Positions 1 to 64,000 of a stretch of DNA of 64,000 nucleotides are shown here, piece after piece. The stretch covers positions 3,077,501-3,141,500 of the forward strand of contig NC_019689.1 in NCBI RefSeq assembly GCF_000317025.1. The letters run 5' to 3'. Position numbers and translations under genes: made by a program. Within the stretch, counting starts at the first letter, position 1. Every line of letters starts with the position of its first letter. This DNA is from Pleurocapsa sp. PCC 7327. GTDB taxonomy: Bacteria > Cyanobacteriota > Cyanobacteriia > Cyanobacteriales > Microcystaceae. Under the pieces are notes generated by a model. The model had not been told where the DNA came from and made no database searches. It saw nothing but the letters and a program-made list of their open reading frames with translations.

Positions 1-1737
1 GAGGGTTGTGAGGACGGGTAAGGCTGACTTACTCGCCGTGATGACGATTCCCTTATTCTTGGTTTCCAGCGCCCATTCATAACATGCCTGGATGCTGTTG
101 GCATCGCAGGGGAATAAGGGAAAGACATTGCCATTGCGCATCATGGCGGCAAAGTAATTTTCCACCTCCGGACGTTGGTGCGTCCAACCGTTGCGCCCTT
201 GCTCTAAGGCTCCCGCAGTGAATAGAGTAATGGTAGAAGGGGTGGGACGGCGCAATTCTGCCATTGCCTGAGTCACGGTTTGCCAAACTGGTAAACCATT
301 GATGACAAAAGATTCGTAGGAACACCACAACGTCCGCGCGCCAAATAAGGCTAAACTAGCAGCCAACCCCGCACAAGCATCTTCGCTTAAGGGTTCATAG
401 ACTTGCCCCTTGGGCGCTTGGAAATAAGTATCGTCGGGAGTGGGATGAATGATTTTAAGTCCCACGTTGACGTTGTTAATTCCAGAAGCAGCATTTCCAT
501 CTGCATTGGTAATCACAAAGTTGGGGTCTTTTTTCCCGACGTAAACGATTAATTCTCCCATTGCAGTCGTCGCGACTTTTTTCTCGCTTCTAAGGGGGAA
601 TTCTTGGAGAGGTAATTCGCCTAGGTCGGGTAAGGGAAATTCTTTTTCCGTGACGACATGATGGGATGCCGGACCGCCAGCCGAACGTTCAAAGTTGGTG
701 CGGACTAATTCCCAAGCTTCGGGAGGTAAGGCACGTTCTTTGAGGGCGCTGACAATGTAACCGTTTTCTAGAGAATCTCCAGGATAGAGGTTGTGAGATT
801 GTGCGCCCCGTTTGTGAACGCCTGCGCCTTTGAGTTGTTTGACGATGAGGACGGTTAGCTTGCCACTCATTGCCGATTTAGCGGCTTTATCGGTGGCTTC
901 TAGAACGGCTTGAACGAATTCTAAACGTTTTTGGAAGGAAAATCTGGTGCTATCGACGTAATCCCCAGGTTGGTTGGCATCGTCGAAGTCTTCGGCGTTG
1001 ACGAGAATGACTTCTTGGAAACCATTGCCTTTCCAGTATTCGATCATTTCTGCGTTGGGTTTGGTGGAAACCATGCTGTGGTGTTCTTGGGAATAGCCGT
1101 TCCACACGAGGATGGGCAGGAAGTTGGTGACGTCGGGATAGGCAGTATGGAAGTGAGCAAAGCTACTCATGACATAGGGTTCGCCCAAACCGCCATCGCC
1201 GATGGTGACGGGGAAGAGTACGTCGGGATGCAATTTTGCACCAGCCATAGCAAAATGCTGTCCTTGTCCGAGGGGTCCGGCAGGATTGAGGAGTCCGGGA
1301 ATTTGTCCCGATAAATGTCCCAAGAGTCCGTGCATTTCTCGGAATCGCTCCCCCAGTTGCTGTACGGTTTTGATGCCCATGTCTTCTAGGGAGCGATCGA
1401 GAAACATGGTGCTGTAAAATCCTGGAGCGTGGTGTCCGACTTCAGTGATAATGTTTTTGTAACCTAACATGACAAGGGCGGCAATTCCCTCAGCAATGCT
1501 GGCAAATCCGCCGGGGTGTCCTGATTCTTTGGTGGCGGTGGTTTGTAAGGTCAGGTATCGCAATGCATCGGCGGCGAGGAGGGTTTGATAGACGGCAATC
1601 GGATCGCTGGGCGAACTAATAGCAGTCTGTCCGGGCGCGATCGCCGCTTCTTTTCCATACTTTTCAAAGTCAGGCAAACTATCGCCAAAATGCTGAATGC
1701 CTTGACAAAAAGTAGGGATTCTGCTAGCAACTGTCAT
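1..1737 (-). CDS. xfp: Phosphoketolase, C-terminus cut by window edge
   Basis: A thiamine-diphosphate enzyme that cleaves xylulose 5-phosphate or fructose 6-phosphate with phosphate to acetyl phosphate plus a C3 or C4 sugar phosphate. About 579 N-terminal residues are present of roughly 800 usual for the family. Visible signatures include SGHPGGFASIAEGIAAL, TEVGHHAPGFYSTMFLDRS, LGHLSGQIPGLLNPAGPLGQ, TIGDGGLGEP and KQLKGAGVHKRGAQSHNLYP, all characteristic of phosphoketolases, which separates it from transketolase. The ATG at 1737 is preceded by an AAGGGG ribosome-binding site. In cyanobacteria this enzyme offers a carbon-saving route to acetyl-CoA. The gene runs off the left edge, so whether it is intact cannot be judged. 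The long opposite-strand frames over it are shadows. Confidence 0.95.
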   Translation of the reverse strand, partial: MTVASRIPTFCQGIQHFGDSLPDFEKYGKEAAIAPGQTAISSPSDPIAVYQTLLAADALRYLTLQTTATKESGHPGGFASIAEGIAALVMLGYKNIITEVGHHAPGFYSTMFLDRSLEDMGIKTVQQLGERFREMHGLLGHLSGQIPGLLNPAGPLGQGQHFAMAGAKLHPDVLFPVTIGDGGLGEPYVMSSFAHFHTAYPDVTNFLPILVWNGYSQEHHSMVSTKPNAEMIEYWKGNGFQEVILVNAEDFDDANQPGDYVDSTRFSFQKRLEFVQAVLEATDKAAKSAMSGKLTVLIVKQLKGAGVHKRGAQSHNLYPGDSLENGYIVSALKERALPPEAWELVRTNFERSAGGPASHHVVTEKEFPLPDLGELPLQEFPLRSEKKVATTAMGELIVYVGKKDPNFVITNADGNAASGINNVNVGLKIIHPTPDDTYFQAPKGQVYEPLSEDACAGLAASLALFGARTLWCSYESFVINGLPVWQTVTQAMAELRRPTPSTITLFTAGALEQGRNGWTHQRPEVENYFAAMMRNGNVFPLFPCDANSIQACYEWALETKNKGIVITASKSALPVLTTL

Positions 1738-2018
1738 TTTATTAAATACCCCTTCTCATTACTGCAATTATTAAATAAATCTTACAGTTTAGTTAGGGAA
1801 GATAGCAGTGTATCGCCACAATCGTCGCTCGCAAGAGTGCAGGGTATGACACTTGCAGACAGGGGCTTTTGCCACTAAAAAATCTTTTTATCAGAAAAAA
1901 TTATGACAGTTACAAGAAATTTCAAGAAGTCAATCGGGCTTAGCTTGAAGATTCGAGCGCATAATTAAAGATGAAGAATTTTAAAATTACTGCAATCGAA
2001 ACTCAAGGGACAAGCAAT

Positions 2019-2168
2019 ATGGAAATGAGTTGGTTGGATTTTGCGCTCATAACTCTGTTTAATGCTACTTTATGTATTCTTTTGCCGAGACTGGTAACGC
2101 TAAACTGGTCGTTTGGTCAGCAAGAAAATAAGCAATTAAATATAAAGCGATCGCAGATCGTTCATTAG
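2019..2168 (+). CDS. Possible small membrane protein, unknown
   Basis: A 49-residue frame starting MEMSWLDFALITLFNATLCILLPRLV, followed by a short polar tail. One hydrophobic segment fills residues 6-27. I prefer the ATG at 2019 because AAGGG lies about 9 bases upstream; the same frame can start at 1971. I do not recognise the family. Its last codons overlap one arm of a strong hairpin that probably terminates the opposing rpsU gene, which argues against a real gene. It could be a genuine cyanobacterial one-helix protein or a chance frame. Confidence 0.25.
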   Translation: MEMSWLDFALITLFNATLCILLPRLVTLNWSFGQQENKQLNIKRSQIVH

Positions 2169-2191
2169 GCGGATTTGACATCTGCGATCGC
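2140..2191 (-). terminator. Probable rho-independent terminator of rpsU
   Basis: Perfect 12-bp inverted repeat GCGATCGCAGAT (2147-2158) and its complement (2180-2191). Read on the minus strand, downstream of rpsU, the stem is followed by a T-rich run at 2140-2146. The arms contain the HIP1 octamer, so part of the symmetry could reflect HIP1 abundance. Confidence 0.5.
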
Positions 2192-2224
2192 AACCGAGTA
2201 TATCAACCCACAGTTAAGTAATAA

Positions 2225-2416
2225 TTAGCGATAACGAAAACGTCGTTTGCGCTGTTTATGTTTGGCAAGGGCTTTACGCTTTTCTTTTTCTATTGGCGTT
2301 TCAAAATGCCGTTTCTTTCTCATGTCCTGGAAGATCCCCGCTTTAGAAACCTGACGTTTAAATCGTCTTAGGGCGGATTCAATTCCTTCGTTCTCACCCA
2401 AAACTACTTGAGTCAT
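2225..2416 (-). CDS. rpsU: 30S ribosomal protein S21
   Basis: A 63-residue basic protein beginning [20 protein letters not shown], the classic S21 start, with a lysine/arginine-rich tail ([12 protein letters not shown]). It joins the 30S subunit near the mRNA exit path and the anti-Shine-Dalgarno region. I moved the start to 2416 from the longer frame because GGAGGAGC sits directly upstream and the family begins at MTQVV. It lies downstream of an RRM-protein gene on the same strand, an arrangement known from other cyanobacteria, with a terminator-like hairpin between the two. Confidence 0.95.
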
Positions 2417-2452
2417 GCTTGTTGCTCCTCCTATGAATGGTGAAACGCTGAA

Positions 2453-2503
2453 AAACAAAAAAAGCCTCTAGCAGAGTAGCGCAGTTACTTTCATCTGCTA
2501 GAG
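2453..2503 (-). terminator. Hairpin plus T-run between rbp and rpsU
   Basis: Perfect 10-bp inverted repeat: CTCTAGCAGA at 2466-2475 and its complement at 2494-2503, with an 18-base loop. Read in the direction of rbp, the stem is followed by GCTTTTTTTGTTTTT, so it is a textbook intrinsic terminator. It should end most rbp transcripts and limit read-through into rpsU, or act as an attenuator. Confidence 0.8.
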
Positions 2504-2532
2504 ACCCTGAAATTCAAGCTTTAAGTAAAAAC

Positions 2533-2832
2533 TTAATAACGACGATTGCTGCGGCGATTGTTACCCCAGCTACCAGAGGAACCTCTTTCTTCGCGGGGTT
2601 TTGCCTTGTTAACTTTCAAGTCGCGCCCCATCCATTGGGCCCCATCAAGTGCTTCAATGGCAGTCGTTTCTTCTGCCTCTGTTCCCATTTCTACAAAAGC
2701 AAATCCTCGCGGGCGACCTGTTTCTCGGTCGGTAGGCATCTGAACGCGATTGACAGTTCCATATTCTTTAAAAACTCGTTCGAGGTCTTCTTGGGTAACC
2801 TCATAGGATAAATTTCCAACATAGATCGACAT
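2533..2832 (-). CDS. rbp: RRM-type RNA-binding protein (cyanobacterial Rbp)
   Basis: A 99-residue protein with one RNA recognition motif. The RNP2 motif is IYVGNL (residues 3-8) and the RNP1 motif is RGFAFVEM (about 43-50), with a short C-terminal tail rich in Gly, Ser, Arg and Asn. Such glycine-tailed Rbp proteins bind single-stranded RNA, and several are cold-inducible in cyanobacteria. The roughly 390-base region upstream has no gene and would hold the promoter and leader. rpsU follows on the same strand past a terminator-like hairpin, matching the rbp-rpsU linkage known in Anabaena. Confidence 0.92.
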   Translation of the reverse strand: MSIYVGNLSYEVTQEDLERVFKEYGTVNRVQMPTDRETGRPRGFAFVEMGTEAEETTAIEALDGAQWMGRDLKVNKAKPREERGSSGSWGNNRRSNRRY

Positions 2833-3226
2833 AAGCTGTCTCCAAATTCAAGGAGTGTAGAGAGGTTAGATCCGGAGAAACACTTGTCGCTAAAGCAAAT
2901 CGGGGTTTCAGAACCGAAAATAATCCTTACTCTATGACTATAACACAGCAACATAGAGGGAGTTATTATAAATCTGTTGTTGAATAGATTAGGCTTGGTA
3001 ATAGGGTTTAGAATTGGGTATTCTGTCCAAAAGTCAGGAAATTACCGTACCATTCCCAAGAAGCCGAGCGCTTTTACACCAATTGGTAAGCAAACATAAA
3101 TTAAGTTAAACTAACAGTCTTGGTGGACAACGATCGAGATCTAGTGTCTCTAAAGATCCATTGCCCACTCTTGTATCCTAGAAGAATAGCAAACCGTTCT
3201 TTAGTTTGCCTCAAGACGGGAAAGCG

Positions 3227-3586
3227 CTATTGTTCTTCTACATCAATCCAAATACTTCCCTCTTCCACGCGAACGGGAAAAACTGGCAGTGCGCTTTGGC
3301 GCGAAATCATCCCCAGTGCTTTCCCGACGCCGGGGGGCCAAGGACTCCACTCCTTAACATCGCCTGTACGCAAGTCAAAAGCGCTGCGATGCCAAGGGCA
3401 AACGATCGCTCCATCTTCAGTTATTTTGCCATTCTTCAAGGGCAGTTTCAGATGAGGGCAGGTATTATCTACCGCGTAAAGCTGTCCTTCAAGGTTGAGA
3501 AGCAGAACGTTACGCTTGCCAACTTTCACGACTTGCCGTTCGCCTGTAGGGAGGGATTCAACAGAAAGAACTTTAGTCCAGGTCAT
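3227..3586 (-). CDS. Rieske [2Fe-2S] protein, NirD-like
   Basis: A 119-residue soluble protein that is essentially one Rieske domain. The cluster ligands are visible as C43-x-H45 (CPHL) and C63-x-x-H66 (CPWH). There is no signal peptide or membrane anchor, so this is not the cytochrome b6f Rieske subunit; it resembles NirD or dioxygenase-type ferredoxins. A strong AAGGAGGT site precedes the ATG at 3586. No obvious redox partner is adjacent: the upstream gene on the same strand encodes a CPBP protease. The partner enzyme is unknown. Confidence 0.88.
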   Translation of the reverse strand: MTWTKVLSVESLPTGERQVVKVGKRNVLLLNLEGQLYAVDNTCPHLKLPLKNGKITEDGAIVCPWHRSAFDLRTGDVKEWSPWPPGVGKALGMISRQSALPVFPVRVEEGSIWIDVEEQ

Positions 3587-3637
3587 GAGACCTCCTTTCC
3601 TAGTCTTCTGCTTTAAGTTTAGTCGCGATCGCCGAGT

Positions 3638-5188
3638 TTATCCCGCACCGCTGCCTAAAACGAACAGACTTAACAAGGTTCCGCCATTCCAAAGACTGTG
3701 GAGCAAAATGGAAGAAAGGAGATTGCGCGATCGCGTATAAACCACCCCTAAGACAATGCCTAGAGTTGCCAGAGGTAAGACCTCCGATAAATTCAAATGG
3801 GCAATTGCAAATACTATACTGCTAATCGCGATCGCGCCCCAAACTGGCAGATAGCGAGTCAGAGAAGGCAGTAAAAAACCTCGAAAGATAATTTCTTCAA
3901 AGACTGGTGCTGCTACTGAAGCAGTGAAGAAAAATATCGCTAAAACCCATTTATCTTGTGCCTGTAGGGCAAGGGAAAGGAGTGGATTGCTTCCACCTTT
4001 TCCTTGCCAAAAAAGTTGATTAGCGAGGGAAACGACAAACACTAACGGTAAAGCAACTAAATAGCCGCCTATGCCCCACAAAATCCAACTGCTCAGCCAT
4101 TGAAATCGAAACCAATCTTTTGCTAGCGGTAAAAAAGATTTGACTGAGAAATATAACACTAATAACTCGCTAGCCGCTATTAAAATATAGTCAACTAGAA
4201 CATAAATTGCCTTTTTTAGCAAGCTCATATTACTCATTGCGATCGGAGATAATCCTATCTCTAAAAATATTAAAGGAAAAGCAATTTGACTGATAAAGAA
4301 AAACCCAACTAGAACTTGCCAAATAGTTTCTCCGTCCCATGGTGTTTGCCAAGGATTATTATTTACAGAACCCAAAAGAGAGTCCTTTTTTTTAGTCAAC
4401 CATTGAACTAAAAGAAATATTAGAATTCCAAAGCCAATAATTCCTCCTAATAGCGGGAAAGCATTAATCAGTGCTAGTTTTATCAAAACTTGTCGAGCAA
4501 TTTTTTGTTCGTTTTGCCGAAGATTGGATAAATCGTCAAGACGGTTTTGCGCTTGATAAAGTTTTTCCAATGCTTGATAGCGGAACCAACCTTTTAGTTG
4601 ACTTTTAATGATAAGTTCCGAACCGGGCAAAACTGCTGGCGGTTCGCTCCACAACCCTTTTAAAACCTTTGCAGTTTGTATCATATCTTCTGGAGCATCT
4701 TTAGTTTGTGACTCTTCGATTACATCGTTCCAGATTTTTAATGAATTCTTAGTTTCTCCTAATTGGGTTTCTATAATTCCTAAGTTAATCTTGATTTGAT
4801 TAATTGACTGTTTTTCTCGCTGTATCGATTGCTTCAATAGTTCTAACTCTCCTGTGGTTTCCGATCCCGGAGGGAGAACTTGAACTTGATAACTAGCTAG
4901 TTGGTTTTTGAGTTTTTCGAAATTTTTTTCAGCTAATGTTTTAGCCTCTTGATATTGTTTTTTAGCATTTACATAGGGTTCATCTCCAAGAATATATTTA
5001 AGAGAATCATCTTTTTTTTGAACGATCGTATCTAGCTTAACTTCTGAGGCATGAAGCGTTAAATTTGCCAAATAAAGCTCTAAATTTGCTTGTACTTGAG
5101 GTTCAGTAATACTTGTCACTAACGACAAAAAAACAGGCAAGAGTGACACAACAGTTAGTATGGATAAAATAATTCGTTTGATATTCAT
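3638..5188 (-). CDS. CPBP-family intramembrane glutamic protease
   Basis: A 516-residue membrane protein. An N-terminal helix (residues 7-25) is followed by a long, partly coiled-coil extracytoplasmic segment (about 45-235), then several hydrophobic helices. The CPBP/Abi motifs lie near the C-terminus: EEIIFRG (EExxxR), FAIAHL (FxxxH) and HSLWN (HxxxN). The family includes CAAX-prenyl proteases and bacteriocin-immunity proteins. The large N-terminal coiled extension is typical of cyanobacterial members. It is followed on the same strand by the Rieske gene about 50 bases away. The substrate is unknown. Confidence 0.88.
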   Translation of the reverse strand: MNIKRIILSILTVVSLLPVFLSLVTSITEPQVQANLELYLANLTLHASEVKLDTIVQKKDDSLKYILGDEPYVNAKKQYQEAKTLAEKNFEKLKNQLASYQVQVLPPGSETTGELELLKQSIQREKQSINQIKINLGIIETQLGETKNSLKIWNDVIEESQTKDAPEDMIQTAKVLKGLWSEPPAVLPGSELIIKSQLKGWFRYQALEKLYQAQNRLDDLSNLRQNEQKIARQVLIKLALINAFPLLGGIIGFGILIFLLVQWLTKKKDSLLGSVNNNPWQTPWDGETIWQVLVGFFFISQIAFPLIFLEIGLSPIAMSNMSLLKKAIYVLVDYILIAASELLVLYFSVKSFLPLAKDWFRFQWLSSWILWGIGGYLVALPLVFVVSLANQLFWQGKGGSNPLLSLALQAQDKWVLAIFFFTASVAAPVFEEIIFRGFLLPSLTRYLPVWGAIAISSIVFAIAHLNLSEVLPLATLGIVLGVVYTRSRNLLSSILLHSLWNGGTLLSLFVLGSGAG

Positions 5189-5214
5189 CTATTTCCCTTA
5201 GAATTTAATTGAAA

Positions 5215-6762
5215 TTATAGTCCAGAAATAATCAAAGTAAATCCTTCCACAGTCCCAAAAGAGTGGCTATTAGGTAATTGTAATATTTCTAGAGTTGTTC
5301 GATCTAAAAGCATGTAAGTTGTTCTCGATTTTAACTGCTGTAATGTGGCTACATCTTTAGCAATAACTTGGCGATCGCTATAAAAATCTAAACTTGGGCG
5401 ATTGTAAGCAAAAGAGGTATAAACTTTTGTATTAGGAGGTGTATGCGTTTGAATTAAAGCAGCGACAGGTTTTACCGGGAAAGCTTCATTTAACTCCCAA
5501 ACCCAAGATTTAGAAGTTACAAACAATAACAAAGTTAGATAGATTCCAAGATACAAAATTGGGATGAAAATTCGATGGTTCTGTTGAATTTTCCAAGCAG
5601 TAACAACCATCGTTAGCATTAAAACTACAGCCATTACTATTAAAACTGGCTGAGGAGCGGTTAGGAATAAGTAAATACTACCTCCTAAAGCAGTAACAGC
5701 TAAAAAGATAAAAAGACCGACAAAATATTTTGAGTACTTTCTATTATTTTGCCAAAGTTTTTCTAAGTAAGCGCCAACTGCAAGCGCTACAAAAGGATAA
5801 ACGGGCATGATATACCAAGGAAGTTTAGTGCCCATCAAAGAAATCGTTCCCATGTATATAATTGAACCAATAAGAACTAAACTTCCCCAACTCTTACTGC
5901 GTTGTTGCCAAGCAAGAAAAACTCCTCCCGGCAAAAATAATAACCAGGGAACCGTATATTTGATTAATTCAACAAAATAATACCAAAATTCTCTCTGATG
6001 TCCATCTAGTGAAGTCGATAAGCGATCGAAGCTTTGCGAATAAAAATGAACCTGAATAAATAAATCTCCATAATGCTGTATTTGTAGCAAGTACCAAACT
6101 ATAACGGGGAGAAAACCGAGAGAAATTCCCAACCACAAATAAAAACTTTTTAATAACTTTATTTGCTTATTAACTAAGAGAAAAATCCCTGCGATCGCGC
6201 TCAATATAAGTACCAAAACCCCCTTAGTTAAAGCAATTGCTCCCAATCCAATTCCAACGCCAATGCAAGTGCGATCGTTCTGACGTGCTTTTAATAAACA
6301 CCACAGAGAGAAGATCGAAAAAGTATTAATTGCCCCATCCAACATTGCCAGTCGTCCGTGACGCACGACAGGTAAAAGTGTTAAATAAACTAAAGCACTA
6401 AAAACGGCTGGAAGGCGATAAGAAAAAACTTTTCTGCCTAATAAATAAAGCAAAGGAACGCCGCAAGCAGTTAACAAAGCACCAGGCAGGCGTGTAGTAA
6501 ACTCATTAATTCCTCCCCAATGATAGCTAATAGTAATTAACCACATCATTAAAGGAGGTTTGAGTAGAAAAGGCTCTCCTAAATAAGTTGGATAAAGCCA
6601 ATTTCCAGACCGCAACATATCTCTGGCAACGATACCATAATATCCCTCATCCCAATCTCGCAGAGGCAAATTTCCTAAAGCAACTAGCCACAGAAAAATT
6701 GCAGCAATAGATAATCCCAAAAGCAATTTTAATTCTGACTTTACTGATTTGTCATTGGTCAT
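5215..6762 (-). CDS. GT-C glycosyltransferase (GT39/ArnT-like)
   Basis: A 515-residue polytopic membrane protein with about 11-12 hydrophobic helices and a small soluble C-terminal domain. The first extracytoplasmic loop carries the acidic GT-C motif in RDWDEGYYGIVARDM, as in dolichyl-phosphate mannosyltransferases and ArnT. GT-C enzymes move a sugar from a polyprenyl-phosphate carrier to a lipid or protein on the outer face of the membrane. It sits 25 bases upstream of the CPBP protease gene on the same strand and next to further GT-C-like genes, so an envelope-glycan block is likely. The acceptor cannot be told from sequence. Confidence 0.88.
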   Translation of the reverse strand: MTNDKSVKSELKLLLGLSIAAIFLWLVALGNLPLRDWDEGYYGIVARDMLRSGNWLYPTYLGEPFLLKPPLMMWLITISYHWGGINEFTTRLPGALLTACGVPLLYLLGRKVFSYRLPAVFSALVYLTLLPVVRHGRLAMLDGAINTFSIFSLWCLLKARQNDRTCIGVGIGLGAIALTKGVLVLILSAIAGIFLLVNKQIKLLKSFYLWLGISLGFLPVIVWYLLQIQHYGDLFIQVHFYSQSFDRLSTSLDGHQREFWYYFVELIKYTVPWLLFLPGGVFLAWQQRSKSWGSLVLIGSIIYMGTISLMGTKLPWYIMPVYPFVALAVGAYLEKLWQNNRKYSKYFVGLFIFLAVTALGGSIYLFLTAPQPVLIVMAVVLMLTMVVTAWKIQQNHRIFIPILYLGIYLTLLLFVTSKSWVWELNEAFPVKPVAALIQTHTPPNTKVYTSFAYNRPSLDFYSDRQVIAKDVATLQQLKSRTTYMLLDRTTLEILQLPNSHSFGTVEGFTLIISGL

Positions 6763-6900
6763 TCGATGAAAGAATTTTGGATTTTAGATTTTGGATTGAG
6801 GATTGTTAGTAGTTAGTAGTTAATTCTCTCCCAGTCCCCCAACTCCCCCACACTTCCCTCTCCCTCTGCGCCTGAAGCGCCTCTGGGTGAAATAAAAAAA
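6763..6900. other. Intergenic low-complexity spacer
   Basis: Between two membrane-protein genes. It contains near-repeats of GATTTTGGATT and a pyrimidine-rich run (CCAGTCCCCCAACTCCCCCA), a kind of junk spacer common in cyanobacterial genomes. I see no promoter or structured RNA. Confidence 0.4.
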
Positions 6901-8517
6901 TCAGGACTGTTTTAAAATCGGTTCTACTTCCTGACGAAAACCTTCCCAAGCAAGCAAAGCAGAAGTATCGGAAGCAACTCCCCGTTGCATGAAAATAACC
7001 CCATCTTGACAGCCTACCATTCCATAACTACCCTGCTCTAATAACCGTGCGATCGCGCCAACCAGATCTCGCAATCGATCTCGGTCATCTTCAAAAGCAA
7101 CTTGGTACTGCTGAAGTTGTCGTAAATCGGCAATAACATAATCGACACTAACCTTTTCTCCCGCATCATTAATTAACTCTAGCGACGGAAACCCCAACAT
7201 TTCCCGACGACCAGAAATATGCGGAACGATGTGACGGGTTGCCGATACACTAGCATCTGGGGGAATTTTTGCCAAAAATGAGTTAATAATGCTTGCACGT
7301 TGCCACTGTTGCAATGGCGAAGCATAAACCCAAGGATCGAATGAATCGGGAATGAGAAAAGACAAGGCGCGATGGGGATTAGAGGTTAATGCAAAAAAGA
7401 TGGATACACCGATGCAAAACGCCCAAAAACGTCTCAACCTAAGCTTAAAAGCATCAGTATTATACGACCACCAAATAATTGCGCCATAAAATAGTCCCGG
7501 CACCACAGTTAGGGCAAAGCGCATATTCATCGACAATGCCCAATAGTCGTCTCGCAGCAACAGCACCAGTAACGGTGCAGCAATTAGCATCCAAGTAGAT
7601 GGCGAAATAAGAGGGACAAGCGCAAGGGGAAGAGAATGATTGAAAATGTATTGAATCGTTCTGCCCAAGGGAGTAACGATTTCCAGCAAAAGTTGCCAGG
7701 GTTTACTTATAATTGCCCACAGTACCTCTAAACTGGAAGTTTGATCGCCCTCGACAAAGTTACCGAACTGTTTGACTAGAAACCTCCCAGAGACATCATG
7801 GGAAAATAGAGGCATCACTTTGCTAGTAATGACGATGGCATAGCTAAAACTGAGGATGCAGACAGCTAGACCAATCCAAGGATAACGCTCGCTGGCGATG
7901 AGATAAAATCCAATGCCGAACAGAAGAATGCCCGCATCCTCTCGCACTGCCAAAATTAATGCAGCTAGTCCCCAAAACCACCACCAGGAACGCTTTTCTA
8001 AAGCTAGCAGCAGCCCAAATGTAAACAAAGGTAACTGACAGAGGTCTTGAAAATTTCCCAATGTCGGACCAATGACTGCCTTGGTGCCATAAAAGCCTGC
8101 CATAATTATTACTGACAGTTTGGGGTCGAGGCGCTGACGAGCTAATATATACAGAACGACTCCCGCAGCCGTTATCAGGGTCACATTCAAAGCTAGTAGA
8201 GTGCCTGCTGACGGGAGAATCGCATAGATAGGCAACCACAGCAATAAGGCGGGCGTAAAATGTTGCCCCAAGCGATGGTAGGAAACCTCTGGGATGGGAA
8301 CAGAAATAGACTCGCTAGATGAAAGAGAACTTTGAAAGAATCTACCGTGGATGCCGTTCCAAAAAACTTGATTGAAAATACCTTGGTCGAAAGAACTATA
8401 GGAAGGGTAATAACTGTAGTGACGATGGAGTACGAGGATTAACTCGACAGTGAAGAATATAATAGCAGCCGCGATCGCAGCGCGATCGATGCTTAGTTTC
8501 TTAAGCTTTGCAATCAT
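6901..8517 (-). CDS. DUF2079 polytopic membrane protein
   Basis: A 538-residue membrane protein with about 10-12 hydrophobic helices. The N-terminal loop contains HRHYSYYPSYSSFDQGIFNQVFW, and the SFDQGIFNQ segment is the hallmark of the DUF2079 family, thought to be GT-C-fold glycosyltransferases. The C-terminal 130 residues form a soluble domain (ATRHIVPHISGR...). The ATG overlaps the TGA of the upstream gene (8514-8517), implying translational coupling. The biochemical function is unknown; envelope glycan assembly is inferred from neighbours. Confidence 0.85.
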   Translation of the reverse strand: MIAKLKKLSIDRAAIAAAIIFFTVELILVLHRHYSYYPSYSSFDQGIFNQVFWNGIHGRFFQSSLSSSESISVPIPEVSYHRLGQHFTPALLLWLPIYAILPSAGTLLALNVTLITAAGVVLYILARQRLDPKLSVIIMAGFYGTKAVIGPTLGNFQDLCQLPLFTFGLLLALEKRSWWWFWGLAALILAVREDAGILLFGIGFYLIASERYPWIGLAVCILSFSYAIVITSKVMPLFSHDVSGRFLVKQFGNFVEGDQTSSLEVLWAIISKPWQLLLEIVTPLGRTIQYIFNHSLPLALVPLISPSTWMLIAAPLLVLLLRDDYWALSMNMRFALTVVPGLFYGAIIWWSYNTDAFKLRLRRFWAFCIGVSIFFALTSNPHRALSFLIPDSFDPWVYASPLQQWQRASIINSFLAKIPPDASVSATRHIVPHISGRREMLGFPSLELINDAGEKVSVDYVIADLRQLQQYQVAFEDDRDRLRDLVGAIARLLEQGSYGMVGCQDGVIFMQRGVASDTSALLAWEGFRQEVEPILKQS

Positions 8518-10094
8518 TTGGTTTTTTTAGAGTTAGCTTTTACGTTATATAAATAATACTTTTCGTCGGAAACTAGACTCTTAGTAAAAGAGGCAATTGG
8601 AGACACGATAATATCATCTCGCGATTTCTCCAGATCGTAGTTCAGGATTAAAAGAATCTCAGGATTATTTTCTCTAACAAGTTGGCTGACTTGCTCTAAC
8701 ACTATACTCGGATCTACGTCTTTTCTTTGACTATTAAAAAGAGTGAAGCTACCTAACCTCTGTCTTTCGGGATAATAAATTTTTCGATTGAGATAACCGC
8801 TAATTGGTGCCATATTAACATCTCGACTTCCTACTATAAACATCTGGTCTAAGCTATGGCTTTTAATATAATTTGCTGTTTCGCGACCAGCAGAATAAGG
8901 GACTTGTAAATCTCGACTAAAAGCTACTAATCCTCCAGCTAACTGAGTATATAATACGATCGCGATAAAAATCTTTTTTCGTTTGCGAACGAACTGCATC
9001 CAATTAATTGTTCTTTTCTGGAGATCGAGCGAGATTTTTTTTATCTTTTTAGTCAATAAATTTGACGGGGGATAATAACCGGCTAGCCAAAGCGATGCAA
9101 GCAAGATAATATAATGATGCCCATAATGTCTAGGAACGCCTAAGAATTTTATGTAGTTGAAAAATAAAATTATTAAGGTACTGGTAATATAAAAGAATAA
9201 AATTAAAGGTTTTCTAATCAAAATAGTAGAAACAAAAGCTACGATAAATAAAGTAACAAGAGAAAAACAAAATAATGATAAACGCTGAGAATCTCCAGAA
9301 ATTAAAACAATGATATAACCATTCCAAATTCGCGAGATCGCTTGGGTTAATCGATGCAAATCAAATTGAAGCACCCAGCGATTTAATCCACCCTGTAAAT
9401 TGCTGTCTGCTGGAGGAATAATGGTTAAAAGTGAAACAATTATTCCCCAAACAAATATTAAAATGCTAGCAATGATGTTTGATGCTTGAATAGTAAAATT
9501 GCGATCGCTTTTTTTAATTGTAATATAATCAACTATCAAAGTTAATCCTAAAGCTACTGAGATTAATAGACAGTAAGCATTAGTATTTGCCATTAAAGCC
9601 AAAATAGCAGAAAGAAATATGTAACCTATTTCTTTAGAAGGAAATAAAGCACAAAATAAAAATATAAATAGTACTCCAATTGCATAATTTCTACTAATTA
9701 ATAAGTATTCATAAAAAGGAAAATATCCAAAAGAAAATAAAATTTTCTGAAATTGTGTAAAAGGTGAGTATTTAGCAAAAATATAGATAGTTGTTGTAGC
9801 TATAAGCAAATGGAAAATCTGCATTGCTACAGGATTGTCGGTAAACTGACTAATAATATATAGACAAATATACCAAAGACTGGGATGACCTTCATATTTT
9901 ATATTCTGGAAAAGTTCGACTAGAGAAATACTATCTCTAGTAATCAACCAGACATTTAACTCATCTCGCCACATGGCATGATTTAAAATGCCAACTAAAC
10001 CAAAGAAAAAGAATAATGAAGTTAACCATAAAACAAAAAGATTGTTATTTTTTTTTTCGGCACTATTCTGGGAGATCTGATCGATTAATTGCAT
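8514..10094 (-). CDS. GT-C-like membrane protein, paralogue B
   Basis: A 526-residue protein with many hydrophobic helices. Near the N-terminus it has GILNHAMWRDELNVWLITRD, where the RDE segment in the first loop resembles the acidic motif of GT-C glycosyltransferases; GHPSLWY and SRNYAIG follow. The C-terminal part is soluble. It is clearly a paralogue of the gene at 10191-11765: the motif, the segments YPERQRLGSF/YPESQKFGSF and the overall length all match. Its stop overlaps the start of the DUF2079 gene. Local codon use is more AT-rich than neighbouring housekeeping genes, possibly a sign of transfer. Confidence 0.78.
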   Translation of the reverse strand: MQLIDQISQNSAEKKNNNLFVLWLTSLFFFFGLVGILNHAMWRDELNVWLITRDSISLVELFQNIKYEGHPSLWYICLYIISQFTDNPVAMQIFHLLIATTTIYIFAKYSPFTQFQKILFSFGYFPFYEYLLISRNYAIGVLFIFLFCALFPSKEIGYIFLSAILALMANTNAYCLLISVALGLTLIVDYITIKKSDRNFTIQASNIIASILIFVWGIIVSLLTIIPPADSNLQGGLNRWVLQFDLHRLTQAISRIWNGYIIVLISGDSQRLSLFCFSLVTLFIVAFVSTILIRKPLILFFYITSTLIILFFNYIKFLGVPRHYGHHYIILLASLWLAGYYPPSNLLTKKIKKISLDLQKRTINWMQFVRKRKKIFIAIVLYTQLAGGLVAFSRDLQVPYSAGRETANYIKSHSLDQMFIVGSRDVNMAPISGYLNRKIYYPERQRLGSFTLFNSQRKDVDPSIVLEQVSQLVRENNPEILLILNYDLEKSRDDIIVSPIASFTKSLVSDEKYYLYNVKANSKKTK

Positions 10095-10190
10095 CTTAAA
10101 AATTTCCTTGATGTTATTTTCTTTTTGATGTACGTTTTCATGGCGATTTCATTCTGACTTGATTTCGCCAAGCTACTTGGTACGTTTTTG

Positions 10191-11765
10191 CTATATGTTT
10201 TTGCTGGCAATATATAAATAATATTTTTCATTATGAATAAAAGAATTAGTGAATTTTTTCAATAAAGATAGCTTTAAATCGTTTCTTGAATTCTGAATTT
10301 CATAATTTAAAATTAATAAAATATCTTGTTCTTTTTCTTGAGAAATTGTGCTTACCTGTTCTAAAATTTTATCGATATTTGTCGATTGTCGTTGACTATT
10401 AAACAAAACAAAACTACCAAATTTTTGACTCTCTGGATAGTAAATTTTTCGATTAAGATAAGCACAAATAGGCGAAATGGCAAAATCTTCGCTTCCTATA
10501 ATAAACATTTTCTCTAAATGATGACTTTGAATATAGTTTGCTGTTTTTCGACTAGCAGAATAGGGGATGAATAATTCTCGACTAAAAGCAATTATTCCTG
10601 CTATAAGCTGGACATATAAAATTATTATTATAAAAGTCGTTTTATATCGACTGACAAAATTTATCCAGTTAGCTATTGCACTGTTAATTTTACTAGGTAG
10701 TTTGGTTGACAGATGAATTAATAGCTCCGATGGAGAATGATAACTAGCTAACCATAACGAGACAATCAAAATAATATAAAAATGTCCGTAGTGTCTTGCA
10801 GATCCTAGAAATTTAACATAGGTAAAAGTTAGAATTTCTAGATTAGCAATAAGATAGAAAAGTAGCGTAATAGGTTTTCTAATAAAAATAGTTGTTGCAA
10901 AAGCCAATATACCTAAAGAAAAGAGGGTAAATATCAAGAGATCTAAAGGCTTGGAATCAGCTGGAACTAAAATTAAAATATAACTATTCCAAATCCTCGT
11001 TATTGTCCTAGCCAATTGAACGAGATCGAATTGCAGCATCCATTCAGTTGCTCCTCCTTGTAAATTACTATCTATCGGAGGAATAAGAGTGGCTACTGAG
11101 ATGCTTACACCGATAAAAAATATGAGTAAACTAATAATAATGTTTAACTTGCTCGCCGTAGATTTATAGTTCAGCTTCTCCTTCCAGAAATACTCTAAGG
11201 TTAAGACAATTGTAAGCGCGATTGCAATTAACAAGCAATAAGCATTCGTGTTTGCCATTAAAGCTAGAATTAATGATAATCTTAGATAACTTTTTTGTCT
11301 AGATTCAAAGCAAAAACAAAACAGAAAAATCGTCAATAAACCTATCGCATAATTCCTGCTAATCAATAAATACTCGTAAAAGGGTAAATATCCAAATAAA
11401 AACAAAATTTTTTGAAGATTGGTAAATGGAGAAAACCTAATAAACAAGTAAGCCGCTCCAGTAGCGATAAACAAATGTAAAATTTGCATTGCCACGGGAT
11501 TATGGGTAACTCGATTGAGTAGATCTAGACAGAGATACCAAAGCAGGGGATGTCCTTCATATTTAACATGAGAAAATAGCTCGTAAATCCTATAACTGTC
11601 TCTAGCAATAAGCCAGCCATTTAATTCATCTCGCCACATAGCATGATTGAGAATACCAATCAAGCCAAGCACAAAAAATATAAAGAGTAAAGAAAGCTCT
11701 AAAACCCGATCTTTTTTTTGAAATAAATCAAACAATTCTCGCGTTTTCTGTTGGATTAAGATCAT
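10191..11765 (-). CDS. GT-C-like membrane protein, paralogue A
   Basis: A 524-residue polytopic protein, sister of the next gene downstream. Shared landmarks are GILNHAMWRDELNGWLIARD, YEGHPLLWYLC, LISRNYAIGL and LNRKIYYPESQKFGSF. The first-loop RDEL motif fits a GT-C fold, but no substrate is known. It lies 96 bases upstream of paralogue B on the same strand, so the pair looks like a tandem duplication followed by divergence. The sequence is AT-rich. About 220 bases upstream hold no gene and probably contain the promoter of the minus-strand membrane-protein run. Confidence 0.78.
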   Translation of the reverse strand: MILIQQKTRELFDLFQKKDRVLELSLLFIFFVLGLIGILNHAMWRDELNGWLIARDSYRIYELFSHVKYEGHPLLWYLCLDLLNRVTHNPVAMQILHLFIATGAAYLFIRFSPFTNLQKILFLFGYLPFYEYLLISRNYAIGLLTIFLFCFCFESRQKSYLRLSLILALMANTNAYCLLIAIALTIVLTLEYFWKEKLNYKSTASKLNIIISLLIFFIGVSISVATLIPPIDSNLQGGATEWMLQFDLVQLARTITRIWNSYILILVPADSKPLDLLIFTLFSLGILAFATTIFIRKPITLLFYLIANLEILTFTYVKFLGSARHYGHFYIILIVSLWLASYHSPSELLIHLSTKLPSKINSAIANWINFVSRYKTTFIIIILYVQLIAGIIAFSRELFIPYSASRKTANYIQSHHLEKMFIIGSEDFAISPICAYLNRKIYYPESQKFGSFVLFNSQRQSTNIDKILEQVSTISQEKEQDILLILNYEIQNSRNDLKLSLLKKFTNSFIHNEKYYLYIASKNI

Positions 11766-11982
11766 TACTAATTTTTGCGATTGCTTTTGTTAGTATTGTG
11801 AGCGTTAGCAGGTATTAACTCATTGTAGACTGCCTGAATGCTCATGATTGTTCCTTAATGACAAATGCGTTCGATTAACAGACTGTTACCTCCTGCGACT
11901 AGAAAAAGATTTTCGAGAATGTCAAATAATCATTAACAAATGACATAATTGATAACGAAAGTTTACAGGGAGGACAAGACGA

Positions 11983-13329
11983 TTGACTACTCGCGTTATT
12001 ATCGTGCGTCACGGACAAAGTAGCTACAACGCCCAGAAAAAAATTCAAGGTCGTTGCGACGAGTCAGTCTTGACAGAGAAAGGGCGCGTCGATGCCGAGA
12101 CAGTTGGTACTGCCCTTAGTAAACTAAACGTTGATGCCTTTTACTCTAGTCCTTTGCAACGGGCAAAATCAACAGCCCAAATTATTCAAAGCTGTTTAGA
12201 GAATCCTCCCACCCTACAAGCGACGGATAAGTTAATGGAAATCGATTTGCCGCTTTGGGAAAACTTGCTCAAATCCGAGGTAGAAAAAAGATTCCCAGAA
12301 GACTATCGTTGCTGGAAAGAACGCCCTCACGAATTCAAAATGCTGCTGTCTACCCCTGAAGGACAGCGGGAACACTTTCCCGTTCTCTCTCTCTACGAAC
12401 AGGCGCAGCAATTTTGGCAAGAAATCCTTCCCCAACATCAAGGAAAAACGATTGTAATCGTGGCGCACAATGGCATCAATCGCTGCTTAATTATGAGTGC
12501 CCTTGGCATTCCCCCCTCTCGCTACCATTCCATCCAGCAGTCCAACTGCTGCATCAACGTATTGAACTTTAGCGGGGATTGGGGCGAACCCGTCCAGTTA
12601 GAATCGTTGAATCAAATTTCTCACTTAGGCAAACCCCTTCCTTCACCCCGCAATCCCCATAAAGGACCTCGTTTCTTATTGATTCGTCACGGGGAAACTC
12701 AGTGGAATCGCGAGTCGCGCTTTCAGGGGATTCGCGATATTCCCCTCAACGACAGAGGAAGGGAACAAGCGCAGAGGGCGGCAGAGTTCCTTAAGGATGT
12801 GGCAATTGACTTCGCACTCAGCAGTCCGATGTTGCGCCCCAAAGAAACCGCAGAAATTATACTTCAGAATCATCCCAACGTCAGTTTAGACCTTCAGGAA
12901 CGATTGACGGAAATTTGTCACGGACTTTGGGAAGGGAAACTAGAAACAGAGATCGAAAGCGAATTTCCTGGGTTGCTGCGCCAGTGGAAAGAAGCCCCAG
13001 AAACCGTACAAATGCCAGAAGGAGAGAATTTACAACAGGTTTGGGATCGCGCGATCGCCAACTGGAACGATCTAGTAAAATACTATGCAAATTCGCCAGA
13101 ACCAAGAACGGGTATTGTAGTCGCCCACGATGCCATTAACAAAGTCATCCTCTGCTATCTCCTCGGTTTGCAACCTGCTAATTTCTGGAATATCAAACAG
13201 GGCAATGGTGGCGTTAGCGTCATTGACTATCCCGACGGGGCAGAGGGAATGCCAGTCTTACAGGCGATTAATATTACTACTCATTTAGGTTCTGGAATTT
13301 TAGATAAGACGGCAGCAGGGGCATTGTAA
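11983..13329 (+). CDS. Histidine phosphatase (PGM-like), two tandem domains
   Basis: A 448-residue protein with two complete histidine-phosphatase domains. Each has the RHG catalytic motif, VRHGQSSYN near residue 8 and IRHGETQWN near 230, and a second conserved histidine in VAHNGIN and VAHDAIN. Members dephosphorylate small metabolites such as phosphoserine, alpha-ribazole phosphate or sugar phosphates through a phosphohistidine. I use a TTG start at 11983, as GGGAGG lies about 9 bases upstream and no ATG fits. The stop abuts the stop of the convergent dehydrogenase with no spacer. The substrate is not predictable from sequence. Confidence 0.88.
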   Translation: MTTRVIIVRHGQSSYNAQKKIQGRCDESVLTEKGRVDAETVGTALSKLNVDAFYSSPLQRAKSTAQIIQSCLENPPTLQATDKLMEIDLPLWENLLKSEVEKRFPEDYRCWKERPHEFKMLLSTPEGQREHFPVLSLYEQAQQFWQEILPQHQGKTIVIVAHNGINRCLIMSALGIPPSRYHSIQQSNCCINVLNFSGDWGEPVQLESLNQISHLGKPLPSPRNPHKGPRFLLIRHGETQWNRESRFQGIRDIPLNDRGREQAQRAAEFLKDVAIDFALSSPMLRPKETAEIILQNHPNVSLDLQERLTEICHGLWEGKLETEIESEFPGLLRQWKEAPETVQMPEGENLQQVWDRAIANWNDLVKYYANSPEPRTGIVVAHDAINKVILCYLLGLQPANFWNIKQGNGGVSVIDYPDGAEGMPVLQAINITTHLGSGILDKTAAGAL

Positions 13330-14331
13330 TCAGTTGTCAGTAATCGATGATTGTCGGTAAACTTCAGGATTGACGCAATGGGGTAAACGCTCCCCCATTA
13401 ATCCAGCCACTAAATTTTGCGCTGCCATTAATGCCATTTGCGATCGCGTCTTGTAGGAAGCACTGCCGATGTGAGGCACGATGATGAGATTGGGCAAAGT
13501 CAATAAAGGACTGTCGAGGGGGATGGGTTCGGGTTCGGTAACATCTAAAGCAGCCCCAGCGATTCGACCCGTCTTAAGAGCATCATACAGCGCTTCTGGA
13601 CTAACGATCGCGCCTCGCGCCGTATTGATGAGAATGGCTGACGGTTTCATCCGCTCGAACTGCGGGCGATCGAACAAATGAAAGGTATCATTAGATAAAA
13701 TCGTATGAATGGTCACAAAATCCGACTCTTGTAGCAATTGCTCGAAAGAAGCATATTCAACGCCTAGCAATCGCTCTAATTCTGCCTCACGCCGATGCCG
13801 ACTGTAGTAGAGAATCCGCATCTCAAATCCCTTGGCGCGGCGCGCAACCGCTTGTCCGATGCGTCCAAAACCGACAATCCCTAAAGTTGCTCCCGTTACA
13901 TCCGCTCCCAACAATACCATCGGTTCCCAAGTCTGCCAATGTCCCTCGCGCAGAAATTTTTCGGCTTCAACAATTCTTCGTGCTGCTGCCATGAGTAACG
14001 CCCAAGTTAAGTCAGCCGTTGCATCCGTCAGAACTCCGGGCGTATTGCCGACAGGAATGCCTCTCGCTGTCGCCGCAGCTATATCGATATTGTCATAACC
14101 GACTGCCATCTGACTAATGACTTTTAGGGATCCGCCTGCTTCTATTAAATCTTTATCGACGCGATCGGTTAGCAGGCAGAGTAACCCATCGATATCCCGA
14201 ATTTTTTCCCTGATTATCTCGTAGGGAGGCGGTTGGCGTTCCGTCCAGATTTCCATTGAGGCGCGATCGCGCAGATATTCTAATCCAGCATCGGGAATAC
14301 GGCGCGTGACGAAGATTTTGGGCAAAGACAT
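13330..14331 (-). CDS. 2-hydroxyacid dehydrogenase (glyoxylate/hydroxypyruvate reductase type)
   Basis: A 333-residue NAD(P)-dependent D-2-hydroxyacid dehydrogenase. The Rossmann motif is GATLGIVGFGRIGQAVA (about 150-166). The catalytic Arg lies in NTARGAIV, Glu in DVTEPEPI and His in VPHIGSA. The segment GYDNIDIAAATARGIPVGNTPGVLTDATADLTW is typical of glyoxylate reductase and D-glycerate dehydrogenase, so a role in photorespiratory glycolate/glycerate metabolism is likely. Exact specificity (glyoxylate, hydroxypyruvate or a bulkier acid) is uncertain. Confidence 0.9.
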   Translation of the reverse strand: MSLPKIFVTRRIPDAGLEYLRDRASMEIWTERQPPPYEIIREKIRDIDGLLCLLTDRVDKDLIEAGGSLKVISQMAVGYDNIDIAAATARGIPVGNTPGVLTDATADLTWALLMAAARRIVEAEKFLREGHWQTWEPMVLLGADVTGATLGIVGFGRIGQAVARRAKGFEMRILYYSRHRREAELERLLGVEYASFEQLLQESDFVTIHTILSNDTFHLFDRPQFERMKPSAILINTARGAIVSPEALYDALKTGRIAGAALDVTEPEPIPLDSPLLTLPNLIIVPHIGSASYKTRSQMALMAAQNLVAGLMGERLPHCVNPEVYRQSSITDN

Positions 14332-14425
14332 GGGTAAAGTCAGAAGTTGTAGATATTTTGATGGAGTGGCTCTTTGAAATAGATTCGGTCGATCGAGTAT
14401 TCTACCTTTTAGCGATCGCGTATTT

Positions 14426-14495
14426 AATGGACTGAAACACTTGTCTAGTCGTCTTTAGACGACTTGAAATATGAGGCAGCGATTTCAATCGCTGA
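14426..14495 (+). repeat. Dispersed palindromic repeat, copy 1
   Basis: An intergenic unit of about 70 bases starting AATGGACT. It contains the near-perfect palindrome AGTCGTCTTTAGACGACT and ends in GAGGCAGCGATTTCAATCGC, itself a short palindrome. A related copy lies inverted at 17332-17392. It resembles the short interspersed palindromic repeats common in cyanobacterial spacers. No coding capacity. Confidence 0.6.
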
Positions 14496-14564
14496 CGTAT
14501 TATTGACTTTAGCATCTTAGACAGAATTGAGAGCGATCGCTCCCATCCCAACCTTGCTTGAAGT

Positions 14565-15749
14565 TTACCCTACTATTAACACTAATCCCTTGAGATACAA
14601 TCCTTCTGGATGATAAATACTGACTGGATGGTCGGGGGGTTGGGCGAGGTGGTGCAGTACGCGAATTGGCTTGCCTAACTCGATCGCGGCGGCAGTGACA
14701 GCACCTTTAAAATGGTCTAGTCCGACGACTTGCGAGCAAGAAAATGTCAATAAAATTCCCTGCGATCGCAATTTTTCCAAAGCTAATTTATTCAACCGTT
14801 TATATGCCATAACCGCTTGATGGCGCACCGAGAGATTTTTGGCAAAAGCTGGCGGATCGAGTACGATAACATCGTATTCCCCGTCGCACTTTTTGAGAAA
14901 ATCAAAGACATCTACAGCCGAAGTTTCGTGAGGAATTTGACCTGGATTGTTTAACGATACGTTACGAGCTGCCCATGCGATCGCTTTTGCCGAACTATCG
15001 ACCGAACAAACAAAACTCGCGCCTGCTTTCACTGCATAGGCAGAAAATCCGCCAGAATAGCAAAATGTATTCAAAACTCGCTTGCCTGCGACGTATTTAG
15101 CTAGCAGCGATCGATTCTCTCGCTGATCGATGAAAAAGCCCGTTTTTTGCCCTTCTTCCCAATCTACATAGAAGCGATGACCGTATTCTATCACTTCGCC
15201 ATCTTCTCTTGCTCCCAGTAAATATTGGTTTTCTGCCCTTACTTGAGCTTTGGGAAGAACGGAAGCACTTTTATCGTAGACTGCTCTTAAGTCTTGACCG
15301 TAAACTTTTTGCAAGCATTCAACGATGAGCGATCGCTGCTCGTACATGCCAATAGAATAAGCTTGTAGCACGGCAGTCCCGTTATACCAGTCAACAATTA
15401 ATCCCGGCAATCCATCTCCTTCTGCGTTAATTAATCGATAGCAAGTTGTTTGTTTGCTAGCAGCTAAGCCGATTTCTTTTCTCATCCAATAAGCATTCTG
15501 AAATTTTTCCAGAAACAATCGATCGATGTCCGATACTTTCTCGAAAGAGAAAATTTTTACGGCAATATTTCCGGGACTGTAGTGTCCGGTTGCTAGATAC
15601 TCACCACTGTCGCTGTATACGTCTACAATTTCACCCTCTCTCAACCCAGTATCTTTCTTTTTGATGGCACCGGAAAAAATCCAAGGGTGAAATCGCTTAA
15701 CGGCATCTGCTTTGCTATCGTGCAAAACGATTCGTGAAAAGTTTGGCAT
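14565..15749 (-). CDS. Class I SAM-dependent rRNA methyltransferase, RlmI-like
   Basis: A 394-residue protein with an N-terminal PUA-like domain (HPWIFSGAIKK..., EIVDVYSDSGEYLATGHYSP), a central EEHD-like linker and a C-terminal Rossmann methyltransferase domain. The SAM-binding motif is VLNTFCYSGGFSAYAVKAGA and the target-base motif is DPPAFAK, followed by a conserved Cys in SCSQ. RlmI methylates C5 of cytosine 1962 in 23S rRNA; the exact base here is inferred from the family. Monocistronic on the minus strand. Confidence 0.9.
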   Translation of the reverse strand: MPNFSRIVLHDSKADAVKRFHPWIFSGAIKKKDTGLREGEIVDVYSDSGEYLATGHYSPGNIAVKIFSFEKVSDIDRLFLEKFQNAYWMRKEIGLAASKQTTCYRLINAEGDGLPGLIVDWYNGTAVLQAYSIGMYEQRSLIVECLQKVYGQDLRAVYDKSASVLPKAQVRAENQYLLGAREDGEVIEYGHRFYVDWEEGQKTGFFIDQRENRSLLAKYVAGKRVLNTFCYSGGFSAYAVKAGASFVCSVDSSAKAIAWAARNVSLNNPGQIPHETSAVDVFDFLKKCDGEYDVIVLDPPAFAKNLSVRHQAVMAYKRLNKLALEKLRSQGILLTFSCSQVVGLDHFKGAVTAAAIELGKPIRVLHHLAQPPDHPVSIYHPEGLYLKGLVLIVG

Positions 15750-15962
15750 TGGTCAGTGAAATTTTCAGCCTTTTCTCAATATAGTCTTTCTTGCGTATAA
15801 GTCTTAAATTGCAGGCATTCTGGTTCCGCTTATCAATCAATTAGGGCTTGTTATAAGAGCAAGTTTACTTCGCGTACAATAAACTTATTTAGGCAAAACT
15901 AAGCAGAAAACAATGGCAATAGATTTCGTCCCTCTTCTAGCAATGCCTAATTTCAAATTCTT

Positions 15963-17333
15963 ATGCAACGTCGCACTTTTCTTAAATACACCAGTCTAGG
16001 AGTCGCTAGTGCAATCGTTACTGCTTGTAGCGATCGCGGTTCTAATAATGAACCAATCAAGATCGAACAACCGCGCCCCAGCAACTTTGACAAACTAGAG
16101 AAAACCTCTCTCACCCTTGGCTACGTTCCAATAACTGATGCTGCCCCTCTCATCGTTGCCCAGGAGAAGGGTTTTTTTTCGCGCTATGGGCTAACGGTTA
16201 CCTTAAGCAAGCAAGCGAGTTGGGAAGATCTCGAAAAGGGATTGCTCGAATGGCGCTTTGATGCGGCGCAAGCGTTGTACGGGATGCCGATGCTGGCTCA
16301 ACTGGGGGCAAAAGCTGCCTCAATGGTAGCTCTAATGACGCTTAATCTCAATGGAGGCGCGATCGCTCTTTCGCAGAAAGCTTGGAAAGCTGACATTCGT
16401 CCTTCTATCGATTACGTCAACTTTCAGGAATTTTCCGACAGCTTTATCAAATATATTCGAGGCTTTCAGAAACCTCCTAACTTCGCCATAGAATCGGCTG
16501 CTTCGATAGAAAACTATCTCTATCGCTACTGGTTAGCCGCCATGGGGATCGCTCCCGAAAAAGAAGTAAAATTTACTGAAATTTCTCCCTCGCAAGCGAT
16601 CTTTAAGCTACAGGCAGGCAGTATTGATGGTTCCTGCATCGGCGAACCTTGGAATCAGGATGCAGTTTTGAAGAAAGCGGCATTCGTGACTTATGCGAGT
16701 CGAGATATCTGGAAGGGACACCCAGGAAAAGTTTTAGCTGCTATGCAAGGTTGGGTAGATAAGAATCCGACCACGGCAAAAGCTTTAGTTGCCGCACTTA
16801 TAGAAGCTTGTCAGTTTTGCGATCGCCCGGAAAATCATGCAGATGTCGCCCTACTCCTAGCACAGAGTCAATATCTCAACGCCGACATCAAAGCAATCGA
16901 GCCATCTCTAGGAGGCAAATACAACTATTCTCAATTAGAAGACAAAGAAGGCGTTGCCTCGATTCCCGATTTTACTGTCTTTCACTACCGGCCAACGGAT
17001 TATCTCAAACAATCCGATTGTACTAACTATCCCTGGCGTTCTCATGCAGTTTGGTTGCTGACTCAAATGATTCGCTGGAATCAGATCGATCGCCGAGAAT
17101 ATCCTCAAAACGCCGATGAAATCCTCAACAAAATCTACCCCACAGAAATTTATGAAGAGGTTGCCAAGGCACTCAACATCCTACTTCCGACTGACAAAAT
17201 GAAAAAAGAACCCGCTACAGCATTTATCGACGGACGAGAGTTCGATCCGAGTCAACCCGTGGCTTATCTCAATCAATTTGTGTTGCGGGCAGGGCGATCT
17301 AAAATCTTTGCACTCAGAACCGACAGGGATTAA
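15963..17333 (+). CDS. NrtA/CmpA-like ABC substrate-binding lipoprotein
   Basis: A 456-residue protein. The N-terminus MQRRTFLKYTSLGVASAIVTACSDR combines a twin-arginine-like start with a lipobox-like TAC, suggesting export and lipid anchoring. The body (LTLGYVPITDAAPLIVAQEKGFF...) is the NrtA/CmpA/SsuA-type periplasmic binding fold, with family features such as GAKAASMVALMTLNLNGGAIALS and IGEPWNQ. Usual ligands are nitrate, nitrite, bicarbonate or sulfonates. No permease or ATPase gene is adjacent, so it may be a sensor, may feed a distant transporter, or may be a remnant of an operon. Confidence 0.85.
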   Translation: MQRRTFLKYTSLGVASAIVTACSDRGSNNEPIKIEQPRPSNFDKLEKTSLTLGYVPITDAAPLIVAQEKGFFSRYGLTVTLSKQASWEDLEKGLLEWRFDAAQALYGMPMLAQLGAKAASMVALMTLNLNGGAIALSQKAWKADIRPSIDYVNFQEFSDSFIKYIRGFQKPPNFAIESAASIENYLYRYWLAAMGIAPEKEVKFTEISPSQAIFKLQAGSIDGSCIGEPWNQDAVLKKAAFVTYASRDIWKGHPGKVLAAMQGWVDKNPTTAKALVAALIEACQFCDRPENHADVALLLAQSQYLNADIKAIEPSLGGKYNYSQLEDKEGVASIPDFTVFHYRPTDYLKQSDCTNYPWRSHAVWLLTQMIRWNQIDRREYPQNADEILNKIYPTEIYEEVAKALNILLPTDKMKKEPATAFIDGREFDPSQPVAYLNQFVLRAGRSKIFALRTDRD

Positions 17334-17392
17334 AATCGCTGCCTCAGATGTAAAGTCCTCTTTAGACGACTGGATAAGTGTCCGAGTCCATT
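17332..17392 (-). repeat. Dispersed palindromic repeat, copy 2 (inverted)
   Basis: Inverse complement of the unit at 14426-14495 with scattered mismatches. Shared blocks are AATGGACT, AGTCGTCT and TGAGGCAGCGATTT. It starts within the stop codon of the preceding gene. Confidence 0.6.
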
Positions 17393-17425
17393 TGATGTGA
17401 TACAGACGCTAATTATTTAATTTTT

Positions 17426-17665
17426 TTGGTTGTGCTTGGGCATATCCTTCGCGGTTTAGTCAGCAGTTCTCTCTTGCAACCGTCTAGTGCGAGCGCGTTT
17501 GTCGATTTAGGGATATATGCTTTTCACATACCACTGTTCTTTTTTATTTAGGAGTTGTTCGTCGAGCGATCGCTATCAAAACCTCTCAAGAATTTTGCTA
17601 TCGATAAGCTATACGTCATCACTTATCCCTATTTTCTGCGATCGGCGTTACAAATACTACTTTAG
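17426..17665 (+). pseudogene. Acyltransferase-3 family fragment
   Basis: One continuous frame reads LVVLGHILRGLVSS..., AFVDLGIYAFHIPLFFFI, then a TAG, then ELFVERSLSKPLKNFAIDKLYVITYPYFL. This matches the N-terminal part of membrane acyltransferases of the OafA/acyltransferase-3 type, which read VLGHI-L-RGL, IYAFHMPLFFFLSGLF and TIAYPYFLW. The in-frame stop falls where SG would normally be. Both ends of the protein are missing, so this is a dead fragment. It abuts an ISL3-type transposase remnant on the other strand. Confidence 0.6.
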
Positions 17666-17805
17666 GTAATGGAAACGGTCAAAGACGATCTGGGCATTGG
17701 GAAATCCTCCCCACATATCTACACTTACTTCTTCCTCCTGCTCTCGCACTGTCAGAGGCTGCTGTTTGAGCGCCGCGATGAGATCTGCCTGTTGATGACT
17801 ATCGA
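17657..17805 (-). pseudogene. ISL3-family transposase remnant
   Basis: The minus-strand frame reads ADLIAALKQQPLTVREQ, then EEEVSVDMWGGFPNAQ, then IVFDRFHYLK and a stop. VSVDMWGGF and the FPNAQIVFDRFH segment are signatures around the catalytic Asp residues of ISL3 transposases; the residues normally between them are missing, so there is an internal deletion. No inverted repeats are recognisable. Confidence 0.6.
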
Positions 17806-17850
17806 TTGTTTATAGTTTTTGTAACGGAACCCAAAAAGGTGCCGTTTGAA

Positions 17851-17875
17851 ACTAAAATAGTAAATAGTTATAAAG
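17851..17875 (-). promoter_or_regulatory. Candidate ArsR operator upstream of arsR1
   Basis: On the minus strand this 25-mer begins CTTTATAACTA and ends TTTTAGT. It matches the rhodanese/exoD site at 20351-20375 at 20 of 25 positions. It lies about 26 bases before the preferred start of the first ArsR gene, where autoregulation would act. AT-rich, so binding is inference. Confidence 0.5.
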
Positions 17876-17900
17876 TTTTTAATTGCTGTCAATCTCCACT

Positions 17901-18266
17901 ATGCTCAAGACTTTTTCCTCAAAGACTTCCCCCATCGTCCTGGCTTCGGTAGCTGACTATTTCAAAGTCCTTTCCGAAGTCAGTCGGCTTCAGATTTTAA
18001 GTTGTTTGAGGTCGGGGGCAATGAATGGAAAGGAAATTACGGAAGCGACCGGTTTAGGGCAGGCTAATCTGTCAAAACATTTGAAGGCGCTGACTCAAGC
18101 TGGAATCATATCTCGCCAACCACAAGGCGTTAGCGTCTACTATGAGATTGCTGACCCAATGATTTTTGACTTGTGCGAATTGGTGTGCGATCGCATTAGT
18201 AACCAAATGCAACAACGGGCTAAAGAATTTGAACAGTTTACAGCATTTACTACCCCCTCAACATAA
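17901..18266 (+). CDS. ArsR-family transcriptional regulator 1
   Basis: A 121-residue winged-helix repressor. The recognition helix is GLGQANLSKHLKAL and the wing is SRQPQGVSVYYEI. It lacks the arsenic ELCVC motif but has Cys35 (ILSCLRSG) before the recognition region and Cys92/Cys96 (LCELVC) in the C-terminal helix, a spacing that recalls thiol-persulfide sensors of the BigR/SqrR group. I use the ATG at 17901; a TTG at 17883 in the same frame is possible. It faces the convergent flavoprotein/DsrE pair, and a candidate operator lies just upstream. Persulfide sensing is inference. Confidence 0.88.
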   Translation: MLKTFSSKTSPIVLASVADYFKVLSEVSRLQILSCLRSGAMNGKEITEATGLGQANLSKHLKALTQAGIISRQPQGVSVYYEIADPMIFDLCELVCDRISNQMQQRAKEFEQFTAFTTPST

Positions 18267-18292
18267 CTATTCAATATTTCCCTAAAAAAATC

Positions 18293-19291
18293 CTAAACCG
18301 AGACTTTGAGATTTTCTTCCCACCGACGCGGTCCTTTGTCGCGGCGAATGTCTCGCCAAATCTGAGTGGCGGCTAAAGCACCGTCGCCAGCCGCTACCAC
18401 CACCTGATTCAGCCCCACCTTTAAATCGCCAATCGCAAAAATCCGAGGGTGGGAAGTTCGACCCATCTTATCGGTGACGAGATTGCCACCCTTTAACTCC
18501 AAATCTATTCTTTGGAGATAGGTATTGTGATAGCGAGAACCCATCGAAATCAAACCCGTTTCCAACTCGACGACCGACCCATCCGTCAACTCTACGCCAG
18601 TCATTTGATGTTTTTGACCCAGAAATTTCTTGATGGGTGTCTCTATCAGGCGATAGCCATGTTCCTGTAGTTGGGAGCGAAGTCCGGCACTAACCTCAAA
18701 CAGTCCGTGAGTAAAGACAGTAATATAGGGCGTAAACCAACTCAAGTTGAAAATCATCTCTTCAATACTGGCTTCGCTACCAGCAAAAAAACCACATTGC
18801 TTGTCAGTCATTTCATAGCCATCGCAGACCATGCAGACATGTAAGTTATAACCCGCATACTGGTAGACATTCTGCATATCTTCTAAAGGCGGCAGATAGT
18901 CGATGATGCCACTGGCAGCAATCAGGTACTTAGAGCGAAAAACTCGATAAATGCTATTATTGCGACCGACTTTAACTCGCACGGCAAAAGTGTCTCCTTC
19001 ATCGACAACTTCTTCCACATAAGCGTTGAGAAAATCTCCATTGAGAGAGAGATAATGTTCTTTACCCCGCTCGAGCAGCACGCGACCGGGGGTATCTGGC
19101 GGCAACCCTAGATAATTGTGTAATTCTTGCATCCAAAAGGAACGCGCTTTGCCTTTATCGAGAATGAGACTGGAGAGGCGGAATCGCTGTAGATAAATGC
19201 CAGCAGAAAGTCCGCCCGCACCGCCACCGACAATAATGACATCGTAAACGCGATCGAGGTTTCGATCGAGATTTTTCTTTGAGAGTTTCAT
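18293..19291 (-). CDS. Thioredoxin-reductase-like FAD/NAD(P) oxidoreductase
   Basis: About 332 residues. An FAD Rossmann motif (VYDVIIVGGGAGGLSAGI) near the N-terminus, a redox-active C153-x-x-C156 (CMVCDGYE) in the place where thioredoxin reductases have CATCDG, and a C-terminal FAD motif (PRIFAIGDLKVG). The second nucleotide-binding loop is unusual (GFFAGSEASIEEM). The start is uncertain: a TTG at 19339 overlaps the DsrE stop codon, while the ATG at 19291 fits the family length. Cotranscribed with DsrE and close to rhodanese and SQR, it may reduce a persulfidated or disulfide partner. The electron acceptor is not known. Confidence 0.85.
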   Translation of the reverse strand: MKLSKKNLDRNLDRVYDVIIVGGGAGGLSAGIYLQRFRLSSLILDKGKARSFWMQELHNYLGLPPDTPGRVLLERGKEHYLSLNGDFLNAYVEEVVDEGDTFAVRVKVGRNNSIYRVFRSKYLIAASGIIDYLPPLEDMQNVYQYAGYNLHVCMVCDGYEMTDKQCGFFAGSEASIEEMIFNLSWFTPYITVFTHGLFEVSAGLRSQLQEHGYRLIETPIKKFLGQKHQMTGVELTDGSVVELETGLISMGSRYHNTYLQRIDLELKGGNLVTDKMGRTSHPRIFAIGDLKVGLNQVVVAAGDGALAATQIWRDIRRDKGPRRWEENLKVSV

Positions 19292-19335
19292 CGTTTTTTT
19301 GTCTATTTTGAGCGAGGACAACCAGGCAATTGATT

Positions 19336-19704
19336 TCAATAATCTAAAGACAAAATGCGTCCTTGGGTGAAATTAAAGAAAGCTTCTTTTTGGGCTAGTT
19401 GTACGCCCTCCATTAAATCCGAGGGTTGATGGTTGGCAGCTTTTAAGCACATAGGGCAGACGTACATCCGAACGCCTTTGTCAATTAGCTTGGGTAAGAG
19501 GGTTTGTGCTGATTCAAACTCTCTAAATTCAATCGCTTTCCCATTCTTGAGAGGAACTTCTACGCCTTTGATATCAAAGAACACTAAGACATCTTTATCC
19601 TCAGACATTTTTTCAGCTAATGCGAGTGCCATCAAGACTCGGTGAGGGTCTTCTGCGCCTCGACTAATGTGAAGAAAGACTCCATCCTTAACTTTAGTTT
19701 CCAT
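19336..19704 (-). CDS. DsrE-family sulfur-relay protein
   Basis: A 122-residue single-domain DsrE/DsrF-like protein. Two cysteines, C83 and C86 in YVCPMCLKAA, lie where family members carry a persulfide on a conserved Cys. DsrE proteins hold and pass sulfane sulfur in the cytoplasm. It is followed directly (overlap or short gap) by the thioredoxin-reductase-like gene, implying a two-gene operon in which the flavoprotein could recycle the CxxC pair. With the rhodanese, SQR and two ArsR regulators nearby, a sulfide/persulfide role is likely. Confidence 0.88.
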   Translation of the reverse strand: METKVKDGVFLHISRGAEDPHRVLMALALAEKMSEDKDVLVFFDIKGVEVPLKNGKAIEFREFESAQTLLPKLIDKGVRMYVCPMCLKAANHQPSDLMEGVQLAQKEAFFNFTQGRILSLDY

Positions 19705-19740
19705 TTAGAGAACTCCTCGTCTAATCACTTGTAGGGTGAA

Positions 19741-19833
19741 TTAAACTTCTCGAAGCTGTTGCACCATTTCAACGGTTTCGACAACGGATTTTTTCCTGGC
19801 TATTCCGGCGATCTGAGGGCTGACTAATGTCAT
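19741..19833 (-). CDS. Possible 30-residue peptide upstream of dsrE
   Basis: ATG at 19833 to TAA at 19741, read MTLVSPQIAGIARKKSVVET... QQLREV, 36 bases upstream of the dsrE start on the same strand. It is charged, not hydrophobic. It could be a leader peptide, a remnant of a lost gene, or chance. No family recognised. Confidence 0.2.
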   Translation of the reverse strand: MTLVSPQIAGIARKKSVVETVEMVQQLREV

Positions 19834-19939
19834 AAAAAACTATCCGTTTTTACTTGACTTGTTTAACTCCTACGGTTAGGTAGCGCGATCGCCAGTCACT
19901 ATTTGGCTATTCGACAGCTAAATTATTAGATGGGTGAAA

Positions 19940-20320
19940 TTACTTGCCCGTGCGAGTCTCTAGCCCCAATCGCTGCCATTCCATCATGCCGCCAGTAATA
20001 TTAAACACTTGGCTAAAACCTGCTTTGACTAGAGCGTTAGCTGCAATGGGACTGCGGTGAGAGGTTAAGCAGATGACGGCAACCGCTCGCTCTTTGGATA
20101 AATCTCGAAACCACTGGGGTAGCAGCCAACGGCGAAACAGAGGCATCGTTCCCAAGAGTAGGCGCGGTAAGCTGAGATTGAGAGCAGTGGGGGCATGACC
20201 GATGGCATATTCCCATCGGCTACGGACATCGATGAGCAGAGGCGGGTTCGGTAATTTAGTAAATTCCTTCGGGGATAGATGAGTAATGCGCGATCGCGCC
20301 GAAGCTGAAGTAGACATCAT
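19940..20320 (-). CDS. Single-domain rhodanese sulfurtransferase
   Basis: A 126-residue protein with one rhodanese domain. The catalytic loop is C84-LTSHR (VICLTSHRSP), and LLIDVRSRWEYAIGHAPTALNL is the conserved N-terminal part of the fold. The helix LLLGTMPLFRRWLLPQWF inserted before the active site is unusual and may dock it at a membrane or partner. It transfers sulfane sulfur from persulfide or thiosulfate to a thiol acceptor. It is divergent from the ExoD gene; the shared intergenic region has a near-palindromic operator candidate 31 bases upstream of this start. Confidence 0.88.
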   Translation of the reverse strand: MMSTSASARSRITHLSPKEFTKLPNPPLLIDVRSRWEYAIGHAPTALNLSLPRLLLGTMPLFRRWLLPQWFRDLSKERAVAVICLTSHRSPIAANALVKAGFSQVFNITGGMMEWQRLGLETRTGK

Positions 20321-20350
20321 AGTACTACTCTCCCTTCAGAGTCATATTAA

Positions 20351-20375
20351 TTTTATAACTAAATAGTAATTTAGT
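20351..20375 (+). promoter_or_regulatory. Candidate ArsR operator, rhodanese/exoD divergent promoter
   Basis: Contains TTTTATAACT followed by the interrupted palindrome ACTAAATAGTAATTTAGT (20358-20375): 7-bp arms ACTAAAT and ATTTAGT with a 4-base spacer. Matches sites at 17851-17875 (inverted, 20/25) and 21227-21251 (19/25). The arrangement suits an ArsR dimer. Confidence 0.55.
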
Positions 20376-20506
20376 CAACCTACAACAGGAGGCTCAAAAC
20401 TCCTTTGAGGTTTGGCTTCGGGTTTCCGATCGGTGTATCCTGGAGTTTGCTGTTAATACCGGTCATCTATCAGCACAAAAACTGTTGTGAGTAGAGTCTA
20501 ATAACA

Positions 20507-21142
20507 ATGGCTAAACTTTCTGTAGAACTACAGCGCTATTTTTTTGAAGAAGAAAGACAAAGTGAAATTAAACTGGTAGAAGTCCTTACCTTAGCAGGAG
20601 AACGCATATTTGGCTTTTTATTTGTCATTCTTTCTCTTCCTTCTGCCTTGCCGATTCCCGCACCTGGTTACTCAATTCCTTTTGGGATTTTAATGTTTCT
20701 TTTAGCCATTCAATTAATCGCAGGTGCTAAAGGGCCTTGGCTGCCTGAAAAGATGATGCACGGCTCGATGAAGTTGGAAAGCGCTCAGAAAATTGTCAAA
20801 GCAGGGATTCCTTGGCTCAAAAGAATTGAAGCCATTACTCGTCCTCGCATGACTTATGTTTGTACTACATTAACTGGTAGAGTACTAATAGGAATCGCGA
20901 TCGCGCTGATGTCCATTTCTATGATGATTCCCATTCCTGGAACCAATACATTGCCTGCAATGGGAATTTTTGTTACAGCCTTTGGTTTACAGGAAGATGA
21001 TGGCTTTATCAGTCTCGGCGGTTTAGCGATCTGCTTAATGGCAGGCGTTCTTTCCACGTCAATTATCATTGCCGTCATTTGGGGGGGGAGCAGTTTATTA
21101 GACGTAATCAAAACTTGGCTCAAATCAGTCATGAGTTACTGA
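20507..21142 (+). CDS. ExoD-family membrane protein
   Basis: A 211-residue integral membrane protein of the ExoD (exopolysaccharide synthesis) family. The segments LSLPSALPIPAPGYSIPFG and MIPIPGTNTLPAMGIFV are the repeated proline-rich family motifs. About four hydrophobic helices. The biochemical role is unsettled; in rhizobia the gene affects exopolysaccharide production and alkali tolerance. It shares a divergent promoter with the rhodanese gene, which ties it to the sulfur-related block and suggests a stress-envelope function. Confidence 0.88.
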   Translation: MAKLSVELQRYFFEEERQSEIKLVEVLTLAGERIFGFLFVILSLPSALPIPAPGYSIPFGILMFLLAIQLIAGAKGPWLPEKMMHGSMKLESAQKIVKAGIPWLKRIEAITRPRMTYVCTTLTGRVLIGIAIALMSISMMIPIPGTNTLPAMGIFVTAFGLQEDDGFISLGGLAICLMAGVLSTSIIIAVIWGGSSLLDVIKTWLKSVMSY

Positions 21143-21226
21143 CACTCTCTCAATTATCAAATTGTCTTGAATCGAGATAGTAAAGCAGTATCCCCTTGAA
21201 AGATTGACTGATTTGCTTTATTGTTA

Positions 21227-21251
21227 TTTTATAACTAATTGGTTGTTTAAG
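21227..21251 (+). promoter_or_regulatory. Candidate ArsR operator upstream of sqr
   Basis: Begins TTTTATAACTAA, identical over 12 bases to the rhodanese/exoD site, and matches it at 19 of 25 positions overall. It lies about 106 bases upstream of the sqr ATG. AT-rich, so some similarity may be chance. Confidence 0.45.
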
Positions 21252-21356
21252 ATTAAAAGAAAATAATTTTCCTAACAGCGTGGGAATAGACGGCGATCGC
21301 ATGGCAGAACCTCGCTCCTTATCCTGCGCTAGCTTTAACAAATCGGAGAAAGACCA

Positions 21357-22688
21357 ATGGCTCACATTATCGTAATCGGTGCGGGACTAGGAGGATTGCC
21401 AACAGCTTACGAACTGCGACATCTCTTACCGAAGCAGCATCGCATCACCCTGATTTCCGACAAGCCAGAATTTACCTTTATTCCCTCGCTGCCTCACGTC
21501 GCTTTTGGCTTAACATCCCTCGAAAAAATCCAACTCAATGTCGAAAAGCTGGTTAAAAATCGGGCGATCGATTGGGTATTGGGACAGGTAGCAGCCCTCA
21601 ACCCTCACGCCAAACAGATAACCGTAGGAGATAAAACAATTGATTACGATTATGCCGTTATTGCTACGGGAGCCTCCCTCAAACTCGATGCCATCCCTGG
21701 TTTGGGACCCGAAGGCGGTTATACCCACTCAGTCTGCAATCCTCATCATGCCCTGCTAGCGCGAGAAGCCTGGAAAGAATTCGAGCAAAATCCAGGGGCT
21801 TTAGTCGTGGGAGCCGTGCCTGGGGCTAGCTGTATGGGACCCGCCTACGAGTTTGCTCTCCTAGCAGATTACGTACTGCGTCAAAAAAGATTGCGCAATC
21901 GCGTTTCCATTACCTTTGTTACCCCGGAACCCTATGCGGGTCACTTGGGCATTGGAGGGATGGCAAACTCAGGGAAACTGGTGACACAATTAATGCAAGA
22001 ACGGAACGTAGAATTGATTGAAAATGCTGCCATTATTAAGATTGATGCTGAGAGAATCTGCCTAGCAGACAGTCGCCAGTTACCGTTCAAATACGCCATG
22101 CTCCTGCCACCTTTCTGCGGAGCCAAGTTCTTGCGGGACGTACCAGGATTGACTGATGCTAAAGGCTTTTTACCAGTCCTACCGACCTATCAACATCCCG
22201 ATTTTCCTTCTATTTATAGTTTGGGGGTGACCGTGGAACTTGCCCCTCCCGAACCAACTCCAATTCCGAGCGGCGTTCCGAAAACGGGTCAGATGACCGA
22301 ATCGATGGGCATGGCAGTCGCCCACAATCTTGCCAGAGAGTTAGGGGAAATTGAAGCAGCGCCCGTAACTCCTACCCTAGGAGCCATTTGCATGGCGGAC
22401 TTTGGCGATACCGGGATTCTCTTTGTTGCCAATCCCGTTTTGCCCGATCCGGTGACGGGAAAGCGGCGCAGAGCTTTTGCAGTGCGGGGCTGGTGGGTGA
22501 GTTGGATTAAGACGGCTTTTGAGAAATTTTTCTTAGCCAAGATGCGTTTAGGAATGTCTATCCCTTGGTTCGAGCGCTTGGGATTGTGGCTTTTAGGATT
22601 ATCTCTCACCGAGCCGATGTCAGCCTCAAGGGAGCAAAACTTAGAAATGAAAAAGACGGGCGGGCGGGTGCAAGGGACTCTGCCGTGA
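21357..22688 (+). CDS. sqr: Sulfide:quinone oxidoreductase
   Basis: A 443-residue flavoprotein. The FAD site is GAGLGG near residues 8-13. The three cysteines of true SQR enzymes are all present: C127 (HSVCNPHH), C159 (GASCMGPAYEF) and C345 (GAICMADFGDTG). The last 70 residues form amphipathic/hydrophobic segments (WWVSWIKTAFEKFFLAKMRL, LGLWLLGLSL) that would anchor it to the membrane. It oxidises sulfide and passes electrons to plastoquinone, releasing sulfane sulfur. The three Cys argue against NDH-2, which lacks them. The SQR subtype cannot be fixed without a tree. The ArsR2 gene follows on the same strand. Confidence 0.92.
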   Translation: MAHIIVIGAGLGGLPTAYELRHLLPKQHRITLISDKPEFTFIPSLPHVAFGLTSLEKIQLNVEKLVKNRAIDWVLGQVAALNPHAKQITVGDKTIDYDYAVIATGASLKLDAIPGLGPEGGYTHSVCNPHHALLAREAWKEFEQNPGALVVGAVPGASCMGPAYEFALLADYVLRQKRLRNRVSITFVTPEPYAGHLGIGGMANSGKLVTQLMQERNVELIENAAIIKIDAERICLADSRQLPFKYAMLLPPFCGAKFLRDVPGLTDAKGFLPVLPTYQHPDFPSIYSLGVTVELAPPEPTPIPSGVPKTGQMTESMGMAVAHNLARELGEIEAAPVTPTLGAICMADFGDTGILFVANPVLPDPVTGKRRRAFAVRGWWVSWIKTAFEKFFLAKMRLGMSIPWFERLGLWLLGLSLTEPMSASREQNLEMKKTGGRVQGTLP

Positions 22689-22726
22689 GATGGCAAAGCC
22701 TGAAAAGCACTTCGTTAGAGATACTC

Positions 22727-22748
22727 CGCCGTTGAACGGCGGAACCTC
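22727..22748. other. Stable hairpin between sqr and arsR2
   Basis: CCGCCGTTGAACGGCGG, a 7-bp GC-rich stem with a 3-base loop, in the 75-base gap between sqr and arsR2. No T-run follows, so it is not a classic terminator; it may protect the sqr mRNA end or modulate translation. Similar stems occur at transposon scars. Confidence 0.4.
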
Positions 22749-22795
22749 CTCTGACTTCGTCAATGTTGTCTAATAGCGCTCGACAGAAAAACGAG

Positions 22796-23089
22796 ATGGA
22801 AATGACGCTTAATCCCCAAGAATTTGAGAGTTTGGCAGAGCGATTTAAAATCCTCAGCGAACCGACAAGATTACAAATCCTATCGGCAATTTGCCAGGGA
22901 GAATATAACGTTAATGATATTTGCCGACGGACTGGTCTGCGCCAAGCTAATGTTTCCAAGCACTTACACCTGCTCAAAAGAGCTGGGGTCGTGGCTTGTC
23001 GTCGAGTAGGCGTATGCCGCTATTATCGCGTCATCGATCGAGACTTGATGAACTTGTGTGCTAAAGCCCGTAGAGAAAAATTCTACTAG
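22796..23089 (+). CDS. ArsR-family transcriptional regulator 2
   Basis: A winged-helix repressor of about 97 residues from the internal ATG at 22796 (the same frame extends to 22763). Recognition helix GLRQANVSKHLHLLKRAG, nearly the same as in ArsR1. Cysteines lie in SAICQGE, NDICRR, VACRR, GVCRYY and at the C-terminal NLCAK. The first and last match the positions of cysteines in ArsR1. The family includes regulators of sqr genes such as SqrR, BigR and cyanobacterial SuoR. It lies directly after sqr and 10 bases before the RND adaptor gene, so all three are probably one transcript. Confidence 0.9.
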   Translation: MEMTLNPQEFESLAERFKILSEPTRLQILSAICQGEYNVNDICRRTGLRQANVSKHLHLLKRAGVVACRRVGVCRYYRVIDRDLMNLCAKARREKFY

Positions 23090-23099
23090 GAGGAAAATA

Positions 23100-24443
23100 A
23101 TGGAAAGTTCTACAATTGATAAACCTCAGTTACCTGAGAGCTGGCTCAATATAAAAGTTATTGGTTTATTGACATCTCTCATTGTCTTATCGGGAGGGGT
23201 AGGATGGTGGTTATTATCAAACTCCACCAGTCGTCAGCCAATCCCGAAAGCGATCGCAACTTCTCCGACAATCAAGGTGCAAACAGCCGTTATTAAGCCA
23301 ATGCCCGTTCGAGGCGATCGCACTCTGACGGGAACTGTCGAGGCAGTGGAATCGGTCACTTTGACTAGCCGCGTCATGGGACAGATCGAGCGACTCCCGG
23401 TACAGGAAGGAGATTTAGTCAAAGCCGGTCAACTGATTGCTCGCATAGATGTACGAGATATTCAAGCCCAGCGCAATCAAGGCAATGCTGCTATTTCTCA
23501 AGCGCGATCGGCTGTCAGCGCGGCGCAGTCGGCTTACCTAACTGCCCAAGCGCAAAAAAATCAAGCAGAAGCTCGCGTTCGAGAAGCCCAAGCCACCCTG
23601 ACAGAAGCTCAAGCAGAATTAGCCGATGCCAAGCTGCACCAAAAGCGGATGGCGATGCTGCGAACTGAAGGAGTAGTCAGTCAATCCCAGCTAGATGAAG
23701 CTAATACCCGCGTAGCGACAATTGAAGCCAGAATTGGTCAAATTCAAGCGGCAATTAAGCAAGCGATCGCAACCGTTGACCAAGCCCAAGCACAAGTCCG
23801 ACAGGCACAGGCACAGATCGAACAATCCCAAGCGGGAGTTGCACAAGCCCAGGCAACTGTAGAACAAACCTTAGCGAACCTCGATTATGGGACTGTGACA
23901 GCTCCTTTTACTGGGGTGGTGACGCGCAAACATGCCGAAGTTGGCGCAATGGCAGGTACGGGACAAGCTTTAGTCACCTTAGAGAATATCGATCGACTTC
24001 GCTTTAGCGTTGCCGTCCCCGAATCTCTCATCGGTCGGCTCGAACACGGTCAACCGGTGCAGATCGAGTTAGATGCCCTCAATCGTTCGGCGAACGGTCG
24101 CGTCAGTCAAATTATTCCAGCTGCCGACCCCGCCTCGCGCAATTTTACGGTCAAGATTGCTTTGGCATCGGATGCCGATATCATTCCGGGGATGTTTGGT
24201 CGCTTGCAATTGACGACCAGCACTCGCCAAGCCTTGATGATTCCCAATGATGCGATCGTCAAGCGTATGGGGATTACTGGCGCGTACAAAGTGGTAGACG
24301 GCAAAGCTCAGTTTCAAACCCTAACCGCAGGGACAACTCATGGAGAACAGGTGGAAGTCTATTGGGGACTAGAAGCAGGCGATCGCGTCATTCTCAATCC
24401 TAGCCCCGCTCTCACAGATGGGGCATTGGTTAGTCTTCAGTAA
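23100..24443 (+). CDS. RND efflux periplasmic adaptor subunit
   Basis: A 447-residue membrane-fusion protein. One N-terminal helix (VIGLLTSLIVLSGGVGWWLL), a lipoyl half-motif (VMGQIERLPVQEGDLVKAGQLIARID), then a long coiled coil rich in Gln and Ala (about 140-270), a second lipoyl half (APFTGVVTRKHAEVGAMAGTGQ) and beta-barrel domains. I set the start at 23100 because AGGAGGAAAATA precedes this ATG. It would bridge an inner-membrane RND permease to an outer-membrane channel. The likely partner permease is 3 kb downstream at 27469, separated by several small genes; no TolC gene is in the window. Confidence 0.93.
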   Translation: MESSTIDKPQLPESWLNIKVIGLLTSLIVLSGGVGWWLLSNSTSRQPIPKAIATSPTIKVQTAVIKPMPVRGDRTLTGTVEAVESVTLTSRVMGQIERLPVQEGDLVKAGQLIARIDVRDIQAQRNQGNAAISQARSAVSAAQSAYLTAQAQKNQAEARVREAQATLTEAQAELADAKLHQKRMAMLRTEGVVSQSQLDEANTRVATIEARIGQIQAAIKQAIATVDQAQAQVRQAQAQIEQSQAGVAQAQATVEQTLANLDYGTVTAPFTGVVTRKHAEVGAMAGTGQALVTLENIDRLRFSVAVPESLIGRLEHGQPVQIELDALNRSANGRVSQIIPAADPASRNFTVKIALASDADIIPGMFGRLQLTTSTRQALMIPNDAIVKRMGITGAYKVVDGKAQFQTLTAGTTHGEQVEVYWGLEAGDRVILNPSPALTDGALVSLQ

Positions 24444-24475
24444 CCTTCACTTTTATTCACTATTTAGGATAGATT

Positions 24476-25078
24476 ATGTGGAAATCTTTTTATCGACTCC
24501 TAACGGCAATTACCATAACTTTGCTGCTATTTAGCTGGCATCCTACCATTGCCAATGCTCAAACCGACCCGACAGAACTAGCTAAAGCCGTTCAGGAAAT
24601 TGAAGCCCTCGATGCGATGCGTTCCGGTTTAGCCTCAACTTTGGAAGGAAAACCGGAGGCACCAACCTTGCAGACATTTAAAGAAGTTTGTCAACCCGTC
24701 GGCATGAGAGCCAAACAGCTAAGTCAAGAAAATGGCTGGCAAGTCAAGCAAATTGCTAAAAAGTATCGCAATAGCGCCCATGCCCCCGATAACTTACATT
24801 CGGTGATGGCACTAGCTAAGTTTGAACAGAACCCAGAATTAATGGGCTTTTGGGAGCGAGAAACTATTAACGGACAACAAGGAACTCGCTACTATCGTCG
24901 TATTAATGTCGAAGCTAGTTGCCTTGCCTGTCACGGTGCAAAAAATTCTCGACCCCAGTTTATTCAAGAAAAATACCCTCAAGATTTAGCTTTTGATTTT
25001 CAAGTGGGCGACTTGCGGGGGATGTATGCGGTATTTATTCCCGACGTTCGAGTGCAAAAAGCTCTCAGTAGCGAGTAG
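24476..25078 (+). CDS. Secreted haem protein, Tll0287-like (DUF3365)
   Basis: A 200-residue protein with a signal peptide (MWKSFYRLLTAITITLLLFSW..., cleavage after ANA) and one c-type haem site C149-x-x-C152-H153 (SCLACHGAK). The body is the DUF3365/Tll0287-like domain, a PAS-like fold with one haem found in periplasmic or lumenal sensors and redox proteins. It lies 30 bases after the RND adaptor and is probably cotranscribed. Haem iron binds sulfide, so a sensor or redox role in the same block is possible, but this is inference. Confidence 0.88.
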   Translation: MWKSFYRLLTAITITLLLFSWHPTIANAQTDPTELAKAVQEIEALDAMRSGLASTLEGKPEAPTLQTFKEVCQPVGMRAKQLSQENGWQVKQIAKKYRNSAHAPDNLHSVMALAKFEQNPELMGFWERETINGQQGTRYYRRINVEASCLACHGAKNSRPQFIQEKYPQDLAFDFQVGDLRGMYAVFIPDVRVQKALSSE

Positions 25079-25104
25079 CTGCCCAAACTAAGGAGGAAAG
25101 CCAA

Positions 25105-25271
25105 ATGAAACGGATTATTGTCTTAATCGCGATCGCGTCGAAATTAAAGGCTCTAGAATTACCGATGCTGGAATGGTAACCTCGATTGTCTCTCAAGTGA
25201 CCAAAGGCGATAATGTTCTGATTCTACGAGATGAAAATGGTTTGCCAATGTGGAGTCGCAGGCAAAGATAG
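25105..25271 (+). pseudogene. Small secreted-protein gene with internal deletion
   Basis: A strong AAGGAGGAAAG site leads into MKRIIVLIAIA, a signal-peptide-like start, but the frame breaks at the HIP1-like sequence GCGATCGCG. A different frame then reads VEIKGSRITDAGMVTS, followed by IVSQVTKGDNVLILRDENG and LPMWSRRQR before the stop. The two halves look like the N- and C-terminal parts of one small exported protein whose middle was lost. I do not recognise the family. It is in line with the RND/haem/DUF3122 run. Confidence 0.5.
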
Positions 25272-25280
25272 GAGATATTT

Positions 25281-25799
25281 ATGTGGTGTCGCATTCGACA
25301 AATTTTCTCGTGGTTGGTATTGCTAGGTACTTTAATTCTACTACTGTTATTGGGGCTAGGAATCTTCTCAGTTTTGCCTGCTGCGGCTGCTATTCGTCAG
25401 ATGGAAGAAGCCCCCGGACAAATATTACAGCAATCTCGACATACGTTGCGAGATGAGAAGGGAAATGCTTGGCAAGTGGTGCTATTTAAACGGGTTAAAG
25501 CCGATGGTTCGACGACCGTCAATTTGCGATTAGTTGGGTTTCCCGGTACGGTGGCATTTGCCCATCCTCAACCGTTGAAAATTACAACCAACCAGGGAGA
25601 AATATTGGTAGCTGAAGATTTGTTTGCCCAAAAAGCGCCCGCTCCTAATGTCGGTCAATACGACCTTAAAAATATATTGCCTCAATTACCAATAGCAGGA
25701 GCGGTTCATTTATCTCTCGTCATGAATGACGATCGCGCGATCGATCTGTCAATTCCTGCCGAAGTGACGCTCGAATGGCAAACTATTGCAGCCCAATAA
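25281..25799 (+). CDS. DUF3122 protein
   Basis: A 172-residue protein with an N-terminal membrane segment or signal (IFSWLVLLGTLILLLLLGLGIFSVLPAAAA), then AIRQMEEAPGQILQQSRHTLRDEKGNAWQ, characteristic of the cyanobacterial DUF3122 family. The mature part is a beta-rich periplasmic or lumenal domain. No catalytic motif is visible and the function is unknown. It follows the broken small gene by 9 bases and precedes the SCP-2 gene by 32, so it is part of the same run. Confidence 0.82.
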   Translation: MWCRIRQIFSWLVLLGTLILLLLLGLGIFSVLPAAAAIRQMEEAPGQILQQSRHTLRDEKGNAWQVVLFKRVKADGSTTVNLRLVGFPGTVAFAHPQPLKITTNQGEILVAEDLFAQKAPAPNVGQYDLKNILPQLPIAGAVHLSLVMNDDRAIDLSIPAEVTLEWQTIAAQ

Positions 25800-25831
25800 C
25801 GAAATGAAAACATTAACCAAGGATAGAAACA

Positions 25832-26227
25832 ATGGCAGAATTATTTTCCCCCGAATGGATGCAAGCATACAAAGACCAATGGAATGCCGAACCGGAATTA
25901 GCAGATGCGCTAGCTAAAATTAATTTTAATTCCGCGATCGCCTACGGCTTCAAAAGAGAAGATAAACCCAAAGGAATTCTCATCGTCAAGGAAGGTCGAG
26001 CAGTAGAAGCCGGTATCTATAAAGGACAAGAACTGAACTGGGATTTGCGAGCCGATCTCAAAGATTGGGAAAAGTGGCTCAAGAATGGTTTGAATATGAT
26101 GAGTTTAAGTGCGGCTTATATGCAGAGCAAACTCAAGTTTGCCGTAGGCGATTATGGTGCGATGATTAAAGATCCCCGCATGGTTGGACCATTTCTCAAA
26201 TCCTTCGCCGTTATGGGACGAGTTTAA
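25832..26227 (+). CDS. SCP-2 sterol-carrier-like protein
   Basis: A 131-residue soluble protein. The pattern of WNAEPELADALAKINF, DLRADLKDWEKWLKNG and QSKLKFAVGDYGAMIKD fits the SCP-2 lipid-binding fold, where the last segment is the typical KxKxxGD-like strand. No signal peptide. Small SCP-2 proteins bind hydrophobic ligands; the ligand here is unknown. It ends 33 bases before the start of a broken nitronate monooxygenase gene. Confidence 0.8.
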   Translation: MAELFSPEWMQAYKDQWNAEPELADALAKINFNSAIAYGFKREDKPKGILIVKEGRAVEAGIYKGQELNWDLRADLKDWEKWLKNGLNMMSLSAAYMQSKLKFAVGDYGAMIKDPRMVGPFLKSFAVMGRV

Positions 26228-26259
26228 CGAATTTTTCAAAACCTAAAATTTGAGAGAGA

Positions 26260-26582
26260 TGACAAAAACAATAACAACCGATTGGAAGTACCAGTGGCAA
26301 ATCCCAATACAGCCGGAGGTCATCTGGGTGCTAAGTACGAAGAATTAGGCAATCCAGCTTTCAACGCCGAGCAAGTCATTCCCGCCTTAGTCAACTATCT
26401 GCGATCGCAAGTGGGAGTAGATATTCCCCAGTGATTGCGGCAGGCGGAATTTGGAATCGCACCGATATCGCTCGCGTGCTAGCTTTGGGAGCAAAGGGCG
26501 TGCAAACAGGAACTCGTTTTATTACCGGCTTGCAAGTGTCGCGATACCGGCATTGGATCGCGCCGGACGCGCACAAAGGATG
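26260..26582 (+). pseudogene. Nitronate monooxygenase remnant
   Basis: Two frames read VPVANPNTAGGHLGAKYEEL with FNAEQVIPALVNYLRSQVGVDIP, then, after a frameshift near 26432, VIAAGGIWNRTDIARVLALG and AKGVQTGTRFITG. These are the C-terminal half of a 2-nitropropane dioxygenase/nitronate monooxygenase, including the His of GGHLGAK and the FMN-phosphate loop GGIW. The N-terminal half is missing and the tail is cut by the start of the next gene. Nonfunctional. Confidence 0.75.
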
Positions 26583-27191
26583 ATGTCTGTTGCCCAATTA
26601 ATAGAAGATGAAGAATTTAACCAATTATCAGCTCTAATGAACTCCCCGGATTGGCAAACTCGCGATCGCTTTCTCGAACTTCGCTCTCCTTGGCTTACTC
26701 TGATTGGCGAACATCTTCAAGAGCCGCAACAGGAACAAATTCTAAAATACTGGCGAGTTGAAAAGGCTGATTCAGTTATTATTTTACCCATTCAAAGCCA
26801 CCAGCTAATTTTGCCCCATCCAACTTACCGCCCCGGATTGGGCAAAGCAACCTTGGACTTTCCTGGCGGAAGACTTCCTGAAGGAGAACAGCCGCTCGCG
26901 GTAGTGCCAACTATTCTCCAACGCGAACTAGGGGTTACAGCAGAAGATATCGCCCAGATAACCCCTTTGAATAGTCAGGGATGGGCAGTCAATAGTTCCT
27001 TTTCCAATCAGAAGCTCTACGGATTCGTCACAGACTTGCATTCTACAGCTAAGATTCCTGCAAACTTTATTGGAGGCACTTATCCTATTACCGACTCAGG
27101 TATTGAGTCCTTACTCAAATCTCTAACTTGTCTGCAATGTCGAGCCTTGTTGTTGGAGTGGTGGCTAACTAGATCGCGATCGTTGAGTTAA
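26580..27191 (+). CDS. NUDIX-like hydrolase
   Basis: A 203-residue protein starting MMSVAQLIEDEEFNQLSALM; upstream in-frame codons belong to the nitronate monooxygenase debris, so I place the start at 26580. The NUDIX box is degenerate: GGRLPEGEQPLAVVPTILQR followed by ELGV keeps the Gly, first Glu and REL-like Arg-Glu but lacks the usual EExG. Catalysis is therefore uncertain; it may be a binding protein. The N-terminal part (SPWLTLIGEHLQ) is like ADP-ribose pyrophosphatase-type proteins. Confidence 0.7.
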   Translation: MMSVAQLIEDEEFNQLSALMNSPDWQTRDRFLELRSPWLTLIGEHLQEPQQEQILKYWRVEKADSVIILPIQSHQLILPHPTYRPGLGKATLDFPGGRLPEGEQPLAVVPTILQRELGVTAEDIAQITPLNSQGWAVNSSFSNQKLYGFVTDLHSTAKIPANFIGGTYPITDSGIESLLKSLTCLQCRALLLEWWLTRSRSLS

Positions 27192-27215
27192 ATGAAACTC
27201 ATACCATTTTGGATT

Positions 27216-27241
27216 GCGGAAGCTTAATGCGGAAGCTTAAT
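27216..27241 (+). repeat. Tandem 13-bp duplication
   Basis: GCGGAAGCTTAAT occurs twice in direct tandem just after the NUDIX gene. Probably replication slippage; no function seen in this 277-base spacer apart from the AT-rich motif near 27396. Confidence 0.7.
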
Positions 27242-27393
27242 AAAGCAGTGGTTTCAATTCTTTTTTAAGTGGTTTGCGATAACTCTTTTGCTTTATTCAA
27301 AAGTAATTTAGCTCTCAACTCTAGAAAACTATTGTAATCATCAGTGACATTTAGCTACTAACCCATTTACAGGAAGACCCGAGCTTTTATTTT

Positions 27394-27420
27394 GCTAAAT
27401 AACTAAAAAGTTTTATAATA
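27394..27420. promoter_or_regulatory. AT-rich inverted repeat before RND permease gene
   Basis: Contains AACTAAAAAGTT with flanking TAAAT and TTTATAA. It loosely resembles the ACTA...TAGT operator candidates upstream, with shared TATAA, ACT and ATTTAG elements if small gaps are allowed. Weak evidence on its own. Confidence 0.25.
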
Positions 27421-27468
27421 AATAATTGCCAATTAGTTTAACCGACGAAATCAATCTGGATAACTGCC

Positions 27469-30400
27469 ATGTCTGACGATTCCTGCGGAACGCCGAGCGA
27501 TCGCGCCGAAACCCAAAAGCCGAACCTGGTAGGACAAATTACTGCTTATTTTATTAATTCCCAGGTGACAATCCTTCTCATTGCTGCTCTTATCGTGTTT
27601 GGCATAGCAGCAGTCATCTTTACCCCCAAAGAAGAAAATCCGCAAATTGTCGTTCCGGCGGCTGACGTTTACTTGCAGTATCCCGGCGCACCCGCAGAAG
27701 TCGTCGAGAAAACGGTTACGACTCCAGTAGAAGCCAAAATTCGGGAAATAACGGGAGTCGAGCATATTTATTCGGTTTCCCAGAATTCTGGGGCAAAGAT
27801 TACGGTGCAGTTTTTTGTCGGGGAAAACTGGGAAGATTCCCTATTCAAGCTACAAAACCAGTTATATAATTGGCAAGATATTTTTCCGCCTGGGGTAAAT
27901 TACCTCGTCAAACCGACAATTATTGACGACGTGCCGATCGTTACCCTGACGATCGCGGGAGAGGGTTATTCAGACAATCAACTGCGCCGCATTGGAGAGA
28001 GATTATTAGAAGACTTGCGCAGCATTCCCAATACCGGGAACTTGACAATTACAGGGGGACAACCCCGCGTCATGCGGGTGGACTTGGATCCCGATAAATT
28101 AGCCAGTTACAAACTATCTCCTGCCGCGATCGCCCAACGCCTGCAAGGAGAAAATATCCAACTCCCCGCGGGGGATGTTTCGGCGGGAGAAAACCGACTC
28201 TTTATTGAAGGGGGCAGTTTATTTTCCTCAGCCGCCGATCTGGGGGATGTTATTGTCGGCTTTAGCGGCGGCGCAGCCAACAAATCTCCCATTTATCTGC
28301 AGGATGTAGCAACCATCAAAGATGATTTCGGCGATCGCGTTACCTATTCGCGCATTCACTACCGCAAAGATTGGAACATCGCCAATCCCTATCCCAACTC
28401 CAAAGAACATCCCCAGGACGAATTCGTCAGCCAAAACGCAGTTACCATCGGCATTGCCAAGAAAAAAGGCACTAACGCCGTCACCGTTGCCAAGCAGATC
28501 TTTAAGCGCCTCGACGAACTAAAATCTCAACTACCGCCAGGGGTAGAAATTGGGGTTAGTCGCAACGATGGACTGACGGCATCTAGGGCAGTCGGGGATC
28601 TTTACACCAGTTTATTGCAAGCGATCGCGATCGTGGTAGCCCTACTGGTAATTTTCTTGGGTTGGCGCGAAGCTTCCATTGTTGCCTTTGTCATTCCCCT
28701 AACCCTGGCAGGAACGCTGTTAGTGGGTTGGATTGCCGGTCAAACCATTAACCGAATTACCCTTTTTGCGCTGATTCTGGCATTGGGTACGTTGGTAGAT
28801 GACGCGATCTCGGCGACAGAAAATATTCACCGTCGCTTTGCACTCAAAGCCAACATGAGTTTTTCCGAAAAAACCTCAGAAGCGATCGCCGCCGTAGCCG
28901 AACTAGGCGTTCCCATCATTCTCTCCACCGTCACCGTCATCCTCGCCTTCCTGCCCATGCGCTTCGTCACTGGCATGATGGGACCCTACATGGCGCCAAT
29001 TCCTTTTAACGTGCCCGTCGCCATGCTGATTAGTACCACCTTGGCATTGACGGTGACTCCCTTTCTGGCATTGCGGTTAATTAAAATTAAACCGAAACGG
29101 GAAACGGGAAATGGGTCAGAATCTGCCGCTAACGAGTCTGAGAAAGTACAGCAAACCCGCATCTACAAGCTATATCGCCGTATCTTAGAACCCTTACTCG
29201 ACTCTACCCAACGTCGCCGCTTCGTGTTGTTTTTCATTACGGGTTTGTTACTGGCAAGTTTTATCCTACCTTTGACTCAGGCGATCAAATTCCGAATGTT
29301 GCCCAAGGCAAATAAAGATACTTTTTTAGTCCAACTCGATGCGCCACTGGGAAAAGAGTTAGTAGAGACCGATCGCATCGTTCGAGAAATGGAAGCCGCT
29401 TTAACCCAAGATCCGGAAGTGGTACAATTCGAAAGCTATGTAGGTACGGGCGCGCCAATAGACTTTAATGGCTTGCTGCGGGGCAGTAGCGATCGCACGG
29501 GCGAACATTTTGCCGATATTCGGGTTCATTTAACCAATAAAGAGGCTCGCAAAGAAGATTCTGAAGCAATCGTTTTCCGCTTGCGTTCCCAGTTAAGCGC
29601 AATTGCGACAGCGAATAATGCCATTGTCAAGTTAGTCGAAGATCCGCCCGGTCCTCCAGTGCGATCGACCATGCTAGCGGAAATTTACGGTGCCGATTAC
29701 GATCGCCTGTGCCAGTTAGCAAAAACAGTCCGCCAAGTCTTCAGTGACACTAAGGAGGTAGTCGATATTGACGATTCGGTCAAAAATCGGATCCCCCAAA
29801 TGAAGTTGGTAGTAGATCGCAACAAAATCAACCAAGCCGGTTTAACCGCGCAAGAGATTGCCCAAACGCTAAATATGGCGATCGCTGGGGCAAATGTTTC
29901 TACCCTGCAAGTACCCGGAGAACTCTCCCCCGTAGCCATTCAAGTACGCTTTACCGAAACGAACAGACAGAATCTTGACGACCTTACTCGCATTCAAATT
30001 CCCACCCCAACTGGAAATCTCGTTCCCCTGACGGAACTGGTCGAGTTTAAACCTACTATCGTAGACGAACCGATTTTCCACAAAGATCAACGACCCGTTA
30101 CCTATGTGATGGGCGAAATGGGCAATCGTTCCTCCGTCTACGCCGTCATCGACCAAATGATTTATTTCCTGCGCCATCCCCTGCCTCAAGGCTACAACAT
30201 CAAATGGGACGGGGAATGGAAGCTAACCCTCGATGTTTTCCGGGATTTGGGATTGGCAATGTTGGTAGCGGTAATGTTGATTTATTTCATTCTAGTGGGT
30301 CAATTCCGCAGTTTTAAAGTGCCTCTGATTATCATGGGCGCGATTCCTCTCGCCTTAATCGGCATTTTGGTCGGTTTCTCCCTTAATGGGGTTTACTTTA

Positions 30401-30786
30401 GCGCTACTGCCATGATTGGCGTAATTGCCCTCGCAGGAATTGTCGTCCGCAACGCGATCGTGCTGTTGGAGTTTATCGGCGATCGCCTGCGCGAAGGAGT
30501 CGATTTAAAAACTGCTATCCTCGAAGCGGGAGCAGTACGATTTCGTCCGATTTTGCTGACTAGCGTAACGACCATGTTGGGGACTTTAAGCATTCTCAAC
30601 GATCCCGTTTGGTCGGGACTAGCTTGGACGTTATTATGCGGAATGCTGACCTCTTCTGCTCTGACCTTAATCGTCATTCCCTTAATGTATTATGGCGAAA
30701 AGCGATCGCATACTGGATCGGAAAATATCTCTCTTTCTCTAAGCGAGCAACAGATACAGTCGGTTAACTCAAGTCATCCAGTTTAA
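27469..30786 (+). CDS. RND efflux transporter permease
   Basis: A 1105-residue inner-membrane pump. Features include the N-terminal helix (VTILLIAALIVFGIAAVIF), the two large periplasmic loops and the TM4 proton-relay pair in GTLVDDAISATENIHRRF, as in HAE-type drug exporters; the heavy-metal (HME) signature is absent. AGIVVRNAIVLLEFI marks TM10. It probably works with the adaptor at 23100. The intervening 3 kb contains two broken genes, suggesting the original adaptor-permease linkage was opened by insertion and decay. The substrate is unknown. Confidence 0.93.
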   Translation: MSDDSCGTPSDRAETQKPNLVGQITAYFINSQVTILLIAALIVFGIAAVIFTPKEENPQIVVPAADVYLQYPGAPAEVVEKTVTTPVEAKIREITGVEHIYSVSQNSGAKITVQFFVGENWEDSLFKLQNQLYNWQDIFPPGVNYLVKPTIIDDVPIVTLTIAGEGYSDNQLRRIGERLLEDLRSIPNTGNLTITGGQPRVMRVDLDPDKLASYKLSPAAIAQRLQGENIQLPAGDVSAGENRLFIEGGSLFSSAADLGDVIVGFSGGAANKSPIYLQDVATIKDDFGDRVTYSRIHYRKDWNIANPYPNSKEHPQDEFVSQNAVTIGIAKKKGTNAVTVAKQIFKRLDELKSQLPPGVEIGVSRNDGLTASRAVGDLYTSLLQAIAIVVALLVIFLGWREASIVAFVIPLTLAGTLLVGWIAGQTINRITLFALILALGTLVDDAISATENIHRRFALKANMSFSEKTSEAIAAVAELGVPIILSTVTVILAFLPMRFVTGMMGPYMAPIPFNVPVAMLISTTLALTVTPFLALRLIKIKPKRETGNGSESAANESEKVQQTRIYKLYRRILEPLLDSTQRRRFVLFFITGLLLASFILPLTQAIKFRMLPKANKDTFLVQLDAPLGKELVETDRIVREMEAALTQDPEVVQFESYVGTGAPIDFNGLLRGSSDRTGEHFADIRVHLTNKEARKEDSEAIVFRLRSQLSAIATANNAIVKLVEDPPGPPVRSTMLAEIYGADYDRLCQLAKTVRQVFSDTKEVVDIDDSVKNRIPQMKLVVDRNKINQAGLTAQEIAQTLNMAIAGANVSTLQVPGELSPVAIQVRFTETNRQNLDDLTRIQIPTPTGNLVPLTELVEFKPTIVDEPIFHKDQRPVTYVMGEMGNRSSVYAVIDQMIYFLRHPLPQGYNIKWDGEWKLTLDVFRDLGLAMLVAVMLIYFILVGQFRSFKVPLIIMGAIPLALIGILVGFSLNGVYFSATAMIGVIALAGIVVRNAIVLLEFIGDRLREGVDLKTAILEAGAVRFRPILLTSVTTMLGTLSILNDPVWSGLAWTLLCGMLTSSALTLIVIPLMYYGEKRSHTGSENISLSLSEQQIQSVNSSHPV

Positions 30787-30872
30787 GAGAATGGCAAAGA
30801 AACAAACATAAATTTATCTGTCTACCTAACTATGTGTAAAAATAACTAAGCAATAATCAGGCTTTTCAGGAA

Positions 30873-31598
30873 ATGTCAGATGACATGGAAGTTAACGAAC
30901 TGTTGAGACAATATGCAGCCGGAGAAAGAAATTTTCAAAAGCTTGATTTTCGGGAGGGAGAACTGATTAAAGCGAACCTCAAAGGAGCAGATTTCTCTAG
31001 GAGCGATCTACGCCAAGCGAGACTGGGTAGAACTAATTTCATGCAAGCTATCTTTAGAGAAGCCGATCTCAGCGAGGCAATTCTTTGGGGAAGCGACTTG
31101 AGCCAAGCCGATTTATCCCGCGCCGTGTTGCGGGATGCAGATTTGAGCGGTGCCAAGCTGATGCAAACAAATCTGACTGAAGCTTATTTGAGTAAAGCCT
31201 GCCTATGCGGTGCCAATCTTCATGGCGCTAAACTACAGGGTGCCATTCTGTTTGAGGTGGACTTTCGTCCCACTTCCGACCAACGGACAGACATAGGTAA
31301 AGCTGACTTGAGCGGTGCAGACTTAAACTATGCCAACCTCAGTGCAGCACTTTTATATCGAGTTAATCTGGATAAGGCTAAACTCTGTCGCGCGAATCTG
31401 AGTGTCAGCCTAGAGCGCGATCCGTTTGTTACCGATCTCACTGAAGCTAGCTTGCGAGGAGCCGATCTCAGTTATGCTAACCTGAGTGGAGCCGTTTTGC
31501 TGAAAGCCGATCTCCAAGAGGCCGATCTAACAGGAACAATCTTAACCGATGCTGACTTGCGAGGTGCAATCATGCCTGATGGAACTGTGCATGATTAA
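30873..31598 (+). CDS. Pentapeptide-repeat protein (cytoplasmic type)
   Basis: A 241-residue protein made almost wholly of A(D/N)LxX pentapeptides (KANLKGADFSRSDLRQARLG...), which fold as a right-handed quadrilateral beta helix. The N-terminus LLRQYAAGERNFQKLDF is a cap common in cyanobacterial members. A break at about residues 130-145 (DFRPTSDQRTDIGK) interrupts the helix. No signal peptide. The function is unknown; some family members bind DNA gyrase. Confidence 0.9.
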   Translation: MSDDMEVNELLRQYAAGERNFQKLDFREGELIKANLKGADFSRSDLRQARLGRTNFMQAIFREADLSEAILWGSDLSQADLSRAVLRDADLSGAKLMQTNLTEAYLSKACLCGANLHGAKLQGAILFEVDFRPTSDQRTDIGKADLSGADLNYANLSAALLYRVNLDKAKLCRANLSVSLERDPFVTDLTEASLRGADLSYANLSGAVLLKADLQEADLTGTILTDADLRGAIMPDGTVHD

Positions 31599-31627
31599 AA
31601 AAGAAACAGCACTCTTTCTAGAGTGCT
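31596..31627 (-). terminator. Terminator of the psbA remnant
   Basis: AGCACTCT (31608-31615) and AGAGTGCT (31620-31627) form an 8-bp stem with a 4-base loop. Read on the minus strand it is followed by TTTCTTTTTTAA. It serves the psbA fragment and may also end the convergent pentapeptide gene. Confidence 0.75.
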
Positions 31628-31661
31628 GATAAGATATGGATAGCAAGACAAAAATTAACCC

Positions 31662-32098
31662 TTAACCCTCAACAACGGGAGCAACTAAAGCTACTGGTTG
31701 CGCTGGAGCCGAAGCTAAATCGAGGGGGAAATTGTGAGCATTGTGTTCGTGCATCACCTCGATGCCCAGATTGGCTCGGTTGAGGATATCTGCCCAAGTG
31801 GGAATCGGTCGTCCTTGGCTGTCCAGAATAGAATCGTTGAAATTAAACCCATTGAGGTTAAATGCCATCGTACTAATTCCCATCGCCGCCGACCAAATTC
31901 CTACCACGGGCCAAGCGGCTAAGAAAAAGTGCAGCGAGCGCGAGTTATTAAAGCTAGCATACTGAAAGATCGGCCGTCCAAAATAACCGTGTGCTGCGAC
32001 AAGGTTATAGGTTTCTGCTTCCTGACCGAACTTGTAGCCAGCGTTAGCCGATTTGGTTTCCGTCGTCTCTCGGATCGAGTTAGAAGTCACCAAAGAGC
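31662..32098 (-). pseudogene. psbA: psbA 3-prime fragment (D1-prime-like), cut by TnpB element
   Basis: Encodes about the last 145 residues of photosystem II protein D1 starting at SLVTSN; the first roughly 215 residues, with Mn ligands D170 and E189, are absent. The C-terminal Mn ligands H332, E333, D342 and A344 are kept. Counting back from Ala344, it has Ser285 and Ala286 (GIWSAAMG) where the intact copy at 46617 has Phe and Thr. Ala286 is one of three substitutions (G80A, F158L, T286A) reported to mark the low-oxygen D1-prime form. Arg334 is replaced by His (HEHNAHN). The homology stops abruptly at 32098 at the end of the TnpB element. Confidence 0.9.
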
Positions 32099-32164
32099 AT
32101 AACTTTATATAACCATAAAGTTATCTAGTTTTGACATAATCCCCGCAATTGAATTGCGGGGATT
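32099..32164 (-). repeat. Right-end hairpins of the TnpB element
   Basis: Two palindromes: ATAACTTTAT/ATAAAGTTAT (32099-32124) and CCCCGCAAT/ATTGCGGGG (32141-32161). Subterminal hairpins next to the tnpB stop are characteristic of IS200/IS605-type ends. psbA homology begins directly beyond. Confidence 0.6.
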
Positions 32165-33182
32165 CTAGGGTCCAACAGCGATTGCAGTTTCATACGGTCT
32201 TACATCACCTAACCCAACAGTCGATGCCCCGACTGCACAAATTAACTGAGATGCGTTGTCGTCTCTACCATTAATTGACTGACAAGATGGACAGCGCCAT
32301 TCTCTAATGGACAAATCTAACTTTTCTAAAACGCGTCCGCAACACGCACAAGTCTTACTAGATGGATACCATTGGTCAATAAATACAATTAATTTACCTT
32401 TCTTTTTGGCTACCCATTCAAGAATTCGTAGGAACTCACCCAAAGCAAGCGTCAGATATTTTCCTGCCCCAAAGACGTTGCATTCCCTTGAAGTTGAGAG
32501 TTTCAAAGCAAAGTACATCAAACTTATTTGTTAACTCGTGGGCTAACTTCCAAAACCAATCACGCCGACGATTAGAAACATCTTCGTACTGGCGTACTAA
32601 ATTCTTCCTTACTCGTTCTCTATTGGATGATCCTTTTAGCTTTTTAGAGAGATGCTTACTAGCCTTCTTGATAGCGTTTAGAGACTGTTTGAAAAATTGG
32701 GGAGACTCAATTCTTGTTCCGTCTGAGCCGGTGAGAAATGTTTTTAATCCAAAATCAAAGCCAGCGATTTTACCCATTTTAACTGAGCCAGCGCCATGGG
32801 CGGGTTCCCCGACTTGTGGCGACTGGCGTTCGACTTCTCGATTACTACCATCAACAACAATGACCATAAATAACTCACCTAACGGTGTGCGTTTGATGGT
32901 TAATGTCTTGACCGTTCCCTCAATCTCTCTGGACTTCCAAAATTGATAAACTCTACTACCAATTTTGACTCTATTGCCACCCAGGAACTTATAACCTGCT
33001 TGCTTAAGGGTGAAGGATTTGTATTTCTTGACCTTCTTAAAACTTGGTGGTTTAACTCCCTTTTTATTGTGCTTAAAAAATAACTGCTAGGCTTTATCAA
33101 TGCGTTGACAGATATCCTGTACTGCTTGAGATCCTACTGTTTGCCACAAAGGATTACGTTTTCTCAACTTGGCAATATGAGA
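32165..33182 (-). pseudogene. tnpB: tnpB (IS200/IS605-type), broken
   Basis: The RNA-guided nuclease fold is recognisable: RuvC Asp in GFDFGLKTF, Glu in CFETLNFKG, the zinc finger CACCG...CPSC and the final Asp in NGRDDNAS. It is inactive: an in-frame TAG at 33087-33089, a one-base shift near 32450 (RKISD then LALGEFLRI), and loss of the N-terminal residues at the IS4-like element boundary (33183). No tnpA gene is near. TnpB acts with an omega-RNA from the right end; nothing intact remains here. Confidence 0.88.
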
Positions 33183-34765
33183 CGAATGGCACTAAGATAA
33201 GTGGAAACACTTATCATTCAAGCAGTTTGCCATTGTTCGGCGTACTGATGTCTAGGCTGCTTCATCAAAGGATAAGCTTTAGGGCGACGTTTACGAACTC
33301 TTGGTTCACTTCTGCCGGGGCGATCGCTCACCGACTTGTGAACAACAACTTTTAGTAAAGTCCGATAAATTTGATGAAGTTGTGCGGATGAAGCAGCTAA
33401 TAATTGAGGAATAAAATTATGCAAGTGATGACGAGTTCCTTGTAATGATAAGCGTACTGGTGGCACACCGTAAGTCGTACCAGATTCCCACATTAAGGTA
33501 CGTAACAAATTGTAGGCAAGCAAATAAACATAAAGTTCTTTACCTACCATAGCGGGAGTTTTACCTCGTAAAACTTCCATGCCCAAAGTAGTTTTCAGAT
33601 GTTTTAAATTTACTTCAACATCCCATCGGCAATCGTAAAGTTTAACAAGTTCTAATGTAGGATAAGTTTCTGTATCCAGTAAAGTTGTGATTAAGCTAAC
33701 AGATGAAGTCCGAAATCCAGGAATAAAAATGTAGTAAGAAATTTCTCGGACAATCAAAGTTTCAGGCAGAGCCAAAAATTCCTCTTCACTTAATCCATTG
33801 GGGCATTTTTAGGTTTATGCCAAATTACAAGTTTGTCACAGTCTCCAAAAAGTTTTCCTCTACGCATGGACATCTGGCGGGACTGATGTTTACGGAATAC
33901 TGCATCACACTTAAGGTTCATTAGAGTCACCAAATCCGCATAGGCACAAAAAGCGCGATCGCCTAAAAGTATGTCATTAGGCTTGAGAAATTGATACAAT
34001 TTTCTGGCTAATTTCAGAGCGTGAGTGTTGAGAACATCGATGACTAAAGCAATAGCCGCACCCGTAGCGAGGCTAAATCTCACACCAATTTTCGCGATTG
34101 GAAAACCACACCCTAGTTTTTGACTACTCGGTTGAGGGTAAGATTTCTGATTTTCAATCGTATCAGGCATCGACACGCTAGCTCCATCTATCACTTTTAC
34201 ATGGCGAGCGCACCACAAATATTGGGTTGTCACTTTTTCTTCTAAACTTTGTGCCGTAGAACCAAAAAGTTTTTCTAAGAGATTTTCTGGTAATCTAGAC
34301 CGTGCTTGACAATAAGCACTCGTATCCGAGCTAGGAATTTCTACTCTTTGATTAGCTAAATAAGCAATCACTCGGCTCACTGCATTGTGGCAACTTTTGT
34401 CAACATCTAAAACCTGAGAGAGAAAAGTCCACAGAGTTACTATTGGGTCAAATAATCGCCGACGATATTTAACTTTTAATTCATCGATAACTTTTTGAAT
34501 CTCCCATGACGGCAATAAATTCTCAAACGGTAGTCCCAGACTCTGCCTAAATTTTTCTTGAAGAACTCTGACACGATTTGTCACAATATTATTATTCCAA
34601 TTGGCTTTCAAGTTCCAAAAAAGTATTTTACGGGCTTGAAAGCTTTTTCTCCCAATTGAAAACATTTTGGATCGTCATTGCACGCGCGACGCATTCTAAC
34701 TTCAGCACTTACAAAGTCTGCGATGTTGATTGCGCAAGGCGTTCCTCTTATCTTAGTGCCATTCG
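33183..34765 (-). mobile_element. IS4-family-like insertion sequence with 19-bp inverted repeats
   Basis: Terminal repeats CGAATGGCACTAAGATAAG at 33183-33201 and its exact complement at 34747-34765 bound a 1583-bp element holding a single transposase reading region. The flanks are different broken genes, tnpB on the left and an ABC exporter on the right, and no target duplication is seen (left flank ends TATGAGA, right begins ACTTTAC). The element therefore marks a rearrangement or deletion junction, not a simple insertion. Confidence 0.9.
33218..34665 (-). pseudogene. IS4-like DDE transposase, frameshifted
   Basis: Two overlapping frames make one transposase. The first (MFSIGRKSFQARKIL... 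to KPKNAPMD, 34665-33790) contains the first Asp (VIDGASVSMPD) and second Asp (LLGDRAFCAYADL). The second (33775-33218, plus upstream KCPNGLSEEEFLALP) contains the Y-R-E-K signature in LYDCRWDVEVNLKHLKTTLG. They join through a one-base loss in a run of A near 33800. This is either a disabled gene, a ribosomal slip or a homopolymer sequencing error. The C-terminal end (KPLMKQPRHQY-type) is intact. Confidence 0.85.
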
Positions 34766-35920
34766 ACTTTACCCCCTGGAAGCGTAACGGAGAAGTCTTG
34801 CAACAAGTCGAGTCTACCTGGGTGGTGAAAGTTGAGGTTGGTGCAAACGATGTCAGCATCTCCAGGAATTTTGGCAAACGATTTCAGGTCATCCTCTTGA
34901 GTTTCTGGCTTGGCTTCAATGACTTCACCAAGACGCTGAACGGCTGTTTGGGTACGGATAAATTGATCGACAAAACTAACGGCAGTATTCGTAAACAAGG
35001 TCAGGTTGCCATTCATGCTGTTAAACGCCAACAGCATTCCAATAGTTAATTCCTGACGGATGACGAGTAGGCTGCCCAACCAAAGCAAGACAATATTACC
35101 GACATTGTTGAATATCTTCTAGACGGCTGGCAATTTCGCCACTGCGGCGAGTTTCGTAGTAGTTGAGGGGCAAACGCAGAATTTGGCGACCGAACTCAAA
35201 ATTTAGCCCTAATTGTATGCGTTGGGCGAGGTGAGCGATCGGGTTAGATTGAACCAGTCGCAGGCTGCTACTGACAAGGTTCATAATTACCACGGCAATA
35301 ACGATGCGAGCCAGTAATTGGCTATCTTGCCGGACGAGAACGTCGTCAGTAAGAACCTGGATCAGAAAAAGGGGCGCCAGGGAGAGTACTCCTAGAACTA
35401 GGTTAAGGAGTAGCGTTTGGGTAAGCATGAAGCGATGCGGCAAGACGCGCTTGAGGAAGAGGGCGAATCCACCGATTTTGTCCTTTTGGTCTTCCTTAGC
35501 CAAAAAACGCACTGGGTCAGGTTCTAATAGAAGCATGACCCAATCTCTCCAAGCCTCTGTAAGCTTGTTTTTCTCAAAATATTGGATACCCGCGATCGCG
35601 GGATCGGCAACGATGAATTTCTTGCCTTGTCTCCCGTATAAAACGACCCAATGATAACCTTGCCAGTGAATGATGGCTGGCAGGGGTGCTTTTTCGATCC
35701 GGTCTAAAATGACAGGCGAGGCAGTGACAGAACGGGCATTAAACCCCAGGGATTCTGCACCGCGTTTGAGTCCCAAAAGGGTAGTTCCTTGCTGTCCCGT
35801 CCCAGCAATGTCGCGAACGTAGCTAATGGTAAAAGTACGCCCATAATATTTGGCAATCGTCGCCAGACAGGTAGCACCGCAATCTTCTTGACTATGTTGT
35901 AGAACGTTGGGATATTTCAT
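34766..35920 (-). pseudogene. Peptidase-C39 ABC exporter, deleted and truncated
   Basis: Starts MKYPNVLQHSQEDCGATCLA, the catalytic Cys of the C39 leader-peptidase domain, with the His in IHWQGYHWVVLYG and Asp in IVADP. A membrane domain follows to ASRLEDIQ, where about 100 residues of the ABC transmembrane domain are missing; the frame then resumes at NVGNIVLLWLGSLLV in another frame. The ATPase domain is cut at LPGGKV exactly at the IS4-like inverted repeat. Such transporters cleave double-Gly leaders and export peptides. No substrate gene is visible nearby. Confidence 0.85.
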
Positions 35921-35921
35921 C

Positions 35922-37340
35922 TCAAACGCGATCGCGAGCCAAGTGTTGTTTTAATGCGGGAATGACTTGCGCGAAAACGCTCTCCCAATCTCCATGCTGG
36001 CGCTGGCGGAACAGTCGCATCGTCGGATACCAAGGAGTATCTTCGCGGTCTTGCATCCATCGCCAATCCGCATCGAAGCCTAATAAAGTCCAGACAGGTT
36101 TGCCCATTGCCCCAGCTAGATGGATAACGGCTGTATCGACAGAAATTACCAAATCTAGCTGAGAAATCAAAACAGCAGTATCGGCAAAGTCTTTAATCTG
36201 AGGAGATAAATCGTACAGTCGATTTTCATGTTTAAATTCATCGATTTCACTAGTCCATTTTCCAACTTGAAGGCTATAGAGACTAACTTCGGGAATCGAC
36301 AACAAACTAATAAATAAGGATAAAGGACAGTCTCTGTAACAGTTTAAATCGCCTCATCGTTCGCGATGACCGCTCGACCAAACAATACCAATTTTGAACC
36401 GAGTTTTTGGAAATCCTTGTGGAACTATGGGTAAATTCCCATCTTTCCATTGGTCATTTTTTGGCAAATTTATATAGGGAATTTTAGCGGGTATAGTCTC
36501 TAGAGTCGTTCCCAAGTAGTAAAGTAAGCTTAAGAGCGGTAAATAAACATCTGTATCTGGTAACTTGTCTTCTAGAATTACTAATCGATCGATACCAGAG
36601 ATACAACCGAACAATCGAAACAGAGGCTTTGGACAAGCGAAAATTACTCGTCCACCTTTTTGAGCGACTAGAGGAGCATAGCGAATCAACTGAATAATAT
36701 CGCCAAACCCATCATCGCCATTATGCAGTAGAATGGTCTTTCCATTTAGATCAGAACCATCCCACATCGATCGCTCCCCAAGATAAGATTTGTGGAAGTT
36801 AGGTAAGTGTTTTCTACACTCAAAGTCTGGCAGTCCTTTCTTAAAATCGCCCTTTTTTAAAAAAGTTAAACTGCAATTCCAGCGACATTTTATATTATCT
36901 GGTTCGATTTCTAGCAAGCGATCGAAGATTTCAATTGCTTCCTCCAATCTTCCCTGTTTTGCAAGAGAATAAGCCAAACCATTCCAAGAGTTAGTAACAT
37001 TATTCTCTAAAGCTAATGATTGTTGAAAATACTGAATAGCCTCATTAAATTTTTCTTGCTCTTGATATATTCTACCTACTTGATAGTATGAATCGGCATC
37101 ATTGGGATTTAGAGCGATAATTTTTTGTAATCCAAAATAGCTCGCTCAAAATTATTAACCTTACGAGATAGCAAAGCCCGCAATTTTAATGCCTCTATAG
37201 AATCGGGAAAATCGGCCAAGATATAATTTAATATTTCTTCTACATTATCTAAATTTCCCGATCTATACTCCAGAAGTGCTTTGTTAAAAAAAACTGAGCT
37301 ATTTCAGAGGTTTCAATTGAGGATTTAGTACTATTATTCA
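35922..37340 (-). pseudogene. TPR protein with GT9-like C-terminus, several frameshifts
   Basis: From MNNSTKSSIETSEIAQ at 37340, the frame shifts at a T-run near 37285, again near 37130, and again near 36345, so the protein is read in four pieces. The N-terminal part has TPR units (AILDYKKL..., NDADSYYQVGRIYQEQEKF, AYSLAKQGRLEEAIEIFDRL). The C-terminal part (LLHNGDDGFGDIIQLIRYAP, DTAVIHLAGAMGKPVWTLLG) is related to glycosyltransferase family 9. Two shifts are at homopolymers, so sequencing error and true decay both remain possible. It is adjacent to the broken exporter. Confidence 0.75.
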
Positions 37341-37353
37341 TTGCAATTTATTT

Positions 37354-37890
37354 TTCTTAGTAGTTAGTTACAGTATTCTCGAATGGATTTAAAATATAAC
37401 GTCTGCTAGGATTGCGATCGCCAAAAATATTAAACATATAAGTTGGTTTTGGATTTTCTAAATTCTCTTCATTCTCAGCAGAAATAGACTTAATGGCGAA
37501 AATCTGAAGATAACGCTCCTCCAGCCACATAAGTAGGGCGGATAGCCGCAACCGTTACTAAATTAATTTCACTACACTCATCGCAATTGATGGCTAAATC
37601 ATAAGCTCAAGCCACTTCAAAACGTTGGCGAACGGCTTGGACTAAAGTCTCCAGAAAGTCTGGGCTTTCAGTATAAAGTGAAAATCTCCAGTCGATATAT
37701 GGACTATGAATCTCAAAATCTTTAGTAATTTCACTGCCAAAAAAATCTAACGTAGAGTGAGGATATTTCTCTTTTAGTCCTCTCAAAAGAGGGGTAATAA
37801 CAACAAAATTTCCCACTTTATTAGAGAAAAAACAGCTAAGTGAGGATTTGAACGTAGATCCTGATTAGAAAAAATTTTCAATTTTCATTT
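37354..37890 (-). pseudogene. Glycosyltransferase family 9 fragment
   Basis: Pieces in different frames read KVGNFVVITPLLRGLKEKYP, then FFGSEITKDFEIHSPYIDW, then AYDLAINCDECSEIN, then NPKPTYMFNIFGDRNPSRRY. The first resembles the N-terminus of heptosyltransferase-like GT9 enzymes (GD-LL-TP-L--LK--YP), and NCDECSE is an acceptor-side segment. Start near 37885 (MKIEN) with at least two frame changes. The sugar-binding C-terminal domain is mostly absent. Confidence 0.65.
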
Positions 37891-37904
37891 TTTATATCAT
37901 TTTT

Positions 37905-38373
37905 ATGAATTGCTCCTCGACTTTTTAGCCGCACAAAAATTAACTTATAATTCAATTGATATCCAAAAAATAGAAGATGTCGATACAGAAAAATTCAGGA
38001 TTCTTACCTCAAATTTATTCGGGAAAATTTTGATAAATTCAGTTGGTTTTATTTTTCTGGCAATTGGCAAATTTCTCTATCTTTGAAAAACATGTAGCGA
38101 TCTATCCCTAAAACCATTTGGACAAATAAAAAAAGTTGCTAAATGTCTTAAAGTTTTTCTTAATTGTATTCCGTAATCGGTCAAAACCTAGTTGTAGTAG
38201 CTACTTGCATTCGTTCCAATCAAAACAAAAAATTGACACTGAATAGAGCCATGAATTTTGAGGAAGTCTTTAAGGTTTTAGATACAGATGTCTTTGCCAA
38301 AACCCAAAGACATTTAAAGGATGTAGAAAGATTTATTATCACATCCTTAACTCGTAAAAGCCAGAAAAATTAA
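37905..38373 (+). pseudogene. Decayed coding fragment, family unknown
   Basis: A protein-like frame YELLLDFLAAQKLTYNSI with QKIEDVDTEKFRILTS runs to about 38020, then shifts to FDKFSWFYFSGNWQISLSLK. A later piece (38164-38373) reads LYSVIGQNLVVVATCIRS with NFEEVFKVLDTDVFAKTQ and ends KSQKN. Composition and charge pattern look coding, but no family is recognised; the pieces may come from one or more genes. The final piece may be a short intact ORF. Confidence 0.35.
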
Positions 38374-38403
38374 GCCCTGTCGGAACTTCTCCGGACAGGG
38401 CTT
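38363..38403 (-). terminator. Terminator of the tRNA gene
   Basis: AAGCCCTGTC (38372-38381) pairs with GACAGGGCTT (38394-38403), a 10-bp GC-rich stem. On the minus strand it is followed by AATTTTTC, and it lies 6 bases past the end of the initiator tRNA. Confidence 0.85.
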
Positions 38404-38408
38404 ATCAG

Positions 38409-38482
<74 letters not shown>

Positions 38483-38539
38483 TCGCCTTTCCTAGTATAA
38501 CAGGAAAATAGGCTACTAACAACTAATTGTCGAAAAATT

Positions 38540-39493
38540 TCAAGGCATTGATAATTCGCCAATCGCTTCTAAACGCTTGTAACGACTCAAAATCATAAAT
38601 CGTTCGGACAAAGTTTCAGCTACCGTCGTACTAATCCAGCCCATTTGCCTGAGTAGATGAAGGGCGACAGCATATTTAGCTCGCTTAGAACCATCTATAA
38701 CTTTGATCGCTAAGCCCATTCCCTCGCCAATACGACCGACGCATTGAATGCCTTCTGCACCAGATTTGCTGACCAAATGCCCTTCGCTCAATCGCATCAA
38801 TTCAGTATCGAATGCCCCATCGCCAGCGACCATTTGCGGATAATAAGTCATTGCTCGAACGATGCGTTCTAAGTCCACACTATTACCAGAAGCGAGTAGA
38901 GCGTATAAATGCGCCATTTGTCCTATCTGCATCGAGTAAGTCGGAGCGCCACAGTCATCGCGAGCGCTAATTAACTCTTCTCCCGGCATTCCCAATAATT
39001 CGGCTATTTTTCCTAAAATTAGCTGCTGTACAGGGTTGGAACGCCGCAAATAGGTATCGAGGGGCCAATGGCGCTGCTGGCAAACGGCTAGCATTCCGGC
39101 ATGTTTTCCAGAACAGTTATGCTGTAGCGGACTTTGAGCGCCGTCTGGGATGGGACATTGAAGGAAACTGGGATCGATATCGGCACGCCAGAGAACGTTA
39201 AAAACTTGTCGTGCCTGTTCGATAGTACCGCGATGAGAACTGCAAATAATGGCTAAGTCTTTGTCGGTGAGATCGTAGCGTTCTAAAGTCCCCGTGCTAG
39301 TGACGGCTAATGCCTGAAACGGTTTGAGGGCAGAACGAATAAAAGCTGTCGTTTCGGCGCTTCCTGCAACTAGCAAAATCCGTCCTTTATCGTCGCAGAC
39401 GGTCGCTTCAACTTGATGGGTGGATTCTACGATTCCTTCTCTGAGTAAATGAACTTCGAGTCTCGGTGCTTGGGTTCGTTTTCCTCTGGTCAT
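38540..39493 (-). CDS. Asparaginase (Rhizobium etli AnsA type)
   Basis: A 317-residue enzyme of the thermolabile asparaginase/AsnII family, unrelated to the E. coli type. Signatures are HNCSGKHAGMLAVC, ISARDDCGAPTYSM and the SKSGAEGIQC stretch near the C-terminus. It hydrolyses L-asparagine to aspartate and ammonia. Last protein gene of the minus-strand run yqeK-like/rsfS/CGLD27, 46 bases after CGLD27; a tandem 15-base repeat (GATTTTGGATGAAAG) fills that gap. Confidence 0.88.
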   Translation of the reverse strand: MTRGKRTQAPRLEVHLLREGIVESTHQVEATVCDDKGRILLVAGSAETTAFIRSALKPFQALAVTSTGTLERYDLTDKDLAIICSSHRGTIEQARQVFNVLWRADIDPSFLQCPIPDGAQSPLQHNCSGKHAGMLAVCQQRHWPLDTYLRRSNPVQQLILGKIAELLGMPGEELISARDDCGAPTYSMQIGQMAHLYALLASGNSVDLERIVRAMTYYPQMVAGDGAFDTELMRLSEGHLVSKSGAEGIQCVGRIGEGMGLAIKVIDGSKRAKYAVALHLLRQMGWISTTVAETLSERFMILSRYKRLEAIGELSMP

Positions 39494-39495
39494 TC

Positions 39496-39527
39496 GATTT
39501 TGGATGAAAGGATTTTGGATGAAAGGA
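39496..39527 (-). repeat. Tandem 15-bp repeat
   Basis: GATTTTGGATGAAAG is present twice in direct tandem between the CGLD27 and asparaginase genes. A related GATTTTGGATTG string occurs near 6790. Likely slippage. Confidence 0.6.
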
Positions 39528-39539
39528 TTGGCTCGATTT

Positions 39540-40040
39540 TTAGAGAAAGAGCCAGATTAGGCAGCCAATCCCGACTAAGATTGCCAAAATTAAAGCCGTT
39601 CGTCGCAGGCGTTGCATAATCGGCTCGATTTGATAAGAAACGATTAACCGATCGCGCGCGATTGCTTCTGGTGGCTTTTGCCAAATTTGGCCATCATACC
39701 ATCCCGACTCTTCATAAAATACCTTCTCAGATTTGAGGCGATCGCGGATATAATACCAACCCAAGTAGAGCCTCAACAACACTAACGCTACTAGCAAGCT
39801 AGTCCCTAACACGCCAGATAAGGCAAATAAGAATGGATGTTTTTGAGGCGGGAAACTAGCCGCCGCAATCGGTCCAACGACAATCCAGCCCCAAAGCCAT
39901 ACCCAAGCAAATTTTCTCCAATAGGGAAGGCTTTCGAGAGTTGCCCAACGAAAGAACCAAGAATCTTTTAATTGTTCGTATTCTTTAAGAGGTTGTTGTT
40001 CGTCAGGAACGGGACACGATTGAACGGAAGAGTCCTTCAT
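39540..40040 (-). CDS. CGLD27-family membrane protein
   Basis: A 166-residue protein with three or four hydrophobic helices, and the motifs PVPDEQQPLKEYEQLKDSWF, LGWYYIRDRLKSEKVFYEESGWYDGQ and RDRLIVSYQIEPIMQRLR. These define the CGLD27 family, conserved across cyanobacteria, green algae and plants and nearly restricted to oxygenic phototrophs. Plant members localise to plastid membranes; a role in iron or photosynthetic stress has been proposed. It ends 5 bases before the rsfS ORF on the same strand, which is operon-like. Confidence 0.88.
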   Translation of the reverse strand: MKDSSVQSCPVPDEQQPLKEYEQLKDSWFFRWATLESLPYWRKFAWVWLWGWIVVGPIAAASFPPQKHPFLFALSGVLGTSLLVALVLLRLYLGWYYIRDRLKSEKVFYEESGWYDGQIWQKPPEAIARDRLIVSYQIEPIMQRLRRTALILAILVGIGCLIWLFL

Positions 40041-40045
40041 GGCTA

Positions 40046-40489
40046 CTACTCTTGTGATGAGTTATATAAGGAAGGGATGTTAATCCGTTCTGCGTGACCC
40101 CAAAACGCTTCTAGGTTATAAAATTCTCGTTCTTGAGGCATAAAAATATGAACGATTACATCGCCATAATCGTGAAGAATCCAAGAACCTTCTCCTTTGC
40201 CCTCTACCCGCAAAGGATTTTTGTGACACTCTCTAGCGACTTTCTCTTCAATCGAATCGGAGATCGCTCTTACCTGAGTTCTCGAAAAGCCGGTCGCAAT
40301 GACAAAGTAATCTGTTAAATAAGATACATCGGTCACTTTTAGAACGACAATATCAGACGCTTTGCGATCGTCAGCTGCTTGAGCGATCGTCTCGGCTAAA
40401 CGGTGGGATAAATCGTCTGATGTCTGGCTGGTAATTGCTACTGTCGATAGATTTGTGTGTGGGGATTTTTGAAAATCGCGATTTGTCAT
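40046..40489 (-). CDS. rsfS: Ribosome silencing factor
   Basis: A 147-residue RsfS/Iojap protein. Core motifs: [22 protein letters not shown] (about 50-71), a [21 protein letters not shown] strand and the C-terminal [11 protein letters not shown]. It binds ribosomal protein L14 and blocks subunit joining under starvation. The N-terminal extension of about 45 residues is common in cyanobacteria. It lies just downstream of the yqeK-like gene, a widely conserved pairing. Confidence 0.93.
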
Positions 40490-40564
40490 TACACTCTGCG
40501 AAAGCTATTGTTTTATTTGGAACTAATCAATGTCTGGGAATTGCGTTCGGGATGTAAACTTCGC

Positions 40565-41182
40565 TCAACTGTTACATGTTGCTTTCTCCATTTGTTTCTT
40601 AACAACTTGTAATGCCCAATTGCGCGTCAAAATTACGCGCGGGTGAATAGTTTTATTGCTATCGACCAAACATTTTAAGGAATAGTCACAGGTTTGCTGT
40701 ACGCTTTTATAAAGATTTTGCCAGCTAACTTGACGTATGGCTTCGAGTTCGGGAATTTTGCCTCGATTGGGTTCGAGAGCGTCGGCTACGAAAACGATAC
40801 AACTAAGCGGACTCATCTGAGGACGACCGAGAGTATGATTGCGGATAGCATCTAAGATTTCTCGATCGCTTATCCCAAATTCATCTCGCGCTACGATCGC
40901 GCTTGCATCGGCGTGCAATAAATGGGGATTAGCTTGGCAAATGGGATCGATTTCCAGACCGTTTCGTTTTGCTATCTCAAGCAAGCGAGTTGGCTTGAAA
41001 AATTTAGCGAGATCGTGCAGCAATCCGGCTTGCGCTGCTTTTAGGGGATCGACTCGATGGCAGCGAGCAAGTTCGATACACATTTGCTCCACGCCTAGAA
41101 TATGTTGCAGTCGGTGAGCCGATACATTTTCGGCTAGCCAAGCGATCGCGCGATCTCGCATAAAAAAATTCTGAACCTCCAT
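40565..41182 (-). CDS. HD-domain phosphohydrolase, YqeK-like
   Basis: A 205-residue HD-domain protein. Metal ligands are visible in HRLQHILGVEQM, LLHDLAKFF (HD), LLHADASAIV and IRNHTLG. YqeK-type proteins hydrolyse Ap4A symmetrically. It starts with MEVQNFFMRDRAIAWLAENV. First gene of the minus-strand run with rsfS. The substrate is inferred from the family; no second domain is present. Confidence 0.9.
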   Translation of the reverse strand: MEVQNFFMRDRAIAWLAENVSAHRLQHILGVEQMCIELARCHRVDPLKAAQAGLLHDLAKFFKPTRLLEIAKRNGLEIDPICQANPHLLHADASAIVARDEFGISDREILDAIRNHTLGRPQMSPLSCIVFVADALEPNRGKIPELEAIRQVSWQNLYKSVQQTCDYSLKCLVDSNKTIHPRVILTRNWALQVVKKQMEKATCNS

Positions 41183-41317
41183 TTATCCTTATTGTAGCGA
41201 ACATGTCTTGAGAGATAATCGATCGCGATCGCGATCGCCGAAACCCCGATTGCTTCTTCGTTTTATTCGGCTAGATAATCTCTTAAAATTTGAGAAAACT
41301 TTAAGAGATTAGAGGTC

Positions 41318-42806
41318 ATGCAACGCCTGTTAATCAAAATTTGCGAGAGATATGGCAGCTTTTTTATCCTGTCGTTACTTGTTGTCGTAACTCTCATGCT
41401 GCTGGCTAAGCCAATACTTGAGATTCCATTCGCGATCCAAAGAACTATAACGAAGGATGGAATGCTTTTCAAGCCATGCGTGCCTTCAGCGACCGACCTC
41501 TTTATCCGGATCTCAAGGCACTGACATCAAACAACTATCCCCCTCTATCTTTCTATATCGCCGGAAGCTTAGGTTTGCTCGTTGGCGACAATATCATTGC
41601 CGGACGCATCATTTCTTTTGTAAGCCTTTTAATTATTGCCATAAATATCGGACTGATTGTCCAGCGACTCGGTAAATGGAGTTTAATTGCCCTATTTTCT
41701 GCTGTTGTGTTTCTCGCCTACATGGCAGGACATCACTACGAATATATTGGCATGAACGATCCGCAGATGTTAGCCCATGCTATTCAGCTAATTGGTTTTC
41801 TCGTGTTTTTGACTAGCAATCAAACGGATGGACTATTGATTCTGTCACTGGTGATTATATTCGTCGGCGGTCTAGTTAAGCACAATCTCCTCACACTGAC
41901 GCTTGCGATTACGCTGTGGCTCTTTTTCTACAAGCGTCGGAGCTTTTATGTTTGGTTGGCTGCTTCGCTCGCGATGCTCGTCGGCTGTCTAGGACTATTT
42001 TACTCGATCTACGGCTCCAACTTTTTCACAAGTCTCTTGGCTGCTGCTCGCCATTGGGGACTGGGAAACATGGCGGAGCATCTGGTGGAAAGGCGGTTCA
42101 CTCCCTTGCTCCTTTTACTTGCTTCAGGTTCGATCCTCCTAGCGATTGACTATACTAATCGTTACACACAATTGATAGCCTTTTACGTTTTATTGGCAGG
42201 TATCTGGGGCATTTACATTTCTGGGGGTGCAGGAGTGAATTTCAAAGCAATATTTGACCTAATCATTGGTCTCACGCTCATGAGTGGGCTTGCCATCCAA
42301 CGTTTTGGGGAAATGTTTTCAAGGCTAAACATTTTGGATCGAAAAACGCCAAAGTCCTCTTTGGTTCGGATTACCGGAATGTTCGTTCTCTGCTTAACAG
42401 TGCTATTCACGATACCACAAAGAGGGGTAGACCTTTTGCTTTTCCTAGGAAACCTAGAGAATGAAAAAGCATTGGTTGCACAGGATATTGCCTTCATTGC
42501 AGCCCATGATGGACCCCAGCCATGTGTGAGGATCTCGCGCTTTGCTACTGGGCTGAAAAATCGTTCGAGGTAGATGTTTTCAATACTGGTCAAAAGCTAA
42601 AAACAGGTGCGTTAGATGAACAGGAATTGACTAAGCTTCTAGAGACCCACTACTTCGCAATTATTCAGGTCGGCGAACGGTATGGTAGTCCCAGTCTATC
42701 TGGAAGCGTTAATAAGCAAATTCAAGCAAATTATGAGATCCGGCCTTCGAGTCGCACAAGTGGTGTCTTCCTGTTACCAATCGCTATGCAGAAAGCGGCT
42801 GTCTAA
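41318..42806 (+). pseudogene. GT-C glycosyltransferase-like membrane protein, two frameshifts
   Basis: Three consecutive frames make one protein. It starts MQRLLIKICERYGSFFILSL; a shift near 41425 brings in IRDPKNYNEGWNAFQAMRAF, the first-loop GT-C-type motif. The main body at 41476-42573 has about nine helices (SFYIAGSLGLLVGDNIIAGR, YEYIGMNDPQML). A second shift near 42515 leads to MCEDLALCYWAEKSFEVDVF and the end at 42806. Because only single-base shifts disrupt it, this may be a recent pseudogene or an assembly error. Confidence 0.75.
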
Positions 42807-42878
42807 TAATCTTCATGAGTATCCTCTCAGCTACTTGAGGGGATTTATATATAAGTACATTATACTCATTATCCCCAT

Positions 42879-43733
42879 TTATTCTTTATAAATAGCGAGA
42901 TCGTACTGTTGTGCCATCATTTGTACTTTCATTTTTATGCGATCGCGCACGCTGTCTGGCGAAACAATTACGCAATTTTCTCCATTGGCTAAAACTTCTT
43001 GCATTAGCCAAAAGGTGTTGAAAACTTTTCGAGTGACTTTACAAATACCGTCAAAAGTCCAAATTTCTACATCTTCTGTCCGTTTTTGATACCTTTTAGC
43101 TGAATCTCCCCAAAAATGTAATTTCACTAAAATAAAGTCTAAATTCTTACGCCAAATTTTATTTACAGGTAAAATATTAATAATGCGATCGAGACGGAAG
43201 CAGCGGTTGTGAACTAGGGCAAGAACTTCCTCGCTACCCGATGTCTCTTCGCACCACGCAACTAGATAAAACTCTTTTTCAAAGAATTGTAGATCTGCCC
43301 AGCGAACGGTAAAAGTTTCTTCTAATCCTTGTGAATTCAGATATAACAGCAGAAAAGGCTGTTGTTTTTGAATTTGTTCTTCGAGAATTTTGCGCCAAAT
43401 TTCCGTTGGCTGACTAATCTGTCTTAAGAGGGATTGACGTAAAAAGGGTTCTAAGCTGCCTCGCTCGAACAAGAGTTCGGTCAAAAGCTGGGCATCTTTG
43501 ATTTCTCCAGAATTTATCAGTGCTTTAATCGCTTTAATTAAAGCTTGTAATTGCAATTGAGTAAGGACAAACGGTTCGCCAACTTCTAATTCTTGCTGCG
43601 CGATCGCGGCGATTAAGCCAGATGGACTGGGACTTTTACCCCAAAAGATATTAAAACGACGGGCGATCGCTTCTAGTTTCTCTTTGGTTCCTGGTGAAAT
43701 AGACAGTGTAATTGTCTCTTTTTTGCGCGACAT
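42879..43733 (-). CDS. WYL-domain transcriptional regulator
   Basis: A 284-residue protein. The N-terminus MSRKKETITLSISPGTKEKLEAI resembles a ribbon-helix-helix or wHTH DNA-binding region, followed by a helical stretch (residues 60-110) and a WYL domain (FLLLYLNSQGLEETFTVRWADLQFFEKEFYLVAWCE, with DRIINILPVNKIW after). WYL proteins bind nucleic acid ligands; a cyanobacterial relative (Sll7009) represses CRISPR RNA. No CRISPR array or cas gene lies in this window, so the target is unknown. Monocistronic. Confidence 0.82.
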   Translation of the reverse strand: MSRKKETITLSISPGTKEKLEAIARRFNIFWGKSPSPSGLIAAIAQQELEVGEPFVLTQLQLQALIKAIKALINSGEIKDAQLLTELLFERGSLEPFLRQSLLRQISQPTEIWRKILEEQIQKQQPFLLLYLNSQGLEETFTVRWADLQFFEKEFYLVAWCEETSGSEEVLALVHNRCFRLDRIINILPVNKIWRKNLDFILVKLHFWGDSAKRYQKRTEDVEIWTFDGICKVTRKVFNTFWLMQEVLANGENCVIVSPDSVRDRIKMKVQMMAQQYDLAIYKE

Positions 43734-43951
43734 TGAAAATTTATAATTACAAATTTCAAGAAAATACGAGTTATCTCTGATAACTGCATGTAAATTTTAC
43801 ACTAGCCATATTTTCGCGAGGATACATAAAAATTAATGAAAATAAGTCAAGAAAAATTAAGAAAGATATCTTTTCTGATTTTTGTTGCGGTTGTTTGCCT
43901 ATGATAATTAGAAATTAACCCCTTGGTTTTGAAAATTTGTAAGGATTCGCC

Positions 43952-44065
43952 ATGAAACTTTCACAGAACTCTCATTTAGCTAACTCGATTGGCTGGTTAT
44001 TAGTTTTGGCACTGACGAGTATAGGAGTAGTTCTCTTGATGGCTTTAGAACTAGGTGTTTCTTAA
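43952..44065 (+). CDS. 37-residue single-helix membrane protein
   Basis: Reads MKLSQNSHLANSIG, then the hydrophobic WLLVLALTSIGVVLLMALEL and GVS. One transmembrane helix from about residue 15 to 33, with a short polar N-terminus. A good AAGGA site lies 7 bases before the ATG and a terminator-like hairpin follows at 44126. I do not recognise the sequence as a known small photosystem or cytochrome b6f subunit. The combination of ribosome site, clean start/stop and terminator argues for a real gene. It lacks charged residues after the first lysine. Confidence 0.55.
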   Translation: MKLSQNSHLANSIGWLLVLALTSIGVVLLMALELGVS

Positions 44066-44125
44066 TCGACAGGGTTGTTTGCTAGAAGAAAATTCTGAGA
44101 AAAGCATTTATAACATAAGTAATAA

Positions 44126-44161
44126 GGAGCCAGAAACAAATTTTCTGACTCCTTAATTTTT
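44126..44161 (+). terminator. Terminator of the 37-residue protein gene
   Basis: GGAGCCAGAAA (44126-44136) pairs with TTTCTGACTCC (44142-44152) with one mismatch, followed by TTAATTTTTAG on the plus strand. Confidence 0.7.
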
Positions 44162-44251
44162 AGCAGTTACTTTTAATGTAATTAGGCGATCGCAAATAAG
44201 CTCAAAGGCTGATTTTGTTATTTTTACAATAGAAGCCCATAAGATAAATCC

Positions 44252-45625
44252 ATGTTAGTTCGAGGAGATACCATCGCCGCGATCGCAACTGCTATCGTTC
44301 CCCAACAGGGAAGTATCGGCATCGTGCGCTTATCTGGCGCAAAAGCCATAGAAATTGCCCGTACTCTCTTTGATGCCCCAGGAAAGCAACCGTGGGAAAG
44401 CCATCGCATCCTCTACGGTTACATTCGCCATCCCAAAACCAAACAACTGGTAGATGAAGCTTTATTGCTGATTATGTTAGCGCCTCGTTCCTATACCTGC
44501 GAAGATGTCGTGGAATTTCACTGCCACGGCGGTATTATCCCCGTCCAGCAAGTCTTACAATTGTGCCTAGAATTAGGAGCAAGATTGGCGCAACCGGGTG
44601 AATTTACCCTGCGGGCATTTCTCAACGGACGCATCGATCTCACCCAAGCAGAAAGCGTAGCAGAATTAGTTGGGGCGCAGTCTCCTCAAGCTTCCCAGAT
44701 AGCCCTAGCAGGATTACAAGGAAAACTCGCCCATCCCATTCGCCAGTTGCGGGCAACTTGTTTGGATATTCTTGCCGAAGTCGAGGCGAGAATCGATTTT
44801 GAAGAAGATTTGCCACCTTTGGATGAAAACGAGGTTCGCGCTAGCCTAGAAGTAGTATTGCGCCAAGTTAAAGATATTCTCGCCACCGCAGATAGGGGCG
44901 AATTGCTGCGTACTGGATTAAAAGTTGCCATCGTCGGTCGTCCCAACGTGGGAAAATCAAGTTTGTTGAATGCTTGGAGTCGCAGCGATCGCGCGATCGT
45001 GACCGATCTTCCCGGAACGACTCGCGATGTAGTAGAATCTCAATTAGTCGTCGGTGGCATTCCCGTCCAGGTGTTAGATACGGCGGGAATCCGAGAAACA
45101 GAGGATACTGTCGAGAAAATTGGCGTAGAGCGATCGCGCCATGCTGCCCAAGTTGCCGATCTAATTTTACTTACTATAGATGCCCAAGCAGGTTGGACTG
45201 ACCAAGACGAGGAAATTTATCAACAAGTCAAAAACCGCCCGCTAATTCTTGTCATTAATAAAATCGATCTCGCTACTGCTGAATCGACAAAATATCCATC
45301 ACAAATTAAGCATTTTGTCAAGACTGCGGCTGCTAAAAATGAGGGAATTGAGAGTTTAGAAAAGGCTATTTTAGAGATAGTTCGAGCTGAAAATTTAACA
45401 GCAGCTAATTTAGACTTAGCGATTAACCAAAGACAATCTGCTGCCCTAACCCGCGCCAAAGTTGCCCTAGAACAAGTGCAAGAAACAATTAACGCTCGAC
45501 TTCCTCTCGATTTCTGGACAATCGATCTTAGAACTGCTATTCAAGCGCTGGGAGAAATTACGGGTGAAGAAGTAACAGAATCGGTGTTAGATCGTATTTT
45601 TAGCCGTTTTTGTATTGGGAAATAA
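44252..45625 (+). CDS. mnmE: tRNA modification GTPase MnmE
   Basis: A 457-residue GTPase that, with MnmG, builds the (carboxymethylaminomethyl)uridine at the wobble position of certain tRNAs. The N-terminal tetrahydrofolate-binding domain starts [27 protein letters not shown]; the G domain has P-loop GRPNVGKSS (about 229-237), DTAGI, and NKID. The C-terminus ends RFCIGK, the conserved catalytic Cys motif. Full length, single gene, plus strand. Confidence 0.97.
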
Positions 45626-45639
45626 ACAATAGTCCTTAG

Positions 45640-46185
45640 TTAAGTAACCGTGACTGGATGGCTGATTATACCCCCATACAAATATCCTTTTTCATTAAAA
45701 AAAGGCACGCTCGCGGGCTGAGTATTTCCTTTATCGTCGGTTGCCCTAGCTTGTAATTGATAAGTTCCTTTCTGAGGAGACCAATCTATACCCCAGCGTA
45801 CCCAAGCGCGATCGAAATTAGGTTGGTGCAATCTCGCCTGTTGCCAGCTTCGACCCCCATCCAAACTCACCTCTGCCTTGGCAATCGTTTCTTGACCCGA
45901 CCACGAACGCCCGCGTAGAAGATATTGACCCGCACTTAATTTAGCATCCCAGGGCAACTCGAAGGCACTCTTGACCACTTGAGTTGTTATAATCTTCCCC
46001 AAAGCAGGCGAACCTGGTTCGGGTGGGTATTCTGGTCCGATCAAAACGTATTCTTTGGTATTCCACTCGCTATAGAGAGGTTGTTCAGAAACCTGAATCG
46101 AGCCAACCCACTTAACAGAAGCAATCCCAGCCCAACCTGGAACTAAGACTCTCACGGGAAATCCATCATACTCGATCGAGAGAGC
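45640..46185 (-). pseudogene. Sulfite-oxidase-family C-terminal fragment
   Basis: Minus-strand frame from SIEYDGFPVRVLVPGWAGIA to YLYGGIISHPVTVT. This is the end of the molybdopterin core plus the Mo-co dimerisation domain (VSLDGGRSWQQARL, YQLQARATDDKGNTQP) of the sulfite oxidase family. The N-terminal molybdopterin domain with the active-site Cys is entirely lacking, and the stretch upstream to 46200 holds no coding signal. Most likely a deletion relic of a SorA/YedY-type enzyme. Confidence 0.85.
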
Positions 46186-46199
46186 GATCGCTTTTTTTA

Positions 46200-46554
46200 C
46201 ATCAAACTCAATTATCGAAGAGTTAAGATAATCTTTAATTTGGTTTTAAATTTTTTTTACAAGCAAACTCTCAACCATACCAATTCGCAATCAATTTAAC
46301 TTTACATAGCTTAATGTCCGAGCCAGTTCTAGTTGCTTTAACATTGGACATTTATTTAATGGGGCGTTAGTAGATAGCGATCGCAAATACTTTAGTCTCA
46401 ATTAAAAACCAGACAAAGGGCGATCGATTGCATTAGGAAAAGTCTTTTGGGCAGAAGATCCGAATCGGCTGCGATCGCAGAGCTTGTCGTCTAGGAAACG
46501 AACCAATACCAAGTTATTGCATTGAAAAGTTGCCCTCTTTCCAATTCAAAAATA
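46200..46554. other. Noncoding spacer between truncated sulfite oxidase and psbA
   Basis: About 350 bases with no gene recognised in either strand. It probably carried the lost N-terminal half of the neighbouring gene. No tRNA or structured element seen. Confidence 0.4.
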
Positions 46555-46595
46555 TAACCAAAAAAAGCGCCTCCTCCAGGAGACGCCTTTTGTGT
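46555..46595 (-). terminator. Terminator of psbA
   Basis: Read on the minus strand: GGCGTCTCCT, a two-base loop, AGGAGGCGC, then TTTTTTT. The pairing includes one G-U. It lies about 22 bases after the psbA stop and is a standard intrinsic terminator. Confidence 0.85.
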
Positions 46596-46616
46596 CAATT
46601 AACTAGACTCAGAGCC

Positions 46617-47699
46617 TTAGCCATTGATAGCAGGAGCACTCAGAGCTACAGGAGCCATCTCGCCGCTAGCTAAGTCTAAGGGGAAGTTGTGCGCGTTGCG
46701 CTCGTGCATCACCTCAAATCCTAAGTTAGCGCGGTTGAGCACATCAGCCCAGGTGTTGATAACCCGACCTTGAGAATCTAAGATCGACTGGTTGAAGTTG
46801 AAACCGTTGAGGTTAAACGCCATGGTGGAAATGCCCATCGCGGTGAACCAGATGCCAATCACTGGCCAAGCACCTAAGAAGAAGTGTAGGGCGCGGCTGT
46901 TGTTGAATGACGCATATTGGAAGATCAAGCGTCCGAAGTAGCCGTGAGCTGCTACGATGTTGTAGGTTTCTTCTTCTTGTCCGAACTTGTAGCCGTAGTT
47001 CTGAGACTCGGTTTCGGTGGTCTCGCGGACTAAGCTAGAAGTGACCAAGCTGCCGTGCATGGCAGAGAACAGAGAACCGCCGAAGACACCAGCCACTCCC
47101 AACATGTGGAAGGGGTGCATTAGGATGTTGTGCTCGGCTTGGAAGACGAACATGAAGTTGAAGGTGCCAGAGATTCCTAAAGGCATGCCGTCGGAGAAGG
47201 AACCTTGTCCGATGGGGTAGATCAGGAAGACTGCCGTCGCTGCCGATACTGGCGCGCTGTAGGCTACGCAGATCCAAGGACGCATGCCCAAGCGGTAGCT
47301 CAACTCCCACTGACGACCCATGTAGCAGAATACTCCCAACAGGAAGTGGAAGATCGTTAGCTGGTAGGGTCCGCCGTTGTAGAGCCATTCGTCGAGAGAG
47401 GCGGCTTCCCAAATCGGATAGAAGTGCAAGCCGATGGCGTTCGAAGAAGGCACCACCGCACCGGAGATGATGTTGTTGCCATAGAGCAGAGAACCAGCTA
47501 CGGGTTCGCGGATGCCATCGATGTCTACCGGGGGAGCGGCGATGAAGGCGATGATGAAGCACGTGGTTGCAGTTAGCAGGGTTGGGATCATGATGACGCC
47601 GAACCAACCGATGTAGATGCGGTTGTTGGTGCTGGTGACCCACTGGCAAAACTGCTCCCACAAAGAAGCGCTTTCGCGCTGCTGTAAGGTTGTTGTCAT
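46617..47699 (-). CDS. psbA: Photosystem II protein D1, intact
   Basis: A 360-residue D1 protein of standard length. N-terminus [20 protein letters not shown]; the C-terminal precursor extension after Ala344 is 16 residues ([10 protein letters not shown]...), removed by CtpA. Mn ligands H332, E333, D342 and A344 are present ([15 protein letters not shown]). It has Phe285 and Thr286, the ordinary oxygenic form, in contrast to the Ala286 of the fragment at 31662. Monocistronic, with its own terminator and a divergent promoter region shared with cofG. Confidence 0.98.
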
Positions 47700-47752
47700 T
47701 TGCCTATGATTCCTATTCCTTTTTCAAGGTTCTTGATGAATGATTATTCATA

Positions 47753-47781
47753 ATGTTAAGAGAATGAATAAGTTTTGTAAA
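47753..47781 (-). promoter_or_regulatory. Putative psbA promoter
   Basis: On the minus strand, TTTACA (47776-47781) as -35 and TAACAT (47753-47758) as -10 with 17 bases between them, in the AT-rich spacer upstream of psbA. A good match to a sigma-70 promoter; high-light elements could overlap but none is certain. Confidence 0.4.
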
Positions 47782-47831
47782 GTAATTTAAGCAAAAATGT
47801 GCTTATGTAAACTATAAACTAAGCTTATCAT

Positions 47832-48797
47832 ATGTTTTTATCTCGGATTGTTACCTACAGCGCTGCCTACACGATCGTTCCTACTTACGAATGCTTCAAT
47901 CGCTGCACCTACTGTAATTTTCGTGCCGATCCCGGTCGAAGTGCTTGGTTGACACTCGCAGAGGTTGAACGGAAGCTAGAGTATCTCCTCTCACAAGGAA
48001 TTTGCGAGATTCTCGTTCTCAGTGGCGAAGTGCATCCCGATTCTTCTCGAAGAGATGCTTGGTTTCAAAGAATCTACGACATCTGTCAGCTAGCTTTGTC
48101 GGGAGGATTTCTTCCTCATACTAATGCGGGACCTCTCAGTTTTCAGGAGATGCAACAGCTCAAGCAGGTCAATGTATCCATGGGACTAATGCTGGAGCAG
48201 CTAACGCCAAACCTGTTGGAAACCGTGCATCTTCACGCTCCCAGCAAGGTTCCCGAACTGAGATTGCAACAATTAGAATGGGCAGGGAAATTAAAAATTC
48301 CTTTTACGACGGGTTTATTATTGGGAATAGGAGAAAGGGAAGGCGATCGCATCGAAACCCTAGAAACCATTGCCCAAATTTATCGCCAATGGGGTCATAT
48401 ACAAGAAGTTATCCTACAACCTTACAGCCCCGGCGATCGCCAGAGTTTTACCGCATCAGCTTTCAATTCTCATCACTTACCAGACCTCATTGCCAAAGCG
48501 AGAGATATTCTTCCCCAGACCATTACCATACAAATTCCTCCCAACCTAATCCCAGACGCTAGCGTTTTGTTGGACTGCCTAGAAGCTGGCGCGAGAGATT
48601 TGGGCGGAATTGGTCCTAAAGATGAAGTCAATCCCGATTACCCCCATCCTCACCTGCAAAGACTTAGAGAAATTTTAGAACCAGTCGGATGGCAATTAGT
48701 GCTGCGCTTGCCCATTTATCCCCAGTATTACGATTGGTTATCGCCTCAATTGCGAGGGGCAGTCGCGGCGTGGGAAGGTAAGCTGTTACATTTCTAA
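47832..48797 (+). CDS. cofG: FO synthase subunit CofG
   Basis: A 321-residue radical SAM enzyme. The iron-sulfur motif is C21-x3-C25-x2-C28 (CFNRCTYC). Further family motifs are FLPHTNAGPLS, MLEQLTP and DLGGIGPKDEVNPDYPHP. With CofH it makes 7,8-didemethyl-8-hydroxy-5-deazariboflavin (FO), the light-harvesting cofactor of cyanobacterial DNA photolyases. The partner gene cofH is not in the window. It is divergent from psbA, a plausible light-related pairing but possibly incidental. Confidence 0.93.
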   Translation: MFLSRIVTYSAAYTIVPTYECFNRCTYCNFRADPGRSAWLTLAEVERKLEYLLSQGICEILVLSGEVHPDSSRRDAWFQRIYDICQLALSGGFLPHTNAGPLSFQEMQQLKQVNVSMGLMLEQLTPNLLETVHLHAPSKVPELRLQQLEWAGKLKIPFTTGLLLGIGEREGDRIETLETIAQIYRQWGHIQEVILQPYSPGDRQSFTASAFNSHHLPDLIAKARDILPQTITIQIPPNLIPDASVLLDCLEAGARDLGGIGPKDEVNPDYPHPHLQRLREILEPVGWQLVLRLPIYPQYYDWLSPQLRGAVAAWEGKLLHF

Positions 48798-48799
48798 TA

Positions 48800-49573
48800 C
48801 TACGCCAACGTCGAAGACCCAAAATCGGGCGGGATATCTTGCCATCGTCCCGAACCGACGGCGCGGACGGCTTCAGAAAGCTTGACATCTCCAGTATAAA
48901 GGGCGCGACCGACAATAACGCCAGTTACGCCTACTGGTTCGAGAGATAATAAACTCAGTAAATCAGTCAAAGAACTGACTCCGCCAGAGGCAATAATGGG
49001 TATATCGACGGCTTCTGCCAATTCTCTAAGGGCGACTTTATTGGGGCCCGTTAACGTTCCATCTCGGTGAATATCGGTATAAATAATCGCCGCGACCCCT
49101 TGTTGTGCCATTCGTCTTGCGAGTTCGGTAGCATCGACTTCTGACGTTTCCAACCAACCCCGCGTCGCAACCTTGCCATTGCGAGCATCAATTCCGACAA
49201 CGATTTTCTGAGGAAATTCCCCGCAAAGTTGGGCGACCAGCTGAGGATTTTCTACCGCGACGGTGCCTAGAATAACGCGATCGACTCCTAAAGCGAGTAG
49301 CTGACTGGCGCTATCGCGATCGCGCAACCCTCCGCCTACTTGTACGGGCAAGGACACGGCTTTGACAATCGCTTCAACTGCTTTTAAATTAGCGGGTTTG
49401 CCTTGTTTGGCGCCATCTAAATCGACGACGTGCAAGCGCGTGGCTCCCTCTTCAACCCATTGTCTCGCCACTTCGACAGGATTTTCATTAAAAACTTGCG
49501 ATCGCGTATAATCGCCCTGATACAAGCGCACGCATTTTCCATCTAATAAATCGATCGCGGGAATGACTTCCAT
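48800..49573 (-). CDS. hisA: ProFAR isomerase, histidine synthesis
   Basis: A 257-residue TIM barrel. Catalytic Asp8 in [19 protein letters not shown] and the second Asp in [14 protein letters not shown] are visible; GGGLRD and ASGGVSSL are the phosphate-binding loops. It converts ProFAR to PRFAR, the fourth step of histidine biosynthesis. It lies convergent to cofG with 2 bases between their ends. Confidence 0.96.
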
Positions 49574-49620
49574 CTGCTCTATCCTAAGTTCCTCAATCCT
49601 TTCATAACTATTATCTAATC

Positions 49621-49745
49621 CTACTCGCGCAAGACGTATCCGACTCCTCGGACAGTTTGAATGACACGGTTCTCTTGTTGAGCTTCTAACTTGAGGCGTA
49701 AATAGCGAACGTAGACTTCGATGATATTCGAGTTGCCCATAAAGT
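49621..49745 (-). pseudogene. OmpR/PhoB-type response-regulator C-terminal fragment
   Basis: The frame, too short for an ORF caller, reads [22 protein letters not shown] and ends [11 protein letters not shown]. This is the recognition-helix and wing part of an OmpR-type DNA-binding domain and lacks the receiver domain. A stop directly upstream closes it. It lies between the K+ channel and hisA genes on the same strand and is a remnant. Confidence 0.75.
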
Positions 49746-49761
49746 CTTAATTTTTTATAGG

Positions 49762-50826
49762 TTATTGCTTTTTGGGCAATCGCAGGGGAGAAGAAGAACG
49801 AATGGGCAGCAAAATTTGCGTCAGGCTGCGTAACTGTTCTGGCGTGCCCATGCAGATGAGTAAATCTCCTGCCATGAGAACGGTATCGCCTGTCGGTCCG
49901 CCGATGAGCGTCCCGTCAGCGCGACGAACCGCCAAAACCAACGCTCCAGATTGCGATCGCAGTCGTGCTTCGCTCAACGTTTGCCCCACGCAAGGGCACG
50001 TCTTGGGATCGATGAGAAATTCTTCCATATAAAAAGCACTATTCGTCCCTGTAAGAATGCCATCGACAAAATCCATCACTTGTGGTCTGAGGGCCGCGGC
50101 TGCCAAGCGTCTGCCTCCGGTAATATAAGGGGAAACGACTGCGTCTGCGCCCGCCCTTTGAAGTTTTTGGACGGCCTCTTCGGTACTGGCGCGTGCGATC
50201 GCGCGAATTCTGGGGTTGAGAGTTTTGGCAGAGAGAACCGTGTAAAGATTCTCGGCATCGGAAGTCAGGGCAGCGACGATACAGGCTGCTGTGTCAATTT
50301 TAGCCGCTAAAAGCGACTCATCTAAGGTCGCATCTCCGAGGATAACCCGATAACCCAACCCTTTGGCTTTTTCGATTTGTTCGGGATCGGAATCGACCAA
50401 TACAAAAGGAATGCCTTCTGCTTGAAACTCTAGCGCCACCTGACGACCCGTGCGTCCGAATCCGCAAACAATATAGTGTTCTACTAACGTTTCTATCAAG
50501 CGTTTCTCCTGCCTCCGTCGAATGCCTGCTTGAAAATATCCTTGAATGAGAGCCTCGGTAAACCGATTGACGATATAACCAATGGTAATCAACCCCATCA
50601 CAATTAAAACCATCGTAAAGAGACGACCCCGTTCTCCCAAAGGATTGATTTCACCAAATCCCACAGTCGCCAGCGTACTCATGGTCATGTAAGCGGCATC
50701 TAACCACGTCCATTGTTCTACAAACCGATACCAGAGGGTACCGATGAGAAAAACGATCCCTAAGGCAACGACACCACCGATAAGTTCTTGTCGCAGTCTC
50801 CGATATTTAGGGTCGAGTGCAGCCAA
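49762..50826 (-). CDS. K+ channel with RCK (TrkA-N/TrkA-C) domains
   Basis: A 354-residue protein. Two transmembrane helices flank a pore loop with the K+ selectivity filter T54-VGFG58 ([14 protein letters not shown]). A Rossmann RCK domain follows ([20 protein letters not shown], residues about 112-131, NAD-binding GxGxxG), then a TrkA-C domain ([19 protein letters not shown]). Such proteins assemble as tetramers and are gated by nucleotides or Ca2+. Monocistronic; the divergent argD gene starts 150 bases away. Confidence 0.92.
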
Positions 50827-50973
50827 TGTCGTTATACCTCAATCAAAATGTTTGTTTGTGGATACTATTTAGTCAGTTAAGATGAAATATTGTTTAAATG
50901 CGATCGAAACGAATTTTTTCCCGCACTCTGATTAAAATTGCCCATAGACCTTAACGTTCGTCAGGAGTCAGCC

Positions 50974-52248
50974 GTGAGTCCAGAAGCCTTGCTTAAAAAT
51001 CCCTCAGCTATCCCCGAATCGGATTTCAATCAAGAGGAATTCGATACCTATGTCATGAACACCTATGCTCGTTTTCCCATCGCCATAGCACGAGGAGAGG
51101 GATGTCGCTTGTGGGATACACAAGGACGCGAGTATCTAGACTTCGTTGCTGGAATCGCTACCTGTACGTTAGGGCACGCTCACCCGGCTTTGGTTGAAAC
51201 AGTAACCAAGCAAATTCAAAAGCTGCACCATGTTTCTAATCTTTTCTACATTCCAGAACAAGGAGAACTCGCCAAGTGGATTGTAGAACATTCCTGTGCC
51301 GATCGCGTATTTTTCTGCAACTCTGGGGCTGAGGCGAATGAAGCAGCTATCAAACTGGTACGCAAGTATGCCCATACGGTTTTAGATTTCCTGGAACAGC
51401 CCGTCATTTTAACCGCCCAAGCCAGCTTTCACGGACGTACCCTAGCCACGATTACCGCCACCGGACAGCCGAAATATCAAAAGGATTTCGAGCCGCTAGT
51501 TCCCGGCTTTGAATACGTTCCCTACAACGATCTCGAAGCGATCGAAAATGCCATTACCGATCTCGATGAGGGTAACCGTCGGGTTGCTGCTATCATGCTC
51601 GAACCTTTGCAGGGAGAAGGCGGCGTTCGTCCCGGCGATCTCGATTATTTCGTGCGTCTGCGGAAAATTTGCGATGAAAATAATATCCTTTTAGTGTTCG
51701 ATGAAGTCCAAGTTGGGGTAGGACGCACGGGGAAACTATGGGGCTATGAAAATCTGGGAGTCGAACCGGATATCTTTACTAGCGCCAAAGGACTTGCAGG
51801 CGGTATTCCTATCGGGGCAATGATGTGCAAGAAATTCTGCGATGTCTTTGAACCGGGAAACCACGCTAGCACTTTTGGGGGCAATCCCTTCGCCTGTGCT
51901 GCGGCACTAACCGTGTTGCAGACGATAGAGAAAGATAATCTTCTGCAAAACGTACAAGTGCGGGGAGAACAATTGCGATCGAGTTTGTCTACAATTGCAG
52001 ACAAATTTCCTAATCTCTTTACAGAAGTGCGCGGCTGGGGAGCGATCGATGGAATGGAAATCAATGCAGATATCCCATTAACCTCAATGGATATCGTCAA
52101 TGCAGCTATAGAAGAAGGCTTGTTAATAGCACCAGCCGGACCGAAAGTTTTGAGATTTGTTCCGCCATTAATTGTTTCCGAAGCAGAGGTCGATCGCGCG
52201 ATAGAAATGCTGGAGAAGGCGATCGCCAGAGTCAGTGCGCAAACTTAG
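50974..52248 (+). CDS. argD: Acetylornithine aminotransferase
   Basis: A 424-residue class III PLP aminotransferase from a GTG at 50974, chosen because AGGAG lies 7 bases upstream; the frame extends to a TTG at 50938 without a good ribosome site. Motifs: CNSGAEANEAAIKLVRKYAH, FHGRTLATITATG, EPLQGEGGV, FDEVQVGVGRTGKLW and SAKGLAGGIPIGAM, the PLP-Lys region. It transaminates N-acetylglutamate semialdehyde in arginine synthesis and may double as succinyldiaminopimelate aminotransferase. Confidence 0.92.
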   Translation: MSPEALLKNPSAIPESDFNQEEFDTYVMNTYARFPIAIARGEGCRLWDTQGREYLDFVAGIATCTLGHAHPALVETVTKQIQKLHHVSNLFYIPEQGELAKWIVEHSCADRVFFCNSGAEANEAAIKLVRKYAHTVLDFLEQPVILTAQASFHGRTLATITATGQPKYQKDFEPLVPGFEYVPYNDLEAIENAITDLDEGNRRVAAIMLEPLQGEGGVRPGDLDYFVRLRKICDENNILLVFDEVQVGVGRTGKLWGYENLGVEPDIFTSAKGLAGGIPIGAMMCKKFCDVFEPGNHASTFGGNPFACAAALTVLQTIEKDNLLQNVQVRGEQLRSSLSTIADKFPNLFTEVRGWGAIDGMEINADIPLTSMDIVNAAIEEGLLIAPAGPKVLRFVPPLIVSEAEVDRAIEMLEKAIARVSAQT

Positions 52249-52272
52249 ATCTTGCACCAGCTTTTCATCCCA

Positions 52273-52292
52273 CCAAGAAATAAATTTCTTGG
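52273..52292 (+). terminator. Hairpin downstream of argD
   Basis: CCAAGAAATAAATTTCTTGG, an 8-bp stem with loop TAAA, 25 bases after the argD stop. A strong T-run does not follow, so termination may be weak. Confidence 0.45.
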
Positions 52293-52371
52293 CTTAGAGC
52301 TAAAGTAACAAAATATATCCCAAGTGCCAAAATAATGGTGTTGATGAGGAGGTTTTCTAAGGCTCTAGTTT

Positions 52372-52962
52372 ATGCTTTCACAAATCGTTCGCCCTCTGGT
52401 ACAAACTCAAATTCGCTTACTGGCTAATTCTCAGAAAACTCGTGAGACTTTACTGGAAACCGTTTCCCGCTGGCTTAGCTATCTGGGCGTTCGGGCTTGT
52501 GTGACTCATCTGGCTCCTCAATCTGACAAAATTCACGTTTGTCTGAGCGTCAGCAAGCCCGAATCCTGCGACGCGAGCGATTGGCAGAAAATTCTTCAGC
52601 ATCTAGAACAAAGTCCTCAAACCGATGAATTCTCCTCAGATACCTACGATCGCATGAGTCTATCCCAGCAAAATAAGTTAGCTCGGTTACTCGCTTACTT
52701 AATCCAAGCTGGCACAGAACAGCCGAGTAACTGGGACGAGATCTCCCCGCAGCTAGAGCGTCTAAATTTAGATAAGTCAATACTTGCAGGCATTAAATCG
52801 GCTCTCAAAGTTCCTCAATCCCCAGACCAGTTACTCAAAGGATTGGAACCCGATCTAGCTGCGATCGCGCTGCCCATAGCAGTTAGCATTGTTTGGCTCG
52901 ATCGCAGCATTAATCAAAAAGAAAATAGCGCTCTCATGGCATTATTGGAGGCAATGAAATAA
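52372..52962 (+). CDS. Conserved cyanobacterial hypothetical protein
   Basis: A 196-residue mostly helical soluble protein. N-terminus MLSQIVRPLVQTQIRLLANS; the middle has KIHVCLSVSKPESCDASDW and the C-terminal third has LKGLEPDLAAIALPIAVSIVWLDRS. No known catalytic motif, signal peptide or membrane anchor. Proteins of this type appear restricted to cyanobacteria by my recollection, but I cannot search. It ends 2 bases before the stop of the convergent aminotransferase. Confidence 0.75.
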   Translation: MLSQIVRPLVQTQIRLLANSQKTRETLLETVSRWLSYLGVRACVTHLAPQSDKIHVCLSVSKPESCDASDWQKILQHLEQSPQTDEFSSDTYDRMSLSQQNKLARLLAYLIQAGTEQPSNWDEISPQLERLNLDKSILAGIKSALKVPQSPDQLLKGLEPDLAAIALPIAVSIVWLDRSINQKENSALMALLEAMK

Positions 52963-52964
52963 AT

Positions 52965-54347
52965 TTAGGCTCTTTTAAGCGCCTGTTTCACTAAAGTACT
53001 GCTAAAATCCCAAATCGTACCGGGATAGCGATGGCAGTCTGCCAAAACATCTTCAAAGGCGTTAACAAAAGCACTCACCTCTTTCTCGGTAATAATCAGC
53101 GGCGGAAGGAGTTTTATGACATTCATATTATGTCCTGCCACTTGCGTGAGAATCCGATGGCGTTGAAAGAGAGGAACGGTAACGAGCTGGCTGAAGAGTC
53201 CTTTCTGTGCCGTTTCTAGCATCGTCCAGCCTAGCTTGAGTTTGAGCGATCTCGGCGCGCGGAATTCCAAACCGAGCATCAATCCCTTGCCTCGTACCTC
53301 ATAAAAGCATTCATACTTTTCAGTCAACGGTTGCAATGCCTTCGTAAAAGCCTCGCCCATCCGCGCTGCATGTTCAATTAAATTTTCCGCTTCTAAAACG
53401 TGAAGCGTTGCCAGTCCCGCTGCCATTGCCAGGGGATTTTTGCCGAAAGTAGAACCGTGAACTAAGGCTCGATCCATGCGGTGAAACACCCGCTCAAAAA
53501 TCATGCCCCGACAGAGAACCGCACCCACAGGAACGTAACCGCCCGATAGCGCCTTGGCGATCGCAATCATGTCCGGTTCGATCCCCCAGTGTTCAAAAGC
53601 AAAAAACTTGCCAGTTCGTCCCAATCCCGTCTGTACTTCATCCGCTACCATCAAGGTGCCGTACTGGCGACACAGCCGTTGTGCTTCGGTAAAATAGTTA
53701 TCGATTGGCAGATTAACCCCTTTTCCTTGAATTGGCTCGAAGAAGAACGCAGCCACATCTCCAGTCGCAATTGCTCTAGCCAGTGCGTCGATATCTCCAA
53801 ACGGGATGCTCTCGCAGTCGGGTAACAGCGGTTCAAACCCCTGGCGAAATTCTTTAGCGCCGTTGAGCGACAAAGAACCATAGGTTAAGCCATGGAAGGC
53901 ATGCTCGCAATAAAGAATGCGCGATCGCCCCGTCGCATAGCGAGCAAACTTGATAGCAGCTTCGATCGCTTCCGTGCCGCTGTTGGCAAAAAAACAGCGA
54001 TCGAGCGACTTAGGAGCCTTTGCCAACAGCGCTTCAGCCAACATTCCCGGCAATAAGGCGCAGTCGAATTGAACTAACGCGGGAAGATCGGCGTCCAAGA
54101 CATCGGCTAAAGCCTTTTTGACGACGGGATGGTTGCGTCCGAGGGCAAATACCCCAAAACCAGAGAGAAAATCTAGATAGCGATCGCCCTCGCCATCGAT
54201 GAGATAGGCACCTTCGCCCCGTTCGTAAAAGCGATCGTAGCCAATCGTATTGAGAACGCGAACTAACTGAGCATTGAGATACTTGCGGTGAAGGCGATAG
54301 TTCTCACCCCGCCGCTTTTCGATTTCCTGAAGTAGATTGAAGGACAT
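52965..54347 (-). CDS. Class III aminotransferase, HpnO-like
   Basis: A 460-residue PLP enzyme. Motifs: ANSGTEAIEAAIKFARYATG, EHAFHGLTYGSLSLNGAKEF, EPIQGKGVNLP, VADEVQTGLGRTGKFFAFEH and AIAKALSGGYVPVG, with the PLP-binding Lys. The N-terminal RGEGAYLIDGEGDRYLDFLSGFGVFALGRNHP and the general layout resemble HpnO, which makes aminobacteriohopanetriol in hopanoid pathways. No other hopanoid gene is in the window, so this assignment stays open and general ornithine/aspartate-type transaminase activity is the alternative. Confidence 0.82.
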   Translation of the reverse strand: MSFNLLQEIEKRRGENYRLHRKYLNAQLVRVLNTIGYDRFYERGEGAYLIDGEGDRYLDFLSGFGVFALGRNHPVVKKALADVLDADLPALVQFDCALLPGMLAEALLAKAPKSLDRCFFANSGTEAIEAAIKFARYATGRSRILYCEHAFHGLTYGSLSLNGAKEFRQGFEPLLPDCESIPFGDIDALARAIATGDVAAFFFEPIQGKGVNLPIDNYFTEAQRLCRQYGTLMVADEVQTGLGRTGKFFAFEHWGIEPDMIAIAKALSGGYVPVGAVLCRGMIFERVFHRMDRALVHGSTFGKNPLAMAAGLATLHVLEAENLIEHAARMGEAFTKALQPLTEKYECFYEVRGKGLMLGLEFRAPRSLKLKLGWTMLETAQKGLFSQLVTVPLFQRHRILTQVAGHNMNVIKLLPPLIITEKEVSAFVNAFEDVLADCHRYPGTIWDFSSTLVKQALKRA

Positions 54348-54393
54348 CGAGCGCTCAAAGCAAAAGTCAGGAGTTAGTAAATACTAGAAAGTT

Positions 54394-54927
54394 TTAAAAG
54401 CAATTTAAAGTATCGCGGGTGTTTCGTCCCGTTACTGGATTGGTTCCCCTTGCGATTTCGCATAATTTTTTCTCGGTATCGGGGCGCAACAAAACATCGG
54501 TAAAGTCCGCCCCGTCGATAATCGCTCCATTAAACAGCGTATTAGTAGCAAAAGCGCCGACTAATATAGCATTGGTGAAGTTGGCGCGAACTAATCTCGC
54601 CGATTCTAAATCGGCACCAGTGAGATCCGCGCCCTCGAAATTGGCTGATTCCAAATTAGCGGCGAAGAAACGGACACCTTGCAATTTTGCGTTACTAAAG
54701 TTGCTCCCTCGCAGATTGGCGTGATCGAAAATAGAATCGGTCAAATCTTGACCGGAAAAGTCATTTTCGACTAAATTTCGTTTGCCATAATCGATCGCCC
54801 AAGCAGGTGCGGCAATTGGGTTGAAAACCAATGCGATCGCGATTAATAAGATCGGTAATGTGCGCGCGATCGCAGTAAGAATGGAAGTTCGTTGATTCTG
54901 GGTGCGGTTCGCCATCGCGGTTAACAT
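54394..54927 (-). CDS. Pentapeptide-repeat protein with signal peptide
   Basis: A 177-residue protein. Signal sequence [21 protein letters not shown], cleaved before IDYGKR, so the mature protein is in the thylakoid lumen or periplasm. Pentapeptides run from [13 protein letters not shown] to [11 protein letters not shown]; a C-terminal cap with two Cys (KKLCEIARG..., TLNCF) follows. Similar small lumenal pentapeptide proteins exist in cyanobacteria and plants, with no proven function. Confidence 0.88.
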
Positions 54928-55017
54928 ATAGAGAAAGTTTTCTTGAAAAACAGTAAACTTAAAAGGGTTTGTTTTAGGCTAGATATCTGTCATCCTATCA
55001 AGAATTGCCTCTCGTTT

Positions 55018-55485
55018 ATGACCCGCGATCGCCAATCGAATCATAAAATCGGCAGACTGGGAGAACGATTAGTGTCGCAATGGTTGGAGTCACGGGGTTG
55101 GATAACGCTACATCATCGCTGGTATACCCGTTGGGGAGAAGTTGACGTAATTGCCCAAGCTAAATCCTCCAATGCGCTAGCCTTTGTTGAGATCAAAACT
55201 CGCGGTCGAGGAAACTGGGATAGTGAGGGAATTTTAGCGATTACTGCCCACAAACAGGCAAAACTTTGTCATGCAGCCGCACTATTTCTAGCCGAACATC
55301 CAGATTTAGCCGAGTTTTCTTGTCGCTTTGACGTGGCTTTGGTTAGCTATCATAAAAGTCAGATTTGCTCGAATAATCTGACAGATAAGCGCGATCGCGC
55401 TATCGTTCTAGGACAACCGATTATCTTGGCAGAATATCAGATGATTTTACACGATTATATCGAGTCAGCTTTTGATTGTTGTTAA
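55018..55485 (+). CDS. YraN (UPF0102) family protein
   Basis: A 155-residue protein with a restriction-endonuclease-like fold. Motifs are GRLGERLVSQWLESRGW, RWGEVDVIAQAKS and AFVEIKTRGRGNW, containing the D-ExK nuclease-like residues. The function is unresolved; homologues are near DNA-processing genes. Start taken at the ATG at 55018; the frame extends upstream to 54943 but the family begins near TRDRQSN. Confidence 0.9.
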   Translation: MTRDRQSNHKIGRLGERLVSQWLESRGWITLHHRWYTRWGEVDVIAQAKSSNALAFVEIKTRGRGNWDSEGILAITAHKQAKLCHAAALFLAEHPDLAEFSCRFDVALVSYHKSQICSNNLTDKRDRAIVLGQPIILAEYQMILHDYIESAFDCC

Positions 55486-55499
55486 TAGTTCAACTTAAG

Positions 55500-55658
55500 C
55501 GCACCCTCTTTTGCGATCCCAATGCAGCGGCAAATATAAGACACTTGGCGATGGGAATACCCATCAATAAAGCCTATCGAGTATCCAAAGCAGTAGCTGG
55601 AGTTGGTAGAAAGCCATCACTTGCTGCTCCCGCAGAAGTGATGGGAGTATTCACGTGA
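55500..55658 (+). pseudogene. Possible TnpB C-terminal remnant
   Basis: Frame reads CDPNAAANIRHLAMGIPINK and RKPSLAAPAEVMGVFT. The first part recalls the D-NAA-NI end of TnpB; the rest is unfamiliar. Only the C-terminus remains. Alternative: chance frame. Confidence 0.4.
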
Positions 55659-55664
55659 AAATAA

Positions 55665-56540
55665 TTAACCTCCCAAATAACGGCGCAGGAAGCTTTCTAG
55701 CGACTCCAATTTGATATTGTAAATGGACTCAAGATGAGCAATTTCTTGAGGGGTGCAGAAAAATTCGTTTGCCAACAGCGTCCGCAGCGTACCGAGGGAA
55801 CGTTGGGTTTGAGGACTGAATAATCCTATTGCAGACCGCAAACCATCGAATATAAATAGGGGAGCATTAATAACAATTGGTTCCTTGTTAAATAGGCGGG
55901 AAAAAATTCGGGGAATATCTTCTCGTTTGAGAACGTCGGGTCCGCCGACAGGCAAAATCTGATTTCTTGCTCCTTCAACGCTAACCGATGCGATCGCAAT
56001 TTTAGCAAGATCGTCTGTACTAATAATCGACGAACGATTTTTGGGATCGCCGATGAGTAAATAAATCCCAGTCTCGCGAAATCGTTCTGCCAAAGGAAGC
56101 AGGTTATTCGCAAATCCAGAGGGACGTAAAATCGTATAATTTAACCCGCTAGCGACGAGATATTTTTCGACTTCTCGCTTTGCCTTGAAGACGGGCGCAT
56201 CTTCATATCCTCTATCTACCCCCAAAACGGATATAAAGACGAAATGCTTAACATTGTTGGCTTTTGCTTGGTCGATTAATGCTATATTGGCTCGATAGTC
56301 TAGTGCCTGCGGATCGCCATTGGAACCGTGGGCGCTAATAATATATTCGACTCCCTGACAAGCCTTCTCAATATCTCGATCTTGTCGCAAATCGCCGATA
56401 AAAATTTCTGCCCCTCGATGTTCTAATTCTTCGTAACGAGAAAACAGCCGTACAAATGCTCGCACGGGAGTTTCTTGTTCTCTGAGTTGCCTGACGATGC
56501 GACGACCTAGCGATCCCGTTGCCCCAGTGACTAAAAACAT
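55665..56540 (-). CDS. NAD(P)-binding NmrA/Ycf39-like protein
   Basis: A 291-residue atypical short-chain dehydrogenase. The Rossmann motif is VTGATGSLGRRIVRQL (residues 4-19, GxxGxxG). FISVLGVDRGYEDAPVFKAKREVEKYL is the family stretch around the former catalytic region. Members include Ycf39-type assembly factors of photosystem II and isoflavone-reductase-like proteins. The C-terminal half (LLPVGGPDVLKREDIPRIFSR) is like an NmrA domain. Monocistronic and divergent from the UbiD-type gene; the substrate is unknown. Confidence 0.83.
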   Translation of the reverse strand: MFLVTGATGSLGRRIVRQLREQETPVRAFVRLFSRYEELEHRGAEIFIGDLRQDRDIEKACQGVEYIISAHGSNGDPQALDYRANIALIDQAKANNVKHFVFISVLGVDRGYEDAPVFKAKREVEKYLVASGLNYTILRPSGFANNLLPLAERFRETGIYLLIGDPKNRSSIISTDDLAKIAIASVSVEGARNQILPVGGPDVLKREDIPRIFSRLFNKEPIVINAPLFIFDGLRSAIGLFSPQTQRSLGTLRTLLANEFFCTPQEIAHLESIYNIKLESLESFLRRYLGG

Positions 56541-56614
56541 GAACGAGCACCTCTATCTAATTTCTACTAACTTGGTATAAGTAGACCAATTTGAGCGCTT
56601 TAACTATTTCAATT

Positions 56615-58123
56615 ATGGCAAGAGACTTGCGGGGATTCATCAAACTATTGGAAGAAAAGGGACAACTGCGACGCATTAGCGCCCTGGTCGATCCCGATCT
56701 CGAAATTGCCGAGATTTCTAACCGAATGCTACAAGCAGGAGGTCCTGCCCTACTGTTTGAAAATGTCAAAGGCGCATCCTTTCCCGTTGTCATTAACTTG
56801 ATGGGAACGGTAGAGAGAACTTGCTGGGCAATGAACATGCAGCATCCCGAAGAGTTAGAGGTACTGGGAAAGAAACTGGCAATGCTGCAACAACCCAAAC
56901 CTCCGAAAAAGTTGTCTCAGGCGGTCGATTTTGGGAAAGTTCTCTTCGATGTCCTCAAGGCAAAACCGGGAAAAAGTTTTTTCCCGCCTTGCCAGCAAGT
57001 GATAGTCGAAGGAGATAATTTAGATCTCAACAAAATTCCCCTCATTCGTCCCTATCCCGGCGATGCTGGCAAGATTATTACGTTGGGATTGGTCATCACC
57101 AAAGATTGCGAGACGGGAACGCCCAATGTAGGCATATATCGCTTACAACTCCAGTCGAAAACTACCATGACCGTTCATTGGTTGTCGGTACGCGGCGGGG
57201 CAAGACATCTACGCAAAGCGGCGGAGAGAGGGAAAAAGCTAGAAGTTGCGATCGCTCTCGGCGTCGATCCTCTCATCATTATGGCAGCCGCTACCCCCAT
57301 TCCGGTAGATCTCTCAGAATGGCTATTTGCTGGGTTATACGGCGGTTCGGGCGTGCAGTTGGCCAAATGCAAAACTGTCGATTTAGAAGTGCCCTCAAAC
57401 TCAGAAATTGTCTTAGAAGGAACGATTACGCCAGGAGAAGTCTTGCCCGACGGGCCCTTTGGCGATCACATGGGATATTATGGCGGCGTGGAAGATTCGC
57501 CTCTGATTCGTTTCCACTGCATGACCCATCGCCAAGACCCAATTTATCTGACCACCTTTAGCGGTCGTCCTCCCAAAGAAGAGGCAATGATGGCTATTGC
57601 CCTCAACCGAATCTATACGCCGATTTTGCGCCAACAAGTTTCAGAAATTACTGACTTTTTCTTACCAATGGAGGCACTCAGTTACAAAGCAGCGATTATC
57701 TCCATCGACAAAGCCTATCCAGGACAAGCAAAACGGGCGGCATTGGCATTTTGGAGCGCTTTACCCCAATTTACCTATACCAAGTTTGTTATTGTTGTAG
57801 ATAAAGATATTAATATCCGCGATCCGCGTCAAGTTGTTTGGGCAATTAGTTCTAAAGTTGACCCGTCAAGAGATGTTTTTATTCTGCCAGAAACGCCATT
57901 TGATAGTTTAGATTTTGCTAGTCAAAAGATCGGTTTGGGCGGCAGAATGGGCATCGATGCGACAACTAAAATCCCTCCCGAAACCGAACACGAATGGGGC
58001 GCAGTTTTAGAGTCCGATCCCGATGTGGCGGCAATGGTCGATCGCCGTTGGACAGAATATGGATTAGCGGATTTAAATTTGCAACAAGTCGATCCTAATT
58101 TGTTCGGGTATGAGATGAGATGA
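56615..58123 (+). CDS. UbiD-type decarboxylase, plastoquinone pathway
   Basis: A 502-residue prFMN-dependent decarboxylase. Start at the ATG at 56615 (MARDLRGFIKLLEEKGQLRR), the conserved family N-terminus; the frame reaches 56591. Motifs: LGLVITKDCETGTPNVGIYR, EGTITPGEVLPDGPFGDHMG and EMEALSYKAA-like regions with the prFMN-contacting Glu and Arg residues. In cyanobacteria it is thought to decarboxylate 4-hydroxy-3-solanesylbenzoate during plastoquinone synthesis. The prFMN synthase partner (UbiX) is not in the window. Confidence 0.9.
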   Translation: MARDLRGFIKLLEEKGQLRRISALVDPDLEIAEISNRMLQAGGPALLFENVKGASFPVVINLMGTVERTCWAMNMQHPEELEVLGKKLAMLQQPKPPKKLSQAVDFGKVLFDVLKAKPGKSFFPPCQQVIVEGDNLDLNKIPLIRPYPGDAGKIITLGLVITKDCETGTPNVGIYRLQLQSKTTMTVHWLSVRGGARHLRKAAERGKKLEVAIALGVDPLIIMAAATPIPVDLSEWLFAGLYGGSGVQLAKCKTVDLEVPSNSEIVLEGTITPGEVLPDGPFGDHMGYYGGVEDSPLIRFHCMTHRQDPIYLTTFSGRPPKEEAMMAIALNRIYTPILRQQVSEITDFFLPMEALSYKAAIISIDKAYPGQAKRAALAFWSALPQFTYTKFVIVVDKDINIRDPRQVVWAISSKVDPSRDVFILPETPFDSLDFASQKIGLGGRMGIDATTKIPPETEHEWGAVLESDPDVAAMVDRRWTEYGLADLNLQQVDPNLFGYEMR

Positions 58124-58247
58124 TTGAATTTCGCTCAATTTTCAATTGACGGGGAAAAGGGAAGGGAGAGACGTTTATAGATTATATCGATTATGGATCT
58201 TTTTTCCTTCCCCTTCCCTCGATCGCTTTAAAACACTATCATCGAAC

Positions 58248-59687
58248 TCACGTTGCCACTAACACTTTTTCTGGGGTAACGCCTGCGCCCTCGCGCAAGT
58301 GAACTAGGAGGGCATCTACATTCTTCTTTGCATCGCCAAAGAGCATTTGTGTATTCTCTCTGTAGAATAAGGGATTCTCGACTCCTGCATAACCACTTGC
58401 CATACTGCGCTTCATGACAACTACATGAGCAGCTTTCCAAACTTCTAGCACGGGCATCCCGGCAATGGGACTGTTTGGATCTTCCAGGGCGCTGGGGTTT
58501 ACGGTATCGTTAGCCCCAATCACCAGCACCACATCTGTTTTGGGAAAGTCCTCGTTGATCTCGTCCATTTCTAGAACGATATCGTAAGGCACTTTTGCCT
58601 CCGCTAGCAGTACGTTCATATGTCCGGGAAGTCGTCCCGCTACAGGATGGATGCCAAAGCGGACGTTAACGCCGCGATCGCGTAAAATCTTAGTAATCTC
58701 CGATACGGCGTGCTGTGCTTGGGCAACTGCCATGCCATAACCGGGGGTAATAATAACGCTCTTGGCATTGCGTAACAGTTCGGCAGTTTCTTCAACCGTC
58801 GTCGAATTGACTTTACCCGCAGGTTTTTGTTCTCCTGTCGCAGCGGTTTTGCCTGCCCCTTCGCCAAAACCGCCCAGAATCACGCTAATAAAGGAGCGAT
58901 TCATAGCACGACACATAATATAACTCAAAATCGCGCCGCTACTGCCGACTAGCGCCCCTGTGATGATGAGCAGGTCGTTAGATAGCATAAATCCTGCTGC
59001 CGCTGCTGCCCAACCGGAATAACTGTTGAGCATGGAAATCACGACTGGCATATCCGCACCGCCAATAGCTGCTACCAGATGTATTCCTAGGACGCAAGCA
59101 ATTCCCGTCATGATTAATAAGGGTTGCAGTCCGTTGGGAAACTCTGCGCCCATAAATTGAAATCCCAGCCACAAGGAAGCGACTAACATGCCCAGATTGA
59201 GCAAGTGGCGTGCTGGCAGCATCAATGGTTTGCTGCTAATAATAGCTCGCAGTTTCCCGAAAGCAACTATCGATCCTGTAAAGGTGACTGCTCCGATGAA
59301 GACTCCGACATAGATTTCAATTTGGTGAATGGTTTCTTCTGTCCCGACTAAAGAAGGATCGGGGCTGAGATAATTAGCTACCCCCACCAGCACGGCTGCC
59401 AAACCGACAAAACTGTGGAGCATTGCCACCAATTCTGGCATTGAGGTCATGGCAACGCGAGAAGCCACGATCGCGCCGATAATGGCACCCGGCAGGATTA
59501 CAGAAACTAAAAGCCCGTATCCTGTTACCTGGGGACTCAACGCGGTCGCGACAAAGGCAATTAGCATCCCGATAATGCCGTAAATATTACCTTTACGCGC
59601 CGTTTCCTGATGCGATAATCCCCCCAGACTCAGAATAAATAAAGCACTTGCCGCAATATACGCAACTGTTGTTAAGCTATTTGACAT
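58248..59687 (-). CDS. pntB: NAD(P) transhydrogenase beta subunit
   Basis: A 479-residue protein with about nine transmembrane helices, then a soluble NADP(H)-binding domain with [16 protein letters not shown] and [34 protein letters not shown]. It couples hydride transfer from NADH to NADP+ to proton movement across the membrane. It follows pntA on the same strand with a 79-base gap; the two are one operon. Confidence 0.95.
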
Positions 59688-59766
59688 AATTTCCTTTTTT
59701 GTTAGTTATTAGTTGTTGGTGATTAGCGATCGGTTATTTGCTTCCCGCTAACCACTAACCAATCTC

Positions 59767-61374
59767 TTATTTGCTAAACATCCTCAGCATCCGTTGGGTA
59801 ACGAGGAAGCCACCAGCAACGTTAATGGTTCCTACCAAAACCGCGATCGCGCCCAAGATCGTGGTTGGCGAATTCAGAGAACCCGAAATCTGAAGCATGC
59901 CGCCTATAATGATGATGCCGCTAATCGCATTCGTCACGCTCATCAAAGGCGTATGCAGCGCTGGCGTTACACTCCAAATCACCTGCCAACCGATGAAGCA
60001 AGCGAGGACGAATACCGTGAAGTGCGACAGGAACGATGGCGGCGCAATAGCTCCAACTCCAAATAGCGCTAAACCTGCCAGTACAATCCAGAGCAAGCCG
60101 CTAATTCCCTTTTTTTGAGTTTCTTTTGCGGCTACCGTTGAAGTAGTTGCTTGGGATTGAGAGGTTGCTTGGGTTTGGGGAGAGGGAGTACTGGGTTTCG
60201 GTGGGGGCCAAGTGACTTTTCCTTCGTGAAGTACTAAAGCACCTCGAACGACTTCGTCTTCAAAATCTACCTTATAGTCTTCTGCCCCGCCCATGTCTTT
60301 AAGTAGATGCCAAAGATTGGTGCCATAAAGCTGACTCGACTGAGTTGCCATGCGACTGGGCAAATCTGTTAACCCAATAATGGTTACTCCTTTGTAACGA
60401 TAAACCTCTCCTGGCTTTGTTACTTCGCAGTTTCCTCCCTGTTCCGCCGCCATATCGACAATGACGGAACCATCCTTCATGCTCGATACCATTTCCTCGG
60501 TAATCAGACGCGGGGCGGGTTTTCCTGGAATCAGTGCCGTAGTAATGATAATGTCTACGTCTTTCGCTTGCTGGGCAAACAGCGCCATCTCGGCTTCGAT
60601 GAATTCCTTGCTCATCACCTTGGCGTAACCGCCTTCGCCCGTTCCTTCTTCTTTAAAGTCCAGTTCCAAAAATTCTGCGCCCATGCTCTCGACTTGCTCT
60701 TTCACTTCGGGGCGAGTATCGAAAGCGCGAACGATCGCTCCCAATCCTTTAGCGGCTCCAATCGCAGCCAGTCCGGCTACGCCAGCACCAATTACTAAAA
60801 CTTTGGCTGGCGGCATTTTTCCGGCTGCCGTAATCTGTCCGGTAAAGAAGCGCCCAAAGTGATTGGCTGCCTCAACTACCGCCCGATAGCCAGCGATATT
60901 TGCCATCGAACTGAGCGCATCCATTTTCTGAGCGCGGCTAATGCGCGGCACTGCATCCATCGCTAATACGGTAGCTCGGCGAGCGGCTAGCTTTTGCAGT
61001 AGTTCTTGATTTTGGGCGGGCCAGATAAAACTAATCAGGGTTCCCCCTTCAGGAAACATTTCGACTTCTTGAGGTTCGGGCGCGCGCACCTTTAAAATAA
61101 TATCTGATTCTGCCCAGAGCGTTCGAGCATCGGGAACAATCCGACACCCTGCTTCTGTGTAAGCTTCATCGGAGAAATTCGCAGCCACTCCCGCACCTGA
61201 CTCAATGAAAATTTCAAAACCTAACTTTTGGAGCTTCTTAGCTGTATCGGGTGTAACGGCAACTCGGCACTCGTTAGGATAAATTTCTTTAGGTACGCCG
61301 ATTTTTTTAGGCTTTTTAGATTGCAAGGCAGAGTTTTCGTCTGTCTCAAGCTCTTTTGGGACAGCTACAGTCAT
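59767..61374 (-). CDS. pntA: NAD(P) transhydrogenase alpha subunit, fused
   Basis: A 535-residue protein in which the NAD(H)-binding domain (GVPKEIYPNECRVAVTPDTA, VLVIGAGVAGLAAIGAAKGL) and the membrane domain are one chain, whereas many cyanobacteria split them into pntAA and pntAB. A linker of about 40 residues rich in Pro, Ser, Thr and Gln (near 390-430) separates them. Three or four hydrophobic helices follow. GGAGAAAC precedes the ATG at 61374. Partner of pntB. Confidence 0.95.
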   Translation of the reverse strand: MTVAVPKELETDENSALQSKKPKKIGVPKEIYPNECRVAVTPDTAKKLQKLGFEIFIESGAGVAANFSDEAYTEAGCRIVPDARTLWAESDIILKVRAPEPQEVEMFPEGGTLISFIWPAQNQELLQKLAARRATVLAMDAVPRISRAQKMDALSSMANIAGYRAVVEAANHFGRFFTGQITAAGKMPPAKVLVIGAGVAGLAAIGAAKGLGAIVRAFDTRPEVKEQVESMGAEFLELDFKEEGTGEGGYAKVMSKEFIEAEMALFAQQAKDVDIIITTALIPGKPAPRLITEEMVSSMKDGSVIVDMAAEQGGNCEVTKPGEVYRYKGVTIIGLTDLPSRMATQSSQLYGTNLWHLLKDMGGAEDYKVDFEDEVVRGALVLHEGKVTWPPPKPSTPSPQTQATSQSQATTSTVAAKETQKKGISGLLWIVLAGLALFGVGAIAPPSFLSHFTVFVLACFIGWQVIWSVTPALHTPLMSVTNAISGIIIIGGMLQISGSLNSPTTILGAIAVLVGTINVAGGFLVTQRMLRMFSK

Positions 61375-63272
<1,898 letters not shown>

Positions 63273-63375
63273 TACTATTTTAAATTTAGTTCAAGAAATT
63301 AGCTCGACTAAATGTATCTGAAAGTGTCACATCGGGTAATAATTAAAAAAGTTGGTAGGTTCAAGGCAATTAAAC

Positions 63376-64000
63376 ATGGTCACGACAGATGAAATAGTAG
63401 CAGAGGAGAAACAATCGTCAAATTTCGATCTGGCTTCCTACCTAGAGGAAAAAAAACAGTTGGTAGAAGCTGCTTTAGAGCGATCGCTCTCCATCGGTAA
63501 GCCAGAAAAAATTTACGAGGCGATGCGTTATTCGCTATTGGCAGGGGGAAAGCGCTTGCGCCCAATTCTTTGCCTTGCAACCTGCGAACTGACTGGCGGA
63601 ACAACAGAAATGGCGATGCCGACCGCCTGCGCCCTAGAAATGATTCATACCATGTCATTGATTCACGACGACCTCCCAGCCATGGACAATGACGATTACA
63701 GGCGGGGCAAGCTAACCAACCACAAAGTTTTTGGCGAAGATATTGCGATTTTAGCAGGCGACGGTTTGTTAGCTTACGCCTTTGAATACGTAGCCGCTCA
63801 GACTCAAAACGTTCCCCCTCAGAGAATCCTAGATGTCATTGCCCGTCTGGGTCGTACCGTAGGCGCAGCCGGATTGGTGGGCGGTCAAGTGCTAGATTTA
63901 GAATCGGAAGGCAAATCCGACATTTCCGTTGATACTCTGACGTTTATTCACACCCACAAAACCGGAGCTTTGTTAGAAACGTCAGTAGTTTCGGGAGCTA
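63376..64000 (+). CDS. crtE: Geranylgeranyl diphosphate synthase, 3-prime end cut
   Basis: 208 N-terminal residues of a polyprenyl synthase, cut by the window edge. The first aspartate-rich motif [10 protein letters not shown] follows MIHTMSLIH, and [22 protein letters not shown] is the substrate-binding GKRxRP motif. A small residue pattern before the DDxxD motif fits a C20-producing enzyme. It extends FPP or IPP/DMAPP to GGPP, the precursor of carotenoids, phytyl chains and plastoquinone tails. ATG at 63376. Probably transcribed with, or just after, the ATPase beta gene. Confidence 0.95.

Follow-up and report, generated by a model that had tools for sequence, protein, structure and literature searches.

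Among the closest described systems is the sqr operon with SuoR on plasmid pSYSM of Synechocystis sp. PCC 6803, reportedly described by Nagy et al. in 2014; we take the ArsR protein adjoining sqr in that strain to be SuoR. We compared this operon with a locus in the window, the 64,000-nucleotide stretch of Pleurocapsa DNA analysed here. As in the window, sqr on pSYSM is followed by a gene for an ArsR protein of the ArsR2 clade and then by genes for DUF3365 (Tll0287) and DUF3122 proteins, and the same operator lies before sqr. Unlike the window, pSYSM has divergent chrA and DUF302 genes and no adaptor, RND, SCP2, rhodanese, or ArsR1 gene within 11 kb. SqrR, BigR, and YgaV are also of the ArsR family, and these sulfane-sulfur repressors govern sqr or persulfide genes. 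However, the SqrR/BigR operator, given as ATTC-N8-GAAT in an excerpt of PMC9774250, differs from the island operator, ATATAACTA-N2-TAGTTATAT. Tll0287 of Thermosynechococcus (5b82) is a homologous haem protein, whereas the island copy sits within an sqr-adaptor-RND neighbourhood.

That sqr is linked to arsR, psbA, and petC2 has been published before. According to the accessible portion of Grim and Dick 2016 (PMC5061849), 15 genomes have sqr close to a group 2/3 psbA, arsR is a near neighbour of 27 sqr genes, and linked regulation was suggested; that portion contains no operator, RND cassette, or wider regulon. A full-text search of the open-licence PMC literature found no description of the operator or the RND cassette and no regulator joining sqr to photosystem genes in cyanobacteria. 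We propose, with a probability of about 0.7, a cyanobacterial ArsR regulon that would switch on a "sulfide mode," with the island as its local part.

The initial annotation, which covered positions 17901-27191, listed two ArsR proteins, a three-Cys SQR, a DsrE protein with CPMC, a rhodanese with its Cys, a TrxR-like protein with CMVC, a CxxCH haem protein, and an RND adaptor. We found all of these (Table 1), and the RND pump itself lies beyond that interval. C127, C159, and C345 of SQR align to Cys residues of 3hyv, which gives it the three-Cys feature of type I SQR, and the type I label follows from its relatedness to the type I SQR published for cyanobacteria. The nearest relatives of the TrxR-like protein are Slr0600 and Gll2934. 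In the Tll0287-like protein, both PF11845 and a CXXCH motif are present. The SCP2-like protein had no match in a Pfam search. Both an RND adaptor and an RND pump are encoded in the neighbourhood, and the pump is presumed to be the partner of the adaptor.

Table 1. Genes and candidate operator sites of the island (positions are those of the window)
Feature	Position	Strand	Evidence
Operator 1, before arsR1	17853..17874	-	1 mismatch to TTTATAACTAWWTNSTWRTTTA; PWM 13.9
arsR1, ArsR/SmtB repressor	17883..18266 (alternative ATG 17901)	+	PF01022
TrxR-like flavoprotein, Slr0600/Gll2934-type	18293..19339	-	CMVC at 169-172; 5jri, E 4e-131
DsrE-like protein	19336..19704	-	CPMC at 83-86; PF02635
Single-domain rhodanese	19940..20320	-	Cys84; PF00581
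Operator 2, between rhodanese (-) and exoD (+)	20352..20373	+	0 mismatches; PWM 21.1
ExoD-family membrane protein	20507..21142	+	PF06055
Operator 3, sqr promoter	21228..21249	+	0 mismatches; PWM 16.0
sqr, sulfide:quinone oxidoreductase	21357..22688	+	3hyv, E 9e-95; three conserved Cys
arsR2	22763..23089	+	Clade of ArsR adjoining sqr in Synechocystis 6803; synteny with pSYSM
RND periplasmic adaptor (MFP)	23100..24443 (ORF 23058-24443; likely start ATG 23100)	+	TIGR01730, 214 bits (cut-off 94.9)
Secreted Tll0287-like c-haem protein (DUF3365)	24476..25078	+	CLACH; 5b82 (Tll0287), E 2e-60; PF11845
DUF3122 protein	25281..25799	+	PF11320
SCP2-like protein	25832..26227	+	66% identity to the SCP-2-annotated gene in the corresponding position of ABRG5-3
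Nudix-like protein	26451..27191	+	Weak NudE-type match
Operator 4, before RND pump	27397..27416	-	PWM 19.3
RND pump (AcrB family)	27469..30786	+	PF00873
Pentapeptide-repeat protein	30873..31598	+	PF00805
psbA 3' fragment (Ala286), broken gene	31662..32093	-	PF00124
Operator-like site 5, before psbA fragment	32107..32126	-	PWM 16.2

We then compared sqr loci of other genomes, a check on conservation of the gene set that the initial annotation had proposed, and found that a core of the set is conserved. Variants of sqr-arsR2-(Tll0287)-DUF3122-SCP2-rhodanese-adaptor-RND recur across several families, and two plasmids also carry them. Among 34 loci, sqr is adjoined by a DUF3122 gene in 14, by a copy of the flavoprotein gene (80-83% identity) in 7, by an RND pump homologue in 5, and by a copy of the pentapeptide-repeat gene (60-64% identity) in 5. 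Stand-alone Tll0287 was found in 23/35 sqr genomes versus 18/351 other genomes. Nudix-like homologues are present in L001, in L027, and on the Kovacikia plasmid, and the Nudix-like protein is uncertain as an island member. Elsewhere among the compared sqr loci, dsrE was represented only by two fragments, in L001, and exoD was found only in the window, in a copy in the same genome, and in L001. The proposed joint response to sulfide holds in part: the comparison favours a single sulfide-response island under ArsR control, with variants that keep SQR, adaptor, pump, and haem protein together, but DsrE and ExoD are not conserved. The DsrE-like protein is, by these sequence comparisons, an accessory and not a conserved member, and ExoD is probably a passenger. 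Since the neighbourhoods vary and conservation of the gene set is insufficient on its own, we looked for shared promoters.

The candidate operator is a palindrome, and its pattern was derived from the sites at the arsR1, rhodanese, and sqr promoters of the window. The 14.8-kb island has five sites with a PWM score of at least 13, one each in front of arsR1, rhodanese/exoD, sqr, the RND pump gene, and the psbA remnant; none lies in the remaining 49 kb of the window. The counterpart of operator 4 at the same place in L001 scores 23.8. In the 5-Mb genome of the strain, we found two exact matches, both inside the island, and five matches with one mismatch, including those at arsR1, at a third arsR, and at a second rhodanese gene (98% identity) that adjoins cydB and lies downstream of its site. 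The one-mismatch sites at 1752315, inside a transporter gene, and at 265435, overlapping a 131-aa ORF, were taken as chance. With two mismatches allowed, the genome gave 11 forward and 14 reversed-control matches, which is no enrichment. A weak pattern match also occurs at window position 2125, outside the island.

Across cyanobacteria, 32 of 44 loci, including Synechocystis 6803, have at least 14 of the 18 operator bases within 400 bp upstream of sqr; the consensus was read by eye, many of its source loci are also in this count, and the count leaves out L008 and L009 (not cyanobacterial), L010, L001, and L007 (copies), and L047 (truncated). At sqr loci outside the matrix, PWM scores were 24.4 (6803), 21.4 (Kovacikia), 19.9 (ABRG5-3), and 18.0 (P. 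galeata). One could instead suppose a loose neighbourhood lacking common control, whose promoters would resemble one another through AT-rich elements. The lack of conservation of dsrE and exoD would fit this, as would the frequency of sites under a stricter pattern, which in 35 sqr genomes was 50 forward versus 82 reversed-control, with no enrichment. However, 400 shuffled palindromes of equal composition matched a mean of 1.2 loci and a maximum of 25, none equalling the real 32, and functionally related genes at unlinked places carry the operator upstream. We regard a loose neighbourhood as very improbable; the recurrence of homologous neighbourhoods and the common operator of their promoters argue that the island is beyond chance.

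Because raw counts do not exceed reversed controls, the argument rests on where the sites are placed. Besides sqr, the operator precedes arsR1 homologues and genes for persulfide-dioxygenase (PDO)-like, TauE, CoA-disulfide-reductase (CoADR)-like, Tll0287, PetC-type Rieske, and micro-oxic-type psbA proteins. Under the stricter pattern, 28 of the 50 sites lie before sulfur or alternative-photosynthesis genes (18/40 without sqr itself), categories that were defined after the genes were seen; the remaining 22 do not. We inspected 36 pattern sites. None of the 14 scoring below 19 lies before a regulon-like gene (at L085, the scan gave a position different from the pattern site). Those scoring at least 19 comprise 14 before regulon-like genes, 2 before HdrC-like genes, 1 before a DUF2214 gene, and 5 within ORFs or with no 80-aa ORF nearby. 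L058/L059 and L079/L082/L084 are near-replicates from related genomes. Three counted PetC-type genes are 318-472 bp away from the operator, PDO-like L079 and L138 fall below the GloB and Blh cut-offs, and CoADR-like L072, to which L070 is 93% identical, falls below the CoADR cut-off. A weak site before a PDO-like operon in L144 (14.2) was left out of the evidence. In other genomes, the operator also stands in front of micro-oxic-type psbA, PetC-type Rieske genes, and the PDO-like, TauE, and CoADR-like genes, which suggests a wider regulon with the island as one of its limbs; the initial interpretation was in this respect too narrow.

ArsR1 is the candidate binder of the operator, judging from the sites upstream of its homologues. 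A site scoring at least 10 lies upstream of 28/42 ArsR1 homologues with at least 51% identity and is absent from 14/42; the count is 23/34 minus eight rows fetched for their pattern match. No such site was found upstream of 19 more distant ArsR1 homologues or of 13 arsR2 genes. Duplicates or short sequences were dropped from these counts (L001, L113, and L115 for ArsR1; L033 for distant ArsR1; L010, L001, L113, and L047 for arsR2). In G058, G083, and G370, we found only operator-less ArsR types and an sqr gene lacking the site. G213 and G215 have the sqr operator, yet the ArsR found is of the operator-less type only, and G282 gave no ArsR1 match. ArsR2 falls in a 16-row clade with the ArsR protein adjoining sqr of Synechocystis 6803 (support 100/99, from few columns and a midpoint root). 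C44 and C99 are invariant in 4 rows of ArsR2; C98 is invariant in 6 rows of ArsR1, in which the alpha2 Cys is variable and is missing in L048. The recognition helix (QAN-SKHL) was dropped as a discriminator, as it is identical in operator-less homologues. ArsR1 (PF01022) scores higher with HTH_5 than with MarR. Both ArsR1 and ArsR2 missed the BigR equivalog of NCBIfam (cut-off, 155 bits; ArsR2, 47.8; ArsR1, 32.0), and searches of solved structures singled out neither SqrR nor BigR.

Arsenite or metals might be what the ArsR proteins sense, with the RND pump as a metal exporter and SQR incidental. The adaptor has below-cut-off matches to the CzcB and CusB models, and in 6803, sqr and arsR adjoin chrA and, in the available part of PMC5061849, are expressed with arsenite. 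Yet the annotation of the window cluster includes no ars genes, multidrug models outscore CusA/CzcA models for the pump (all below cut-off), and the genes preceded by the operator concern sulfur and photosynthesis. We consider this reading very unlikely.

The main rival is a low-oxygen circuit, with ChlR or another sensor owning the operator, so that micro-oxia and not sulfide would induce sqr, petC2, and psbA. Excerpts of the literature report petC2 adjoining sqr as low-oxygen induced (PMC11304991) and, in a review, 6803 psbA1 as low-oxygen induced and a possible ChlR target (PMC4500134). An operator-like site also precedes acsF in L027, and a weak one precedes it in the strain's own genome (G000:4050061, left out of the evidence). 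However, ChlR is a MarR activator whose 7002 targets are given in the same review excerpt as acsFII, ho2, hemN, and desF only, and ArsR, PDO-like, TauE, and CoADR-like genes are among those preceded by the operator. In 76 genomes without type I sqr, a non-random choice, the pattern gave 3 forward versus 9 reversed-control sites, again with no enrichment; exact sites occur in just 2 of these genomes, and 2 of the 3 sites lie before PDO-like genes. We rank this unlikely circuit, like the arsenic reading, below the sulfide regulon.

In the sulfide regulon that we propose, an ArsR dimer (ArsR1, probably plus SuoR-type ArsR2) would rest on the operator and repress arsR1, the rhodanese gene with dsrE and the flavoprotein gene downstream, sqr-arsR2-adaptor-Tll0287-DUF3122-SCP2, and the RND pump gene, with transcript limits that are predicted. 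Intracellular sulfide would yield sulfane sulfur, which, by analogy with SqrR/BigR, would modify Cys in alpha2/alpha5 and release the repressor. From family or position, SQR would feed sulfide electrons to the plastoquinone pool; persulfides would fall to rhodanese, DsrE, and the Slr0600-type protein; Tll0287 would be an exported redox haem protein; and the RND pump may export a product of sulfur stress. In other genomes, the same operator would add the PDO-like enzyme, TauE, the CoADR-like protein, PetC-type Rieske, and micro-oxic D1, and the circuit may thus re-tool the photosynthetic electron chain besides detoxifying. We lean slightly toward the broader proposal that one ArsR1/SuoR sulfane-sulfur switch on a single palindromic operator, common to cyanobacteria, installs an alternative photosynthetic chain (SQR electron entry, micro-oxic D1, PetC2-type Rieske, and Tll0287) along with persulfide detoxification and a dedicated RND exporter. 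If true, this would be a cyanobacterial counterpart of SqrR with a different operator and a reach into the photosystems. A switch between two modes of photosynthesis would become testable through one short DNA element before sulfide-oxidising and spare photosynthesis genes, and three poorly understood proteins (Tll0287, DUF3122, and the Slr0600-type flavoprotein) would gain a context.

In Synechococcus 7002, polysulfide increases psbA, petC, pdo, rhod, and tauE, and sqr falls, according to an excerpt of PMC12466478. We found no operator at sqr of this strain (the psbA, pdo, rhod, and tauE promoters lay outside the scan).

The operator-linked D1 proteins carry A80, L158, and A286, which we take to be the signature of micro-oxic D1 (D1'). 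These three residues occur in all 8 ligand-complete operator-linked D1 proteins, from five genera, and in 9/9 full-length operator-linked psbA products, one of which lacks the Mn ligands (L037 and L143 psbA are outside the set). In comparison, they occur in 0/6 near-full-length D1-like proteins elsewhere in the strain's own genome. The operator-associated D1 gene is broken in the Pleurocapsa strain, and the psbA fragment of the window shows A286 only. A second psbA fragment lies in the same genome at G000:3071434-3071928.

All of the genes that the initial annotation had listed for an island at positions 17901-27191 were found in the window, which spans 3,077,501-3,141,500 on one contig of 4,986,817 bp. 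The right end proposed there, 27,191, proved too short, because an RND pump gene, a pentapeptide protein gene, and a broken psbA adjoin the island and share its neighbourhood; ~32,126 is a better boundary. The TrxR-like flavoprotein belongs with Slr0600 and Gll2934, and the haem protein is clearly homologous to Tll0287 (structure 5b82, E 2e-60). Hydrococcus rivularis NIES-593 has an SQR that shares 96% identity with the window's. Between the flavoprotein gene and exoD of NIES-593 (locus L001, near 8590-8880), dsrE is represented by two short matches and rhodanese has no match.

We found a common stretch in the promoters of arsR1 (the first of the island's two ArsR genes), rhodanese/exoD, and sqr. 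The pattern from these three promoters matched five times in the window, against an expectation of 0.06; one of the five matches is weak and falls outside the island. A symmetrised operator matrix, built on 22 sqr-promoter sites from other genomes, gave five island sites scoring at least 13 and none elsewhere in the 64-kb window. Used without a matrix, the palindrome ATATAACTA-NN-TAGTTATAT, a consensus taken by eye from many of the 44 sqr loci scored, matched at 14 or more of 18 bases in 32 of the 44 regions upstream of sqr; shuffling the palindrome 400 times gave a mean of 1.2 such regions and a maximum of 25. Because many of the same loci supplied the consensus, the operator is tested most cleanly on other promoters and in new records. 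Among new records, a site precedes sqr in Synechocystis sp. PCC 6803, Pseudanabaena ABRG5-3, P. galeata, and Kovacikia. The PCC 6803 site is the only one scoring at least 8 in 11 kb, and in both Pseudanabaena it precedes DUF2892-sqr. Synechococcus 7002 has no site before sqr; its site precedes a DUF2892-petC pair instead.

The operator lies upstream of 28 of 42 ArsR1-type genes (identity of 51% or more; score of 10 or more), or 23 of 34 when rows fetched for a pattern hit are removed. It was found upstream of none of 19 more distant ArsR1 homologues and none of 13 arsR2 genes, arsR2 being the ArsR gene that comes after sqr. In the ArsR tree, arsR1 and arsR2 split at 100/99, an operator-less group of 19 rows is supported at 100/100, and the PCC 6803 regulator groups with arsR2. 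We infer that ArsR1 or ArsR2 binds the operator. Three genomes (G058, G083, and G370) have ArsR of operator-less types only, and no sqr site. Two others (G213 and G215) have a sqr site, yet only an operator-less ArsR type was found in them, and G282 gave no ArsR1 match; thus, ArsR2 or another protein may bind the operator too.

The window's SQR matched in 35 of 386 cyanobacterial genomes, its own included (E 1e-60). Across 34 sqr loci from other genomes (L014-L047), some ending at contig ends, the neighbours were arsR2 (11), Tll0287 (14), DUF3122 (14), an arsR1-like gene (10, the L033 copy being operator-less in type), psbA (8), the flavoprotein (7), and a pentapeptide protein at least 60% identical to the window's (5). 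The SCP2, adaptor, and RND trio occurred in five of the 34 and was never split among them. The RND pumps are 71-73% identical at L019, L022, and L031 versus 39% at L024 and L037, so this position is filled by two pump subfamilies. In Baaleninema PCC 7105 and Geitlerinema BBD, the loci carry sqr-arsR2-adaptor-SCP2 with no pump in the stretch examined, and pSYSM of PCC 6803 carries sqr-arsR-DUF3365-DUF3122. The annotated order on an ABRG5-3 plasmid is arsR-DUF2892-sqr-arsR-DUF3122-SCP2-rhodanese-adaptor-RND. By homology, a Kovacikia minuta plasmid has sqr-arsR2-DUF3122-SCP2-rhodanese-adaptor-RND, then Nudix-like, psbA, and arsR1; its adaptor and pump are 36-39% and its rhodanese ~33% identical to the window's. 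Because this whole set (L143) sits within ~13 kb of a 1.2-Mb plasmid, it points to mobility as one unit. In raw counts uncorrected for kinship, stand-alone Tll0287 (open frames up to 263 aa, our own cut) occurs in 23 of the 35 genomes with sqr versus 18 of the other 351; of 44 copies, 15 map no more than 10 kb from sqr.

Only two exact pattern matches occur in the window's own genome, both in the island; the five one-mismatch matches lie, among other places, at arsR1, at a third arsR (L048), and at a second rhodanese beside cydB. The 98% identity of the rhodanese pair suggests a recent duplication. In the 35 sqr genomes, a stricter pattern with at most one mismatch gave 50 sites (14 in the loci above and 36 elsewhere) versus 82 for the reversed control. 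Twenty-eight of the 50 precede sqr, arsR1-type, persulfide dioxygenase (PDO)-like, TauE, CoA-disulfide reductase-like, Tll0287, PetC-type, psbA, or rhodanese genes, as do 18 of 40 with sqr left out. Of the exact sites, 12 of 14 precede such genes, eight of the 12 preceding sqr. Among 76 genomes lacking type I sqr, there were three exact sites versus nine for the control, and two of the three precede PDO-like genes. L138 carries its putative PDO label because it resembles the MBL-fold structures 4ysb and 4chl (ETHE1); the others carry it for their similarity to one another (49-91%). The PetC-type gene of L061 passes the NCBIfam PetC cut-off, and the remaining ones share 66-78% identity with it. 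Two of the best-scoring operator matches (26.5 and 25.0) fall at a DUF2214 membrane protein (L078:975-1430, G019) and at an intergenic spot without a near ORF (L067, G058).

All nine full-length operator-linked D1 proteins examined carry A80/L158/A286, which we take to be the micro-oxic D1 signature; one (L142) lacks the Mn ligands. Six near-full-length D1-like proteins from the window's own genome all lack this combination, and the window's broken fragment has A286. NIES-593 (L001) gives just a 42-aa match to that fragment. At L015, L020, and L021, a nitronate-monooxygenase/FabK-like flavoprotein gene diverges from psbA, and the two share an operator region.

Positions of individual features (window numbering unless a genome or locus is named)
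Feature	Position	Remark
Four successive ORFs, 515-538 aa	5215-11765	first mannosyltransferase-like (PMT_2); last two resemble paralogues by eye
RND pump	27469-30786	
3' piece of micro-oxic-type psbA (A286)	31662-32093	adjoins IS605 OrfB-type transposase ORFs
Another psbA fragment	G000:C1:3071434-3071928 (own genome)	~37 kb from the window's psbA piece
Second rhodanese	L050:2945-4518 = G000:C1:3967151-3968724	directly downstream of cydB, behind operator
HdrC-like iron-sulfur proteins, three genomes	L036:10622; L064:1602-2387; L088:2590	behind operator

Grim and Dick 2016 (PMC5061849) report that sqr lies close to psbA of groups 2/3 and to arsR, and they suggest linked transcription; petC2 beside sqr is reported in PMC11304991. 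A term search of a 2026 review on cyanobacterial redox regulation (PMC13421787) did not return the words sulfide, polysulfide, or SqrR. The SqrR site (ATTC-N8-GAAT; PMC9774250) and the RexT site (ATTCG-N15-CGAAT; PMC13421787) both differ from the operator described here. We therefore call the island's circuit a probable ArsR sulfur regulon with a different operator and photosystem targets. The target genes and the protein family suggest that the signal is sulfane sulfur, and our guess, from its position, is that the RND pump exports a sulfur-stress product. In Synechococcus 7002 under polysulfide, an excerpt of PMC12466478 reports psbA, petC (copy not named), pdo, rhod, and tauE up and sqr down; the lowered sqr fits the missing operator at that gene.
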